From positions 248,001 to 312,000 of the forward strand of contig KV918783.1 in assembly GCA_002049455.2 (NCBI GenBank): a stretch of 64,000 bases of DNA, given 5' to 3'. The first letter of the stretch is position 1. Each line of letters begins with the position of its first letter. This DNA comes from Porphyra umbilicalis. Lineage: Eukaryota; Rhodophyta; Bangiophyceae; Bangiales; Bangiaceae. Positions 1 through 64,000 of the stretch are shown piece by piece. The notes beneath the pieces are model-generated. The model searched no databases and was not told the DNA's origin. It worked only from the letters and a program-made list of their open reading frames with translations. The translations under genes and the position numbers were made by a program.

Positions 1-289
1 ATGGGCCATGATGGCCTGCCACTCCCTTCATCGCTATGATGACTGACAAGAAACTGCGAAGTTGATACGCCGAGTGTGCGCGCGAGCGCGGTTGCGGACG
101 AAAATGTCGTACGGACTCTGGTCAGTAATGACCGGGATCCCATCGACCACCTCGGTCGGGCCAACGTGCGCGTAGAACGAGCCGTGAGGCTGAGGCGAAC
201 ATGCATCTCCGGGTCGGTGGACCAAACGACATCGGGTCCGTCACCCGCAACGGCGTGAGCCACGTGCGCCGCGCCGCCGGCAGTTGCCG

Positions 290-1150
290 CCCTTGCCCGC
301 GTTGCCGGCTCTCGACGCCCGCGCCGCAAGGCGAATCGCCCGCGTCGCCGGCCGTTGCCACCCTCGGCCGCGCCGCAAGGCGAACTGCCTGCGCCACAAG
401 GCGAATCGCCCGCGCCAACGGCTGTCGTCAACCGCGCCGCCAGGCGAGCCGCCCGCGTCGCAGGCCAAGGCCACCCTTGCCTGCGCCGCAAGGCAAATCG
501 CCCGCGTCGCCGGCCGTCGCCACCCTTGCCCGCGCCGCAAGGCGAATCGCCCGTGCCGCCAGGCGAACCGCCCGCGTCGCTGGCCGATGCCGCCCTTGCC
601 CGCGCAGCCGGCCCTCGACGCCCGCGACGCAAGGTGAATCGCCCGCGTCGCCGGCCGTTGCCGCCCTTTCCCGCGCCGCAAGGCGAACCACCCGCGCCAC
701 CGGCTGTTGTCGACCGCGCCGCAAGGCAGAAATTACCCGCGCCGCCAGGCAAACCGCCCGCGCCGCCGGCCGTTGCCGCCCTTGCCCGCGTTGCCGCCCC
801 TCGACACCCGCGCCGCCAGGCGAACCACACGTGCCGACGCCGCGCTTGGCCAACGGGCGCGCCGCCCGCACCGCCGGGCGTGCCAGCCTTGCCGCCGCCG
901 CGCTTGGCCACCGGGCGCGCCGCCCGCGTTTCCGACCTTGTCGACCTTGCCGTCCTTGCGCCTTGCCGCCCTTGCCGACCTTGCCTTCCTTGCGCCTTGC
1001 CGCCCTTGCCGACCTTGCCTTCCTTGCGCCTTGCCGCCCTTGCCGACTTTGCCTTCCTTGCTCCTTGCCGCCCTTGCCGCCCTTGCCGCCGTCGCCGCCG
1101 GGCTTTCCGCCCTTGCCGCCGTCGCCGCCGGGCTTGCCGCGCTTGCCGCC
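290..1150. repeat. Degenerate GC-rich minisatellite
   Basis: An imperfect tandem repeat of roughly 45-50 bases is built on a core like CGCAAGGCGAATCGCCCGCG alternating with GCCGGCCGTTGCC. It passes into shorter CCTTGCCGCC/GACCTTGCCTT repeats after about 950. All six frames stay largely open because stops are rare in this composition. Plus-strand frames give Arg/Ala/Pro-rich text; one minus frame gives Gly/Lys-rich collagen-like text. No frame shows a domain or a clear start context, so I call this a minisatellite and not a gene. Confidence 0.7.
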
Positions 1151-2242
1151 GTGCGCGCCGCCCCCCCCACCCAGCGCAAACCCACACTCACCGGGCCCAC
1201 CACCTCGCGGTGTGCCACCTTGCGGCGGCGCACCCCTACTCAACCTTGCCGTTAGGCCTCAACCTGTGCGCGAGCACGATGACACGGGATGGCCCCGTGC
1301 CGACAACCGCAGACCCGTACAAGACACGGTGGTCACCGGCGGCAGGGTACGTACCCTTCCCCCCCCCCCCCCCCCCCCCTTCCCCTCGGCAACAAGCGCC
1401 CGCGTCCCGGCTTTCGCCTTCTCGCCGGGGTAGTCAAACCCCGACGAAGCTGGCGCCACACGGCACCGACGATGGTCACCCCAGCACGTGCTGCTCGACG
1501 CGCCGCCGCGAACAAGGGTCTTAACCCTGGCACCCGCGCCCGCCTCCGCACCAACGTACCCACACGCGTGGAACCGCCCGCGCCGGCACGCCTACGCGTA
1601 AGCGTCGAGCTGACCCGCAGATCAACCTGCCCGCCACGCACGCACGCGCGTGCGTGATCGGACGGTCGCGGCCGACGCCGGCGAACCGCCACCTCCCCCC
1701 AATCGGGACTGAGCGGCGCGCCCCTTCGCGACTCCCGCCGCCCGGGCAGTTACGCCCGCGCGGGCCCGTAAGAGGCCGCGATCGCCCAATCGGGTTTCAC
1801 CATCCTCGGATCTCACCGGGACGGTTCGAATCTCGCGTTGGAGGTATGTAGCATATCTCTGCTACCAATTGGCAATTAGCCACGAGTAGCCCCCTTGACT
1901 GGCCGAATCCACGGATGTGTGTGACTCGGCTTGTGGCACGCCCTTTGGGGGGTTACTTCCGCATTGTTTATTTTTTATTGCTTGTTTGCTTGCCTGTCTT
2001 ATCTGTCTGACGGCACTCATTACGATCGCTTGATCGGATGGTCGATCGACCAGTGCCGTTGTTTGTATTAAACCACCGTGGGTCCGGGGTCGCCGTCGTG
2101 GGCACCACCCGGCTCCCCATCGGATGCCCTTCAACAAAAGGTCTTCTTCCTCGCCGCGACGGCGATAGAACTCGCTTTATTGCTTGGCTACGGTCGGTCT
2201 CAGTACACTGGTAATTGAACTAACGTTATTAATACCACACTA
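1151..2242. other. Intergenic, no gene seen
   Basis: This stretch is GC-rich up to about 1850 and then becomes mixed in composition. It contains a run of 21 C at 1359-1379. I see no conserved coding frame. A GGTTCGAATC string near 1825 resembles a tRNA T-loop, but no matching T-stem or acceptor pairing can be drawn. Confidence 0.5.
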
Positions 2243-2419
2243 TTCGCTTTTAGCGTCATCGCGACCCTTCCGACGCTGACACGCCCTCAGATCCGGATCT
2301 GGATATCCCTGAGGACACGAATGCAGAGTGCCACGTCTGAAACGGAGAGGAAGTCCCTTGTTCTAATTATATGTGTGCATCACTACACTTTGAGAGCACC
2401 CTGTCCTATAGGCCAGGGA
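2243..2419 (+). repeat. Partial copy of a dispersed repeat
   Basis: About 175 bases match the terminal part of two fuller copies at 36622-37316 (same orientation) and 57682-58371 (opposite orientation). Shared landmarks, in order, are TTCGCTTTTAGCGTCATCGC, CCTGAGGACACGAATGCAGA, TGTGTGCATCACTACACTTT, GAGAGCACCCTGTCC and a final GGCCAGGG. The GC-rich half of the fuller copies is absent here, so this is a fragment. Confidence 0.85.
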
Positions 2420-2501
2420 ATTATTCATATTGCTGTCTTCCTAGTTTTAGCCGATGTGGTCGAAGTGACTTCGACATCATCGGCCAAAAGCAAGTGAGGT
2501 A

Positions 2502-2631
2502 CAGTGCGTTCTCGTTATAAGAGACGGCTGATTCAGCTGAATATCAATAAAAGTGGCCTACACGGACTGGAATGGAAGACTCGCGCCCCATATTCTCTTG
2601 TAAATGATTCTCTTATAACGAGAACGCACTG
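2502..2631. mobile_element. Tc1/mariner-type MITE, 130 bp
   Basis: A perfect 23-bp inverted repeat (2502-2524 and 2609-2631) begins CAGTGCGTTCTCGTTATAAG at both ends. It is flanked by TA on each side (2500-2501 and 2632-2633), the target duplication of the IS630/Tc1/mariner superfamily. CAGTG-type termini are typical of the pogo/Tigger branch. The 84-bp centre is AT-rich and non-coding. The perfect arms suggest recent movement. The pogo-like transposase at 59.9-61.7 kb has different termini and is not its direct source. Confidence 0.88.
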
Positions 2632-2703
2632 TAATACCAGCCTTGGCTGCTGAGATTCAAAAGCCAAGGCTCATAAGCCAACCCCCCCCCCCCCGTGCAC
2701 GCG

Positions 2704-3195
2704 TGCAGGCATGGTTGGCATCGATTAAAATGATACATTATATTAAATCTAATTAATGTATGAATAATCTACCATTAATGCATTGACGACTTCATGCATT
2801 TTATTGCATTTTTGCATTTTTGCATGGTGGCACTGGAGCGGCCGTGTCTTGGTCAAACGCCAAATGGCCCCAAGGCCGACTTGGAGGAGGCAGAGTGGTA
2901 GGGAGTGGGGGAGCCGCAGCGCGACGGGATCCGCCGCTACTTCGGGGATGGTGGGGGTGGGAGATCCGCAGCGTCATGCACGCCGCAGCAGAGAAGGGGG
3001 ATTTCGCGCTATGGAGGGGAAGCTGGTGGGCGTGACAGCAACAGCCGCGACGTCGGCGGCCACAGTGGCTGTTGGACCGTTGATTAAATCAGATAAATGA
3101 TAAATTAATGCAAATTTTACACTTTTTATAGATTAATCTATGCATTATTGCAAGTCCTCGGCCAGAATTTTTCATTTTTGCCAACCATGCGTGCA
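2704..3195. mobile_element. Possible inverted-repeat element, about 490 bp
   Basis: 17-bp arms (2704-2720 and 3179-3195) are inverted copies of TGCAGGCATGGTTGGCA with one mismatch. AT-rich subterminal sequence lies inside each arm around a GC-rich core. Small open frames in the core (for example 2783-3100) are not recognisable. No clear target duplication is visible, so the element status is tentative. Confidence 0.5.
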
Positions 3196-3414
3196 GGTGC
3201 GCGTTCCGCAGCCCTTACAGACAGAGTGCTGACAGAAGCGGCGCAGCGTGAGGGACTGCTATTGGTGCATCATGAGGACTTCAACTCCCTGTACTGCCGG
3301 TGAGATGAGCGCCCATCTAGACGCTTTGCTGTTGTCCTTTCGACGTTCTCATAGCGACATCTCCGTTCATGTGCGTGTTCGTGGGCGAGAAGATTTCGCC
3401 CTTCTGGCCCCGTT

Positions 3415-3860
3415 CCCCCACGGCTGCCCGCCGCCCCACGGCTGCCCGCCGCCCCACGGCTGCCCGCCGCCCCACGGCTGCCCGCCGCCGGCCGCGCCGC
3501 CGCTCCCCTCCCCCCCGCCGCTGCGCGCCGCCCCGCCGCTGCCTGCCGCCCCGCCGCTGCCCGCCGCCGGCCGCGCCGCCGCTGCCCGCCGCCGGCCGCG
3601 CCGCCGCTGCCCGCCGCCGGCCGCGCCGCCGCTCCCCTCCCCCCCGCCGCTGGATGCCGCCCCGCGGCTGCCCGCCGCCCCGCTGCTCCCCTCCCCCCCG
3701 CCGCTCCCCGCCCACCTGCCGCTGCTCGCCGCCCCGCCGCCCCGCTGCTACCCTCCCCCCCGCCACTGGCCGCCGCCCCGCCACTGGCCGCCGCCCCGCC
3801 GCTTCCCGCCGCCCCGCCGCTCCCCGCCTTCCCACCGCTCCCCGCCCGCTCGCTGCCCTC
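3415..3860. repeat. GC-rich minisatellite with a perfect 18-bp array
   Basis: About four perfect copies of the 18-mer CCACGGCTGCCCGCCGCC occupy roughly 3417-3490. They grade into imperfect CCGCCGCTGCCCGCCGCC-type repeats up to 3860. Both strands are open through it (Pro-rich on plus, Ala/Gly/Arg-rich on minus), as the composition predicts. No domain or start evidence supports a gene. Confidence 0.75.
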
Positions 3861-6800
3861 GCGGGCGGCCGGCGGCGGCCGGAGGCGGCACCTCTTTTGG
3901 GGGGTGGTCGGCGACGGTGGCGACCGGCGGCCGCTGTTGGCGGGAGGAGCGGCCGGAGGGGAGGGAGATCGGGCACAGCGGTTGGCGTCAGGGTGGGCTG
4001 TCGTCCAGGGGGCTGAACGGCTTCGGTGCCTGGGGCCGGCCATTGCTGGGGTGGTCGGGCGGTCGGTGAGGGAGGCGGCTGGTGGCCGGCGGTGGGGGTG
4101 GTCAGTGGAGGGGGTGGCCGGCGGCGGGGGTGGCCGGCGGCGGGGGTCATCGGCGGTGGGGTCGATTGGATGCATGTCTGGGGGACACATAGCGACTTCC
4201 AGGGATAACACAGAGTTGTCTGGCTGCGTGCTACCTCTATGGGCGACTCGTAGGCACGAAACTGGGGTTCTGACTTGTATGGAGGCACACTACGCTCAGT
4301 GGGCATTCTACGACCGTGCTGGTGTGGGTTTTTAGGGTCCGTTAAGAGTACATGATGTAGCAAAGCCAACGCACACAGAAAGTTGGCCAGCAGATAGGCA
4401 GGGCACCGTGGGGAGGTAGCGGCATATGGGGTCCCTGTGAAGTTGAAGGGGCGAAAATCGTAGGAAGGAAGCGTCTGTACGCTTAGCAACTCGCTTTTTC
4501 GTTCCCAGGACCCTTCAAAGCACCACGTACAAGTCTCTTTAGAAAAATGGTGCTTTGGTCAAGTTCCGCCCGGACATGTCGTTCGCTCCTCCCTCTTGCA
4601 CCGGATGGAAGCATGTAACATGGCAATGACCAGCCTATACGGACCCCGACCAAAGCTGCACAAAATAGGTACAGGGTACTGTAGGAGATGTGCTGTGCTG
4701 TTTTTTTCGCAAGAAAACGTGCAGAACTGCTGTAGGCAGCAAGAGAAGCGCAGAGCGCATCCCACTGGATTAAACAGTGTCAGAGAAAACACGTAATCCA
4801 CTGGACTGAGCAGTGTCTGTGCCGATCTGCCGACTCGACGGTATCTGAAACACTGTCAGAGGGTGGCCATTCACACTGCGAGGTGGTATGATTATATCTC
4901 TACGCTCGACTGCTGTTTTCCTCCACTGCCGCTGCCTCCCTCCACTGCCGCTGCTTTCTCCCAGTGCATCAGCCTCCCTCCACCGCCGCTGCCTCCCTCC
5001 ACCGCCGCTGCCTCCCCACATCGCTGCTGCGCCCCCCCATCCCCGTTGCGTCCCCCGATTTCTGCGGCCTTCCCCCTTTCCTACTGCGTCCCCTCTTCGC
5101 TGCTGCCCTTCGTCACAGGTTCTGGCCCTCCCTACCAGGGCTCCGACCCCCACAAATGCTACCCATTCCTCCCACTAGTGCTGCCCCCCCCTTCACTGGT
5201 GCTGCGCCCCCTCCATCCGTGCTACCCCCCCTCCTACCCGAGCTGCCCCCCCCCCCACTGGTACTGCCCACCCCGACCGGTGCTGCCCCCCTCCCACCCG
5301 AGCTGCCCCCCCCCCCACTGGTACTGCCCACCCCCACCGGTCGGCGCAGCCACAGCGGCGACCGTAGTCACGGAATGGTGTGGCAAGGACACCTGGGTCA
5401 GGAACGGGAGGGAGGCGGCAGCCCCCATCAGCGGCGGTGGTCGCCCACCCCTGGAAGGGACGACGAGCAACGACAGCAGCGCCCGGCGGCGGTGGTGGTG
5501 GCTCTCGCATGTGCGGGGCGGCGAGCGGCGGCGGTCGTGCATGGCCGTCATGCATGGCGCGGCAGCGTCGATGGCCCATCAATGTCAAATGCCCAGCCCA
5601 ACGGAATCAACGGCTGCGTATCGAGTAAAATGATATTGGCCCCGTTTCAAAGTAGCGAAGACTCAGGTGATAGTAAGTCTCCAGGAAATACAGTTTAGGA
5701 TTTATTATCCATTCGCATCCCCCATTCCACCCTCCCAAACGCCAACCCTCCTCGGCGGCAAATCGCCGCTGAGCCAAGGCTGGCTTTATCTCGCCTCGCC
5801 AAAAGTTGTGATGACAGCTAGACTGTGTGATCTATCGTCAACTGGATCAATCTGTGGCCTTTTTCTTGCAACGATGCTGTCTTTGTCAGCAATGACTGAC
5901 AGTTGCGTCTGCATCAGGGCTCTCCCATTGGCCTCCGTGAATCAATATCATTATTTGTCTTCATCTCTACTTATACTGGAGTGTCAAGAAGCAATCCATC
6001 AGCCTTTCCACGTCGGCCATCGGACACAAAATGATGACCCCGCGGAACCGCATTTGCGCGCCGCCTTTGTGGCACCGCGGTGACTGACAGTCCAATGCGC
6101 AGGCTCGTCAATGCTCCTGCCGCTGCTGACGGCGGGTGTGCGCACAGGAAGGGCGGTGTCGTGCACGCGTGCACGACATGTCCAGGAGACCCGCGTGGCG
6201 GTGCCCGCAGGTGACAGCTTGGCCGGCACGGCACACACACATTATTGCCGGGGCTGGCCGCCTGGGCTGGTCGCCTGGGCGGGACCGTTTCGCGCCTGCC
6301 TTCAGCTGGCCTGGCCTGGAGCGGCCAGACTCTTCCGGAATCCCCCCGTCGGCGGGGCTGCCTCGGCAGGGGAGACTGGCAACGCAGTGTCTGCCGGACG
6401 CCGAGAACCGCGAGGGGCATTGTATTGGCCGCACTGGACCGCCGTTCCTCCTCCCCCCCCCCCCCACCCCCTTGCAGCGGGTGTTCCACTGTGGGACGGG
6501 CCGGCCTGGGGAATACGTGCGCCATCGGTTGCCGAGGCTGCGGTCGCCGCGCGTGCCTCCGCGTCCCAGAGTGTGGGGCCACGCATACGGACGTCGTGCG
6601 AGCAAGGCCATTCCCCGACGCGCGGCTCCACGGTGCCACACTGACCACGCTCGGCAGGGGCAGCCTGCTAGTCTCGGCCTGCCTCTGCTGCCGACACGAC
6701 GGCCGCCCGCGGTGCCGCGGGTGCGGGTGTGGTGGCCGCGCCAGCGGCGAGCCGCCGCCGCCGCCGCGCCCTCGGCGGGAGCTCCCTTGCGCTCGCGCCT

Positions 6801-6992
6801 GCGCTGTTTGTCGTGTCGAGCCGCCGCCGGTTAAGACCCTCTTTGGGCGGCGCCGGACTCAGCCGCCCCAGCCTGCTTGTGTCGGTCTGACGTCACACAA
6901 CCACCGCGTGCGCCATCAGTCGTACAGCCCCCACCGCCCGCACTACGGAGCCGCTCGTCGCCTTCCCGCGCGCCCCCGCCCCCGTCGTCACC
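3861..6992. other. Intergenic region upstream of UDP-glucose dehydrogenase
   Basis: No recognisable gene. Between 5221 and 5340 a 60-base block is duplicated head to tail with one or two differences. Two related motifs containing CCACTGGA and CAGTGTC occur at 4758-4825. From about 6600 to 6990 the sequence becomes strongly GC-rich and should hold the promoter and 5' leader of the next gene, although no TATA-like box is clear. Confidence 0.45.
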
Positions 6993-8793
6993 ATGGTGTC
7001 CAACCCGGTGCAGACGGGGCTGAAGATTTGCTGCATTGGTGCCGGCTATGTCGGCGGGCCGACCATGGCCATGATGGCCTTGAAGTGCCCAGAGGTCACT
7101 GTCATGGTACGTGCGGGAGGTCTGGGTGGTCCTGTTGGTGACTTCTGTCTGTGCACGTGCATGCGGTGGCCCCGTCCTGCACGGCGAGTAGTGTGGCAGA
7201 GTTGGCTCTCTTTGGGCGTGCCTGTTGGGTGCCTTCTCGCCCCCTAATTCTCGTTTGCCGTGACAGGGCTGCCCGTACCGGCGGCAGCCACATCGCTGGC
7301 GCGGTGGGCGCGTCTGGGTGATATGCGTCTTCTGTGGCCGGTTTCCTGTGTCATTAGGGAGCTAACAGTACATGTGTTTGTTTTGGCTGGTCTCACCTCG
7401 CCCCCCCCCCTGCGGTTGTTTGGCATGCTGGCACTGCTACGGCTGCTTTTTGCTGTTCCCTTTCACCCCAAAGATTGTCGACATCTCGGTTCCCCGCATT
7501 GCGGCGTGGAATAGTGATGAGCTCCCCATCTACGAGCCGGGTCTGGACAAAGTTGTCAAAGCGTGCCGCGGGAAGAACCTGTTCTTTTCCACTGAGGTGG
7601 ACCAGGGCATCCGTGATGCGGACATCATTTTTGTGGCTGTCAACACGCCGACCAAAAAGGTCGGCATGGGTGCTGGCCGAGCCGCCGACCTGACCTACTG
7701 GGAGCTGGCCGCCCGCCGCATCGCGTCGGTGGCCGAGACGCCCAAGGTGGTCGTCGAGAAGAGCACGGTGCCCATCAAGACGGCCGAGGCCATCTCGGCG
7801 GTGCTGCACGGGGCGGGAAAGACGCGCTTTGATGTCCTCTCCAACCCCGAGTTCTTGGCCGAGGGCACGGCCATGACCGACCTGGACAACCCCGATCGGG
7901 TGCTGATTGGCGGCAACATGAACGAGTCGGGCAATGCGGCGGTGGCCAAGCTGGCCGACGTGTATGCGCACTGGGTGCCGCGGGAGCGCATCTTGACGAC
8001 CAACGTGTGGTCATCGGAGCTGTCCAAGCTCGTCGCCAACAGCTTCCTTGCGCAGCGGGTGTCGAGCATCAACGCTGTGAGTGCCATCTGTGAGGCGTCG
8101 GGCGCGGACGTCGACGAGGTCGCGCGGGCGGTGGGGATGGACTCGCGCATCGGCTCCAAGTTCCTCAAGGCCAGCGTCGGGTTCGGGGGTTCCTGCTTCC
8201 AAAAGGACATCCTGAACCTGGTGTACCTGTGCCAATCCATGGGCCTTGCGGACGTGGCCGAGTACTTCCACTCGGTAGTGACGATGAACGACCGGCAGAA
8301 GGAGCGGTTTGTGTCGCGCATCATCCACGGGCTGTTCAACACGGTGACTGGCAAGCGAATTGCGCTGCTGGGCTTTGCGTTCAAGAAGGACACAGGGGAC
8401 ACGCGTGAGTCGGCGTCGATTGAGATCTGCCGGCGGCTGATTGAGGAGCGCGCGTCCGTGTGTATCTACGACCCCAAGGTGGAGGCCGACCAGATTTGGA
8501 TGGACCTCACGGCGGCGACGAAGCTGGACAAGACGGAGGTGCAAAAGTACGTGACGTTGTGCGACTCTGCGTATGAGGCGGCGTTGGGCGCGCACGCGCT
8601 GGCGATTGCCACCGAGTGGGACGAGTTCAAGACCCTGGACTACGACAAAATTCAGGAAGACATGGTCAAGCCGTCCTTTGTGTTTGACGGCCGCAACGTG
8701 CTCGACCACGGCGCGCTGCGAGAGCTCGGCTACATTGTGTACGCCATCGGCAAGCCGCTGGACCCCAAGTTGAACACCAGCATCAACTGCTAG
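6993..8793 (+). CDS. UGDH: UDP-glucose 6-dehydrogenase
   Basis: Oxidises UDP-glucose to UDP-glucuronate with 2 NAD+, feeding acidic wall or matrix polysaccharide synthesis in the cytosol. Two exons: 6993-7106 and 7474-8793, joined in phase 0 across a 367-bp intron with donor GTACGTGCGG and an AAAG acceptor. This gives 477 residues, the usual size for the family. The N-terminal Rossmann motif [11 protein letters not shown] starts near residue 16. Exon 2 carries [18 protein letters not shown] and [10 protein letters not shown], then [14 protein letters not shown]. The catalytic cysteine is C279 in [10 protein letters not shown]. The C-terminal domain contains the conserved [14 protein letters not shown]. 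The join is chosen because it reads [19 protein letters not shown], matching the family across the intron. The ATG is followed at once by the nucleotide-binding fold. The 3' end faces the Cyc8-like gene 506 bp away. Confidence 0.96.
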
Positions 8794-9299
8794 ATTCATC
8801 AACTCCTGCAAGCAGTGCTATGCTGTTGTATTATCGTAGCCGTTTGCCAAAGCCTTTTTTCGTTTTGCGCGCACGGTGACTTGATGGCAGTCATGGTGCT
8901 CGGGAGACCTCTGCATCGTCGGCAACAGCCTCGATGTGATGTGCGACAGCCTGCAGCACGCGCCATTTGCGCTTGTCTGCACCTGCAGGCTGACGCGCAC
9001 ATCGCGCGATTGTCACTTGATTGCGAACACAGCCGAGTGGCGCTATGGTCACTGGATTGCGAAGACAGCCGAGTGCAAGGAGCACATGCAGTAACAATCG
9101 ATGGATCTAGCATCGGGAGTGTCATCGAGACTGTGGACGAAGGGTTGAAGACAGGCCCACATGCCCAGCAAGCACGAAGAAACCCTCAATGAAGAGCATC
9201 GCGTAAAAACATATGGCAACATATGAGTTCCTGTCGAATCAGGACAATAAAGAAGCAACGAAAGCATGTACGACCCAAAAAAGAAAACAGACAAAAAGC
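8794..9299. other. Convergent 3' intergenic region
   Basis: This 506-bp interval holds the 3' ends of UDP-glucose dehydrogenase and the Cyc8-like gene. A 38-base periodic duplication lies at about 9009-9076: CACTTGATTGCGAACACAGC recurs as CACTGGATTGCGAAGACAGC, each followed by CGAGTG. No gene is seen. Confidence 0.6.
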
Positions 9300-12200
9300 C
9301 TACGAATGGGCTGGTGACGACGAAGACGCGTTGCGGACTGGACTACTCGACTCCCCGTAGCCCGCGCTCGCCTTGTGCTTCTCGGTACGGCCTGGCCGGC
9401 GGCCACTCCCATCGCGACTACCTGCACTCCCACTGGACGGACGGCCACTGCCCTGGTCGACGCGCCGGCTGCCATCGTCGTCCGAGCAGTCCTGCGCCGG
9501 GTTGGCGGCATCGGGCAGGACTGGGCTGCTCCGTGATGTCGGGCGCGGACTACCGCTTTCTCCAATAGGGCTGCCTGCGCGCTTGGCCGCTGGCCGCGCC
9601 TCCTCAGCCGCAGGCGTGGACCGTGGTGGTGGCGGCAACGTGCCCAGGTGACCGCCAGAGCGACCACCCTTGCTCTCCAATCGGGGGGCGGGCGGGGATA
9701 CCACCCGCTTCCGAGGACGCCGTGCGTCGTCGCCCAGGCTGCTGTGGCTGCGGCTCGCCGATGCAGGCGACTTGGTCTTGGGCATGGCGTGGCGGCCGCA
9801 ACTGCGACCGTCCTCGTCCTTTTCGTCGCCGGCGCCGTCGTCGCCATCCTCCTGCGCAACGCCTGCGGTGCCATTGGGAGGGGAGATGGGCGCGGCCTCG
9901 TCAGGCTCGCGGCGGTTCTTGGGGCTAGCAGCCGCGGTCGACCCGGTACGGTCGGCGGCCGTGAAGGACTCCTCGCCAGCACTGTCCGCATCAGACCCCG
10001 AGGCGGCGGCGCGGCCACGGTCCCCATCATAGTCGCTGCCGTCGTCAGTTTCCCGCCGAGGGCTTGTCACAATGGAGCTGCCGTTTCCATCAGCAACGAC
10101 ACCTCCACTCTTGCCACCACCGCTGCCGTTACCGCCGCCGCTGCCACTGCCACCCGACGGACACACAAAACGCCGGCTGCCGCTACCATCGTCTCCACCG
10201 CTGAGCGCCGACGGAGTCGTAGTGCGACGGCCAAAACGGGACAGCGTGGACACAGGTCGTTGCGCCCGCACAGGGGCAGCACCCCCAGGGCACTCCTCCT
10301 TGCTGCCCTTGTCACTGCCGCTGCTGTCGCCGCTGAGCACATGGCGGCCCGACTTCCCATCGTCTGCGGCACGTGGCTCCCCTGAACGGACGTCCCGCGA
10401 ATGACTGCTGCCGCGCGACGAGTCAGGAGCCGCCTCAGATGCGGAAACAATAACACAGCGGCGTGCGCTTGCGTCGCGCTCCTTGTGCCTGAGAGTCGCG
10501 TCATTCCCGCCGTCCAACCCCCGACGAGCCGCGCGGCTGTCGCTCGGGTCAGCACGTCGTTGAGACTCATCCGCCTCGCCGTCTGCCGTGGTTGGCGGGG
10601 TGACAACCGTTGAACGCGAGGCCCGTCCCTTGGACTTCTCACGCGGCCCGTCCGCCGAGGACGGTGCCGCCGAAGCGCCACTCGCACCGCGGTCATCACC
10701 GACGACCACATGGGGCGCCTTTTTCGTCAGCTGCGGCAAGGCAGTCGACGGTGTCAAGGGACCACCGCGCACGCGGGGCGGTGGAGGGGGGAACCGCACG
10801 GGCCAGGGCGGCTGCGCGTGTGCCTTGGCGTCCACGTGGTGCAGGCTTGGCAGCCCACCCTCGCGGTTAACCGGCATGTCATCACGCCTCGGGGACGTGC
10901 CACGGCCACTGGTGCCACGGTTGGCCAACGTGGGCGGAGCAGCAGGCGTCACACGCTCCTCTGCATTACGTCCGCCATCTTCGTCAGACGAAGCATCAGC
11001 AACTGGCTCGCCGCTGCCGGCGGCCACAGCAGCGCGAGCAGGGGGCGGGTCGTCCCGCATCACGTCAGGGGAGCGGGCGTGCGGGAGGCGGCGGGAGGGT
11101 GGAGACGTCTTTGGCAGCTCGGCCCCGTGCTCTCGCGTGGAGGTACGCGGCGTGCGCTGCGCGGAGCCCCCCCCCACAGAGGAGGACATGGGGGCTGGCG
11201 CCGACGTCATGGCCGGCAGCCGCGCAGACGACGCTGGGGGCAGCGAGGCGGGCAGGGTACCAAATTTGCGCGCTGCCTGCTCCGACAGCAGCGGGGAGTT
11301 CGGGCTCGGTCCAGACAACCCGAGCTTGTAGCGCGACGACGGACCTCGACCGACAGGCGGAGAAGTTGACGTCTTGCGCGCCGTCACCGCCGACGAGCCC
11401 CGGCCAGACAAGGACAGGTGATCGCGGGGGGCGACGTCAGCCGTACGTCGAGCAGTCTCGTCCTTCTTGGCACTGCTACTCGGACTAGGACTCCCACGGG
11501 AGGATGCCTTAGCGCCATTTCCGCCATCTGCACAGATCCGCTGGCGTTTGACCTCCCGAGGAGCGGAGGATGACGTCGAGCGAGTGGATTGCTGCTCCGA
11601 GGCGGGTGGATACAGCGGCTGCGACTGTGGCTTAACCGGCTTCAGCTGACGAGGCTGCGACAGGTCCCGCTGCAGGGGCGCCGGACCACCTGAACGACTC
11701 GATCGAGGGTCTACTGGAGGACCAAACGGCCGAGCTCGTTGCGGCGGTGGCGGGGCGCGAGCGTCGACAGGCGGAAGGAGAGGCTGATGACGCAGATCGC
11801 CACGGCCCGCCGGGTGCTCCGCCGCACGCTCGTTCAGTGGCACCAGTACCTCCGGGTTGCCCGACGACGGCCGGCCGCTGCGATCAATAGATACCTCCAT
11901 GGGTACAGACTCTTGCGCGCGAGGAACATCGTCCACAGCTACCGGCCGTTTCTGCGACGGGACCGTTCGTGGAAGCGGCTGCTGCTGCTTTTGCTGCTGC
12001 TGCTGCTGCTGCTGCTGTTGCTGATGTTGCTGCTGTTGTTGCTGCTGCTGCTGTTGCTGCTGCTGCTGCCGCTCCAGGTGAACGTGATCCTGCTGCTGCC
12101 TCGACAGCGACTGAGGCAGACCGGGGGCGTACACCGGCTGCTGCGGTTGCATCGCCGGGTGCGCTTGCGGGTGTCCTGCTGAGTTCACCGGAGCCTCCGA

Positions 12201-14175
12201 CTGCGGAAGGCACCGCGGGTCCGCCGCCTGGGGCACCCCCGACAGTGTCCGCGTGCTGCCGTCAGCCGGCGCAACACCACCGGCGGGCAACGGCGGTGGC
12301 TGTGGGGGCGCCTCCAGCGCCGCCTCGGCCGCAGCCAGCCGCCGCCGCAGCGCGGCCGACGGCGGGGAGAGTTGTGCCGCCTTGCGGTACGAGTCAACCG
12401 AATCCCGCGGCTGCTCACACGACGCGTACAGGGCACCAAGGTAGCACCAAGTGTCGGAAGAGGACGCGTCCCGCTCGATGGCCCGCGCAAACGCGTCCAT
12501 GGCGTCGGAGAATTGAGACGCCCTGAGGTAGAGCAAGCCGATGGAGCACCACGGAGCTGGGGAGCGCGGCGCCCGATCCGACGCCGCACTAAACGCCGCG
12601 TACGCACGGGCGCCGTCGCTCATGGACAGCGCCACTTGCCCGAGCATCAAACAGCTGGTGGCGTCGGCAGGCGCCAGCTCCACCGCCGCTTCTAGGAGAA
12701 GCGATGCCTCGTTAAGCTTCCTCACTTGTTCGTCCTCGTCCATCGACGGGCGCACGACCGCCGAGGGGGCCCCCTCAGCCGATTGATCCCCATCGGTGCC
12801 GGGCACGGATCCGTTGCCACCCTCCGGTGCATCACTGTTCCACCCAAACACGTCGGTGGACACCCCCATGGAGTCGGCATTAATCGCTGCCGCGACAGCA
12901 GCGGGGGTGCTCGAGTAGAGTAGCCAACCCAGCCGCTGCAGCAGAACCGCCGACGGCTGGTCTGGTGGCTCAAGCGCAACGAGCGCACGGACGGCGCGGA
13001 TCAGGCCCGACAGGTCTCCAAGAGCCTCGAACACCTTGGCAGCCTCCATCCACGCATCGGCCAGCACCAGAGGGCGGATGCCCAACTCCACCCCGCCGCG
13101 ACCAATGGCCGGCGGTGACGTTGCAGCTGCTAGAAAGGAAGTCAGCGCATCGCGTGCGTTGCCCTTGTTTAGGTGCAGCCGCCCGAGTGCGAAATGCACC
13201 TCCCCGATGCACTCGTAGGTCGGGTGGATTGTCAGCACGGACAGGAATGCGTCAGCTGCCAGTTCAGGCGACCCGTGGACGTCGTACATGACACCGACGC
13301 CGTGCCACAGTGTCGGCATTTGGTCTTTGTCGGGAGCACACGCGATTGCCGTTTGGAAGGCCGAGAACGCTTCGCCGACCATGTTGGCCAGCGTCGTCGC
13401 CGTCCCGAGCGCCGTCCACGCCTCTGCGTGTTGAGGAGCCAGCTGCACCGCCCGGCGCAGGAGCGGGATGGCCGCCGCGAAGTCCCGACGACTCACGAGT
13501 ACCGAGCCGGCTGACGCCAGCGCCCCCACGTTGCTGTCGTTGAACGAGATGGCGCGCTCGAGAGCAGCCATCGCATTGGTCCCGTCGCCCATTCCCGCCC
13601 GCAGCCGACCAACGCTTGCCCACACGTCCGACGTGGCGAGCATCAGGTCCCGCTCAGACGTCGCGAGCGCCGCCGCCCCAGTCCCGGCGTGAGGGGGTGC
13701 GTGGGCGACCCCCCGCCCGGCCGACGCAGGCGGTTGCCCAGGGCGCTGCAACTGCTGTTGCTGCTCCGCGTGCAATTGCTGCTGCTGCTGTTGTTGGACG
13801 TGGAGCCGCCGTTGATGTCGTGCATGCAATTCCTGCTCGGCCAGCTGCCGCTGGTAGTCGAGCTGCTGCTGCTTTTGCGCTTCCGCCAGCTGCTCTTGCT
13901 GCTGTCGCTCCAGCAACGCCTGCCGCTGCTGCTGTTCGAGCAACTGCTGCTGCTGGCGTTGCTCGTGCCTTTGCTGCTCTTGGAGGCGCAACTGCTGCTG
14001 CTGTTGCTGATGTTGCTGTTGCGCATGAACCTGGTATTGGTGATTTTGCCGCTGCTGGTGTTGCAGTTGCAGCGCCTGCTGCTGCGCTTGCGATTGCGCC
14101 GCCGCCTGGGCATGTGCTGCTGCTGCCTGCTGCTGCTGCTGCTGCTGCACACTTGCTTGATGCTGCTGCTGCAAG

Positions 14176-14227
<52 letters not shown>

Positions 14228-14831
14228 GCTGCTGCTGCTGCTGCTGCACTTGTAGTGGTGACGCATCATTGCGACTGCCGTACCCACCCGGTGCAGCCAG
14301 CGACGGACCGCTACGGGAGCGGGGTAACCCCAATGGCTGTCCCGTCCCTCGGTACACCGGGGTCCCCCCCCCGCCGTCCGATCCCCGAACCCCTCCACCC
14401 CCGCCTCCCCGACCCGGCGGGGGAGTGTAGACCATCCGCGTCCCCGGATGACTCGGCGCCCCCCCCCCCAGCTGCGCCGGCACAGTCGCCGCCTGTGCAG
14501 TCGCCTGCGCCGCCGCCACCGATGCCTGTTGCGAGTCGCCGCCGCCGCCGCGAGGCACGTACGCCGACGGGGAGGCCATCCCCCCCCCACCTGAGCGGGT
14601 CATCTCACCTGGTGGAGTTGCCGGCACGCCCCCACGATACATGGCCGCGCTGCCCATCCCACGGGAATGGGTTGGGGGGCGGGACCCACCGTTACCGGCA
14701 CCCCCATCCATATCACCGCGCGGCGCGCCACCGCCCGTCATGCGGCCCGCCGGACGCACGTCGGACGACCGCGGCCCAGGGTGCGTCGGCGGCGCGCCGC
14801 CATAACCATACCGGGGGCTGTTATTCCGCAT
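9300..14831 (-). CDS. Cyc8/Ssn6-like TPR transcriptional corepressor
   Basis: A single open frame of 1,843 residues. Residues about 190-360 are very Gln-rich, with long uninterrupted Gln runs. Residues about 400-845 form an array of tetratricopeptide repeats. Residues about 907-955 are a second Gln tract, and the rest is a long Ser/Pro/Gly-rich, charged, probably disordered tail. The TPR block matches the Cyc8/Ssn6 corepressor family: DVWASVGRL, WTALGTATTLANMVGEAFSA, LWHGVGVMYDVHGSPELA and EVHFALGRLHLNKGNA align with its characteristic repeats. In fungi this protein binds Tup1 and represses many genes, and the same nuclear role is inferred here. The start is the first ATG of the frame (MRNNSPRYGYGG) and is not independently confirmed. 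An alternative is another poly-Gln TPR protein such as a UTX-like or O-GlcNAc-transferase-like protein, but no catalytic domain is visible. Confidence 0.85.
11965..12075. repeat. CTG/CAG microsatellite in the Cyc8-like gene
   Basis: A near-continuous run of CTG with scattered TTG on the plus strand encodes a Gln tract just C-terminal to the TPR array on the minus strand. Mixed CAG and CAA codons interrupt the pure repeat. Confidence 0.9.
13747..14257. repeat. Long CTG/CAG trinucleotide tract in the Cyc8-like gene
   Basis: This is dense CTG/TTG/CTC sequence on the plus strand, purest at about 14160-14257. It encodes the Gln-rich domain ahead of the TPRs. The run at 14178-14222 is about 15 consecutive CTG units and is likely length-polymorphic. 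Confidence 0.9.
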
Positions 14832-17800
14832 GGTCGATTCGCAGACAGATCCACCCCCTCACACTGCGGGGGCCGTGGGCACAACGACCGCAGGAGGAGT
14901 GCCGACAGTCACCGACGCCGCTGCCACGACTGACACGCGAAGGGCACCGCACGGACGCACGAGCTGCGCCACGATGGCGAGCACGAGGGCACAGCGGTGA
15001 TTGAGGAAGAAAAGAGCACCCGCCACAGAAGGCGCAAAAGCGGCACCACTCGACGGCAACGGGCGGACCCCTCAAGTTAGGGAGAAGACAGCACCACGTG
15101 TACGGGCCACCGACACGCGCGTGCGGGCCAAGGACGAGTACGGGTGACGGCAAACAAGGGCGGCCCCACCGGCAACGCCGTCGTTCGCCACGGCCGCGTC
15201 GACCTGCACCGCGGCAGTCCAGGGGGGGTGACAGCCGTGCGGGCGAGCACGATGGGGAAGAAGGTGCGCGCGCGCGCGCGTGCGCGCAACACCGACGACG
15301 GCGCGGGCGGTCGGCGGCGCGCGCGGGACGGGCCAGCGGGGCGGGCGGTGCGCAGCCTCGGCAGCGCGGGAGGCGGCGGCAGCCCGTCGGTCGGCCCTCC
15401 CACCCGTCTGGTAGTGTCGGCCGGCCGGTGCCGTCGCCGTGCTGTGGCCGATCGGCCCGCCCAGCGGCACACACGCGTGTGTGTTCACAGGCCGCGGCCG
15501 TCCCCCGCTCGCACAGCGGCCCTGCAGCCAGCGTCGCCGAGTCCGCCCCTCCTCCCCCCTCTCCGACGCGTCCGGTGCAAGGGCCGGCGACGGCGGTGGA
15601 GCCGAGGCCCGCCGCAGCCGACTCGAGGCCGGACTCGCCAGCCGCACCACCCCGGCTCTTGAGGGCTGACCCACCAAACGCCGGCCCCCCCCCACTTCCT
15701 GGCCCCCACCGCATCGGTCGCCTCGCGGCCTCTACCACCATCGGCCACAGCATCGCACAAGCCAGTGGCAGCGCGATAGCTCCTTGCAGTGTGATAGCAA
15801 CAACCTCCAGAATTCGTCGACGGGGCCCCTCTTGTGGCACTGAGAAGGGGGGTGAGCTGGAGCTCGGTGCCAAAACCACAAAATTTGGGCTTTGGCGCTC
15901 ACAACGGCGGCGCCGGCGGGGCAGCACAGACTCAACGATGGACGAGAGGCAGCCACGCAGCCACGCCTCAGCGGCCCGCCCACACCCATGCCGTTTCACA
16001 CCTGGGCCTGACCCGACAGCGACAGCGACGAGCATCGTCGCGCAGGTCGTCCCCCGTCCGATGCAGAGCACATTGCGGTGACCGAGACGCAAGACGTGAT
16101 CCAGATGGTCAAATTCAGTTTGTCGGTACATGTTCGACGATCGAGGTTTGGACGAGATCTACTGAACTACTCGTGACACCTAGTCCGTTGTGGCGCAGAT
16201 GTCAACGTAAAAGGTGCTAGTGTTCACGAGGCTGCGTCGGGAGACTGCAAGAGTGTGAGCAAGACACGGCCGCAGCGAGTGCATACAGAGACTCGAGGAG
16301 AAGCAAAAAAAAAAGGGCTCTGTCCTCTTGAAAGAGCTGCATTGGACAGTCGATAGCAACTGAGTAACAGAAACGAGCCCAGGTTGCTAGGTCCGCCATT
16401 GGTTTGGCTCCCTGTTCCATCAAAGAAGGTGATGAGAAAAAAACTAAGCGGAGAGACCATGCTCCGTGTGGAGGCATGGGCACATTTTCTGGGACGCTGC
16501 CGTTCCTCGGCCGACGTCAGTGAGATCATCGAAGGCCGAGAGGACATGGATAAAAACGGGTCACAGCGACAAGCTGTAGCATCGTTACTGTACAAGAGGA
16601 ATCGGCAAGGATGCAACTGAAACCGGTAGGCCTGCGTGCTTCGCTGTCTTGTACGGATCTGGCGAAGGCGAAGGTGCTCGGTCGCTCATGCCCAGCACGT
16701 CGATGCTCCATGAACGGAGCACTCACAGGCAAAGAGCAGGTCCTGCCACGCCATTGACAAGAATCTTACAGAAAACGATGCCTCACAAGATTTCTCAGCA
16801 TACCCATTTCTGCATTGTTGAACACTTCACTTGAAGCAACCTCTGGTCATTGATGCTTTCTGACAGGCAATCTTCTCATGATCGACGGGCTCTTCGCGGC
16901 TTCACCTGGCCTGCATGTTTCCCGCCGTCCAGGACGGTTCTCATATGAGACATTTACATACCAGGATCGCGTGTTTTGCCACTCAAGAGTGTCTAGGGGT
17001 GACATGGTTGTTGCTGACGACCACCCCAACGCGGCCCATTCAGCGACCGCCAGCGAAGGGACTGGGAGGCCAGCCCGCCATGTCCTTTGTGAACCTTGCA
17101 CTCAAGAAAGAGCCTGACATCTGCGCACAGACCATCCCTTTTCAAGTGAATAGGACTCGAGAGGAAGTCGCGCCAGTGCTCGTGGTCGATGAGCCGCCAC
17201 CCAGAACCGACTGCCACTCGGTGCTGGCCGGGTACCCGGCCACCGCGAGGACACCCGGGTGTCCTCGCCGACCGACGGAGCCCCCGCCGCGCGTCATGGT
17301 TCCGCAAGCAAAGCCTCGCACCAAAGTTGGCCCCCCCACCAAAACACATTATTGCCAGCCACGGCAACCACGCAATGCAACTGCGTGAGCGCCCAAAACC
17401 GCCGTCGCCGCGCGGCGACGGACGCTTCCCGCCTCGCTTGTCACTGGACCTCGCCAGATGCGGTGGCACCCAAGCGAAACGCCGCCGCCCCATCTGCCCG
17501 CCAGGCGTCGTTTCGTGCCGAGCCCTTGCGTGCCCTCGTGACAGACGATCACGCCAGCATACCTTCTGTCAGATGTCTTTTTAGCCAACAGCTTCTCGCC
17601 CGAGAGGTGGACCGGACTGCGCTGAGCCCGACGGCCACGGGTCACAGGCCTCGCGCGGCTGTGCAGACGAGGCGGGGCAGAAAAAGGGGGGGCGGGGCGG
17701 GTTATTGGGCCCGTTTGAGCTGCCGCGGAATGGAGACGGCTCGTGACGGCTCGTGGCAGGCTCGGTGGTCACACCTCAGAAGCGACTGGTCTTCGACCGA

Positions 17801-20800
17801 CCCGCCATGACCCTGTTTTTGGGATTCAGACCGAATTGTAGGTGGAAGGTGGCTTTGGGTGTCGCGGACAGCTGTGACCCCCTTCCTCGTTGCCACCTCC
17901 AGCAGAGTCGCCGTGGTTTTTTCGCACTGGCGCATTAAAGTCTGGCTGGCGTTCACGGGTGAATCTGTAGGGACTGGGGAAGAGGCGCGGCCGAGCGGCG
18001 GCCCGCTGCGAGCGATGGGCGGACAGACGCTGGCCGAGGTGCGATCCTCTCCGTCGCGTCATGCCTGTGCTTTTGCAAGCGACAGACAGACAACAGGGGC
18101 GTGGCGTGGTGCGGACGGGGGCGAAAACTGGGGGGGCAGAAAGGGAGCGAGGTCGGCAGGGGAAGAAGCAGAGTTTGCAACAAGTGGTTGCCCGGTGCGT
18201 GCCATGCGAGGCGCGTTGTGGCCAAAAGTACACGCCATATCCTTTAACCCGTCTGCTCTATGAGCGCCCCCCTTGTGCGTATAGTTGAGCCAGACGCGTG
18301 GTCGGCGGCGGGGACCGCCCTACCGCTTGCGGCCTCCGCACACTGCCATGATACGGACGCCCCAAACCGAAGGGCATTCGCCTCCAGGCACAAGTTACGG
18401 AGCCGCCGCCGCCGCTTTCCTGAAAGTGAGCATCCATGCCCCATGTGCACAGGGCGGGAGGGTTGCTGCGAGAGACTTTGAAACTGTCCTCACGTGCGAG
18501 ACCCTCCACAACGGCCCGCAAATGAGGCAAAGAGGGAATGAGGAGTGTGCGGCAAGCGGGGTGCGGGGATGGGGGTAAAGACCAATCCCAAGATCGTACC
18601 GACGCTGCTGCCCGGTCGGTGAGGGGAAGGTGAGGGTAAGCAGTGGCAACAGCCGCTGTTGCTGCCAGTCTTTTCGGGCGGCACCCCCACACGGAGAGGC
18701 CGCGCGGCAGCGTCGGCGCCGACGCGGCAGAGACGAAGAGGTCGGGACGAGGGCGCGCCCGCGTCGACGGCCGCGCCCGCCGCACGGGGCCGCCGCGCCA
18801 GCAGCAACAAGGCAGCCGCGAGCACCGCTCGCCTGCCGTGGCGGGGCGTGGCCCCAGACGGCGGGCGGTCCACACGCCGCGGTCCGGGCGGTCACCGACA
18901 GCCCGTGGGGCGGGCTCCCGTCGAGGCCGCCGCGTTCACCGCCGCGACGCGGACGGGGAGCGCCGAGCGGAGCGGGCCGTCCCCCGCACGCGCATCGACC
19001 CCCCCGCTCGGCAGAGCTACTCGAGCCCCCTTGTGGTCGCCCCGCCCCCCCTCCCGGCCGGGGTGGTCCGCCGCGGCGGGCACCTGCGCCTACGCCGACC
19101 GCCAAGGCGGGGGATCGTGGGGGGAGCGCGGGCGTCGACGCCACGTGGAGATTTCTTGAAGAGCCGTTGGCGGAGGGGGGAGCGCGGCCGTGACCCGCCC
19201 GCCGCGGCGCCACGCGCGCCCACACCCGTCGGCGCTGCGGGCGCATCGTCCCCCGCCGCCGACGCTGCGGAGCTGTCGGTCGGCCGCGGTCGGTCGCAGC
19301 CGGCGGCCCCTCTGCCGGCCGTGGCGCCCGCCGCTGCCCCCACCATTTGCGCCCGAGCCCCCCGCGGCAGGGCCAGCCGGCCGCGCCGCGCCGACCGGCC
19401 GGCCGCGTGTTTTGGTGGGACACCCACGCGCGCGCACGCGGGCTCGCCGCCAAGACCGTGGGGGGGACGGACACCCCCGGTGGTCTCCCAAACGGCCGCC
19501 GACAGTGCCCGCTACGCGGCCGACGCGGCCGGCGCGTCCCCGGCTCGCGGCGGCGCACCGTCGGGCCACCCATGAAACCGTGCGTGACGGGCGGGTGTCC
19601 CTTGACGGTGGGGGGGCACGCACGGCGGCCTGGGCGGCCAGCAGGGCATTCACTAGGGGCGGGGGGGGGGTCGCCGCTGCTCGCACGCCGTGGCGCGGGC
19701 CGCGGGCCGGCACACCCCATGTGACAGCCGCCGCCTCGCCCAGTGCCGGCACTGGGCGGAGCGGCGGCGGTCCGCCGCCGCCGCGGGTCCGCCGAGGGTT
19801 TAAAACGACGGGAAAACCCTCACCATCCGCCAGCGCGTCGGGCGGCGTGCACCCGAGCGTGGCAGCCGTGGGGCCCTCACCTGCCGCCACTGGGGGCGGG
19901 TCCATGTTTGCGACTTGGTTTGCATCCTCCGCGGTTTGCAACAGCGTTTACAGTCCTTTTTTGTGTGGACCACGTGGCGGCATCTCGCTAGCCGGGACAG
20001 ACACCGCAGGCAGCAGCACTTGATTAACAAACCACGCTCCAGCTCGGTTGTTCCGGAAACTTGCTTTGTCCGTTCAACAGGTGGCCACGAGGCTGGGTAA
20101 GATACTGTGAGTTTCATATGATTCATGATCTGGTCGAAAGGTCAAGACTCCTCCTCTTTGTTGTGAGACAGTTTGGGACCGTTGAAAGTCACACTCATCA
20201 ACGCGAAGCTCCGCTTGGCCATCCAACGAGGGCCCCGGCCACTGGGATCTGTACATTGCGACAGGAGCTGCGGTGCAGGCAGGTCGATTTGTAAATTTAC
20301 TGTATAGAAAACTGCCTTGTCGAAAGAGAACTTTGTTGACAAGACATTCGACAACGAAAGATAAAGTTCGACGCAGACAATGCGCGAACTGGCCATCGAG
20401 AGAACGCTCCCCAGGCTACTGTTCACCGCTCCACGCCAAGCACCCCCCCTCGGCGCCTGCGCTAGCCGCTAATGCAGAGCTGCGGAGCCGTCGGCCGACG
20501 GTCCACCTGTGGCCCTCCGCCACCGTCGTTGCCGATACCCTCCCTCTCCAGCAAAGGTCCACGCGCAGCCTGTGTCTGCCCCGTCTCTGGCGGCCGGCTG
20601 CCAGGCCCCCGTCAACGCGAGAACGCCAAACTGGCCCGGTCCGTGGCGGGAGTGTGCGCGCGCGGGGCGGTGTTGCCGCGCACCGCGCCGTGTCACACGG
20701 CGGCACGCCGCGTTCCGAGCGAGCGGCGGTGGTCTGTCGGCAACCTCGGGAGGCGCGCACGGGCGCGGCGGCGCGGGCGCTGCGGCGACTGTCATCACGC

Positions 20801-21049
20801 GCCGCCGTCGCGAGCCGCCCACGCGCACGCGCGGCGGCTGTAGGGGGGTCCCGCGGTCCCCGCGCGTCGGTCGTCACGGAAACACGGTGTTTGGCCCGTG
20901 CGCACGGCGCTGCGCCTTTGTCGGCGCCCCACCGGTACCGTCGCCCCGTGTCACTGCGGCCGCCTTCCACCCTCCTACTGCTCAGGACTGGCCCTTGTTT
21001 TCTTCTGCTGGGTGGGGCTCCGCCCCGCTCCCCCCGCCGACTACCGGCC
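14832..21049. other. 6.2 kb with no recognised gene
   Basis: This region lies between the divergent starts of the Cyc8-like and OSCA-like genes. It has GC-rich leaders at both ends (14832-15700 and 18600-21040) and mixed-composition sequence between. It contains an alternating CG/TG tract at 15264-15288 and three perfect palindromes at 17225-17421. Several open frames exceed 200 codons, but they are Arg/Ala/Pro/Gly-rich with no domain. One minus frame (19090-19941) starts with more protein-like text (MDPPPVAAGEG to NPRRTRGG) but decays into low complexity and is not called. Confidence 0.5.
17225..17421. other. Cluster of three perfect palindromes
   Basis: Perfect dyads lie at 17225-17242 (18 bp, half-site TGGCCGGGT), 17245-17268 (24 bp, half-site GCGAGGACACCC) and 17402-17421 (20 bp, half-site CCGTCGCCGC). 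The first two are only 2 bp apart. No gene boundary explains them. Confidence 0.8.
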
Positions 21050-24000
21050 ATGGCCACCCCCATCCCCACCATTGACGCGACGCCAACCCCCGTACCTGGT
21101 GGCAACGTGACTGTATCTGCGACGCTCAACAACAAAAACCAGACGGGTCTGATCATCTCGCTTGTTATTGGGTTTGCGGTTCTCGGCTTGTCATTGGTGC
21201 TCTTTGACCTCCTCCGCCGTGTGCTTCCTGCGGTCTACTATTGGCGTAACGTGTACACGGGGTACACGGAGGTGGCGCGCGACGATGACGGCCGGCCGCT
21301 CCCATCCGAGCCGGTGCCCCCAGGGTGGCCCCTGTCGCCGATATGGAAGGCCATGCGCATGTCCTCCTCGGACATTCAAGAGGTACGTTGTGAGTCCCGT
21401 GGGGGGTCAGTGTGGGGGGGTGTGCGCCGACACCGCCCGTTTGGTGCCGGGAGCGAGACAGGGGAGAGGCACGGGGCGGCGTCGAGCTACCAGCTGGGTA
21501 GTGCCGGTGGGAAACCGGCAGTGTGGGGTGCAAGTGTGCGCTGGCGGGCGGACATTCGGCGCCTGGCAGAGCACGTGTGCTGGTCGGCAGCGGTCTGCTG
21601 CGCAGCTGTTGCTGTCGGGCCCGCTTGGTGGGGGGCGGGAGTGGGGCGGGCTGGCGTTCCCGGATTGTGTGGCGTTACCGAGTGCCTCCGATGTGCGGTG
21701 GGTACTTTGTGTGCGCGACTTCGCGGGTGCCACCCGTGTTCGGCGCGCTGTGATGGAGTGTGTCCCGCCCAGACCGGACTACCGTCGTCTGCTGTTGCAT
21801 TTGTCGTAGGACGTGCGGTGATGCGTACCTCTTTTGGAAGTCGTCTGACGCTGGTGTTGGTTATGGGTTGCGGCTCATGCCGCTCCTTGGTTCGGCGTTT
21901 GCACTGTGCGCTACTTCTGCGACCGCTTCCTGCGCTGATTGTCCTGCTCCCCCCTCGCTGCTGCCCCCCGTGCTCTCCTGCAGAAGTACGGCCTTGATGC
22001 AGTCATGCACCTGCGGTTCCTGCGCAATCGGTGCCGCATCTTTGGCATCCTCTTCTTCTTCACCTCCATCGTGCTCTTCCCCATTTACTCACAAGGTCCC
22101 AATCGGAATTTGGACCCCGAGGACCCCAAGCACGTCGTTGGCATCTTGGTTGTGTCCATGTCCAACCTTGCCGATGACGACTTCCGGCTGTGGTTCACTC
22201 TTGTCGCGGACATGATCATCCTTGGCGTGCTGCTTGTTTTTATGTACCGCGACATGTCCACGTTTGTGGCCAAGCGCCGCATGTACCTGGCGTCGTGTAT
22301 GCCTGCCAACTACACGCTGCTCGTGCGCGACATGCCCGTCGAAATGTGCGCATCTCCCACGGCCGTGCGGGCCTACTGGGAGCGCTTCTTCCCCGACACT
22401 GTTGCCGCGGTTATCATTGTGCGTGACGATGCGCTGTACACACTGTACAAGCGGCGGTACCTGCAGGCGGTCACCCAGCGGGAGGTTGCCGAGTGGCGGT
22501 GGGTGCACAAGAACGGGCGTGCGGCCGAGGCGCGTCCCCAATTCAAGTACGCGGGCACGGTCGCCCAGCGCGTTGACGCTATTGCCTACTGGCGGGCCGA
22601 GTCGGCGCGCCTCGCTGCCCTCATCGTAGAGCTGCAGGGTTCGGTCGGGGACGAGCTGGCGCCCTGCACCCGCGCCGCTTTTGTCATCTTTCACGAGCGC
22701 CGAAGCGCGGCTCTCGCCGCGCAAGCGTTCTTGAGCCACGTCGCGTCCGAGCACGTGGTGTCACACGCGCCCGAGCCGGCGGCGGTCAATTGGCCAAAGT
22801 TGGCAAAGGTCGCGTGGCGCTCGCCCGTCCGCAAGATCATCACGCTGGTGTTCGTGTCTGTCCTGTGCGCGTTTTGGGCGGTTATCGTGACGGGTATCCG
22901 TGCACTGAGTGACTTGCAGGCTTTAGCGGAGCAACTCGGCGAGTATGCGGCGTTTGGGTGGCTCAAGGACCTGGTCGACGCGGATGAGACGTTAACGAGC
23001 TTGTTGCAGGGCACCCTGCCGCCCCTATTACTGTTCATTGTGCTGAAGCTCATTCCAGGTACGTCGCACGGTTCTTTTGCAGGAGCATGTCTTCCTGTGG
23101 TGGGAGGAGGCGTCGGGCCAGGGCTGAAGTGAGCGGTCGCCCTGGAGGTTTTCGACGGCTGAGACTAACCTGCTCGGCGTGTCTGGCCGCATTGCTTTAC
23201 CGCCTAATGTTTTTCTGCCTGCCCCGTGCCCAGTGTTCATCCGCCTCTTTGTCGCGCAAGAGCGCATTCACGGGAAGCACCTGGTGGAGGCCAAGATCCA
23301 GAACCTCTACACCATCTTCCTGATTGTCGCTTCTTTTTTCACCGTCGTTATTTCGGGCTCCATCGTGGCGCAACTACCGGAGTTTATCGAAAACCCCAAC
23401 AACATCCTGACGCTGCTGGCCAAGACAGTCCCCCAGCAGGGTGTTTTCCTGTCTAACTATGTGCTGGTCAACGCCTTCTTGGGTACGTTGCCGGAAAGAT
23501 GCCTTGTCGGTGGGATCGTTTTCTTTGGTTCTGCGCTGGGCGCACAGTGTCCCATGCTGCACTCCAGGTTGGAGGTGTTGCGCCATATGCCTCTTTTCTG
23601 GGCACGTCTCTGACTATCGCTTTGGCCTTCGTTGTTTTGCGCTTGTGCTCGACGATGTGCCTTGGTTTTGTGTCGCACAGGTTTCTCCATCCTGCTGTGG
23701 AATCCAGCGCGCCTCTTTGTGAGGGGCTGGCTCAAGATGTTTGCGAAAACGCCCCGGCAACATCGGAACGCGAACGCCATTTTTGGCTGGGTACGTTGCG
23801 CGCAAAGCTTTGAGTCGCGCTGTGCGGGCTCGTGAGGGGCAGGCGCATGTGCGGCCGCCATCTGCGCTCTGTGTGGTGCTCCTTGGCAGGTTCCGGTGAT
23901 TGACCGTGTGTCTGCGACTTCTGGTCCCGTGCTATCATTGTGTCGCTCCCTGGTCACGTCGTCGAAACCTTCGCCACACGTGCAGTACCCGTACTTCAAG

Positions 24001-24927
24001 CTCTACCCCATCTCTTCCATCATTGCGCTTGTGGCAATTGTCTACTCAACACTATTGCCGCTCATTTCCCTGTTTGCAGTCATCTTCTTCGTGATTGCGT
24101 ACACTGTGGCGCAGACAACGATTGTGTACCAGTTCCATCCTCTTTTTGAGTCGGGCGGCCACACCTATCGGGGCGCATGGATTGCGCTCCTGTACGCAAT
24201 CTTCCTCAAGCAGTTTGTCATGACTGGCGTCTTCTCACTCTTCAAGGCGCAGACGCAAGCCATCATCGAGGGTTGCTCCATTCTGCTGACGATGTACTTC
24301 ACGTTTTGGTGCTTGAAGCGTTTCCGGGGGGTGGCCAAGCACGGCTCCTTGGCCGAGACGCTCGCCACGACGCGGCCGACGTCGGCTTATGCATCGACCA
24401 CCCTGTCGGTGGCGGCCACCCCCTCCGCCTCCCCTGATTCATCCTATCTTTCACGACCAGTGCTTCGCGCACGTGTCGGCCCACCGCCGCCACCAATCAT
24501 CTACCCGTCCATCTCCTTATCGCCGCCGCCAGAGCCCGAGCTAGTGCCTTCGGGGGACGTGCTGCCGCGCCACTTTATTGGCCTGTACGTACCGCCCGGG
24601 TTTCGGCCGCTTGAGCCGCTGACCAACCTGAGCGGCGTTGAAGTGAGCCCCCAGGATGACCCAGGCGACGCGGGCACGGCCAAGGCCGTTGCCGAGGCCG
24701 TGGCCTTGTCGGCCGCCAAGGACACTAAAGCGCTGGCCAAGCGCGGCTACGCGTATGTGTGGCGGCCGCACGGGGAGGCGGACTTTGAAGATGAGCTCGC
24801 GGATGCCTCCGTCGGTGCGACGCCCGGGTATTTCGCCAAGGATGAAGCGCACCAAGGTGTGCAATCGTCTTCCTCTGAGGAACCGGACGTGGGTGACGAC
24901 AGGAGAGGAGGCACGGAAGCTCTGTGA
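21050..24927 (+). CDS. OSCA/CSC1/TMEM63-family mechanosensitive cation channel
   Basis: A multi-pass membrane channel of the family that opens to osmotic or mechanical stress and passes Ca2+. Proposed exons: 21050-21382, 21984-23058, 23234 to about 23486, 23568-23605, 23681-23790 and 23986-24927, about 915 residues. The N-terminal helix (GLIISLVIGFAVLGLSLVLF) precedes the family motif PPGWPLSPIWKAMRMSSSDI. Exon 2 gives GLDAVMHLRFLR, two more helices, the cytosolic RNA-recognition-like domain (ANYTLLVRDMP to AAFVIFHERRSA) and the pore region. Later exons carry YVLVNAFLG, LEVLRHMPLFW and the C-terminal helices from YPYFKLYPISSI. The tail of about 200 residues is hydrophilic. The exon 3/4 junction is uncertain: the strong donor GTACGTTGCC at 23483 does not keep frame with LEVLRHMP, and a weak donor 4 bp downstream does. 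An extra start for exon 6 at about 23890 is also possible. Confidence 0.93.
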
Positions 24928-27784
24928 TGGCCGTGGTGAACCGTGAGTCTTAGTCTCATTGTACTTTTATCACTGTGACTGTGTAGGAGTGGAGTGTTGT
25001 GTGCATGGAGTGTCGTAATCGTAATGCCAGAACTCGATACGCCCGAGACGACGGCCAATGTGGTGCTGTATATGCCGAACAGTACACCACGTGATCGACA
25101 TGGTTGAAGCGTTGACGATTGAGGAGCTGGATGGTGGTATGTCTACCAGTCGGACGTGACGCACCGAGCACGCATAGCAGCGAGCAAGAAAAACAAGACT
25201 GTTTCGGTGGGCAAGGCGGATGCACCAAAGAACACCGAGCACATCCTAGCCCGATGAATGCCACACGTTGACGTAGGCAGCCCGCACACACCAAGGAACC
25301 TGGACAGGCGCTTAGTTTCGGGCAGCCCCACCTACACGACATGCCCTGCCCGCCAATACGTGCAGCGAAGTGAGAAGACCCGACAACAAACAGAGCACAG
25401 CTCGACGGCACGTCAGCAACAGAAAAACACAGCAGGCCGCCATGTCAATACAACGGCTCAGCTTCTCCGTCACAGTACGGGCCAGCAGCCAAGACAAGTG
25501 CACCAACGCATTGAGAAATGTACCGCAGTTATGACTCGTATGCCCCCGACGACCGTCGTCATCAAACGCCGCCCTTCCCCCCTCCCCTCCCAGACGACGC
25601 GGCCAGGCGACGAACGCTTAGTGGTGCCAAGGGGCAACCGACCACCGCGAACTCCGAACGAGGCACATGCCACTGGAGAAAGGGGACAGAGGTAGGAACA
25701 GGGGCAGCCTTAAGGACCGCGGACAACCCCCTCCGCCGACGTCTACCCATCCCCACCGTACGCCCCACACGCGGCGCCAACCCCACCACCCCATCCGTAC
25801 CCCTACCGCACGAGCTGACATCGCCCGGCCAAAAGACTCGGGGTCCGAAGCACGCGACGGCGGGGGGGACGGAGGGAGGGGCAGCGCCCGACGACCCTCC
25901 CCGCGGGATCCGGCCACATGCCCTCCCGGTGCGCGGCACCAAAACGACACCGCGCGGTGGAAGGGTGGTGGGCAGGGCGCAGAAGGAGGGCGCTCACCGA
26001 CAGGCGGTGACGAGCAGGGCGACCAAGTGGGGGGAGGTAGAGTCTGCGGGGAGAGGCACTCTTCCAGACTGTCTGGGCGGGCGGACGTGGGAATATCGCC
26101 AGCGCTCGCAATTTGGATCTGGTGGGAGACACGGGTGGGGGAAAAGGACGTCTAGATACAAGGAGACGGAAACAAACCCAGCGCGACAGGCGGTGGCTCG
26201 CGGAGGAGACGGCGGGCGTACCAGAAATGACCACACAACATCACACGCACCACATCGGGAGCAAGACGGCACAAGATGCTGGGACGACAGCCACTACAGA
26301 GCGGACAACAGCCTGCCACCTCGCCAAACAGGGGCACACGTCGGCCGCTACTGTCGCGGGCGACGCACGCTCCGCTGAAGAGGAGCAGACCCACGAGGGC
26401 CCTGACGAGGAGTCGACGGACGGCGCGTCGCGCGCCAAAATCGAATTGCGGAAGATGGCTGCAGCCTGATCGATCGGAGTTTGATTTGCCAGCCTCAATC
26501 GTCGTGGACGGGTCATATTTATAGGCGTCGTGCCCCACGGTCCAACGATAAAATCGGCGCGTGACCTCTTCAGCAGCCGCCCTCCGACCCTGGCTTTTAC
26601 GACGACCCGCTCTCCAGAACCGCCGCCACGCACCTTATCACAGCCGCCGTCGCGTCGCTTGAAATGTGATACACTGCTTTACGTCATGTGTGGCACTCCT
26701 CGTTGCGTCTTTGTTCCTCGTGGCCATCGTGGCGCCCGTAAAGGTTTTTGTGTAGTGTCTCCCCCTTGCGTGTTCCTCTCCTCCTAGTTCGTACGGCGGC
26801 GAATATGTTGCTTTTGTTGGTCTTGTTGCCTTTCATGCATTTCTTTTCTTCCCCCCGTCCCCAAGCTCGGCAGGGACCCCGGACTTGGCGGCGTGGGCGG
26901 CTCACTCCACTCCGTGCGGTACAACCTAGCAGCGGAGTCGACGTGGCGGCAGGCGCCAAGCGGCGACGGGGCGTGCGCGACGGGATGATCAACCTTTTCT
27001 ATTCCACAGCTCACTCGTACGACGGGGCCCTTACAACTGGGTCCCCCTGCCGATAGCAATAGATCTGATCCCACGCCACGTCGTCGCTTGCCACTGCCGC
27101 CTTCCTCCCATCTCCCTGGTCGCTGCCGCTGCTGCTGCTGTGTGCTGCGGTCCCACCTTGCGCGTCTGCGTCTTGTGCTACCATAAAGTCCTTGTTTTTT
27201 GTTTTTCTCCTATTGCGACTGGTTTGCTTGTGCTGGCAATCCTCTCTACAGAGTTCTCCGCGTGCATCTGTCGCCGTGTACCGCACAGGACGAGGACTCC
27301 AGCTGACATGCCGCTGGCACCCCTGCACCCGCGGCTAGGTCGACAAGACAAGACGGTTTGTAATGTCAAGGGGCTGTGCCGTTGCTTCTTCAGGGGCGCC
27401 CTCCGTTGCCGGCCGCCATCCCCCGCGCCCACCCCGGCTGCCCGTCACCACGCTGTTAATCTATGTGCGTCCTCCCTCACGTGCCCCATGCACCCACCGC
27501 AGCGGTCCGCAAGGGCACCAGACTGGTGGGAGGCCCTCGACCGATGCCCCCCCCGCCCAATCCCCAAGGTGATGCGCAGGGGACCTCTCGCCATGCCTTC
27601 CCTCTCCCCATCCCCACCTCCCCCTCCCCGTCGATGTCGGCGGTGCCTTCGCCCCTCGGTATCGCCCAGGGCTCCGACATTTGCGTCACCCTAGGCCTCG
27701 GCAGCCCTGCCATGCGCCAGCGCGTCGGGCGGAGGGACGCAGACCGCGGCGGATGATGGAAGGCAGGCGACTACGCAATGTAGT
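24928..27784. other. 2.9 kb convergent intergenic region, no recognised gene
   Basis: This lies between the 3' ends of the OSCA-like gene and the repeat protein. The plus strand is purine-rich at about 25600-26300. An open frame at 25518-26378 starts MYRSYDSYAPDDRRHQ and runs 286 codons, but it is Arg/Gly/Thr-rich without a domain, so I do not call it. No other signal is seen. Confidence 0.45.
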
Positions 27785-30700
27785 TCATGTCCTGGTCTTG
27801 GTGGCCGCCCGAAAGAGCGTCCCCGAACGGCGGCGCCACGCCTGACTCCGGGACATCCGCGTCACCGGCGTTGCGGAGCCGGTCCTGCCCCCGTCCCCAA
27901 ACGACGGAAACCCGGTCGCGTCGGACGACGCCGTCCCGACGTCGGGCGTCGCCGGCGTCGCGGAGCCGGTCCTGGCCCCGTCCCCAAACGACGGAAACCC
28001 GGTCGCGTCGGACGACGCCGTCCCGACGTCGGGCGTCGCCGGCGTCGCGGAGCCAGTCCTACCCCCGTCCCCAAACGACGGAAACCCGGTCGCGTCGGAC
28101 GACGCCGTCCCGACGTCGGGCGTCGCCGGCGTCGCGGAGCCGGTCCTGGCCCCGTCCCCAAACGACGGAAACCCGGTCGCGTCGGACGACGCCGTCCCGA
28201 CGTCGGGCGTCGCCGGCGTCGCGGAGCCGGACCTGGCCCCGTCCCCAAACGACGGAAACCCGGTCGCGTCGGACGACGCCGTCCCGACGTCGGGCGTCAC
28301 CGGCGTCGCGGAACCAGTCCTACCCCCGTCCCCAAACGACGGAAACCCGGTCGCGTCGGACGACGCCGTCCCGACGTCGGGCGTCACCGGCGTCGCGGAA
28401 CCAGTCCTACCCCCGTCCCCAAACGACGGAAACCCGGTCGCGTCGGACGACGCCGTCCCGACGTCGGGCGTCGCCGGCGTCGCGGAGCCGGTCCTGGCCC
28501 CGTCCCCAAACGACGGAAACCCGGTCGCGTCGGACGACGCCGTCCCGACGTCGGGCGTCGCCGGCGTCGCGGAGCCGGTCCTACCCCCGTCCCCAAACGA
28601 CGGAAACCCGGTCGCGTCGGACGACGCCGTCCCGACGTCGGGCGTCGCCGGCGTCGCGGAGCCAGTCCTGCCCCCGTCCCCAAACGACGGAAACCCGGTC
28701 GCGTCGGACGACGCCGTCCCGACTTCGGGCGTCGCCGGCGTCGCGGAGCCGGTCCTGGCCCCGTCCCCAAACGACGGAAACCCGGTCGCGTCGGACGACG
28801 CCGTCCCGACGTCGGGCGTCGCCGGCGTCGCGGAGCCGGACCTGGCCCCGTCCCCAAACGACGGAAACCCGGTCGCGTCGGACGACGCCGTCCCGACGTC
28901 GGGCGTCACCGGCGTCGCGGAACCAGTCCTACCCCCGTCCCCAAACGACGGAAACCCGGTCGCGTCGGACGACGCCGTCCCGACGTCGGGCGTCACCGGC
29001 GTCGCGGAACCAGTCCTACCCCCGTCCCCAAACGACGGAAACCCGGTCGCGTCGGACGACGCCGTCCCGACGTCGGGCGTCGCCGGCGTCGCGGAGCCAG
29101 TCCTGCCCCCGTCCCCAAACGACGGAAACCCGGTCGCGTCGGACGACGCCGTCCCGACGTCGGGCGTCGCCGGCGTCGCGGAGCCGGTCCTACCCCCGTC
29201 CCCAAACGACGGAAACCCGGTCGCGTCGGACGACGCCGTCCCGACGTCGGGCGTCGCCGGCGTCGCGGAGCCAGTCCTGCCCCCGTCCCCAAACGACGGA
29301 AACCCGGTCGCGTCGGACGACGCCGTCCCGACGTCGGGCGTCGCCGGCGACGCGGAGCCGGTCCTGCCCTCGTCCCCAAACGACGTTAACTCGACTGTGT
29401 CGGACGACGCCGTCCCGACGTCGGGCGTCTCGGCGTCGGTCGACGGCGGGTCCCCACCGACGGGCGACTCGCCATCGTCGGCGGGGGTCGGCGTCGAAAC
29501 CACCACCACCGGCGGCGGCTCGACGTCGTCCTGCGGCTCCCCGGTCACCGGCGTCGCGGAGCCGGTCCTGCCCCCGTCCCCAAACGACGGAAACTCGACT
29601 GTGTCGGACGACGCCGTCCCGACGTCGGGCGTCTCGGCGTCGGTCGACGGCGGGTCCCCACCGACGGGCGACTCGCCATCGTCGGCGGGGGTCGGCGTCG
29701 AAACCACCACCACCGGCGGCGGCTCGACGTCGTCCTGCGGCTCCCCGGTCACCGGCGTCGCGGAGCCGGTCCTGCCCCCGTCCCCAAACGACGGAAACTC
29801 GACTGTGTCGGACGACGCCGTCCCGACGTCGGGCGTCTCGGCGTCGGTCGACGGCGGGTCCCCACCGACGGGCGACTCGCCATCGTCGGCGGGGGTCGGC
29901 GTCGAAACCACCACCACCGGCGGCGGCTCGACGTCGTCCTGCGGCTCCCCGGTCACCGGCGTCGCGGAGCCGGTCCTGCCCCCGTCCCCAAACGACGGAA
30001 ACTCGACTGTGTCGGACGACGCCGTCCCGACGTCGGGCGTCTCGGCGTCGGTCGACGGCGGGTCCCCACCGACGGGCGACTCGCCATCGTCGGCGGGGGT
30101 CGGCGTCGAAACCACCACCACCGGCGGCGGCTCGACGTCGTCCTGCGGCTCCCCGGTCACCGGCGTCGCGGAGCCGGTCCTGCCCCCGTCCCCAAACGAC
30201 GGAAACTCGACTGTGTCGGACGACGCCGTCCCGACGTCGGGCGTCTCGGCGTCGGTCGACGGCGGGTCCCCACCGACGGGCGACTCGCCATCGTCGGCGG
30301 GGGTCGGCGTCGAAACCACCACCACCGGCGGCGGCTCGACGTCGTCCTGCGGCTCCCCGGTCACCGGCGTCGCGGAGCCGGTCCTGCCCCCGTCCCCAAA
30401 CGACGGAAACTCGACTGTGTCGGACGACGCCGTCCCGACGTCGGGCGTCTCGGCGTCGGTCGACGGCGGGTCCCCACCGACGGGCGACTCGCCATCGTCG
30501 GCGGGGGTCGGCGTCGAAACCACCACCACCGGCGGCGGCTCGACGTCGTCCTGCGGCTCCCCGGTCACCGGCGTCGCGGAGCCGGTCCTGCCCCCGTCCC
30601 CAAACGACGGAAACTCGACTGTGTCGGACGACGCCGTCCCGACGTCGGGCGTCTCGGCGTCGGTCGACGGCGGGTCCCCACCGACGGGCGACTCGCCATC

Positions 30701-33700
30701 GTCGGCGGGGGTCGGCGTCGAAACCACCACCACCGGCGGCGGCTCGACGTCGTCCTGCGGCTCCCCGGTCACCGGCGTCGCGGAGCCGGTCCTGCCCCCG
30801 TCCCCAAACGACGGAAACTCGACTGTGTCGGACGACGCCGTCCCGACGTCGGGCGTCTCGGCGTCGGTCGACGGCGGGTCCCCACCGACGGGCGACTCGC
30901 CATCGTCGGCGGGGGTCGGCGTCGAAACCACCACCACCGGCGGCGGCTCGACGTCGTCCTGCGGCTCCCCGGTCACCGGCGTCGCGGAGCCGGTCCTGCC
31001 CCCGTCCCCAAACGACGGAAACTCGACTGTGTCGGACGACGCCGTCCCGACGTCGGGCGTCTCGGCGTCGGTCGACGGCGGGTCCCCACCGACGGGCGAC
31101 TCGCCATCGTCGGCGGGGGTCGGCGTCGAAACCACCACCACCGGCGGCGGCTCGACGTCGTCCTGCGGCTCCCCGGTCACCGGCGTCGCGGAGCCGGTCC
31201 TGCCCCCGTCCCCAAACGACGGAAACTCGACTGTGTCGGACGACGCCGTCCCGACGTCGGGCGTCTCGGCGTCGGTCGACGGCGGGTCCCCACCGACGGG
31301 CGACTCGCCATCGTCGGCGGGGGTCGGCGTCGAAACCACCACCACCGGCGGCGGCTCGACGTCGTCCTGCGGCTCCCCGGTCACCGGCGTCGCGGAGCCG
31401 GTCCTGCCCCCGTCCCCAAACGACGGAAACTCGACTGTGTCGGACGACGCCGTCCCGACGTCGGGCGTCTCGGCGTCGGTCGACGGCGGGTCCCCACCGA
31501 CGGGCGACTCGCCATCGTCGGCGGGGGTCGGCGTCGAAACCACCACCACCGGCGGCGGCTCGACGTCGTCCTGCGGCTCCCCGGTCACCGGCGTCGCGGA
31601 GCCGGTCCTGCCCCCGTCCCCAAACGACGGAAACTCGACTGTGTCGGACGACGCCGTCCCGACGTCGGGCGTCTCGGCGTCGGTCGACGGCGGGTCCCCA
31701 CCGACGGGCGACTCGCCATCGTCGGCGGGGGTCGGCGTCGAAACCACCACCACCGGCGGCGGCTCGACGTCGTCCTGCGGCTCCCCGGTCACCGGCGTCG
31801 CGGAGCCGGTCCTGCCCCCGTCCCCAAACGACGGAAACTCGACTGTGTCGGACGACGCCGTCCCGACGTCGGGCGTCTCGGCGTCGGTCGACGGCGGGTC
31901 CCCACCGACGGGCGACTCGCCATCGTCGGCGGGGGTCGGCGTCGAAACCACCACCACCGGCGGCGGCTCGACGTCGTCCTGCGGCTCCCCGGTCACCGGC
32001 GTCGCGGAGCCGGTCCTGCCCCCGTCCCCAAACGACGGAAACTCGACTGTGTCGGACGACGCCGTCCCGACGTCGGGCGTCTCGGCGTCGGTCGACGGCG
32101 GGTCCCCACCGACGGGCGACTCGCCATCGTCGGCGGGGGTCGGCGTCGAAACCACCACCACCGGCGGCGGCTCGACGTCGTCCTGCGGCTCCCCGGTCAC
32201 CGGCGTCGCGGAGCCGGTCCTGCCCCCGTCCCCAAACGACGGAAACTCGACTGTGTCGGACGACGCCGTCCCGACGTCGGGCGTCTCGGCGTCGGTCGAC
32301 GGCGGGTCCCCACCGACGGGCGACTCGCCATCGTCGGCGGGGGTCGGCGTCGAAACCACCACCACCGGCGGCGGCTCGACGTCGTCCTGCGGCTCCCCGG
32401 TCACCGGCGTCGCGGAGCCGGTCCTGCCCCCGTCCCCAAACGACGGAAACTCGACTGTGTCGGACGACGCCGTCCCGACGTCGGGCGTCTCGGCGTCGGT
32501 CGACGGCGGGTCCCCACCGACGGGCGACTCGCCATCGTCGGCGGGGGTCGGCGTCGAAACCACCACCACCGGCGGCGGCTCGACGTCGTCCTGCGGCTCC
32601 CCGGTCACCGGCGTCGCGGAGCCGGTCCTGCCCCCGTCCCCAAACGACGGAAACTCGACTGTGTCGGACGACGCCGTCCCGACGTCGGGCGTCTCGGCGT
32701 CGGTCGACGGCGGGTCCCCACCGACGGGCGACTCGCCATCGTCGGCGGGGGTCGGCGTCGAAACCACCACCACCGGCGGCGGCTCGACGTCGTCCTGCGG
32801 CTCCCCGGTCACCGGCGTCGCGGAGCCGGTCCTGCCCCCGTCCCCAAACGACGGAAACTCGACTGTGTCGGACGACGCCGTCCCGACGTCGGGCGTCTCG
32901 GCGTCGGTCGACGGCGGGTCCCCACCGACGGGCGACTCGCCATCGTCGGCGGGGGTCGGCGTCGAAACCACCACCACCGGCGACGGCTCGACGTCGGCCT
33001 GCGGCTCCCCGTCGTTGGTGGTCGGGTCTAGTAGGACGTTGGGAGTTGCAACTGGAGCGGCCGTCGCCGCGGGCGTTGTAGCGACGGTGGGCTCCGGATC
33101 GACTGCGGCAGGCGGCACAGGTACGATGACTGAGGAAGTACTGAGGTCAGACGTCGGCAATATGGTTGCCGGCGTTGGCGTCGGCAGCTCTTGAGATGGC
33201 GCCTCCACTACCACCACCGGGGCGGCGGTGGGTGCCGTGCCGGTGAAGGTCACCGGCGGTGCCGGCGGTGCCGTCGCCACGACCACCACGCTCGACGGTG
33301 GGGTGGCCGCCACCGGCGACGCTGCGATCACCTCGGCTGGCGAAACGGCCGGCTCAGCCTCAGCCGTTGGCGCGATCGTCCCGGAGGGTGCGCTGGCGGC
33401 ACCCGCGGTCGGGGCAGACTCGACCGCCTCTGGGGTAGTGTCGAAAAGGACCGCCCCCGTGTCTTCCCCGCCATCACCCGCCTCGGCAGCAGGCGCGGCG
33501 ACAGTTGCCGACGGCACCGCAGGGGAAGGAGCCGCCGACGGCGCCACCGTGTTTGTCGACGCGCCTGCGGGCGTCGCCGTCGCCGTCGACCCCGGACCCA
33601 CGTCCACGCCATCTTCCGGCAGGGAGAAGAGCCCTTGGTCGTCGCTACCCCCCGCCGCACAGCCAGTCGGGCACGGCACCGGCACGACCGCTGTGCGGGC

Positions 33701-34222
33701 GCACGGGTCGACGCCCGCCGACGGCGTCGGCGTCGGCGTTGGCGTCGGCGACGAGCCAGTCGTTGGCGTCGGCGTCGGCGTTGGCGCCACGCACACGACC
33801 GCCGGCACGCCCGACGCGGAGAAAAAAGCGGGGGCGGACGGACAGGGGACGGTCGGCGCGCCAGCGTTGGCCGCGCACGCAATAGCCACCGTGCGGATGT
33901 CGGTGCAGTTGCCGCGCTGGGCGCACACCGTCGGCGACGGCGTCGGTGTGACAGTGACGGTGGCGATGGCCGTGGCGGTGGCCGTGACCGTGGCAGTGGC
34001 GGTCGGCGTGACCGTGGCGGTGGCCGTTGGCGTGGCCGTCGCCGCCGGGCGCACCCTGAACCCGCCAGTCACGAACGCAAAGACCCCCGGCGTTGCCGTC
34101 GGGGGACCCCCAGGCACAAAGATGATGGCCGCCTCGGCGGGCAGCGGCACGGCCAACAGGAGAGCGGCGGCGGCGGTCAGCGTGACGGCCGCCGCCGCGA
34201 ACAACAGGCGGGGGGGGACCAT
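27785..34222 (-). CDS. Secreted Pro/Thr/Ser-rich tandem-repeat protein
   Basis: I do not recognise the family. The start is set at 34222, not the frame's first ATG at 34525, because this Met begins a signal peptide: MVPPRLL, a long Ala/Leu core, then cleavage after AEA (residue 31). That gives 2,145 residues. The mature N-terminus has (PT)n and (AT)n linkers and a Cys-bearing segment (VCAQRGNCTD to CPTGCAAGG). Next come about 18 copies of a 68-residue unit (PPPVVVVSTPTPADDGESPV plus TPDVGTASSDTVEFPSFGDG), then 17 copies of a 29-residue unit (TPDVGTASSDATGFPSFGDG plus GRTGSATPA). No transmembrane segment or GPI signal is evident. The composition and secretion fit an O-glycosylated wall or mucilage protein; this is inference. 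The last unit is one base out of register with the consensus, changing the C-terminus. Confidence 0.8.
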   Translation of the reverse strand: MVPPRLLFAAAAVTLTAAAALLLAVPLPAEAAIIFVPGGPPTATPGVFAFVTGGFRVRPAATATPTATATVTPTATATVTATATAIATVTVTPTPSPTVCAQRGNCTDIRTVAIACAANAGAPTVPCPSAPAFFSASGVPAVVCVAPTPTPTPTTGSSPTPTPTPTPSAGVDPCARTAVVPVPCPTGCAAGGSDDQGLFSLPEDGVDVGPGSTATATPAGASTNTVAPSAAPSPAVPSATVAAPAAEAGDGGEDTGAVLFDTTPEAVESAPTAGAASAPSGTIAPTAEAEPAVSPAEVIAASPVAATPPSSVVVVATAPPAPPVTFTGTAPTAAPVVVVEAPSQELPTPTPATILPTSDLSTSSVIVPVPPAAVDPEPTVATTPAATAAPVATPNVLLDPTTNDGEPQADVEPSPVVVVSTPTPADDGESPVGGDPPSTDAETPDVGTASSDTVEFPSFGDGGRTGSATPVTGEPQDDVEPPPVVVVSTPTPADDGESPVGGDPPSTDAETPDVGTASSDTVEFPSFGDGGRTGSATPVTGEPQDDVEPPPVVVVSTPTPADDGESPVGGDPPSTDAETPDVGTASSDTVEFPSFGDGGRTGSATPVTGEPQDDVEPPPVVVVSTPTPADDGESPVGGDPPSTDAETPDVGTASSDTVEFPSFGDGGRTGSATPVTGEPQDDVEPPPVVVVSTPTPADDGESPVGGDPPSTDAETPDVGTASSDTVEFPSFGDGGRTGSATPVTGEPQDDVEPPPVVVVSTPTPADDGESPVGGDPPSTDAETPDVGTASSDTVEFPSFGDGGRTGSATPVTGEPQDDVEPPPVVVVSTPTPADDGESPVGGDPPSTDAETPDVGTASSDTVEFPSFGDGGRTGSATPVTGEPQDDVEPPPVVVVSTPTPADDGESPVGGDPPSTDAETPDVGTASSDTVEFPSFGDGGRTGSATPVTGEPQDDVEPPPVVVVSTPTPADDGESPVGGDPPSTDAETPDVGTASSDTVEFPSFGDGGRTGSATPVTGEPQDDVEPPPVVVVSTPTPADDGESPVGGDPPSTDAETPDVGTASSDTVEFPSFGDGGRTGSATPVTGEPQDDVEPPPVVVVSTPTPADDGESPVGGDPPSTDAETPDVGTASSDTVEFPSFGDGGRTGSATPVTGEPQDDVEPPPVVVVSTPTPADDGESPVGGDPPSTDAETPDVGTASSDTVEFPSFGDGGRTGSATPVTGEPQDDVEPPPVVVVSTPTPADDGESPVGGDPPSTDAETPDVGTASSDTVEFPSFGDGGRTGSATPVTGEPQDDVEPPPVVVVSTPTPADDGESPVGGDPPSTDAETPDVGTASSDTVEFPSFGDGGRTGSATPVTGEPQDDVEPPPVVVVSTPTPADDGESPVGGDPPSTDAETPDVGTASSDTVEFPSFGDGGRTGSATPVTGEPQDDVEPPPVVVVSTPTPADDGESPVGGDPPSTDAETPDVGTASSDTVEFPSFGDGGRTGSATPVTGEPQDDVEPPPVVVVSTPTPADDGESPVGGDPPSTDAETPDVGTASSDTVEFPSFGDGGRTGSATPVTGEPQDDVEPPPVVVVSTPTPADDGESPVGGDPPSTDAETPDVGTASSDTVELTSFGDEGRTGSASPATPDVGTASSDATGFPSFGDGGRTGSATPATPDVGTASSDATGFPSFGDGGRTGSATPATPDVGTASSDATGFPSFGDGGRTGSATPATPDVGTASSDATGFPSFGDGGRTGSATPVTPDVGTASSDATGFPSFGDGGRTGSATPVTPDVGTASSDATGFPSFGDGARSGSATPATPDVGTASSDATGFPSFGDGARTGSATPATPEVGTASSDATGFPSFGDGGRTGSATPATPDVGTASSDATGFPSFGDGGRTGSATPATPDVGTASSDATGFPSFGDGARTGSATPATPDVGTASSDATGFPSFGDGGRTGSATPVTPDVGTASSDATGFPSFGDGGRTGSATPVTPDVGTASSDATGFPSFGDGARSGSATPATPDVGTASSDATGFPSFGDGARTGSATPATPDVGTASSDATGFPSFGDGGRTGSATPATPDVGTASSDATGFPSFGDGARTGSATPATPDVGTASSDATGFPSFGDGGRTGSATPVTRMSRSQAWRRRSGTLFRAATKTRT
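27850..29395. repeat. 87-bp tandem repeat, 17 full units
   Basis: The unit encodes 29 residues on the minus strand. Variant units (GGRTGSATPA, GGRTGSATPV, GARSGSATPA, GARTGSATPA) recur in the same order seven units apart, giving a 609-bp higher-order period: GAACCAGTCC marks at about 28311 and about 28920. The unit equals the C-terminal part of the neighbouring 204-bp unit. Confidence 0.95.
29396..33010. repeat. 204-bp tandem repeat, about 18 units
   Basis: Unit starts fall at 29400 and every 204 bases to 32868. Interior copies look identical by eye; only the outermost differ. 204 is a multiple of three, so each frame that is stop-free in one unit stays open throughout. This produces long spurious antisense frames on the plus strand. 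Confidence 0.97.
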
Positions 34223-36621
34223 GGCGGCGGACGACAAGACGGGCGACAAGGCGGGCAGCCGCGGGGTGGAGCGGCGGCCCGGCGGGGGCAGGGGGGAAGG
34301 GCGAATGGCAACCGCGCCGCGGTCGTAGCCAGCGTCGGGTGGCGGCGTGCGACGGTGGTCGGGAGAAGGCATCTGTAGGCGCCGCGGGTGGGCGCCGCCT
34401 TTATGCGCGGCGGCCACGGTCGCGCTCCCGCGCGGCCGCCGCGGCCCCCCGTCTGCAGGGGTGGCCGCCCCCGCCTGGGCGGCGGCCCCGCCGCCGCAGG
34501 CCGCCGCAGCCGCCTCGTGCGGCACGGCGGGGCGCCCGTGTGGCTGCGCCCACAGCCGCCGGCTGCGGCGTCACTGACAGTCGGGGCGGCAACCCAGCCA
34601 CCGTCTTGCATGAGCAGACGGGCAGCCGGCGGCCCGCCTGGAGCCACGCAGACGTCGACGCGCCGGCGGACCGCGGGGGGTTGGGGGCCCGCCCCCCCCG
34701 CCGACCGCCCGTCGTGGCGCGGCGGCCGGCCGGCCCGGCGGCGGCCTCGGAGCGGCGGCCGCCCGTCGGTCGGCGGCGGGCGCGACCGCCCGTGCGTGCG
34801 GGGGGGTGCACGCGGCCGACCCTCCGCGCTGGCGGCGTGGTGCTTCCCTCCCCCCCCCCCCCCCTTGGCTGCCGCTACCGCCCATCGGTCGCCCGCAGTG
34901 TGCACGGCGCCGTCGACCACCGCTTGGCTGCCACGCGGTGGGGGCCCCCGCCCCGAGCGGCGCCTCTTCCAGCGTGCGCGCCGGGGGACCACTCGCGCCC
35001 GTGGCGGCGGCGGCGGCGGTAGCGGCGTCGGCGGCCGCCGTGGCGGCGGTCGCGGCGCAGCATCGACGGTGGCGACGGCGGCGCGGTGACCGCGACCGCC
35101 AGCATCGGCGGGCCTGTGGCCGCCGCAGTGCGCCCGCGGTCGCGGCAGCGGCGGCGGCAGCGGCGGCGGTGGCTCCCCGCAGGCGACATGATGGCGGCGG
35201 GGTCTCTTGGCCCAGGGGGCACGCGGCCGTGGCGGCACCGTGACGGGCGGGGGGGCCCGCGCCCCGCCGTATCGGGCGGGATGGAAAAAACCCCACCGGG
35301 GACCCGCCCGCCGCAGATGGCCGCCCGCCGCCGCCCGCAAGCACCGCTGGGGGGAGGGGTGTACCGCCGGCGAGCGGCGGCTCGCGGCCGGCGGGGCGCT
35401 GGACAAGGGGGCCACCCCGCCAGTGCCGCCGCCGCCGCCGCCGCCGCCGCCGCCCGTCGACGACGCGGCGGCGGGCGGCGGGGTGGCTGCGCTGCCGGCC
35501 GCGGCGCGGTCGGCAGCCGACACGACGTGCGAGGGTGGGGAGGGGGGGGGGGGAGGGAAAGGAGCCACCCACCAGCGCAAGGAATCAGGGGCCGGCGGCG
35601 GGGGGAACCACACGCGACGGGCGGGCGGCCCGGCCCAGGCGGGCGTCGTCGGGGCGGGCGGCGGCCTTGTGGCGGGCGGCCCGCCACAAGGCCGCTACAC
35701 CCGCCACGGCGCGACGTCACGGAGTCGGAGGCAAGGGTTCGCAGTGGCGCTTCTACTGCGGTGGCGCGGGGGCAGAACAACGCCCCACCTTGCAGTCGGC
35801 GAACGTCCTAAGCTCGATCGCAATAGCACGCATGTTCAGTATTCTTAAATCATGTAGCACCCCTTGATCATCGAAATTTCTGGTGCTGGCCTGTCAAGGT
35901 GGGCTGGACTCCAGGGATGGGATTCAACCTAAACTAGTGCTGAAAAGAATGGATTTAAAACGCGCATCAAATTCAAACCGTATACGGCGATTGCTTCTGC
36001 TTAGGTCAATAGCCACCGATTTCTATCGCGATGAGTGATTTATACTTCCGCCAATTACTATGGTGCCGATTCAAGTCAATCAAGGCCACCTCAGGGCAGG
36101 CTCTGGGCACCTGTCGAAGCTGAAGACAACTGAGCGTGCAACAAGAAGACATAAGAGCGGGTCGTATGGCCACAACCGACATATAAGAACGAGATACAAG
36201 GACAGCGCGAACAACACACCAGCTGTCCCTTAGCTGGCTGTGCAGCAGTATCTCGCACCGCATATCAGAGAAGAAAGCACTGTGCGCAACGGACTTCATC
36301 AAGACCTGAGGCGAAGCAACGTGGAGAGCAAGCCTGGCGCTGCTCTGTATGCTCTTGTTCGTAGAACAATGCTGTTCTTTGACACCCGCGAAGTTCCCAG
36401 AGCTGTGCAAGTAATAATATCTCAGGAAGGCATGGTACGAAAAAGTCATGGCAACGACACGAATTCCAGGGTCCCTTGATTAATGTAGCACCCGTTTTGA
36501 ACCACCAAACTCATTCTCTCTTCCAGAAAGGGGGGCTATTTGACAAAGGTCATTAGATTTAAATCAACTAGGGGTCAATGTATATTGATTTAATCATAAT
36601 TTCAGGCACGTGCGTGCAATA
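34223..36621. other. Upstream region of the repeat-protein gene, no other gene seen
   Basis: 34223-35780 is very GC-rich low-complexity sequence with open frames on both strands and no domain. It probably holds the promoter and leader of the repeat protein. Composition changes abruptly near 35800 to AT-richer sequence that runs to 36600. A 147-codon minus frame at 36006-36449 is not recognisable. Confidence 0.45.
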
Positions 36622-37316
36622 CCCTGGCCTCCAGGGCGGTGGCGCGCTCGGCGACGCATCGACACTGGGCACGCCGGCCGGCTCCATAGCCGCGAGCACG
36701 CACGGGGGCACGTACAGCCACGCTGCCGTGGCGGCGGGGGCGTGGGGCGGGGAAAGGGGTGCCGCCGCCGCCACTGCAGCGGCGGCGGCCCGCCGGCGTG
36801 GCGCAACGCCCACTGGCGGGGCCGTCACTCCGCCGCGCAGCGCACCTGCGCGCGGCGGGCGGGGCGGTCGACACGGCGCATAGGCGGGCGGGTGAGATCG
36901 ACCGCCGCGTGACGGGGCGCCTCGAACCGCGCCGGTACATGGCGTCAGCAACCGCCGACGCGCCGCCGCAACAGAAGCCGGCGCGCAGGCACGATCAACC
37001 GCGGGTCATTGTGGGCACGTCGAACCCCGGTAGTCGCTGCGCGTGGTGGCCGCACGCAGCTCGGGGCGGTGGGGGAGGGCAGTGGGGCAGGCGCCGTCCG
37101 GGCCCTGTGTCCGCTGCGGCAGAATAGTCCTTCTCAGCCACGTAACTCCATTCGCTTTTAGCGTCATCGCAACCCTTGCAACACCGACACGCCTTCAGAT
37201 CCCTGAGGACACGAATGCAGACTGCCACCTCTGAAACGCAGAGCATTTCCCTTGATCTAAGTATCCTATATGTGTGCATCACTACACTTTGAGAGCACCC
37301 TGTCCGAAAGGCCAGG
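36622..37316 (+). mobile_element. 690-bp dispersed repeat element, copy 1
   Basis: Begins CCCTGGCCTCCAGGG and ends GAAAGGCCAGGA. It is matched along its whole length, in inverted orientation, by 57682-58371. The inverted CCCTGG-type ends suggest a non-autonomous DNA element. The interior is half GC-rich (with an open minus frame reading VTAPPVGVAPRRRAAAAAV and similar) and half the AT-richer segment shared with 2243-2419. No target duplication is clear and the family is unassigned. Confidence 0.75.
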
Positions 37317-38905
37317 AAAAAATCATCTTGACTTGAATCAGATTGAAATCACTTACCATATCTGCTGGACTCCACTTCGGGAACCCGCTCGAGATTTTCC
37401 GGGTTTTTTCTCTCTTGTCAAATATGTGATAACTTCCCAACTACGCCCTACCCTCCACGGTTTCCGGGGCACTAACTGCGGCCTAACAGCGCCCTAAAAC
37501 GCCCTGTTGGCGCCTGTCAGTGCGCGCGAGGCGCTCTTCCCAACCCGGCTAGCTGGCGGTGCGTGCAGCCGACCGCCGATGCGCGTCGGCCACACGACCG
37601 GCCCCTCGGCAAGGGGCCCCGGACCGTGAGACCGGGTGGCCGGATCACCCAGCGCCCAAAACGGCAGGACCGCGTCGCCACAGAAAGGGAGCCGCTCGAC
37701 CGGCTCCGCGTGCCAGTCTGCGTGGCGCTCGTGGGTGCGGTCAGGACGGACGGCACTGCCTCGGCAGGTTGACTTGGTGCACATGGCGCACGCATGACGC
37801 GTCGCGGGCCAGTTCCCTACGCCAGGGACCGTGACGCGACTCGACGCGGTGCCGCGGCGGCCAGCTGGGGGCGTGCGGGACCCATGCTCGTCTTCAATCG
37901 CATGGTCGGAGGCAGCGGGACCCATTGCCGGCACCCTGCGACGCGCCGCGGCCAGAGGCGGTCCGCCACTGGGAGCTCCTGGTCACAACCGAGGGCCACT
38001 GGAGCGGACAGAGCGCGGCGGGGACGAGCGGCGGCCCCCGCGCGCGCACACGATCCGCGCGCGGGCCCCGGTCGGCTCCCGAGTCGGGCGGCCATGGACG
38101 GCGGCCGCGCTACGCTGTGCGTCGGAACCGCGAATGACCGTGGGACGATGCTGGTGCCTGATGTTGGGAGCGCCAAGCACCTCCGCCCGCTCCTTGCCCG
38201 CTCGCGGGAGCGTGGGCCGCTTCCCCGGCCGGCCGGTGCCCCTCCGCGGTGGGATCCCTGGGTTCTATCGCTATCAGCCTTGTTGAAAAAAGATCCAAGG
38301 TGGCCCCCCGAGATGTCTTTTTCGTGTGTTACGGCGCATCAGAGAGCCATTTCTTTGCAAGTCCAGGACGTCCACGTCAGCTGACTCAGACCATCGTCGA
38401 CTCCTCCGTCGTCGACTGCCCTCCAACTGCAGTTGTGCGCGCCGTGCTCTGCAATACCGGGTTGCGTCTCTGTTATTCGCGTCCGTTGCCTCGACCCCCT
38501 GGCCGCCTGCTGGCGATTAAAGTTGGTGCGTACGCCATCGCGGCGCCGAGGCATGCCTCCATCCTCCAACGTCGCGTCTCCTGTGTGCACGGTGGCCACC
38601 CACCGGCGGTTCCTGTCCCTCGCTGGTCGCCCCCGTTGACGCGCCGCCGGCTGCTGCCGCCTCTGTCCCGACCCAGGTGCCTAATCTGTGCATGCCAGCC
38701 GCTGCCCGTCGACGGAATTGTGTGGTACTAGTGCGCCTCCTCGCGTTTGTCAACTCGTAGTGCACACCGGTTCTCCATTGTTGGCATCCACGGCCGCCCC
38801 GCTCGCCAAGCCGCTGGACCTCTCTCCTGCCGTCCCCCCCCCCCCCACCCCTTTCCAACTGCGCACACCTTGTGCGTCACCTTTGCTCCCACCCCCCTAC
38901 CCACC
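37317..38905. other. Upstream region of RIO1, no gene seen
   Basis: GC-rich from about 37500. Open frames on both strands up to about 200 codons lack domains and look compositional. The last 200 bases before 38906 are pyrimidine-rich and are likely the leader of the RIO1 gene. Confidence 0.45.
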
Positions 38906-40645
38906 ATGGACCGCACCATCGCGTCGGCCGAGACGACGCAGGACCGCCTCGACGCCCGCCGCCGCGCCGTCCGCACCGCCGACAAAGCGGACCGGGCGAC
39001 GGCGGAGCAGGTGCTTGACCCGCGCACGCGGCTGCTGCTGTTTGAAATGCTCTCCCGTGGGCGCCTCGCGTCGCTGGCGGGCGTCGTGTCGACGGGCAAG
39101 GAGGCCAACGTGTACTATGGGACGGGGCCGCTGGTGCCCCACGGCGTGGCGGCCCCGACCGTGTCGCCGCCCAAGGCGACGACGACAGGGAGCGACGCCG
39201 CCGCGGGCGACACCCCCGACGACCCCGGCGGCGCCGACGACCTCGACGTGGGCGACTACACGCCCACCCCCTTTGGGGGCATTGCCGTCAAGGTGTTCAA
39301 GACGGCCATCCTCGACTTTAAAGACCGCCGCCGGTACGTCGAAGGGGACCAGCGCTTCAAGTCGGGCTACACCGGCAACAGCCGCAAGATGGTCGCCCTG
39401 TGGGCGGAAAAGGAGTATGCCAACCTGCGGCGCCTCCACAAGGCGCGCGTCCCCGTGCCGCTGCCGCTCTTCCTCAAACCGCCGGTGCTTGGCATGGCGT
39501 TTGTCGGCGCGGACGGGTGGCCGGCGCCGCTGCTCAAGGACGCGCTGCCGGCCATGGCGGCGGCGACGCCGGGCACCGGCGCCGACGTGGCGGGCGTCTA
39601 CGTGCAGGTGGCGGTGGCGATGCGGCGCATGTACGCGGGCGGGCGGCTCGTGCATGGGGACCTCTCCGAGTACAACCTGTTGTACGACGGCGGGCGCATC
39701 GTCGTCATTGATGTGAGCCAAAGCGTGGAGGCGGACCACCCCAACGCGCTCGAGTTCTTGCGCGCCGACTGTGTCAACGTGTCTGCGTTTTTCCGCCGCG
39801 TGTGGGGCGTACGGGGCGCGGCGGCCGCTGTCGCCGTCGCCGCCGCCCCCGCGGGGGCCGACACGCGCGGCACCCCCGCCGCGGACACGGCCGCGTCTGC
39901 CGACGCGGGCGAAGGCGGCGGGGGCGGCGGTGACGACGGCGTCGGCGGGGCGGTGCTGTCCCCCCCCGCCCTCTTTGCCTTTGTCACGGCGCCCGACGCG
40001 GATCCCCCGAGCGACCCCGACGGGCGGGCGCGCCTCGCCGACGCCATGGCCGCCGCCGCGGCGGCCCCTTCCCCCACCGACGAGGACGCGCGCGGGGTAG
40101 AGGAGGCGGTTTGGCAGCGCTCCTACATGCCCGTCACCCTCAAGGAGGTGGCCGACGTGGAGGCCGACACGGCGCTCATGGCGGGGGGGGGGGAAACCCC
40201 CTACGCCGAAATGATGGGGTTGGCCATCCGCCACGCTGCGGCGGCGGCGGCGGCCGCACCCGCCAACGGCGGCGGCGCTGCGTCGTCCAGTGCAGACGAG
40301 GACAGCGACGACGATGGGGACGGCGACGGCAACGACAGCGACAGCACGGGCGGCTCGTCGACCGACGGCGGCGACGGCAGGGACGGCAGCGCCTCGGACG
40401 GTAGCGACGGCGGCGGCGGCAGCGGCAGCGTCAGCGACGGCGACGGCGGCCGCCGCCGCGTGCCCGTGGCCGAACGCACCGGCGACGCCAAGTCGCTCGC
40501 GCGCGCGGGCATGACCAAGGCCGAGTGGAAGGCGGCGGTCAAGGCGGAGCAGCGGGAGCGGCGGGAAGCAAAGACTCCCAAAAAGGTCAAGCGGCGCAAG
40601 GAGGCGGTGGCCAAACGGCGGCGCCACGTGAAGGTGAAAAAATGA
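38906..40645 (+). CDS. RIO1: RIO1-type atypical serine/threonine kinase
   Basis: RIO1 acts as an ATPase/kinase in the final cytoplasmic maturation of the 40S subunit (20S to 18S pre-rRNA step). One exon, 579 residues. The start is the ATG in CCACCATGG at 38906, in frame with and downstream of another possible Met; it has the better context and places the kinase where the family expects. P-loop S62-TGKEANVYYG; ATP-binding lysine K129 in IAVKVFKT; RIO1 signature RKMVALWAEKEYANLRRL; catalytic loop LVHGDLSEYN with D252; metal-binding D269 in VIDVSQSVEADHP. A low-complexity insert of about 35-40 residues separates the P-loop from K129. The C-terminal third is Asp/Ser/Gly-rich and ends in a Lys/Arg-rich tail (KKVKRRKEAVAKRRRHVKVK), as in other RIO1 proteins. 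Its 3' end converges on the DP gene 243 bp away. Confidence 0.96.
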   Translation: MDRTIASAETTQDRLDARRRAVRTADKADRATAEQVLDPRTRLLLFEMLSRGRLASLAGVVSTGKEANVYYGTGPLVPHGVAAPTVSPPKATTTGSDAAAGDTPDDPGGADDLDVGDYTPTPFGGIAVKVFKTAILDFKDRRRYVEGDQRFKSGYTGNSRKMVALWAEKEYANLRRLHKARVPVPLPLFLKPPVLGMAFVGADGWPAPLLKDALPAMAAATPGTGADVAGVYVQVAVAMRRMYAGGRLVHGDLSEYNLLYDGGRIVVIDVSQSVEADHPNALEFLRADCVNVSAFFRRVWGVRGAAAAVAVAAAPAGADTRGTPAADTAASADAGEGGGGGGDDGVGGAVLSPPALFAFVTAPDADPPSDPDGRARLADAMAAAAAAPSPTDEDARGVEEAVWQRSYMPVTLKEVADVEADTALMAGGGETPYAEMMGLAIRHAAAAAAAAPANGGGAASSSADEDSDDDGDGDGNDSDSTGGSSTDGGDGRDGSASDGSDGGGGSGSVSDGDGGRRRVPVAERTGDAKSLARAGMTKAEWKAAVKAEQRERREAKTPKKVKRRKEAVAKRRRHVKVKK

Positions 40646-40888
40646 GGACGTGGGGGTGCCCGCCGCGGCGGCCGGGTGCTGCCCGCAGCGCAACTCTGGG
40701 ACGCCTCTTTTTTCCTTGCTCACTGCCTCTTTTCGGGTTGGTCCTCACGCTCTTGTGGTTGCGTTTCATGGTGGGCACCCGCGCACCGCATGACCCATGT
40801 TGCTTTCACGTTTCGAGCACCGCCGGCGCCGCGCCGGCACACCCCCGCCGCTCTTCTGCACTCCACCTCCCTACCCCCCCCCCCCGCT

Positions 40889-42656
40889 TCACACGTCGGC
40901 CTTTCCCGCCGCCCCCTTTTTCCCCCGCCGCCGCCCCGCCGTTGCTGCCGCGCGCGTCGCCACGGCGGCGAGGACGTTCATCCCGTCGAGCACCCGACAC
41001 GCGGCGTTGCACGTAAAGACGGCCCGCCGCCCATCCTCCTCCGTGTCGAGCCGCACGTGCGCCATCGACGGCGCGGCGAGGAGCGTAAAGGGCAGGTGCA
41101 GGCGCGTCACGGCGGGGCGGCCGTCGGGGGGGATGGCCGCCGGGCAGGGCGCGGCGGCGGAGGCCGCGGCGGCGTCGGCGGCGGTGACAGCGGCGGGGAC
41201 AGCGGTTGCGGCGGGAGGAGGCGGGGGTGGCGGGGCAGGCAGCGGCGGCGCGCCCGCCACCGTTGGAAACCCCCCCCCCAGCAACGACAGCGCGCCGCCA
41301 TCCTCCTCCTCGACGCTGCGGCCGCGCGCGCCGCGGTCGTCGCGGTACGCGTCGCCCCCCAAACACGCGTCCCACGCAGCCCCCCCGTAGGCGGTGTCCC
41401 CCCCCAGCAGCCCCCCCCCCGCCTCGTCTGCCAAGCCCGGCAAGGCGAGGAGGTCGGCCGCCGCGTCACCACCGCCGAGGGCGTCTGCGTCGGCCTCCCC
41501 CAATAGCAGCAGCGGGTCCCCCGGTGGGGGCTCGTAGGCGGGCGGCTCGTACGCGGGGGCCTCGACGACGAGCAAGCCGCCGCGGCCAATGCCGACCGCG
41601 CCGGGTGCGTCAAGGGCGGCTGCCGTCGTGCCGACGGCGGCCCCGTCGGCGCCCGCCCCGTCGCCACCAGCGCCCATCCCCGCGCCGGCCGCCGCAAGGC
41701 CGGCCGCGTGGGGCCCGCCCGCCGCGGCAGCGGCGCCACCCAGACGTGCCGCCCCGGCGCCCGCTAGGTACACGACCCCCGCCGCCCGCTGGTTGCGTTC
41801 AACGACCGCATTGGCGGCGGTAAGGACTGCCTCGACGGCCTCCACTTCGGCGGCCTTGCGGGCAACGACCGCCCGGCGTTCGGCGACGAGACGGGTGAGC
41901 CGCTGGACGGGCGTTTCGCCCCACGGCACGCGGGGGGCGGCGTCGGCCGTGCTGCCGACGCTGCCGCTGCCACCGCCGCTGCCGCCGCCACCGCTGCTGC
42001 AGCCGACCGACGGGCCAAGGCCGCCGCCACCGGCGCCCCCGCCCCCGTCGCCGACCCAGGTAATGACCTTGCCGACTTTGCCGACGAGGCCGACCGCGCG
42101 GAGGACGTTAAGGGCGTCATAGACGCGGCGGCGTGCATTCTTCTCCGCCGCCCGCAGGCGGCCGACACGACCGCCGCCGCCGCCGCCGCCGCTGCCATCC
42201 CCGTCGCCCGTCGTGGCGCTGCCGCCGCCGTCGGTGGGGGGCGCGGGCACACCCCCCGCCGCGGGAGCAGCCGCCTTTTCGCCCCCCACGCGTCTGCCGC
42301 CGCCGCCGTCACCGCCGGTAGCCCCACCGTCCTCGGCGCCAACGGCCGTCACTGCCGACGCTGCCGACGAGGAGGAGGTGTCACCCGCCTCGGCCGCGCC
42401 GGGCAAGTCAGCGACCAGCACGTCGGCCACCGCCGCGTAGGTGGTTGGCGATAAATCCCGGACGGCCTCGACGACACGCGCCGCAAAGTGGCGCAAGCCC
42501 CCACTGCCCGCCGCCGCGGCGGCGGCGGCGGCAGAGGCCGCCCCGCCCGTCGACGCTGCGGCCGCGGTGGCGGTGGCGGCGGCGGCGGTAGCGGCAGCGG
42601 CGGCGGTGGCAGCCTTGCCGCCCGCACCACCGCCACCAACGCTGCCGCGCGCGGCG

Positions 42657-42687
<31 letters not shown>

Positions 42688-42910
42688 GCGGCCCCCCCCG
42701 CCCGCCGCCGCCACGCGCGCCCCGCGCGGCCGCGGCGGGCGCCGTCATTGGCGGCACTGGCCGCGGCGGGGCCGCCAACCGGGGCGGCTCGGGCGATAGT
42801 GGGGAGGAGGGCGGCGGCAGCGACGCTGCCGGCGCCGTCGCTGTCGGCACCGCCACGTGGGGCGTCGGTGGGGGGCGCCGGGGGGGGGGGGGGGGGGGGC
42901 CCGCCGACAC
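40889..42910 (-). CDS. E2F dimerisation partner (DP) transcription factor
   Basis: DP proteins pair with E2F to bind cell-cycle promoters in the nucleus. The open frame gives 673 residues. The winged-helix domain starts near residue 136 (GLRHFAARVVEAVRDLSPTTYAAVADVLV). It resumes near 253 with the diagnostic NARRRVYDALNVLRAVGLV. About 75 low-complexity residues are inserted between the two halves. The dimerisation helix follows (TPVQRLTRLVAERRAVVARK to VVERN). The conserved C-terminal DP strand block is near 607 (LHLPFTLLAAPSMAHVRLD to FTCNAACRVLDGMNVL). The RRRVYDALNVL form and the C-terminal block favour DP over E2F. The start is unsure: a long G run (42877-42900) lies just inside the frame, and another ATG at 42999 opens a basic N-terminus (RPRKRCRR) in a different frame. 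Confidence 0.9.
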
Positions 42911-42999
42911 CGCTTGCGGGGGCGGGCGGCGGGGCCGCCCCCGGGGGGGCGCCGCACCGCCACCGCCGCGCCACCGCCCGACGCGGCGGCGACCGCCAT

Positions 43000-44748
43000 G
43001 ATGTCAATGGGGGGGACGGCGGGGGGGGGGGGAGGGAGGAGCCACCTGTCGGGCAAAGCCGCCAACGGGGCAATGCAAGAAGCAGGGGGGGGGGGGGGGA
43101 GGGGGAGCGCCACTCGGAACACGGGCGTGGCAAGGGGGTGTGCGTCGTTACTTGAAAGCAGATGAGGGGGGGGGCGCCGGAAAAACGAAGGGCGGGAAGA
43201 GACAGTGGCAAAGAAGATGAGGGAAGACACCGACAGAAAAAGTGGAGAGCAGGGGGGGGGGAGAACAACTGGTACCGAGGTGGACGAGGGGGCGACACAC
43301 GAGGCCTAGCACCCCAGCGATGACAGTGACAAAACCAGTGGAGAGGGAGCACCGTCGGAGAACACGGAAACAGGTGACCGTGTGGTAGGGTAGCCGCTAC
43401 AGCAACGGGGCGCGAAGGCGGGAGCACGACAGGAAAAGGACTGTCGACGACAGCGCCCGCCGTCACCCGTCACGGAGCGGTCACCTCCCGACGGCGGCGC
43501 GCGGCGGCGGGGTGACACGAGAAAACCGCAGCGGGATCCCCGCGGTCGCCGGTACGCGCAGATCCCGCGGTGCCCCCCCGTGCAACGGCCAGTCGCGTCA
43601 CGCGCGCGACCCGACACACGCTGCGTCGGTCTGCACAGGCGGCGGCACGCAGCAGCGGCGGCGACCCCCCACCCCCCCGCCTCTACACCACCTGCCGGCC
43701 GCGCCGTACAGCGGGCCGATACGAATCCAAACAAACGACCGTCAGAGGGGCGGGTGCGCCGCCACCCGACCGTCGCCGCGGTCCGCGTCGGCGGGTGCGA
43801 CACCGACGGCAGCGGCACCCCGTCGGTGAGGGGCAACGGCAGGTGGGGGGGCCTGCCCCGAGACACTGTGGGGGGGGAGGGGCGCCCGCCGGACACGCTG
43901 CGGCGACCCGCTCACGGCCGCGACCAGGGGGGGGGGGGGTGGCCGTGTAGCCGGTCAGCCGCACAGCCGCTGTGCTGGCACCCTGCACCGCCTGGCGGTG
44001 CGCGCTGGGTGGCTGCCGCGGGATGCAATCCAGGAGCGGCGACAGCGACACGCCGCCGGCCGGTAAACACTGACCGCACGCGCTCTGCCCCTCCCCCCTC
44101 CCCCCCTCCACCGGCAGCGCAGGAGACAGTGGGCGGTTGTGCGAGCGGCCACCCCGTGCGCACGGGCATTCAAATAGTACAAAAACCGAGCTGGAGGGAG
44201 GCCGTGCAACGGAGGTGGGGGGCCCCCCCACGGCTGGTGAGCGCGGCTGTCAGAGCGAGACACCCCCCCGCCACACTGGCACGGATCTCGGGGGCAAGGG
44301 GATACCCGCGCCGCGGTCGAGCGGCTCTACCGGGGCACACACCCGGGACGAGAAGCACACGCGCGGACGCGGGGTGCAGATCTGGTCAACGTCACACACC
44401 ACCAGCTCCGGCGCTGTGTGCAGGGGGGTGGGGGTGGTGGGGGGTGGTGTAGGGGCCTGCTGGTCTGCCCCGAGACTGGCTTGCAGCCGCTGACGTACAC
44501 GCCCGGGCTCACGCGTGGCGTTCGTGTGGGTGTGGGCGGCGGGGCTGCCAGCAGGCCCGCCTGCCGGTGAGAAAACGGGGCTCTGCTGAAGCGGCTGTCG
44601 CGCCGGCCGGTGGGGGCCTGTGGGGGGGCCACCACCGAGATCTGGCTGGGGGTCAGTCACGCGGCGGAGCCCGGGTGCAGATTCCATTGTTGAGCTGGCA
44701 AGGACGCGTGTCGACAGCAGGTCGACGCTTGGCATTCATCTTACAGTG
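43000..44748. other. Upstream region of the DP gene, no gene seen
   Basis: GC-rich with many G runs on the plus strand (for example near 43090 and 43930). Open frames are Arg/Pro/Gly-rich on both strands without domains. This is probably the promoter and leader of the DP gene plus spacer. Confidence 0.45.
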
Positions 44749-46582
44749 CCCTGGACTTCAGTACAGGGTACTACTATACACACCCACACGTTGGATAATA
44801 AGTTGCCTTTTCCAGTCCACGTTGCGGGAGTACTTGACCAAAACCGTCCCGGGCGGGCCTTTTTGCGTCCTACGTTGTCCGGCGACGTCCCCAGCTTGTC
44901 TCTTAACTACGGAAAGAAGCGCACAGGTCCGCCCGACCATCGTACGAGTTTTCTCGAGGTGGCGACGTCTTCATCGTTCGTACGGTCCGCGGGAGCAGAT
45001 CGTGGTTTAAGAGGTACGTGAGGGTAGGTGCGGTGTTTACGGGGTCGTGGGGGCAAGTGGAAGCGGCCACGAACGACCATGACGTCACAACTCCACGGTA
45101 GTTGGCCAGAATCGGGCTCTGAAGGCCCTGTGGGAGGTGTCCGTTTTGAGTTTTCAAACGGGGGGGGGCGTGCCGGCGCTAAATGCGTGGCGGTCTCCGT
45201 GGTCGCGTCCGTTCCCGCAACAAGCCGGGCTGCGAGCTGTGAGGTGGCGTGTTAACGACACAGGGCGGCGGTTGTGGCGGTCTGGTCACGGGCGCGAGCG
45301 TTTGGGTGTACGTCGACCACATCTGGGAGCCGCGGGGAGGGGAGGGTGGTGGTCGCACGGCATGTCATGGAGGGGTGCCGCTTGCATGGGGCTGTGGCTG
45401 ACCTCGGACGGGCTGTGGTTGTGCTGCTGTGTTATGAATGGTGGTGATGGTGGCGAGCTTCATCGGAGCAGTCGCCGGAAGCGTTCTGCGTGCGGGTGCC
45501 ACGCCGCCACGGCGGTCGCCGACGGCACGGCGCTGCCGCTGCGCGCCACCGCCGTCGACGTGGCCGCGTCCGCGTTTGGGGTGGTGACCTTCCCCGACTG
45601 GCGGGGGGGGGGGTGGAGCTCGACCGCGCCACACGGCGCGGGGGTCGCGTCGTTGTCACCGCTTCGGCGGACGCGGAGGGGGGGGCGTGCGCCGCCTACC
45701 GGCGGGCGTTCAGGCGGGCCCCCGGCCGGCCGCGTGCACGGGGCGGTGGCCGCCGCCGAGGGCTACCGCGTCGCCGTGGATGAGCGCCGCGAGTTCTTGG
45801 GGGAGGCCGCCGCCGCCGCCCCGGCATCGGCGGCGGCGGGCGCGAGGGTGGGGTGGGCAGGGGGGGGGGGTAGACCACCAGTGTGCGGGCGACCCCCGGG
45901 GGGGGCCTTGGGCCCCGTGGGGGGGAGACGCCTGCGGAGGACTCCGCGCCGCCGCGCTCGTTGGGTACTCGCCGGTGGATGGGCCGCGGCGGGTGAGGGG
46001 GAGATGGACGGCGACGGCAGCACTGGCGGGCATGCCGACGGCGCGGGGGGCTTTGCCGACGGTGCGGGCGGCATTGCAGACGGCGCGGGCGGCCTTGACG
46101 ACGTTGCGGCCACGGCGGCGGCGGTGGCATCGGCGGCACAGCCGCTGCCGCCGTCGCTGTCGCCCAACGTTGCCGCCACGGGGCTGCGGGTGAGCGGGCG
46201 CGCCCGCCGGCAGCGGCCGGTGGAGCCGTGGCACCACCTGTTTGGACCCCGCCGGTCGTGTGGGAGGTTGTCCCCGTGTGGGGGGGGCACGGCGGCCGCC
46301 GCAGCGGCGGCGGCCGCGCCGTCTGCCGCCGCCCCCACCGCACCATATGTGTTCTTTGCGCCCGACACGATTGCTGGTGACGCACCGCCGCCGTCGCCGT
46401 GTGGCTTGGGTGGCGGCGGCGGCGGTAGCGGAGGCGGTGGCGGCGACGCGTCCAGCGTCGGCCGGTGGGTTCCCGGCTGGTGGCCGCCGTGCTTCAGTGG
46501 CAGCCGCCGCCACGGCGGCGGCGGCGGACGCTGCCTATCTTTCGTCTTGTGAAAACGTTTTTTTCGTTTTGCAAGTCCAGGG
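44749..46582. mobile_element. Repeat element A with inverted CCCTGGACTT ends
   Basis: Begins CCCTGGACTT at 44749 and ends AAGTCCAGGG at 46582, a perfect 10-bp inverted terminus. The right end is followed by TATTTTCGCGAACGCGCTTT, which also follows element B. The left 80 bases resemble the left end of B (GGGTACT, ACACAC, then GCGGGAGTACTTG). The interior carries an open plus frame, 45137-46552, part of which (GTALPLRATAVDVAASAFGV, and later EGYRVAVDERREFLGEA) reads like decayed protein; its identity is unknown. Termini resemble those of the 690-bp repeats, so they may be one superfamily. Confidence 0.6.
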
Positions 46583-46607
46583 TATTTTCGCGAACGCGCT
46601 TTCAGTT

Positions 46608-47938
46608 CCCTGGACTTTATTCTAGGGTACTTATCAACATGCGCATGGGGTCACACACATAACTTTTTTTTTTCTCCAGTGCACGCGCGGGAGTACTTGC
46701 GGTTGGCCCCGTGTGCACACCTTTTCGGGCGGTACGCAGTGTATCGATCATTGCTGCGGGTTCTTTGGGCATGGTTCGGTGCGCAACATGCGTCCAGCAC
46801 TTTCTGTAGCTTTTCTCGTTTGTAGCATGTCAGCCGCGGTCATACGGACGCCGTACGTCGCTTTTCGTAGGATGTCCGGGTCAGTTGCCTCAGAATGAGG
46901 GTGGTGCGTTCAGACCCCCGGAAACGTCGATCTGGTCAGACGCGGGGACTGTATTTGGTGGTAAAGTCCGGCGATGGCGCTCCACTGGACAACCAAGGCA
47001 CATTCTGTTCGAATTTTCAAGCAGACACTCGCGACCCATCGTCCTGGAGGAGGGCTCCCGGACGGCCGGCGGGAGCTGCCGACGGCCGCACCACCGCTGT
47101 CGTCGGGGTCACCACCGCGGCGGCCGCACACGCCCGACACACCCCCCGCGCGCGCGTCGGTGCGCGACCGCCCGCGACCAACACAGCCGGCGCGCGGTCG
47201 GCCGCCGCGCCGACGAGGCGACCAGCCCCACCCACCCCCCCGCGCGCGCGTGTTGGTGTCCCCGCAGGCGGCCGCACCGCCCGTCGCGCGCAGTATGGCA
47301 TGGTTCGAGGCGCCGCCGCCCCCGCGCCGACGCGGCGGCAGCGTTGACGGCGGCCCCACCCGTTGCGGTGCCCCCCCACTCCTCGCCCCCGCCACTGTCT
47401 AACGGTGGACGAGCTTCGCCGCCGTAGGGAGCGGGGAAGGGCGCCGGCAGCGCCACCGCCGCCTCCCCTGCCGCGGCTGCCGCCGCTGTCGCGCCCGCCA
47501 TCGCCGCGACTGCGACGGGTGGTGGCTGCGACGGCGGCGGCGGCGGCGGCGGGCTGTGGTCCATGGCCCCACCGTCGCCGCTGCCGCCGCTAGCGGGCGT
47601 GCGCACCGCCGCCGACGCGCCGGCGGGGGACGGCGGCGCGGAGTTCGACGGCGGCCTGCCTGCGGCAGCGGCGGCGGCGCCCAACTGCCGCGGCCGTGAC
47701 GACCGGGACGGGTGCGACAGCAGGCCGGCGGCGGTGTGCACGTCTGGAGGTGCGGGGATATTCGTCTGCTTGTCTCTGGGGGGGGAGGCGCGGCGGTGAA
47801 GGCGGCGGCGTGGGCGGTGGCGGCGGCGGTGCTTGTTGGCGGTGGCTTGTTTGCCGAGGATGCGCGGCCGCGCGAGGGGGGTGGTTCGCTTGGGCTGGTC
47901 GTCGGCGGCTGCTTCGCACGTTGTAAACAAGTCCAGGG
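46608..47938. mobile_element. Repeat element B with the same ends as A
   Basis: CCCTGGACTT starts at 46608 and AAGTCCAGGG ends at 47938, followed by TATTTCCGCGAACGCGTTTT (compare the sequence after A). It sits 25 bp after A in the same orientation, as a tandem or repeated insertion. Interior frames on both strands are low complexity. No transposase is seen and the element looks non-autonomous. Confidence 0.6.
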
Positions 47939-48244
47939 TATTTCCGCGAACGCGTTTTCAGTACAATTGTCTTTCATGAGAGCATCATAGCAACTGTTTT
48001 GCGCTTCCACGCACCGCAGCACTTGTCGCCGTGTCGCGGGCTGTGCTACGGGACCGACGTGTCGCGGGCCCCGACCTGCGAGAGCCCCGCACGACGGTCT
48101 GGACACGGAACGCCAGGGAGCACCGTACACAGGCTGCGTCTGGCCCGCCGGAAAAAAGAAAAAAACAAACGAGAGCGAGACAGCCATCGTCTCCAACACC
48201 ACGGGCAACCGCGCGGCCGCGACACCCCCCTCGCGCCCGCCTCG

Positions 48245-48476
48245 TCACGGGTGCTTGCGCGCGAGCTTGACCTTGACGCGCAGCGCCCCCGACGACGCTG
48301 CCCCCGACCGCACCGACCCGCCGACCGACTCCTCCCCCGCCCCCGGCGGGGAGGTCGCCCCCCCCCCCCCCCCCCCCCCCCCCCCGCCGCCGCCACTCGT
48401 CGGCCGCCGCCGCCATTGGCGGCGGCGGCGCCCGCGCGGGCGGCACGCGCCACGGGTCGGCGCCCCCCCCCCCCCG

Positions 48477-48507
<31 letters not shown>

Positions 48508-48794
48508 CCGCCGCGGGCGGGGCTGCCCCCGACCCCCCGCCGGTGTGGCCGCGGCGGCGACAGGTGGTGCTCCCCGACGGGCCGCCGGGGCGGCTCCCAC
48601 ACCGTCCGCGGCCGCGGCGGCGGCGCGTCGCGGCCGCGCGGGCGCTCCCGCGAGCGCGGCCGCCCGGGTGGGCCACTGGCGCGGCCGCCGGCGCCGCTGG
48701 CCGCCAATGGCGGCGGCAGCGGCGGCGGCGCGTCGCCGACGCGCGGCCACTCGCCGTCGCCGCCGCCGCCGCCGCGGGGGCGGGGCGGCGGCAG

Positions 48795-48826
<32 letters not shown>

Positions 48827-51800
48827 CGTGCGGGCGGGAGCGGCCGCGGCCGCCATCGACGCCGCCGCCACCGCCGCCACCGCCATCGACGTCGGGGACG
48901 TCGCGGCCGCGGTCGCGGGAGCGCCCGAGGGCGGCGGGTGGGAGCACCGCCGGCGCGTCGCGGGGGGCGTGGCGCCGCCCCCGCTCCCGCTCCCGTCCCG
49001 CTCCCGCTCCCGCTCCCGGTCGCGGTCGCGGTCACGGTCGCGGGTGCGGGGGCGCTCCCAGCCGCGCTCGCGGCTCGCGCTCCGCTCCCGCGACCGGTCG
49101 CGACTGCGCCCGCGGCTGCGCGCGTGCCCCCGGTCGCGGCTGCGCCCCCGATCGCGGCTGCGCTCGCGGCTGCGGTCGCGCTCGCGGCTCCGCCCGCCGT
49201 CGCGGCTGCGCTCGCGGCTGTGCTCGCGGCTGCGCTCGCGGCTGCGCTCGCGCTCGCGGCTGCGGCTGCGCTCCCACCCGCGGTCGCGGCTGCGGTCGCG
49301 CTCGCGGCTGCGGCTGCGGGGGCGCTCCCAGCTGCGCCCCCACTCGCGGCTGCGGCCGCGGTCCCACTCGCGCCCGAGCTCCGCCTCGTGACTGCGCTCC
49401 CGATCGCGGTCGCGGTCGCGGTCGCGGTCGCGGTCGCGGTCGCGCTCCCGGCGGCCGCGCTCCCGCTCCCGCTCCCGCTCCCGCTCCCGCTCCCGGGGCG
49501 CCGCCTCCCGGCCGCGGTCCCGCTCGGCGGGGGCAGCCGCCCCCGCCGCGCCGCCCCGCTCGGGCGACCGGTCGGGCGGCGGCACGGAGCGCGGGCGGGC
49601 GCTCGCCGGCGGCGCGCCGCCGCTGCCGCCGTCGCCGTCGGCAGCCGCCTTGGCGCCACCCCCGCCGGCGGCCGGCGGCGGCGGCGCGGGCACCCCCCCC
49701 CCCTGGTCGCCGCCCCCCACGTCGGCCGCCGCCACCCCCCCGTCGACGCCGCCGTCGTCGTCGCGGTGCCGCCGCCGCTTCTTCTTCTTGCGCCGCCGCC
49801 GCTCCTCGTCGGCGGCCGCGTCGGGGGGGTCGTCCCCCGCCTCGCCCCCCCCGCCGGCGGGGGCGTCCCCCACCGCCCCCTCCCCGCCGTCGGCGGCAGC
49901 GGCGGCGGCGGCGGCGGCGGCGCTCTCCTCCCGCCGCCGCTTCTTGCGCCGCTTTTTGCGCCGGCGGCGGCGCTCCTCCTCCTCCTCGTCGACGCCAGAG
50001 CCGACGGCCGGCGGCGCGGGCGTCGGCGTGGGCGTAGGCGTCGGCGTGGGCGTAGGCGTCGGCGTCGGCGTCGGCGTCGGCGGTGGCAGCGGCGTCGGCG
50101 GCGGCGGCGGTGGCGGCCGCCTCGCGGTCGGCGCGGGCGGCGCGGCGACGGCTACTCCCGCCGCCGCCGCTGCCGTCGCCGTCCCAAACGGGGGCGCGGC
50201 GGCGGCTGCTCCCGCCGCCCCCGCTGCCGTCGCCGTCCCGACCCGACGGGGCTGCGGCGGCCGCCGCGTCGGAGCCCGCATTGAGGGAAAGGGGCGCCAA
50301 CTCGGCGCCCCCCCCCCCCGCGCGCTCGTCGGCCCACACGCGGAGGAGGTACCGCCCGTCCTCCACGTCCATGGGCGCGGGCAGGCGACCGGCCGACACG
50401 GCCGCCGCCGAGAGCGACGGCGGCTCGTCCGCGACCGCGTCCATCGCCACGTCGGCCCGCTCATCGTCGTCGGGGGGCACGCCGTCGGCGGGCTCAACGG
50501 GCGGCGGCACGTCGGCCGGCTCGCCGCCCCCATCGTCGCTGCCTTGGGCGGAAAAGGCGCCGCTGGGGACCCCCCCGTCCCCCCCCCCCCCCCCCCACGC
50601 CCCACCCCCCCCCGTCCACCTCGTCGGCCACATCGTAGCGGCCGCCACTCCAACTCCGCGGGGACGTCGGCATGGCCGGCACGGCCGCTGCCGCCGCCCA
50701 CCCGCCGCCGCCGCCGCCGCCGCCGCCGCCATCCGCATACGGGTTGCCGCCATACACCCCCCCACCCCCCCCTCGTCCGAGTGCCACCCGCCACTCGTGT
50801 CGTGCACGGTCGTGTCCCCATTGCCCGAGCGCGGGGACCACGGCGGGCTCGCGGGCCCCCCCGGCGACGTTGGCGCGGCGGGCCCAACCTCCTCGGCCAC
50901 GACGTTGCTGCGGGCGCGGCCGCGGCGGCTCCGGCTGCCGCCGCCGCCGCCGCCGACGCCGCTGGCGGCGCCACGCGACTGCGCGCGGGTGCCCCCCGCG
51001 AGCGCCATGGGCGGCGCCGCCGGCGGCCGCACCACCCCGTGCTCCCGCGGTGACGCGCGCGTCGGCACGCTGCCGCCACGCGGGCGCCGACGCGCGCGGC
51101 TGCTGCCGCCGCCGCTGAGCAGCGACGCTTCCCCGCCACCGCCACCGCCGCCGCCGCCAGCGCCAGCAGACGCATACGACGCGGCGCCGCCGCCGGCGGC
51201 CGCGGCGCTGCGGGTGGAGCGGTCCCCCCCCCCCAGCCGAGGCTCGAGCGCGCCCCGACCGCCGGTGCCGGCGGCGGGTGGTGCGACGGCGGCACCACGC
51301 GGATGCGTGGCGGCGGCGGGGCTGCCACCGCCAGGGGCGGCGGCGGGCGCGTCGCACCGGGCACCGGCGCCGCCACAGGCGGCGGCGGCGACGGCGACGG
51401 CGGCGGTGACGGCGGCGGCGTCGGCGGCGGCGGCGGCGGGTGCAGCGCCGCCTCGTACGCGGGGCCGTCGAGGAGGGATACGGGGATGCCGCGGCCCCAG
51501 GCGGCGCGCGCCATCGCCGCCCCGAGGCGCACCGCCGACGCGTCGGGGGCGGTGGCGGCGGCGGCGAGCGCCGCCGCCGCCGCCGCCGCCGCGCCGGCGG
51601 TGCGGCGGCGGAGGGCCACGACGGGGGGGCGGGGGGCGCCCGCCACCCCGCCCGTGGGGGGGGGGGGGCCACCGCCGCCCACAGCGCCCGCGCGACGGCG
51701 CGGCGGAGGCGCGGGGGCTCCCAGTAGAGGCGACCGCCGCCGCCGTCGCCGCCGCCGCCACCGCCGCCGCCACCGCCGCCGCCGTCCGAGGCCGTGTCCA

Positions 51801-53987
51801 TGGCCCCGTCGGCGGCGGCGGGCGCACCGCCGCCGCCGAGCGCCCGCCGCACCGCCGCGGCCATGGCCGGCGGCACGCCAACGCCGTCGCCGAGGCGGTC
51901 GTCGGCGACGAGGGGCGGGGGCGCCCCCCCCCCCCCCCGCGGCAAACACAAGCCGAGGAGCCACGCCACGACCGGCGGGGCGTCTGCAAAGCGCGCCGCC
52001 AGCCCCGCCACCGCCGCCTTGCGCGCCGCGTGCGGCGCCGCAGCGTCGCCCGCCACGGCCACGAGCGCGTTGCGGAGGGGCGTCTGCCGCTGCGGCGGCG
52101 CCGCGTAGGCGGGGCCCCCCGACGCGGCAACGAGGGCGGTGAGGGCGGCGGCGGCGAGGGCCCCCCCCCCCCCCCCCCCGACCCCCCCCCGCTGCCGCCG
52201 CCGCCACCGGCGCCACCCGCGAGGGCGGCGAGCGACAGCTGCCGCGAGATTTCCGCCACCGCCCGCCCGGCGGCGGCGCCGTCGGCCGACGCGGCCGCCG
52301 CGGCGCCGAGCGCCGTCACGAGCGCCGTCCGGTAGCCGCCGTCCGACACGGGGTTGCCCCGGTTGTCATTGCCCGCGGAGAGGGCGAGGAGCAGCGTCAG
52401 CGCGCGGGGGGAAAGACGAGTTTGGTGCGCGACGCCGTCGGCGGCGGCGGTGGCGGGGCGGGGACGGGCGGGGGCGGGCCCCCCCCCGCCCCCCCCGCCG
52501 CCGCCGCCGCCGCCACCGCCGCCTCCACGGCTGCCGCCGTCGCCACGTCGGCGGCGGCGGCGACTTCGGATTGGCGCACGGCGCCGAGGGCGGCGACGAC
52601 CCCCTGCTTGACGTACGCTTCCGGGAGGTCGGCAAACCGGTTGGCCCGCACCGCCGCCGCGAGGCGCGCCTCGGCGGCGGGCCCGACGCCGACCGCCGCC
52701 GCGCCCGCGGCGGCAACGTGGCGCGGGCACGCCCAGTCGAGGAGGGCGGCGAGGCCGGCCGTGCCGCAGGCGGCCAAACCATCCGCCGCCGCCACGCGCA
52801 CGCGCCAGTAGAGCTGCGTGTCGTCGAGGACGCGCGACAGCTCGGCGACGACGGCGCGGAGGAGGCTCGCGGGCCCCGTCATGCCGCCCGGGTCTCTTTT
52901 GGGTGCGTCCCCGTCGGCGGCGGCGCCCGCCGGCGCCCCCCCCCGTCCTCGTTGCCACCCCCACCCCCGTCGCCGCCGCCGCCGCTGGCCGTTGCCGCCG
53001 CCGCGGCGGCGGCCGCCGCCGCCGCCAGCGCGGCCGCCGCCCCCCCGGCGCCGCGTCGACGCGCGGCACGACGTGGCGGACGGACCAGGCGAGCCCCCGG
53101 ACGGCCTCCCGCTGCGCGAGCGCGTCCCGCTCCGTCGCGAGCAGCGCCGTCCAACAGGCGGCCGGCTGCCGCACGGTGATGGCGGCGCCCCACTCGCCGT
53201 CGGGGTCGACGCGCACGCCGAGGACGGAGCCGACGCCCGCCGCGTCGAGGCGGTACTGCGCGTCGACGGCCGACGCGGCGGCGGCGGCGGCGGCGACCAT
53301 GGCCGCCGCCCGGTTGCGCCCCCGCCGCGAGTGGCAGGGGAGCGCCGCCGAGACGGCGCCCTCGCGCACCTCCACCGCGTGGTCGTACGCGCCCTCCGTC
53401 TCCACAAGCCGCACCGTGAGGGTGCCGGAGAAGAGCTGCGGCGGCTGCCGGTCGACGCCCCGGGCGCCGCCGCCGCCGCCGCCGCCGCGGTTATCGCCAT
53501 TACCTCGACCGGCACGCCCCCCCCCCCCCTTGCCGCCGCCGCCGCCGCCGCCGCCGCCGCGGTCATCGCCATTACCTCGACCGGCACGCCCCCCCCCCCC
53601 CTTGCCGCCGGCGCCGGCGCCGGCGCCGGCGCCGGCGCCGCCGGCGCCGCCGCCGTCGCCGCCGGCGCCGCCGCCGTCGCCGCCGCCGCCCGCGGCGGCG
53701 GCCCCAAACGGCGGGGGCGGCGGGTCCCCCCTCCCCACCCCCGGCACCTGCCGGACGACAAACTCGACTTGGTGCTTGCGCGTGTCGTACCGGAACGCAC
53801 ACTCGAGGACCGGCACGGCCGCCGGGGCGGCCGCCCACTGCCGCACGAGCGACCTCAACTCGACGCCGCAAATGGCGCGGAGGCGCTTGAGAAAGGGGGA
53901 GACCGCCAGCCCGACCGTCGCCGTGTCGTCAAAGCCGGTCGCGGCGGGGGGGTGGGGGGCGCCTTTGCGCCCACCGCCACCGCCACC

Positions 53988-54018
<31 letters not shown>

Positions 54019-54693
54019 CCGCTGCCGCCGCCGCCGGGAGTGGGGGGGGGAGGGGCGCCCCCGCCCCGGTGGCGGCAGCAGCGGCGGCGGCCGCCGCAGC
54101 AGCAGCAGCGGCGGCGGCGGCGGCGGCGGCGGCTTTGCGGCCGCCCTTGGCGGCGCCACCCCCCCCGCCGCCCGGCGCCCCCCCCGCCGTGGCGACCCCC
54201 CCCCCGCCTCGCCCGCCGCCGCGAGCGTCTCGGCGAGGATGTCGCGGAGGGCGCGGCGGAAGACGTCCCCCCCGACGCGCTTCTCCACGAGCTGCATGAC
54301 GAGGCCCGCGCGGCGCGCCGCCGCCGCGCCGCTGCCGCGGGAAAAGGCATTGTCGCCGCCATCGTTGCGCGGCCCGCGGCCGCCGCCGCCGCCGCCGCCG
54401 CCACCACCCCCACCCCCACCGCCACCCCCACCCCCACCGCGGCGGGACACGCCGTCACTCCCCCCCTTGCCGTGGGAGTGCCCCTGGCTCGCCGCCACCG
54501 ACGCGTCGTCCCCCCCCCCCCCCCCGCCCCCCCCGCCGCCACGCCCCCCCCCGCGGCGGGACACGCCGTCACCCCCCCCCTTGGAGTGGGAGTGCCCGTG
54601 GCTCGGCGCCACCGACGCGTCGTCCCCCCCGGCGTCCCCCCCGGCGTCCCCCCCGGCGTCGCCCTCGGGGTCCCCCCCGGCGTCTGCCTCGGC

Positions 54694-54726
<33 letters not shown>

Positions 54727-55721
54727 ACGGGCGCCCTCCCCCCCCCGACGCGCGGCGGGAGCACCCGCCCGAGCGCCGCCGCCGCACCCACATCCGCCCG
54801 CACATTGTCGAGCGCGTCCGCCCCCCAAAAGCGGTACCAGTTGCGCCCGAGGCTCGACCGCACGGCCGTGGCGGCCACGTGCCGGCGGATGCCCGCCAAC
54901 AACCACCCGTCGGCGGCGGGGGAGCGCGCGCCGACGGTGACGCCAAAGTAGGCGCCCGCGAGGGCGGCGGCAACGGCGAGGCGCGCGCCCGTGCCGGCCG
55001 CACCCCCGACGCTGCCGTCGGCGGGGGGGGACACGCCGAGGGCGCCGGGGGGGACCTCCCCGGGCGCGACGTGAGGCAGCGCCTCGCCGGGGAGCGTCGC
55101 GAGGCCCCCGGCCCAGGTGTGGGGGTGCGCGTCGCCGCCCGCGCCGGTGCCGAGGTAGACGAGGGTAAAGGTAAAGGCGGGGGGCGCCCGCCCGCCGGGG
55201 GGGGGGGGCGGCCCCCGCCGCCCCGTTTCCGCCGCCAGCGGCGGTGGCGGCGGCGGCGGCGGCGGCACCCGCCGCGCCGCCGCCACCACCACCACCCCCC
55301 TCCTCCTCGTCCGAGTCGTCCCCCCCGTCGGCCTCGTCGGCCTCGTCGACCACGGCGTCCGCCCCCCCCCCGGGGGCGGCGGGAGCCAGCCCAGCAGCGG
55401 GGGCGTCAACCCCCCCCCCCCCCCCCCCCCCCGGCGGCGGCGCCCACGGCGCCGCCGCCACGGCCGGCGCCGCCGTGCCCGTCGGGGGCGCCCCCCCAAA
55501 GTAGTCCCGCACGACCGCGAGGGCGTTGGCAAACAGCGGCGGCGCCGCCGCCGCCAAATCCCGCGCCCGCCCCGGGAGGCACAGGTAGGTGACGGCGGCG
55601 GGCGTCGTCGGGTCGGCAAGCACCAAAAAGGGCCCCGCGACGAGGCCCACGTCTGCCGGCCGCACGGGCGCGGGCGTCCAAAATTCCGTCACCTTCCAGT
55701 AGCCGCCCGCCCCGGGGGGGA

Positions 55722-55774
<53 letters not shown>

Positions 55775-56883
55775 CGGGGGGGGCGCGGGGGGGGGGGGGG
55801 GACGCCCCGCCCGGCCCGTCACCCCCGCCGGCAGACGGCGGGGGCGGGTGCCCGCCGCCCCCCGCCGCGGCGGGGCGCGCAGCGCGGGGCCCCCCCCGGG
55901 GAGCGCCCCCCCCCCCCCCCCCAGCCCGTCGTCGGCCACAAGCGCCGACGCGACGAGCGCGCCCGACGCGGCGGCGGTCACGTCCGGCGGCGCCGACACG
56001 CGGACGGCGAGGGGCCAGCGGGCGGCGACGCCGCCGCCCCCCGCCCCCGCCGGGGGGGGGACCGTGGGGAACCACGGCGCGCGCCCGCCGACCGCCTCGG
56101 CGGCGGCGTAGAGGTAGGGCGCCCCGCCGCGGGTGCGGGCGGCGACCAAGCCGGGCACCGACGCGCCGACGGGCGCCTCAAAGCCGACGGCGAGGGTGAG
56201 GGTCCACGGTGGCGCCGCCGCGGCGGCGGCGGCGGCGGCGACGCCGCCGCCGCCGCCGCCGTCGCCCGCCCCCGCCCCCGCCCCCGCCCCCGCCGACGCG
56301 GCGGCGGCGACCGCCGCCGCCCGCACCGCCTCGGGGATGGTCACGGTGACGGCCCCGCCCGCCCCCGCTTTGGCGCCGCCGCCGACGCGCGCGAGCGCGT
56401 CGCCAAACACATCGTCCACACGCGCGGCGGCGCCGAGGATCGCGTCGGCCCCCGCCGCCGCCGGCGCAGGCGCCACCGCGGCGCCGCCGCCGCCGCCGCC
56501 ACCGCCGCCGCCGTCGCCGCCGTCGCCGTCGCCGCCGCCGCCCCCGCCGCACCCGTCGGCAAAGGGCGCGGCGACGCCGTCGACAGACGCGCCCCACACC
56601 GCCGCCCGCCCGACGGTCAGACACACGTCGGTCGGGGGGGGAAGGGGGGGCAGGTACACCCGACCGTCAAACGCGGGCGGGAGGCCCCCAAGCGTCAACA
56701 CCGTCACGCCCCACACGCGCGCGCCACCGCCGCCGCCGCCGTCGCCGCCGTCGCCACCGTCGCCGCCGTCGCCGCCGTCTCTGCCGCCGCCGTTGCTGCC
56801 GCCGCCGTCGCCGTCGCCGCCGCCGTCGCCGAGGACGACCCGCACGGCGACGCGCTGCGACAGGGGGCGCCAGCCGCGCGGCG

Positions 56884-56914
<31 letters not shown>

Positions 56915-56935
56915 GTCGGCCGCCGCGGGCGCCAT
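48245..56935 (-). CDS. TAF2: TFIID subunit 2 (TAF2), frame-scattered
   Basis: TAF2 is the aminopeptidase-like TFIID subunit that helps position TFIID on core promoters. Start ATG at 56935 (MAPAAADA, then WRPLSQRVAVRVVL). Family blocks in order: APWFPTVPP; TEFWTPAPVRPADVGLVAGP with YLCLPG; FTFTLVYLGTG; GWLLAGIRRH with GRNWYRFWGADAL; AGLVMQLVEKRVGGDVFRRA; SPFLKRLRAICGVELRSLVR; SGTLTVRLVETEGAYDHAVE with LPCHSRRGRN; VRVDPDGEWGA with ATERDALAQREAV; the HEAT-like blocks VLDDTQLYWRVRVAAADGLA and LLALSAGNDNRGNPVSDGGY. The C-terminus is Lys/Arg- and Arg-Ser/Glu/Asp-rich and ends KVKLARKHP. Adjacent blocks lie in different frames; at least ten changes occur, mostly beside C/G homopolymers. No introns with the GTACGT donor used by other genes here are seen. 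Sequence errors in homopolymers are the simplest explanation; unrecognised introns or decay are alternatives. Confidence 0.88.
49009..49520. repeat. Hexamer repeats coding Arg-Asp, Arg-Glu and Arg-Ser dipeptides
   Basis: Runs of GGTCGC, GCTCCC and related hexamers on the plus strand encode RD, RE and RS dipeptides of the TAF2 C-terminal tail on the minus strand. The purest runs are at about 49397-49442 and 49460-49500. Confidence 0.85.
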
Positions 56936-57113
56936 TGCACACCGCGGCGCCGCCCGGCGCCTACATGCGCCGACGCGGCGGGAGACGGGCAGCAACGGCG
57001 GCGGCCGGGGGGGGGGGCGGGGGGGGGGGGGGGGGGGGGAGACACGACCGGCCCGCCGCGGGCGGGGCGGCCGCGGCGGCGGCGGCGGCGGTGGCGGCAG
57101 CGGCGGCGGCAGC

Positions 57114-57170
<57 letters not shown>

Positions 57171-57538
57171 GGCAGCGGCGGCGGCGGCGACGCGGCGGGG
57201 CGGCCGCTCAGCAGCCGACGGGGAAGGGGAGGGTGCCGGGGGGGGCGGGGAGGGGGGGGGGGTGCGGGGCCGCGCGGCGCGCCGGTCGGCGCGCGCGCGT
57301 CGGCGCGGGCGGGATCGACGCGGCGGTGGCGCGGGGCACCCCCCACCCCCCACACGGGCCGGTGCGGGGCCTTTCCACGTGGCTCTCGGCAACTCGGTCG
57401 CTCACCGCGCGCGATTTGGACGGGGGCTTGGCGTGCCCAGTCCGACCGCACCGCCGGTCGCCCCGCGCGCCCTTTTCACCAGCGAGAGTTTTGTGAGGCC
57501 CGTTCTCAGTCGCGCTTCGTGTGACGCCACTTTCATGT

Positions 57539-57587
57539 GACGGCGCTGGGATCCCAGCGCCGTCTCTCACTTCCCGGGAAGTGAGAG
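57539..57587. other. Two abutting perfect palindromes
   Basis: 57539-57564 is a perfect 26-bp dyad (half-site GACGGCGCTGGGA). 57564-57587 is a perfect 24-bp dyad (half-site CTCTCACTTCCC). They share one base. They lie about 600 bp upstream of the TAF2 start and could be cruciform-forming, a regulatory dyad or an element end. Confidence 0.9.
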
Positions 57588-57681
57588 TGCTGCGTGCAGA
57601 CACGAACGACACTTTCGAGGTGACGTTACAAATACATGTCCAAGTTCAAATCAATTCGAATGGTTCTCTTGAGCTACAATT

Positions 57682-58371
57682 CCCTGGCCTTTAGGACAGG
57701 GTGCTCTCAAAGTGTAGTGATGCACACATATACTTGATATCGGGACTTGATCTCCGTTTCAGAGGTGGCAGTCTGCATTCGTGTCCTCAGGGATCTGAGG
57801 GCGTGTCAGCGTTGGAAGGGTCGCGATGACGCTAAAAAGCGAATAGAGTTACGTGGCTGAGAAGGACTCTCCTGCCACAAGGGTCACAGGGCCCGGACGG
57901 CGTCTGCCCCTCTGCCCCCCCCCACCGCCCCGAGTTGCGCGCGGCAACCGCGCGCAGCGACTTCCGGGGTTCGACGCGCCCACGATGACCCGCGGGTGAT
58001 CGTGCTTGCGCGCCGTCTTCTGTTGCGGCGGCGCGTCGGCGGTTGCTGACGCCGCCTAGCGGCGCGGTTGGAGGCGCCCTATCGCGCGGCGATCAGTCCC
58101 ACCCACCGCCCGTGCGCCGTGTCGGCCGCCCTGCCCGCCGTGCGCAGGTGCGCTGCGCGGCGGAGTGACAGCCCCTCCTGTGGGCGTCGCGCGACGCCGG
58201 CGGGCCGCCGCCGCTGCGGTGGCGGCGGCGGCACCCCTTTCCCCGCCTCACATTCTCCCCGCCACGGCAGCGTGGCTGTACGTGCCCCCGTGCGCGCTCG
58301 CGGCTATGGAGCCGGCCGGCGTGCCCGGTGTCGATGCGTCGCCGGGCGCGCCACCACCCTGAAGTCCAGGG
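57682..58371 (-). mobile_element. 690-bp dispersed repeat element, copy 2
   Basis: Begins CCCTGGCCTTTAGGACAGGG and ends GAAGTCCAGGG. It is an inverted full-length relative of 36622-37316, including the landmark TGTAGTGATGCACACATA and the GC-rich half around CACGGCAGCGTGGCTGTACG. Both copies are also followed or preceded by GCACGCACGTGCCTG, so the true boundary may extend to about 58391. Confidence 0.75.
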
Positions 58372-58417
58372 TATTGCACGCACGTGCCTGGAATCGGAAT
58401 GATGCGGGTGTACCCAG

Positions 58418-58875
58418 CGCAGCGGGCCCAGAACCGTCGTCAAAAGGACGTATGTTTTTGCCTGTTTTGAGCCTCTTGGAGGCCCGTGTTCCTGTTTGAA
58501 GAAACAGAATTCCTGTGCAAAAAACAGATCGACCCCCCTTGACAGGCTCTCAGAGACCATCCCATGCGAGGTCCTTGCATATTTGTGTTCGCGAGAACAG
58601 GAATCGTTCCTCACTCCACACATTGCGCCTGCTAGAAGGGCCATAGATGCTTCTCCGCCTCTCTCTCGTTCTGGAAGGTTGAAGTGTATACGTCTTATGC
58701 TGTGTCTCTCTTTTTACGAGTGGAGATGCATCTATCCCGGCGAACAGATGATTTTGGCGACTTTTCTGGAAAAAACCAGCCTTGACAGAGCCCCAGGGCG
58801 GTTTGCAGATTATCTGTTCGTCCCAAAATACCCAAAAGCAGACGTGCTCTTGACGACGGTTTTGGGCCCGCTGCG
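58418..58875. mobile_element. Inverted-repeat element, about 460 bp
   Basis: Arms of about 50 bases are inverted copies of CGCAGCGGGCCCAAAACCGT followed by CGTCAA-AG-ACGT-TG-TTTTG, with around 10% mismatch. The centre has an unrecognised open plus frame (58496-58906) that runs through the right arm, so it is not a convincing gene. No clear target duplication. Probably a MITE-type element next to copy 2 of the 690-bp repeat. Confidence 0.72.
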
Positions 58876-59416
58876 TAGTCAGATGTCAAGCGTGCGCCCT
58901 GCTTGAGGAGTGGAGGCAGCGGCGCAGGAGAGAGAAGGAGGACGAGGGGCTGGGGGAACAAGGGGATGTGCGACAAGGAGCGCGCGAGTGGTATCCAGTG
59001 GGTCCTCTAATCTGTTTCGACCCTTAGTGTCCATGCTACTGACCGCCTCATTTGAGCCTCTCAGGCTCATTTGAGCCTGTTTTTGATGCCTCTCTATGAC
59101 CAGGTTCCGGCCTCGGCTGCTCTTTCTGAGAATAGATCTGGACTCAGCGCAGTCCACTTACCTATGGGCCAACTCGGCGGCTGTGTACGATGAAAACTCG
59201 GAGGGGGGGCCCCAGAAACCCCAAAAAGGCCGCGTTTCCAGGCCATATGAGAGGGAGCCTCATTTGAGCCTCATCTGAGGCTCATTTGAGCCTCGGGAGC
59301 AGTAGAATGGACATTAAGAGTTCCGCAAGTGACTTCCGAGAAAAGTAGCACCGTAAACAAGAGGCCGCACCGTTGCATTACGGAGAAAGATCTAATTGAA
59401 ATTCGAGCTCCAGTAG
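58876..59416. other. Spacer with short GAGCC repeats
   Basis: No gene. The 13-mer CTCATTTGAGCCT and variants recur at about 59048-59080 and 59258-59300, partly as near-palindromes (AGGCTCATTTGAGCCT). Confidence 0.5.
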
Positions 59417-59798
59417 TAGGGTTGCTCAGAACGCCCGGGGCGTCGTTCAGGGCGTCGTTAAGGGCGTCACTAGGGCGTCATTTGGGCGTCGTGCGCCCCT
59501 AACGCTCCAACTGAAAAGGGCGTCAGCAAGGCGTCGCGAAGAGAAAGTGTTCAAGGGGGTCTACATGATTTAGCAGGTGGCGGCTGTGCACCTTGGTTGG
59601 GGACGGGCACCCAGTCTTGATGCAAACATGACATATTAGACCATAGTATGGGCGCCACTTGACTTATATTCCGAGTATTGAGGGCGCTGCTTGCGGCGTC
59701 GTGAGGGTGTTTTGGCTGTCTAATGGGGCGTCAGTAAGGCGTCTTATCCGTCGCGCGCCCCTGACGCCCCCGAAATAGGGGCGTCTTGTGCAACCCTA
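59417..59798. mobile_element. hAT-type MITE, 382 bp, with 8-bp target duplication
   Basis: Imperfect inverted ends start TAGGGTTGC at both termini (TAGGGTTGCTCAGAACGCCC and, reversed, TAGGGTTGCACAAGACGCCC). An exact 8-bp duplication, TCCAGTAG, flanks it at 59409-59416 and 59799-59806, the signature length of hAT transposition. Subterminal regions are packed with GGGCGTC/GACGCCC motifs in both orientations, typical of hAT transposase binding arrays. There is no coding capacity. Confidence 0.93.
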
Positions 59799-59859
59799 TC
59801 CAGTAGAGATCAACGAGATGTCGACGACAGGTTTTGAATTTCTTTTGCGTACTTGAGAT

Positions 59860-61673
59860 CCGGACGAGAAATCACAATATTGACCGAGAAATCACATCCG
59901 ACACAGCTGGCTTGTGTCAACCAACGAGAAGATTCAATCACTGGAATGGCCAGTCCTATCATACAATGTCATCTCGCCCTATTCACTGTCGTCACTGCTA
60001 CTGCAACTGTCGCCCACGCCACTCTGGCTCCCAGAACCGCTCTCAGGCGGCCCAGCGCACATGGTGACGTGCTCTGCCAGTGCCGCGCCCGCCGCCAACT
60101 GCTTAAAGCAGACGGGGCACACCCAAAAGGCACCACACGCACACCCCACCCACGTCTTGCCCCATCGGGGGACCTTGTCGGCGCAAACACGGCACCTGTG
60201 AAGCTCACGCGACGCCACCTTCTCAGCCAACTCCCGCTCTTGGTTCACCTTGCGCTCTTCCCGCGCGACGCGGCGTACAGCTTTTTCCTCCTCCGCCTTG
60301 GCGGCAGCCTCCTGCACCTTGCGTTGTTGCTCTAATAGCAGGAAGGGGGAGTGAACGACACCGCGTTTCACGACCGCCAGGCCACTCGAGGACCCCGCTC
60401 TGGCCTCGTATACACGCCCTTGAGCCGCCATGATGACCTCCGAGGCGGCTTGACGGGCAGCCTCGACGGCCGTCTCGCCGATGTCGACGAGGCCAAGGTT
60501 GGCGCGGACGTTCGCCTGCATCAACTCCGGGTCGAATGGCCATAAGCCCCGCCGCAGAAAAGCACCGGGAATGATTGGTCCGGTGAACGTCCGGCGCTCC
60601 GCGGCGTAGGCGGCCAACAACGAAGCGTCCCGCGTGTTGGTATTGGTGAGCATCCCGTCCATAACGGCCTTCTCGTTTCGACGCACCTTGTCGGCTTGCA
60701 TTGTTCCATAGGGCGCCTCGTCCAGCGGCTGGGTGATACGGGACGTGTTCTTGGAGAGGGAGAAGAGGAAAATCCCGAGCCCCAGCGCGTACTCGACGAT
60801 GTCCGACCGGCGGTGGGCGGCCAACTGGTCCCCGAACAGCAGCGCTTGGATGCCTGGGTAGCGGGCGTGAAACACTTCGGCCACCTTGGCCAGCACCTCC
60901 TTGAAGATGCGCGCGTCAAGGAATCCCGTATCATTCCAGCAGTAGTACCTTGGCCACGTCCCACGGGTGATGCTCGGCGCCCGCTCCATGGTGAAGTTGA
61001 CCGCTGCCTTGTCCCCTGCCCCGAAGCGCCCCTTGAGGATGTACACACTCAACAGCACGGACCCGTCGGCGGCGACGAAGGTGAGCAGCGCCGCCACGTC
61101 CTGGTGCCGCGTGGACCTAACGTTGCAAGCCCTTTTGCTCAGCTGCTTGCGGTACCGGCCGAGGAAGCAGGAAACTCACGTACGAGACACGTTGACGCCC
61201 CACTTGCGTAGCACCAGCTGCCTCATCTGCTCCACGGTGAGGGCCAGGTTGTTCACACTGAAGGCCTGGGTCACCGACACCAAAACGGCTTCATGATCCG
61301 GGGTGAGCTTCATCAGGCCGTGGCCATGGCGGCGTCCAAGTCTCGAGCGGTGGTAGGCGACCCGCACCGACGACGCGGTGCGCCCCGTGTGCGACGCCAC
61401 GTACAACAGCGCGGCCTTGAGCGTGGGGAATGTGTGCTTGACATCCTCGAGGAGCGCCAGGGCGGCGGCGAGGTCCTCGCGGGGGGGCATGGTGACGGGG
61501 GGGGTGGGGTATGGCACCAACAAGCCGGTGGGGTGGTGATGCAGGATTCCCGCCCATTTCACCAGTGGGATTGCCCGCCCAGTGATTGATCGCCCGCCTA
61601 AAATCAGGCGAGGCTCCGGATGGCGGGAGTCTCGTATGTGATTTCTCGGTCAAAGTTGTGATTTCTCGTCCGG
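59860..61673 (-). mobile_element. pogo-like DNA transposon, nearly complete
   Basis: Inverted ends of about 38 bp (59860-59897 and 61636-61673) begin CCGGACGAGAAATCACAA at both termini. Within each arm the 11-mer GAGAAATCACA occurs twice, probably two transposase sites. The element carries one transposase gene on the minus strand. A TA duplication expected for pogo elements is not evident at these boundaries, so the exact outer ends are uncertain. Confidence 0.85.
59979..61562 (-). pseudogene. pogo/jerky-type DDE transposase with one in-frame stop
   Basis: The frame is continuous over 527 codons except for one TGA at 61176-61174. Residues about 20-128 form the helix-turn-helix DNA-binding region ending WGVNVSRT. 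After the TGA the same frame continues VSCFLGRYRKQLS. Family members carry Trp at this place (SxxWV-xRFLxR), so TGA most likely replaced TGG. The DDE_1 core has D166 (VAADG), D245 (LLFGDQLAAH) and D281 (ITQPLDEAPYG), a DD35D arrangement. Residues about 455-500 form a Cys-rich zinc-finger-like tail (CRVCADK, CACGAFWVCPVC). An alternative is that GTGAGT at the same spot is an intron donor, but no matching acceptor restores the frame better than simple read-through. Confidence 0.88.
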
Positions 61674-62107
61674 CTCTCCTTCCGGGGAGTCGAGGTGCAA
61701 TCGTCTCAGTGGCCCTGCCCCATGAAAACCGTGCGTCGTCGATCACAGGACACTCGTGTCACGCACTCCACTGGCACCCTCCACTGGCCGCACCAGCGAC
61801 ATACACAACACGACGCCTACGGGAGCCCATCCAGCGACGCCCTGGATCTCCGGCGTACCCCCGACGTCCGTAGCAGCCTCTTACTGTACCGTAGGTGCCC
61901 TGGTCATGTGGGGGTGGTGATATCTATTCTGAGTGTTGGTACCTGTTTCCAGACAACTCACACCACCCGTTCACTTGCTTCTGTTCGTGGTTGGTGAGAG
62001 AATACTAACATTGCTTTGCTGCCTGGTTAGTTGTTCTTTTTGGACCCGTCTGTGTCTAGCTCTGTGCTTGCTTGATGTTTTGCTGTTTTCTTTCGCAAGT
62101 GGCTAAA
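61674..62107. other. Spacer between two transposons
   Basis: No gene is seen. The 3' part is mixed-composition sequence leading into the start of the decayed transposase at 62108. No inverted end for that second element could be found here. Confidence 0.5.
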
Positions 62108-63243
62108 ATGGAGCCCCGCGCGCCTCCCTCCTCCCCAGACCTTCCCGCGGCCAGAACCTACAAGAAGACCACCGTCACCCTGCAACAACTGCTCCTCCTG
62201 ATCACCCATATGCAGGACAAGATCTCGGTGTACGTGCTCGCCGAGCGCTATGGCGTCACTGAGCGGGCGTTGCGCAAAGTTTTCACCAGACGGGAACACG
62301 TTTGGCGGCCGGCGAGTGCAGAAGTTCCCCACGGATTCCGCACTGCGCAACCACCAAGGTTCGCACTGGTGGACGCCAAGTTTCTTGAGATGTCTAACAA
62401 AGCTCAACGGGTGGGCGGCACCCAGCTGCCCATCTCGTTGTTGACCCTGAAGACCCGGGCACAGCAGTACGCCTCGCAGCTGTACCCTGGACGCCCATTC
62501 ACAGAGTCAAATGGCTTTGTCCCGGGATTTTTACGTCGCCATCAAGTCAAGAGCATCCGTCTTCACGGCACGGGTGGCTCCACCCCAGGCCGTGCTGCTG
62601 CTGGACAATGCCAGCGGTCACATCATGAATCTGGAGACCGACTAGCTCTCCGTTGAGGGTCTCCCCGCCAACACGACGGCCCTCTACCAGGCGTGCGAGC
62701 AGGGGATTATCCACTGAACCAAGTGCATCTACAAGCGGGAGATGATGAGCAAGATGCTTGTCTGCGCGGACGAGCATGCCGCCGAGTCCCCGATGGCCAC
62801 CGCGGCACGCCTGGCGCGCCAGATCGGGGCACGACGTGGCCCTCTCGGAGGTGATGACGGCAACAGCCCTCACGTCCTCAATGCGATGAGGCTCCTCAAG
62901 TCCTCTTTTGAGCAGATCACGGCGTCGTGCGCAATGCGCTGCTCGCTATAAGCGAGGTGCCTGCCGACGTGTGTCGAGACCAAGGTCCGCGATCGACTGG
63001 AGGCGGAGACCGAGCTCAACGACGCGCCGGCTGATAACGACGCGCACGCCAATGCCATCGTCGACATTTGGCGCTCCCCTCGGAGCTCGGGAGCCAACGG
63101 CGCCGCCATTGACAAACAGCTACTGTTGGGTAATGATCTGGATGCCCTGCCCATTATTCGCTGACGGCTGGGTTCGGAAGATGACCGCGGGGCGCTCTTT
63201 GAGATTGTGAACCAGATGAAAGAGAGTATCTCGACCCAGTCAT
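62108..63243 (+). pseudogene. Decayed Tigger/CENP-B-type transposase
   Basis: The first part (from MEPRAPPSSP) carries the CENP-B-like double helix-turn-helix: LAERYGVTERALRKVF, then FALVDAKFLEMSNKAQRVGG and TESNGFVPGFLRRH. Next, in the neighbouring frame, comes the later DDE core LLLDNASGHIMNLETD with LPANTTALYQACEQGII. The final part reads like a Tigger C-terminal tail. About 100-120 residues that normally hold the first catalytic Asp are missing between the two parts. The remaining sequence has a frame change and at least three in-frame stops (after NLETD, after GIIH and near 62950). It lies head to head with the pogo-like element and is clearly older. Confidence 0.85.
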
Positions 63244-64000
63244 AGTTGTGTAAATCTCTCGTTCCACATTGGCTCCACGCGCTCTTCTTCGTGGTCCAGA
63301 AAAAAAAAAAGACTTGACTCTCACACGAAGCACCGTCCACACCTGCAATTTAGCATGCTGCACAGGCACTGCACTGTTTCTCTCACGCACTGCGCGCCCC
63401 CGCGCCGCCCCTCCACTGGTTTTCCACTCATGCATTGCCGTGTTCTGTAGGCAGTGTCAGCGAGTGTATCTTTGTGTCCCAAAGTCTGCCAGAGGGTGTC
63501 ACTTCCCCCGCCCCCGCCCCCCCCCGCAGACCTCTCCCTGCCCAGTCCGCTCAACACCACAGCATGAAAGCAAACGCAACGCATAGAATAGCACGGGCGC
63601 TACTCAGGCTTCGCCCTCAACAGGATTGCACGAGGTCATCACGCGGGGGGGCGGGGCGGGGGGGGGGGGTGGGGGGACACCCCAAGAGGCTACAGGGCCG
63701 GCGCGGACATGAGACAACAAGCGTTTCCGTCGGCGACGCGTGTAGGGGGGAGCCAGGCGAGAGGGAGCACTGATGAATGACGTGGGAGGGTAAAATAGGG
63801 GGCATGTGTGTCCGAGTGAGGGTCGCTGGCGCCGCGAAGGGCCAGCGCGGCTGCTTCTGTGTCGGCCGTGTGCATGGGTCTGAATCTGCCGACCAAGGTC
63901 GCATGATGACGCCCAAGCAGTTGGCTTGGATTTAACGTAAGAATTCAATCTCGGGCATGTGACTGGAACGTCCACCTACCACTCAAAGGCCAATTGACAT
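63244..64000. other. Right end of the window, no gene seen
   Basis: Mixed to GC-rich sequence with G runs at about 63645-63680. Frames on both strands are short and low complexity. Nothing is recognisable; a gene may begin beyond the window. Confidence 0.4.

Follow-up and report, generated by a model that had tools for sequence, protein, structure and literature searches.

An apparently exported, very large acidic protein of the red alga Porphyra umbilicalis read across two adjoining tandem arrays

The many-fold copying of coding units is a familiar route to fast-changing cell-surface proteins, and mucin-type VNTR proteins carry long arrays of near-identical PTS-containing units. In yeast, the secreted or wall proteins HPF1 and FLO11 contain intragenic Ser/Thr-rich tandem repeats, the number of which changes, and repeat expansion in HPF1 is reported to have altered buoyancy and life span (PMC7263189). 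The locus described here, from Porphyra umbilicalis, likewise has in-frame, near-identical units within a putative secreted protein, but its array is acidic and no GPI-type tail follows it, and the likeness is one of repeat mode, no sequence relation having been seen. With the mucin-type proteins it shares near-identical PTS-containing units, although its 68-aa unit is strongly acidic and a Pfam scan of the 2145-aa protein returned no mucin domain.

The wall and mucilage proteins of red algae are sparsely described in the literature searched. We give a probability of roughly 0.6 to the reading that this gene codes for a secreted wall or mucilage protein, acidic and rich in Pro, Thr and Ser, with a Cys-containing head and a disordered tail, in which the arrays were shaped by unequal exchange and the 29-aa unit came first.

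Layout of the gene

The window, that is the whole 64,000-nucleotide stretch of contig KV918783.1 that was analysed, contains on the minus strand an open frame which spans both arrays in the order signal-peptide-like start, head, 68-aa units, 29-aa units and basic tail (Table 1). By its sequence, the gene product appears to be an exported acidic protein of very large size, with Gly at 13% of residues overall and a net charge of about -234 over the 68-aa units, -34 over the 29-aa units and +8 in the C-terminal tail, the 24 residues of which form no hydrophobic GPI or membrane anchor. No Pfam family, Extensin or any other, matched the protein up to E 1, and in the window there was neither a tRNA nor an Rfam match at gathering score.

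The ATG at 34222, whose context is GCCGCCATGG, is not the first of the frame; an upstream in-frame ATG at 34372 adds 50 residues and provides no N-terminal signal peptide. In a heuristic signal-peptide scan, ATG 34222 was the sole one to pass among the 88 ATGs of the window with at least 300 codons following, and none of 25 passed when the scan was restricted to the first ATGs of ORFs. Signal-peptide-like starts and a similar ATG context recur, by the heuristic, in all four Cys-module paralogues tested. The frame limits, the single frame through both arrays, the PT-rich linkers and the signal-peptide-like start had all been proposed in an earlier note on this DNA and are upheld here.

Table 1. 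Features of the minus-strand gene, in window coordinates
Feature	Position	Strand	Remarks
Whole ORF	27785..34222	-	2145 aa; ATG at 34222, stop TGA ending at 27785
Signal-peptide-like N-terminus	34130..34222	-	31 aa, ends AEA/A; heuristic scan
Non-array head of mature protein	33011..34129	-	373 residues; PT linkers (TATATP, PTPTP), 8 Cys, VVVV-containing stretches
Divergent Cys module, residues 97-148	33779..33934	-	common to paralogues; HMM score vs shuffles
Second Cys patch DPCARTAVVPVPCPTGC	33656..33709	-	2.8 bits; no demonstrable relation to Cys module
18 x 68-aa (204-bp) array	29339..33010	-	252 acidic, 18 basic residues
29-aa part of last long copy, at array border (TVELTSFGDEGRTGSASPA)	29342..29428	-	most divergent copy of the gene
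17 x 29-aa (87-bp) array with 7-unit block duplication	27860..29338	-	TRF and minus-frame reading
Basic C-terminal tail and stop	27785..27859	-	24 residues; 8 K/R, no D/E

History of the two arrays

TRF placed the 204-bp array at 29340-33011 (18.0 copies, 99% matches) and the 87-bp array at 27859-29438 (18.2 copies, 96% matches). Long copies 1-16 are identical over 204 bp (16 of 18), the variants being the two end copies, copy 0 with 2 differences and copy 17 with 6. Among the 17 short copies there are 8 types and 8 variable sites, with a mean of 2.81 differences per 87 bp (3.2%, 136 pairs); this array also contains a 7-unit (609-bp) block duplication, visible as 4 consecutive units identical to those 7 positions away (p 0.00075 for lag 7; 0.0054 over lags 3-10). 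Of the 29 residues in the commonest short unit, 25 recur at the end of the 68-aa unit; at the DNA level the mean difference between the short units and the 29-aa parts of long copies 0-16 is 8.5%. The earlier note had thus rightly seen 18 long and 17 short units in the assembly, the near-perfect homogeneity of the former and the correspondence of the latter to the C-terminal part of the long unit. Two points need correction: the short array is not uniform, and the stretch missing from the short unit is 39 residues (117 bp, GEPQ...DAE) where 20 had been quoted. An origin of this 117-bp part in the head was rejected: the DNA alignment scored 40, where the highest of 300 shuffles scored 39, the protein alignment was equalled by 123 of 500 shuffles, and the DNA likeness is put down to GC-rich low complexity.

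Expansion and contraction of the arrays would proceed by unequal crossing-over or conversion, a process which would account for the 7-unit block duplication as well as for the observed identity of interior copies and divergence at the edges. For the order of events, the most economical history, as we infer it, is that the 29-aa unit was the first to stand in tandem, the 204-bp unit arising later through amplification of an edge unit along with 117 bp of the flank upstream of it. The opposite order, with the 204-bp array as the older, a loss of 117 bp from one of its copies and a later C-terminal amplification of the resulting 87-bp unit, is less likely, though of the alternatives it survives best. 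The 29 residues common to both units accord with it, and a deletion between GTGAC/CGGGG and GAGAC/GCCCG, with GAC as a 3-bp end match, would leave the observed 29-29 junction; yet, starting from a single-copy ancestor, direct duplication of 87 bp could have used the 5-bp GACGC present at both ends (GAGACGCCCG, GTGACGCGGA), and the junctions do not decide the order because, at the GC content of the locus, matches of 3-5 bp occur often. The loss is, moreover, one extra event, and the short array is diverged and time-layered, as against 0 differences among 16 long copies, and was therefore homogenised less recently than the long array, even if concerted evolution weakens divergence as a clock. 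The derivation of the short array from the long by loss, as first proposed, is accordingly not sustained, since loss-free capture gives the same layout; proof of either order would require a homologue from another species. With its intact borders, this two-tier array offers a clean case for studying how a longer unit arises beside a shorter one.

The copy numbers given above are those of the one assembly. It is improbable that they, or the perfect interior identity, are products of assembly or polishing, although 3264 bp of tandem copies without a single difference are hard to assemble and the arrays were found at one place only in the genome search, leaving no second allele for comparison. 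Against such an artefact, the window is without N, and the array lies deep inside its contig (C23), its border copy being distinct at either side.

Reading frame and conformation

Both periods are multiples of 3, such that any stop-free unit frame stays open, and ORFs of more than 1000 aa occur here in 4 of 6 frames. A GC-rich satellite with an incidental long ORF, or a gene on the + strand (ORF 27784-33081 or 27846-33194), has therefore to be weighed, and codon usage within the arrays slightly favours + frames: inside the 87-bp array the + frame from 27784 scores 0.157 per codon against 0.026 for the minus frame, and inside the 204-bp array another + frame lies slightly above the minus frame. 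Over the head (33011-34222) the minus frame is the sole positive of six, at +23.2 bits versus -10.3 to -42.5, and the only one free of stops; in dinucleotide shuffles of the head, the minus frame was open in 6 of 500. The minus frame extends over 404 codons outside the arrays, where its codon score is the best and where it opens with a signal-peptide-like start; the + frame 27784-33081, by contrast, has just some 25 unique codons at either end and the frame of 27846-33194 has no ATG ahead of the array. The variable sites of the short array are synonymous at 4 of 8 in the minus frame (0.29 expected) versus 1 of 8 in two + frames; ORF 27846-33194 on the + strand, with 5 of 8, is indistinguishable from the minus frame by this measure. 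Taken together, the satellite or + strand explanation is quite improbable, and we retain the minus-strand gene.

For 4 copies of the 68-aa unit AlphaFold2 gave a pLDDT of 43.0 and a pTM of 0.23, and for 8 copies of the 29-aa unit, run without an alignment, a solenoid-like model with repeated strands (best pLDDT 61.2, pTM 0.60), which, if real, would argue against disorder. We do not trust this model and regard a beta-solenoid, for instance an ice- or glycan-binding rod, as very improbable, given that the five models spread from 61.2 down to 26.8, that Foldseek against the PDB found no match at E <=0.001 (best 0.77), that Gly, Pro and Asp abound in the unit, and that perfect repeats of random sequence are reported also to be modelled as beta-solenoids by AlphaFold2 (PMC11795689). 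The 8 copies gave no match to PDB sequences up to E 1.

The head, its relatives and a possible role

New here is that the head looks related to a Cys module known from five other loci of the genome, of which it would be a divergent copy. An HMM of 8 modules from four other loci, this protein excluded, scored 20.4 bits for residues 91-205, a value that none of 5000 free and none of 5000 Cys-fixed shuffles attained (maxima 12.9 and 17.1). The same HMM gave 14.9 bits (E 0.0023) on the first 404 residues and, on the full-length protein, a sequence score of 5.1 bits (E 2.6) with a best domain of 13.0 bits. The spacing C-x5-C-x9-C-x10-C-x16-C compares with C-x5-C-x9-C-x9-C-x16-C in module 2 of C27; the direct match to C27 has E 0.017. 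As a query the 205-aa head matches itself alone at E 0.01, and, reciprocally, none of the searches with the C27, C132, C69 and C98 modules recovered this locus at E <=1. The statement that no named family is known holds for the repeat unit, which has no Pfam match, but not wholly for the head, which resembles a small, unnamed paralogous family within the same genome. A further Cys-module match, at C226, is weak (E 0.013).

Like the present protein, those of C27, C132, C98, C69 and C431 have a signal-peptide-like start and a (P)TPC-x5-C module, followed by a low-complexity tail. The tails are Gly-rich in 4 of the 5, C431 being without such a tail, whereas here acidic PT arrays follow, and the module copy is the most divergent of all. 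It is possible, and we put it forward tentatively, that this lineage of red algae has its own secreted Cys-module family with exchangeable, fast-evolving array tails, a counterpart of the fungal repeat adhesins, and that the boundary between the arrays records a 'unit capture', an edge unit from an older short array having drawn in sequence beside it and been amplified anew as a longer, more acidic unit. Such a lineage-specific family, if real, would supply candidates for wall architecture and desiccation tolerance. For the C132 module none of 96 pattern matches in bacterial and archaeal genome contigs was confirmed by tblastn and plasmids yielded none, and for the 68-aa unit neither the 51 pattern matches in viral contigs nor the 590 in bacterial and archaeal genome contigs were confirmed by tblastn; since these collections hold no other eukaryotic algae, the negatives do not address other red algae. 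In its own genome the 68-aa query found 35 places in this array and two elsewhere (E 0.128 and 0.443), which were taken as chance and not as second copies.

In the role we consider most probable, this single-locus gene would produce a secreted, acidic, Pro/Thr/Ser-rich protein exported by its signal peptide. The Cys module of the head, kin to modules at at least five other loci, would fold via disulphides and act as the binding or anchoring part. The two arrays would make up a polyanionic tail that is long, probably disordered and basic over a short stretch at its end, most likely a hydrated, possibly O-glycosylated spacer or filler that holds water and cations and touches sulphated galactans, with a location in wall or mucilage presumed from sequence character.

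A DNA search with the head found 38 other places in the genome, nearly all within the two linker stretches; PT linkers were rejected as evidence of kinship, pointing to a shared style and not to homology. Eight linker-match regions were inspected; L025, L027, L029, L030 and L031 showed no large modular protein, and large modular ORFs lie in L024, L026 and L028. These appear to be secreted proteins with PT-rich linkers as here, but their domains are different and either recognisable or larger. Those of L024 (tyrosinase) and L026 (malectin and TIG) are of extracellular type, in keeping with secretion of the present protein. Their repeat units are without sequence relation to those here, among them a 45-bp x 16.7 PT array in L028 and a 15-bp x 58 array in L024.

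Reading frame and repeat arrays

Because the two repeat periods, 87 and 204 bp, are both multiples of three, open frames inside the arrays say little about coding; several are open, on both strands, and the antisense frames listed in the table are open for this same reason. The case for a gene rests on the 404 codons preceding the arrays. There the minus frame is stop-free, the sole one of the six to be so and a state reached in 6 of 500 dinucleotide shuffles, and, scored against a codon table from the Pfam-supported genes of the window, it gives +23.2 bits, the only positive value (-10.3 to -42.5 for the other five). Downstream of the ATG at 34222, which sits in the context GCCGCCATGG, lies a signal-peptide-like stretch, and no other of the 88 ATGs with at least 300 codons following has one; a scan restricted to first ATGs passes 0 of 25, the window protein being missed because of an earlier in-frame ATG at 34372. 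Codon usage within the arrays is ambiguous, partly in favour of plus frames. The minus frame makes four of the eight variable short-array sites synonymous (0.29 expected), one plus frame five and each of the two others one.

Read in the minus frame, the arrays comprise 18 copies of a 68-residue unit and then 17 of a 29-residue unit, and TRF places both where the earlier note had put them. The long copies of the interior, which it described as looking identical, are so: 16 of the 18 have the same DNA sequence. Of the end copies, the N-terminal one carries two DNA differences, both residue-changing, and the C-terminal one six, of which one is silent; unequal exchange or conversion would produce such identical interior copies flanked by divergent ends. 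The 17 short copies fall into eight unit types. The short array contains a seven-unit block duplication: units 18-24 and 25-31 differ at 3 of 609 positions (1, 0, 2, 0, 0, 0 and 0 by unit). Order shuffles match these four consecutive identical pairs in 0.075% of cases at lag 7 alone, and in 0.54% if the best lag among 3-10 may be chosen.

Features of the window and of other regions of the same genome
Feature	Position	Strand	Description
Window-protein ORF	27785-34222	-	2145 aa
87-bp array (TRF)	27859-29438
204-bp array (TRF)	29340-33011
Antisense ORF	27784-33081	+	1765 aa
Antisense ORF	27846-33194	+	1782 aa
GC-rich stretch	48000-57500		GC about 78-84%; many long overlapping ORFs, both strands
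ORF in GC-rich stretch	49035-55688	-	2218 aa
RS-dipeptide run in GC-rich stretch	near 49392	+
Inverted repeat	59855-59904 and 61629-61678		50-nt arms, 90% complementary, 1724 nt apart
Separate ORF	62060-62653	+	Tc5 HTH match, E 1e-4
Cys-region match, contig C27	358519-358668		34% identity, E 0.017
ORF in PT-linker region L024	52-4344	+	tyrosinase domain, E 6.5e-27; long PT/PA stalk with 15-bp x 58 array
PT-linker region L026			malectin and TIG domains; PT linkers
ORF in PT-linker region L028	1218-5999	-	signal-peptide-like start; 45-bp x 16.7 PT array; hydrophobic stretch near end (by eye)

Order of origin of the two units

The long unit exceeds the short by 117 bp (39 residues). The sequences give an edge, not a proof, to a history in which a 29-residue tandem array lay beside unique flank, the edge unit was duplicated along with 117 bp of this flank, and the product was then amplified. 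This would account without a deletion for the observed order, in which the long array adjoins the head and the short one the tail, and the array begins in phase at GEPQ and closes in phase at SATPVT; divergence is also greater in the short array than in the long. The derivation proposed in the earlier note, namely that part of the long unit (here measured as 117 bp) was lost and the remainder amplified, requires a deletion step that the duplication history does without, and is less favoured. The advantage of duplication from the array edge is only an edge because concerted evolution can erase age, because the array junctions show just 3-5 bp of microhomology under either history, and because no outgroup for the arrays was found in the own genome or in viral, bacterial and archaeal contigs.

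Cysteine modules, PT stalks and probable setting

The mature protein, of about 203 kDa and 41% Pro/Thr/Ser, contains 327 acidic against 48 basic residues (252/18 in the 68-residue array, 51/17 in the 29-residue array and 0/8 in the tail), a single N-glycosylation sequon and eight Cys, none outside the head; a Pfam scan returned no family up to E 1. The first Cys region of the head finds a marginal match on contig C27, in an ORF with a signal-peptide-like start, two TPTPC-x5-C... modules and a Gly-rich tail; the C27 module as query leads to contigs C132 (three modules), C98 (two) and C69, and the C98 modules add C431. An HMM of eight modules from C27, C132, C98 and C69, the window protein being left out, scores residues 91-205 at 20.4 bits, which none of 5000 free (maximum 12.9) or 5000 Cys-fixed (maximum 17.1) shuffles reached. 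With each of the four loci in turn withheld from the model, the modules of the withheld locus score 26.5 to 58 bits, so that the module of the window protein is the most divergent.

Membership of the head in this family is weakened by the low scores in longer context (for the first 404 residues 14.9 bits with an E of 0.0023, against 8.7 for the best shuffle; for the whole protein after bias correction 5.1 bits with an E of 2.6, the best domain reaching 13.0 bits), by genome searches in which the 205-residue head at E 0.01 and the second Cys patch at E 1 match themselves alone, and by searches with the C27, C132, C69 and C98 modules, whose matches up to E 1 do not include the window locus. The Cys-module ORFs of regions L034, L036, L038, L040 and L053 look secreted; the first four have Gly-rich tails, and their Pfam scan gave nothing over the curated cut-off.

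Low-complexity DNA from the linkers of the head turns up elsewhere in the genome; of eight such places examined, L024, L026 and L028 hold the proteins given in the table. PT stalks thus occur on several proteins of extracellular type, consistent with, though short of showing, a wall or matrix setting; a Pfam scan of L028 gave no match. The anatomy of the sequence, the pattern of the arrays and the charge are shown by the data; we infer that the window protein is a wall or mucilage component, probably exported, disulphide-bonded, disordered and glycosylated, in which the Cys head may serve for attachment and the tail as a hydrated polyanionic spacer. Repeat length in proteins of this sort can itself be a phenotype, expansion of yeast HPF1 being reported to yield buoyant cells with a shorter life span (PMC7263189). 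An AlphaFold2 solenoid of the 29-residue array was set aside, given the reported tendency of AlphaFold2 toward solenoids with perfect repeats (PMC11795689). In titles or abstract openings of the red-algal wall, matrix and Cys-rich repeat literature, a partial coverage that leaves absence from print unproven, neither unit nor module is described, and the word 'secreted' was not found in passages of PMC8752119.

Genome setting and neighbours

The window spans positions 248001-312000 of contig C23, in a genome of 83.8 Mb and 665 contigs. Its high GC and long ORFs lacking introns suggest a Porphyra-like member of the Bangiales. A search with PF00502 (Phycobilisome) gives 11 matches, one on contig C128 and ten on C665, eight of the latter spanning at least 146 of the 155 profile positions; C665 is read as the probable red-algal plastid. 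Nearby ORFs of the window include those for UDP-glucose dehydrogenase, a RIO kinase, a TPR protein and, in pieces (PF02714/PF13967/PF14703), what we take to be a CSC1/OSCA-like channel. The 50-nt inverted repeat could represent the terminal repeats of a DNA transposon.
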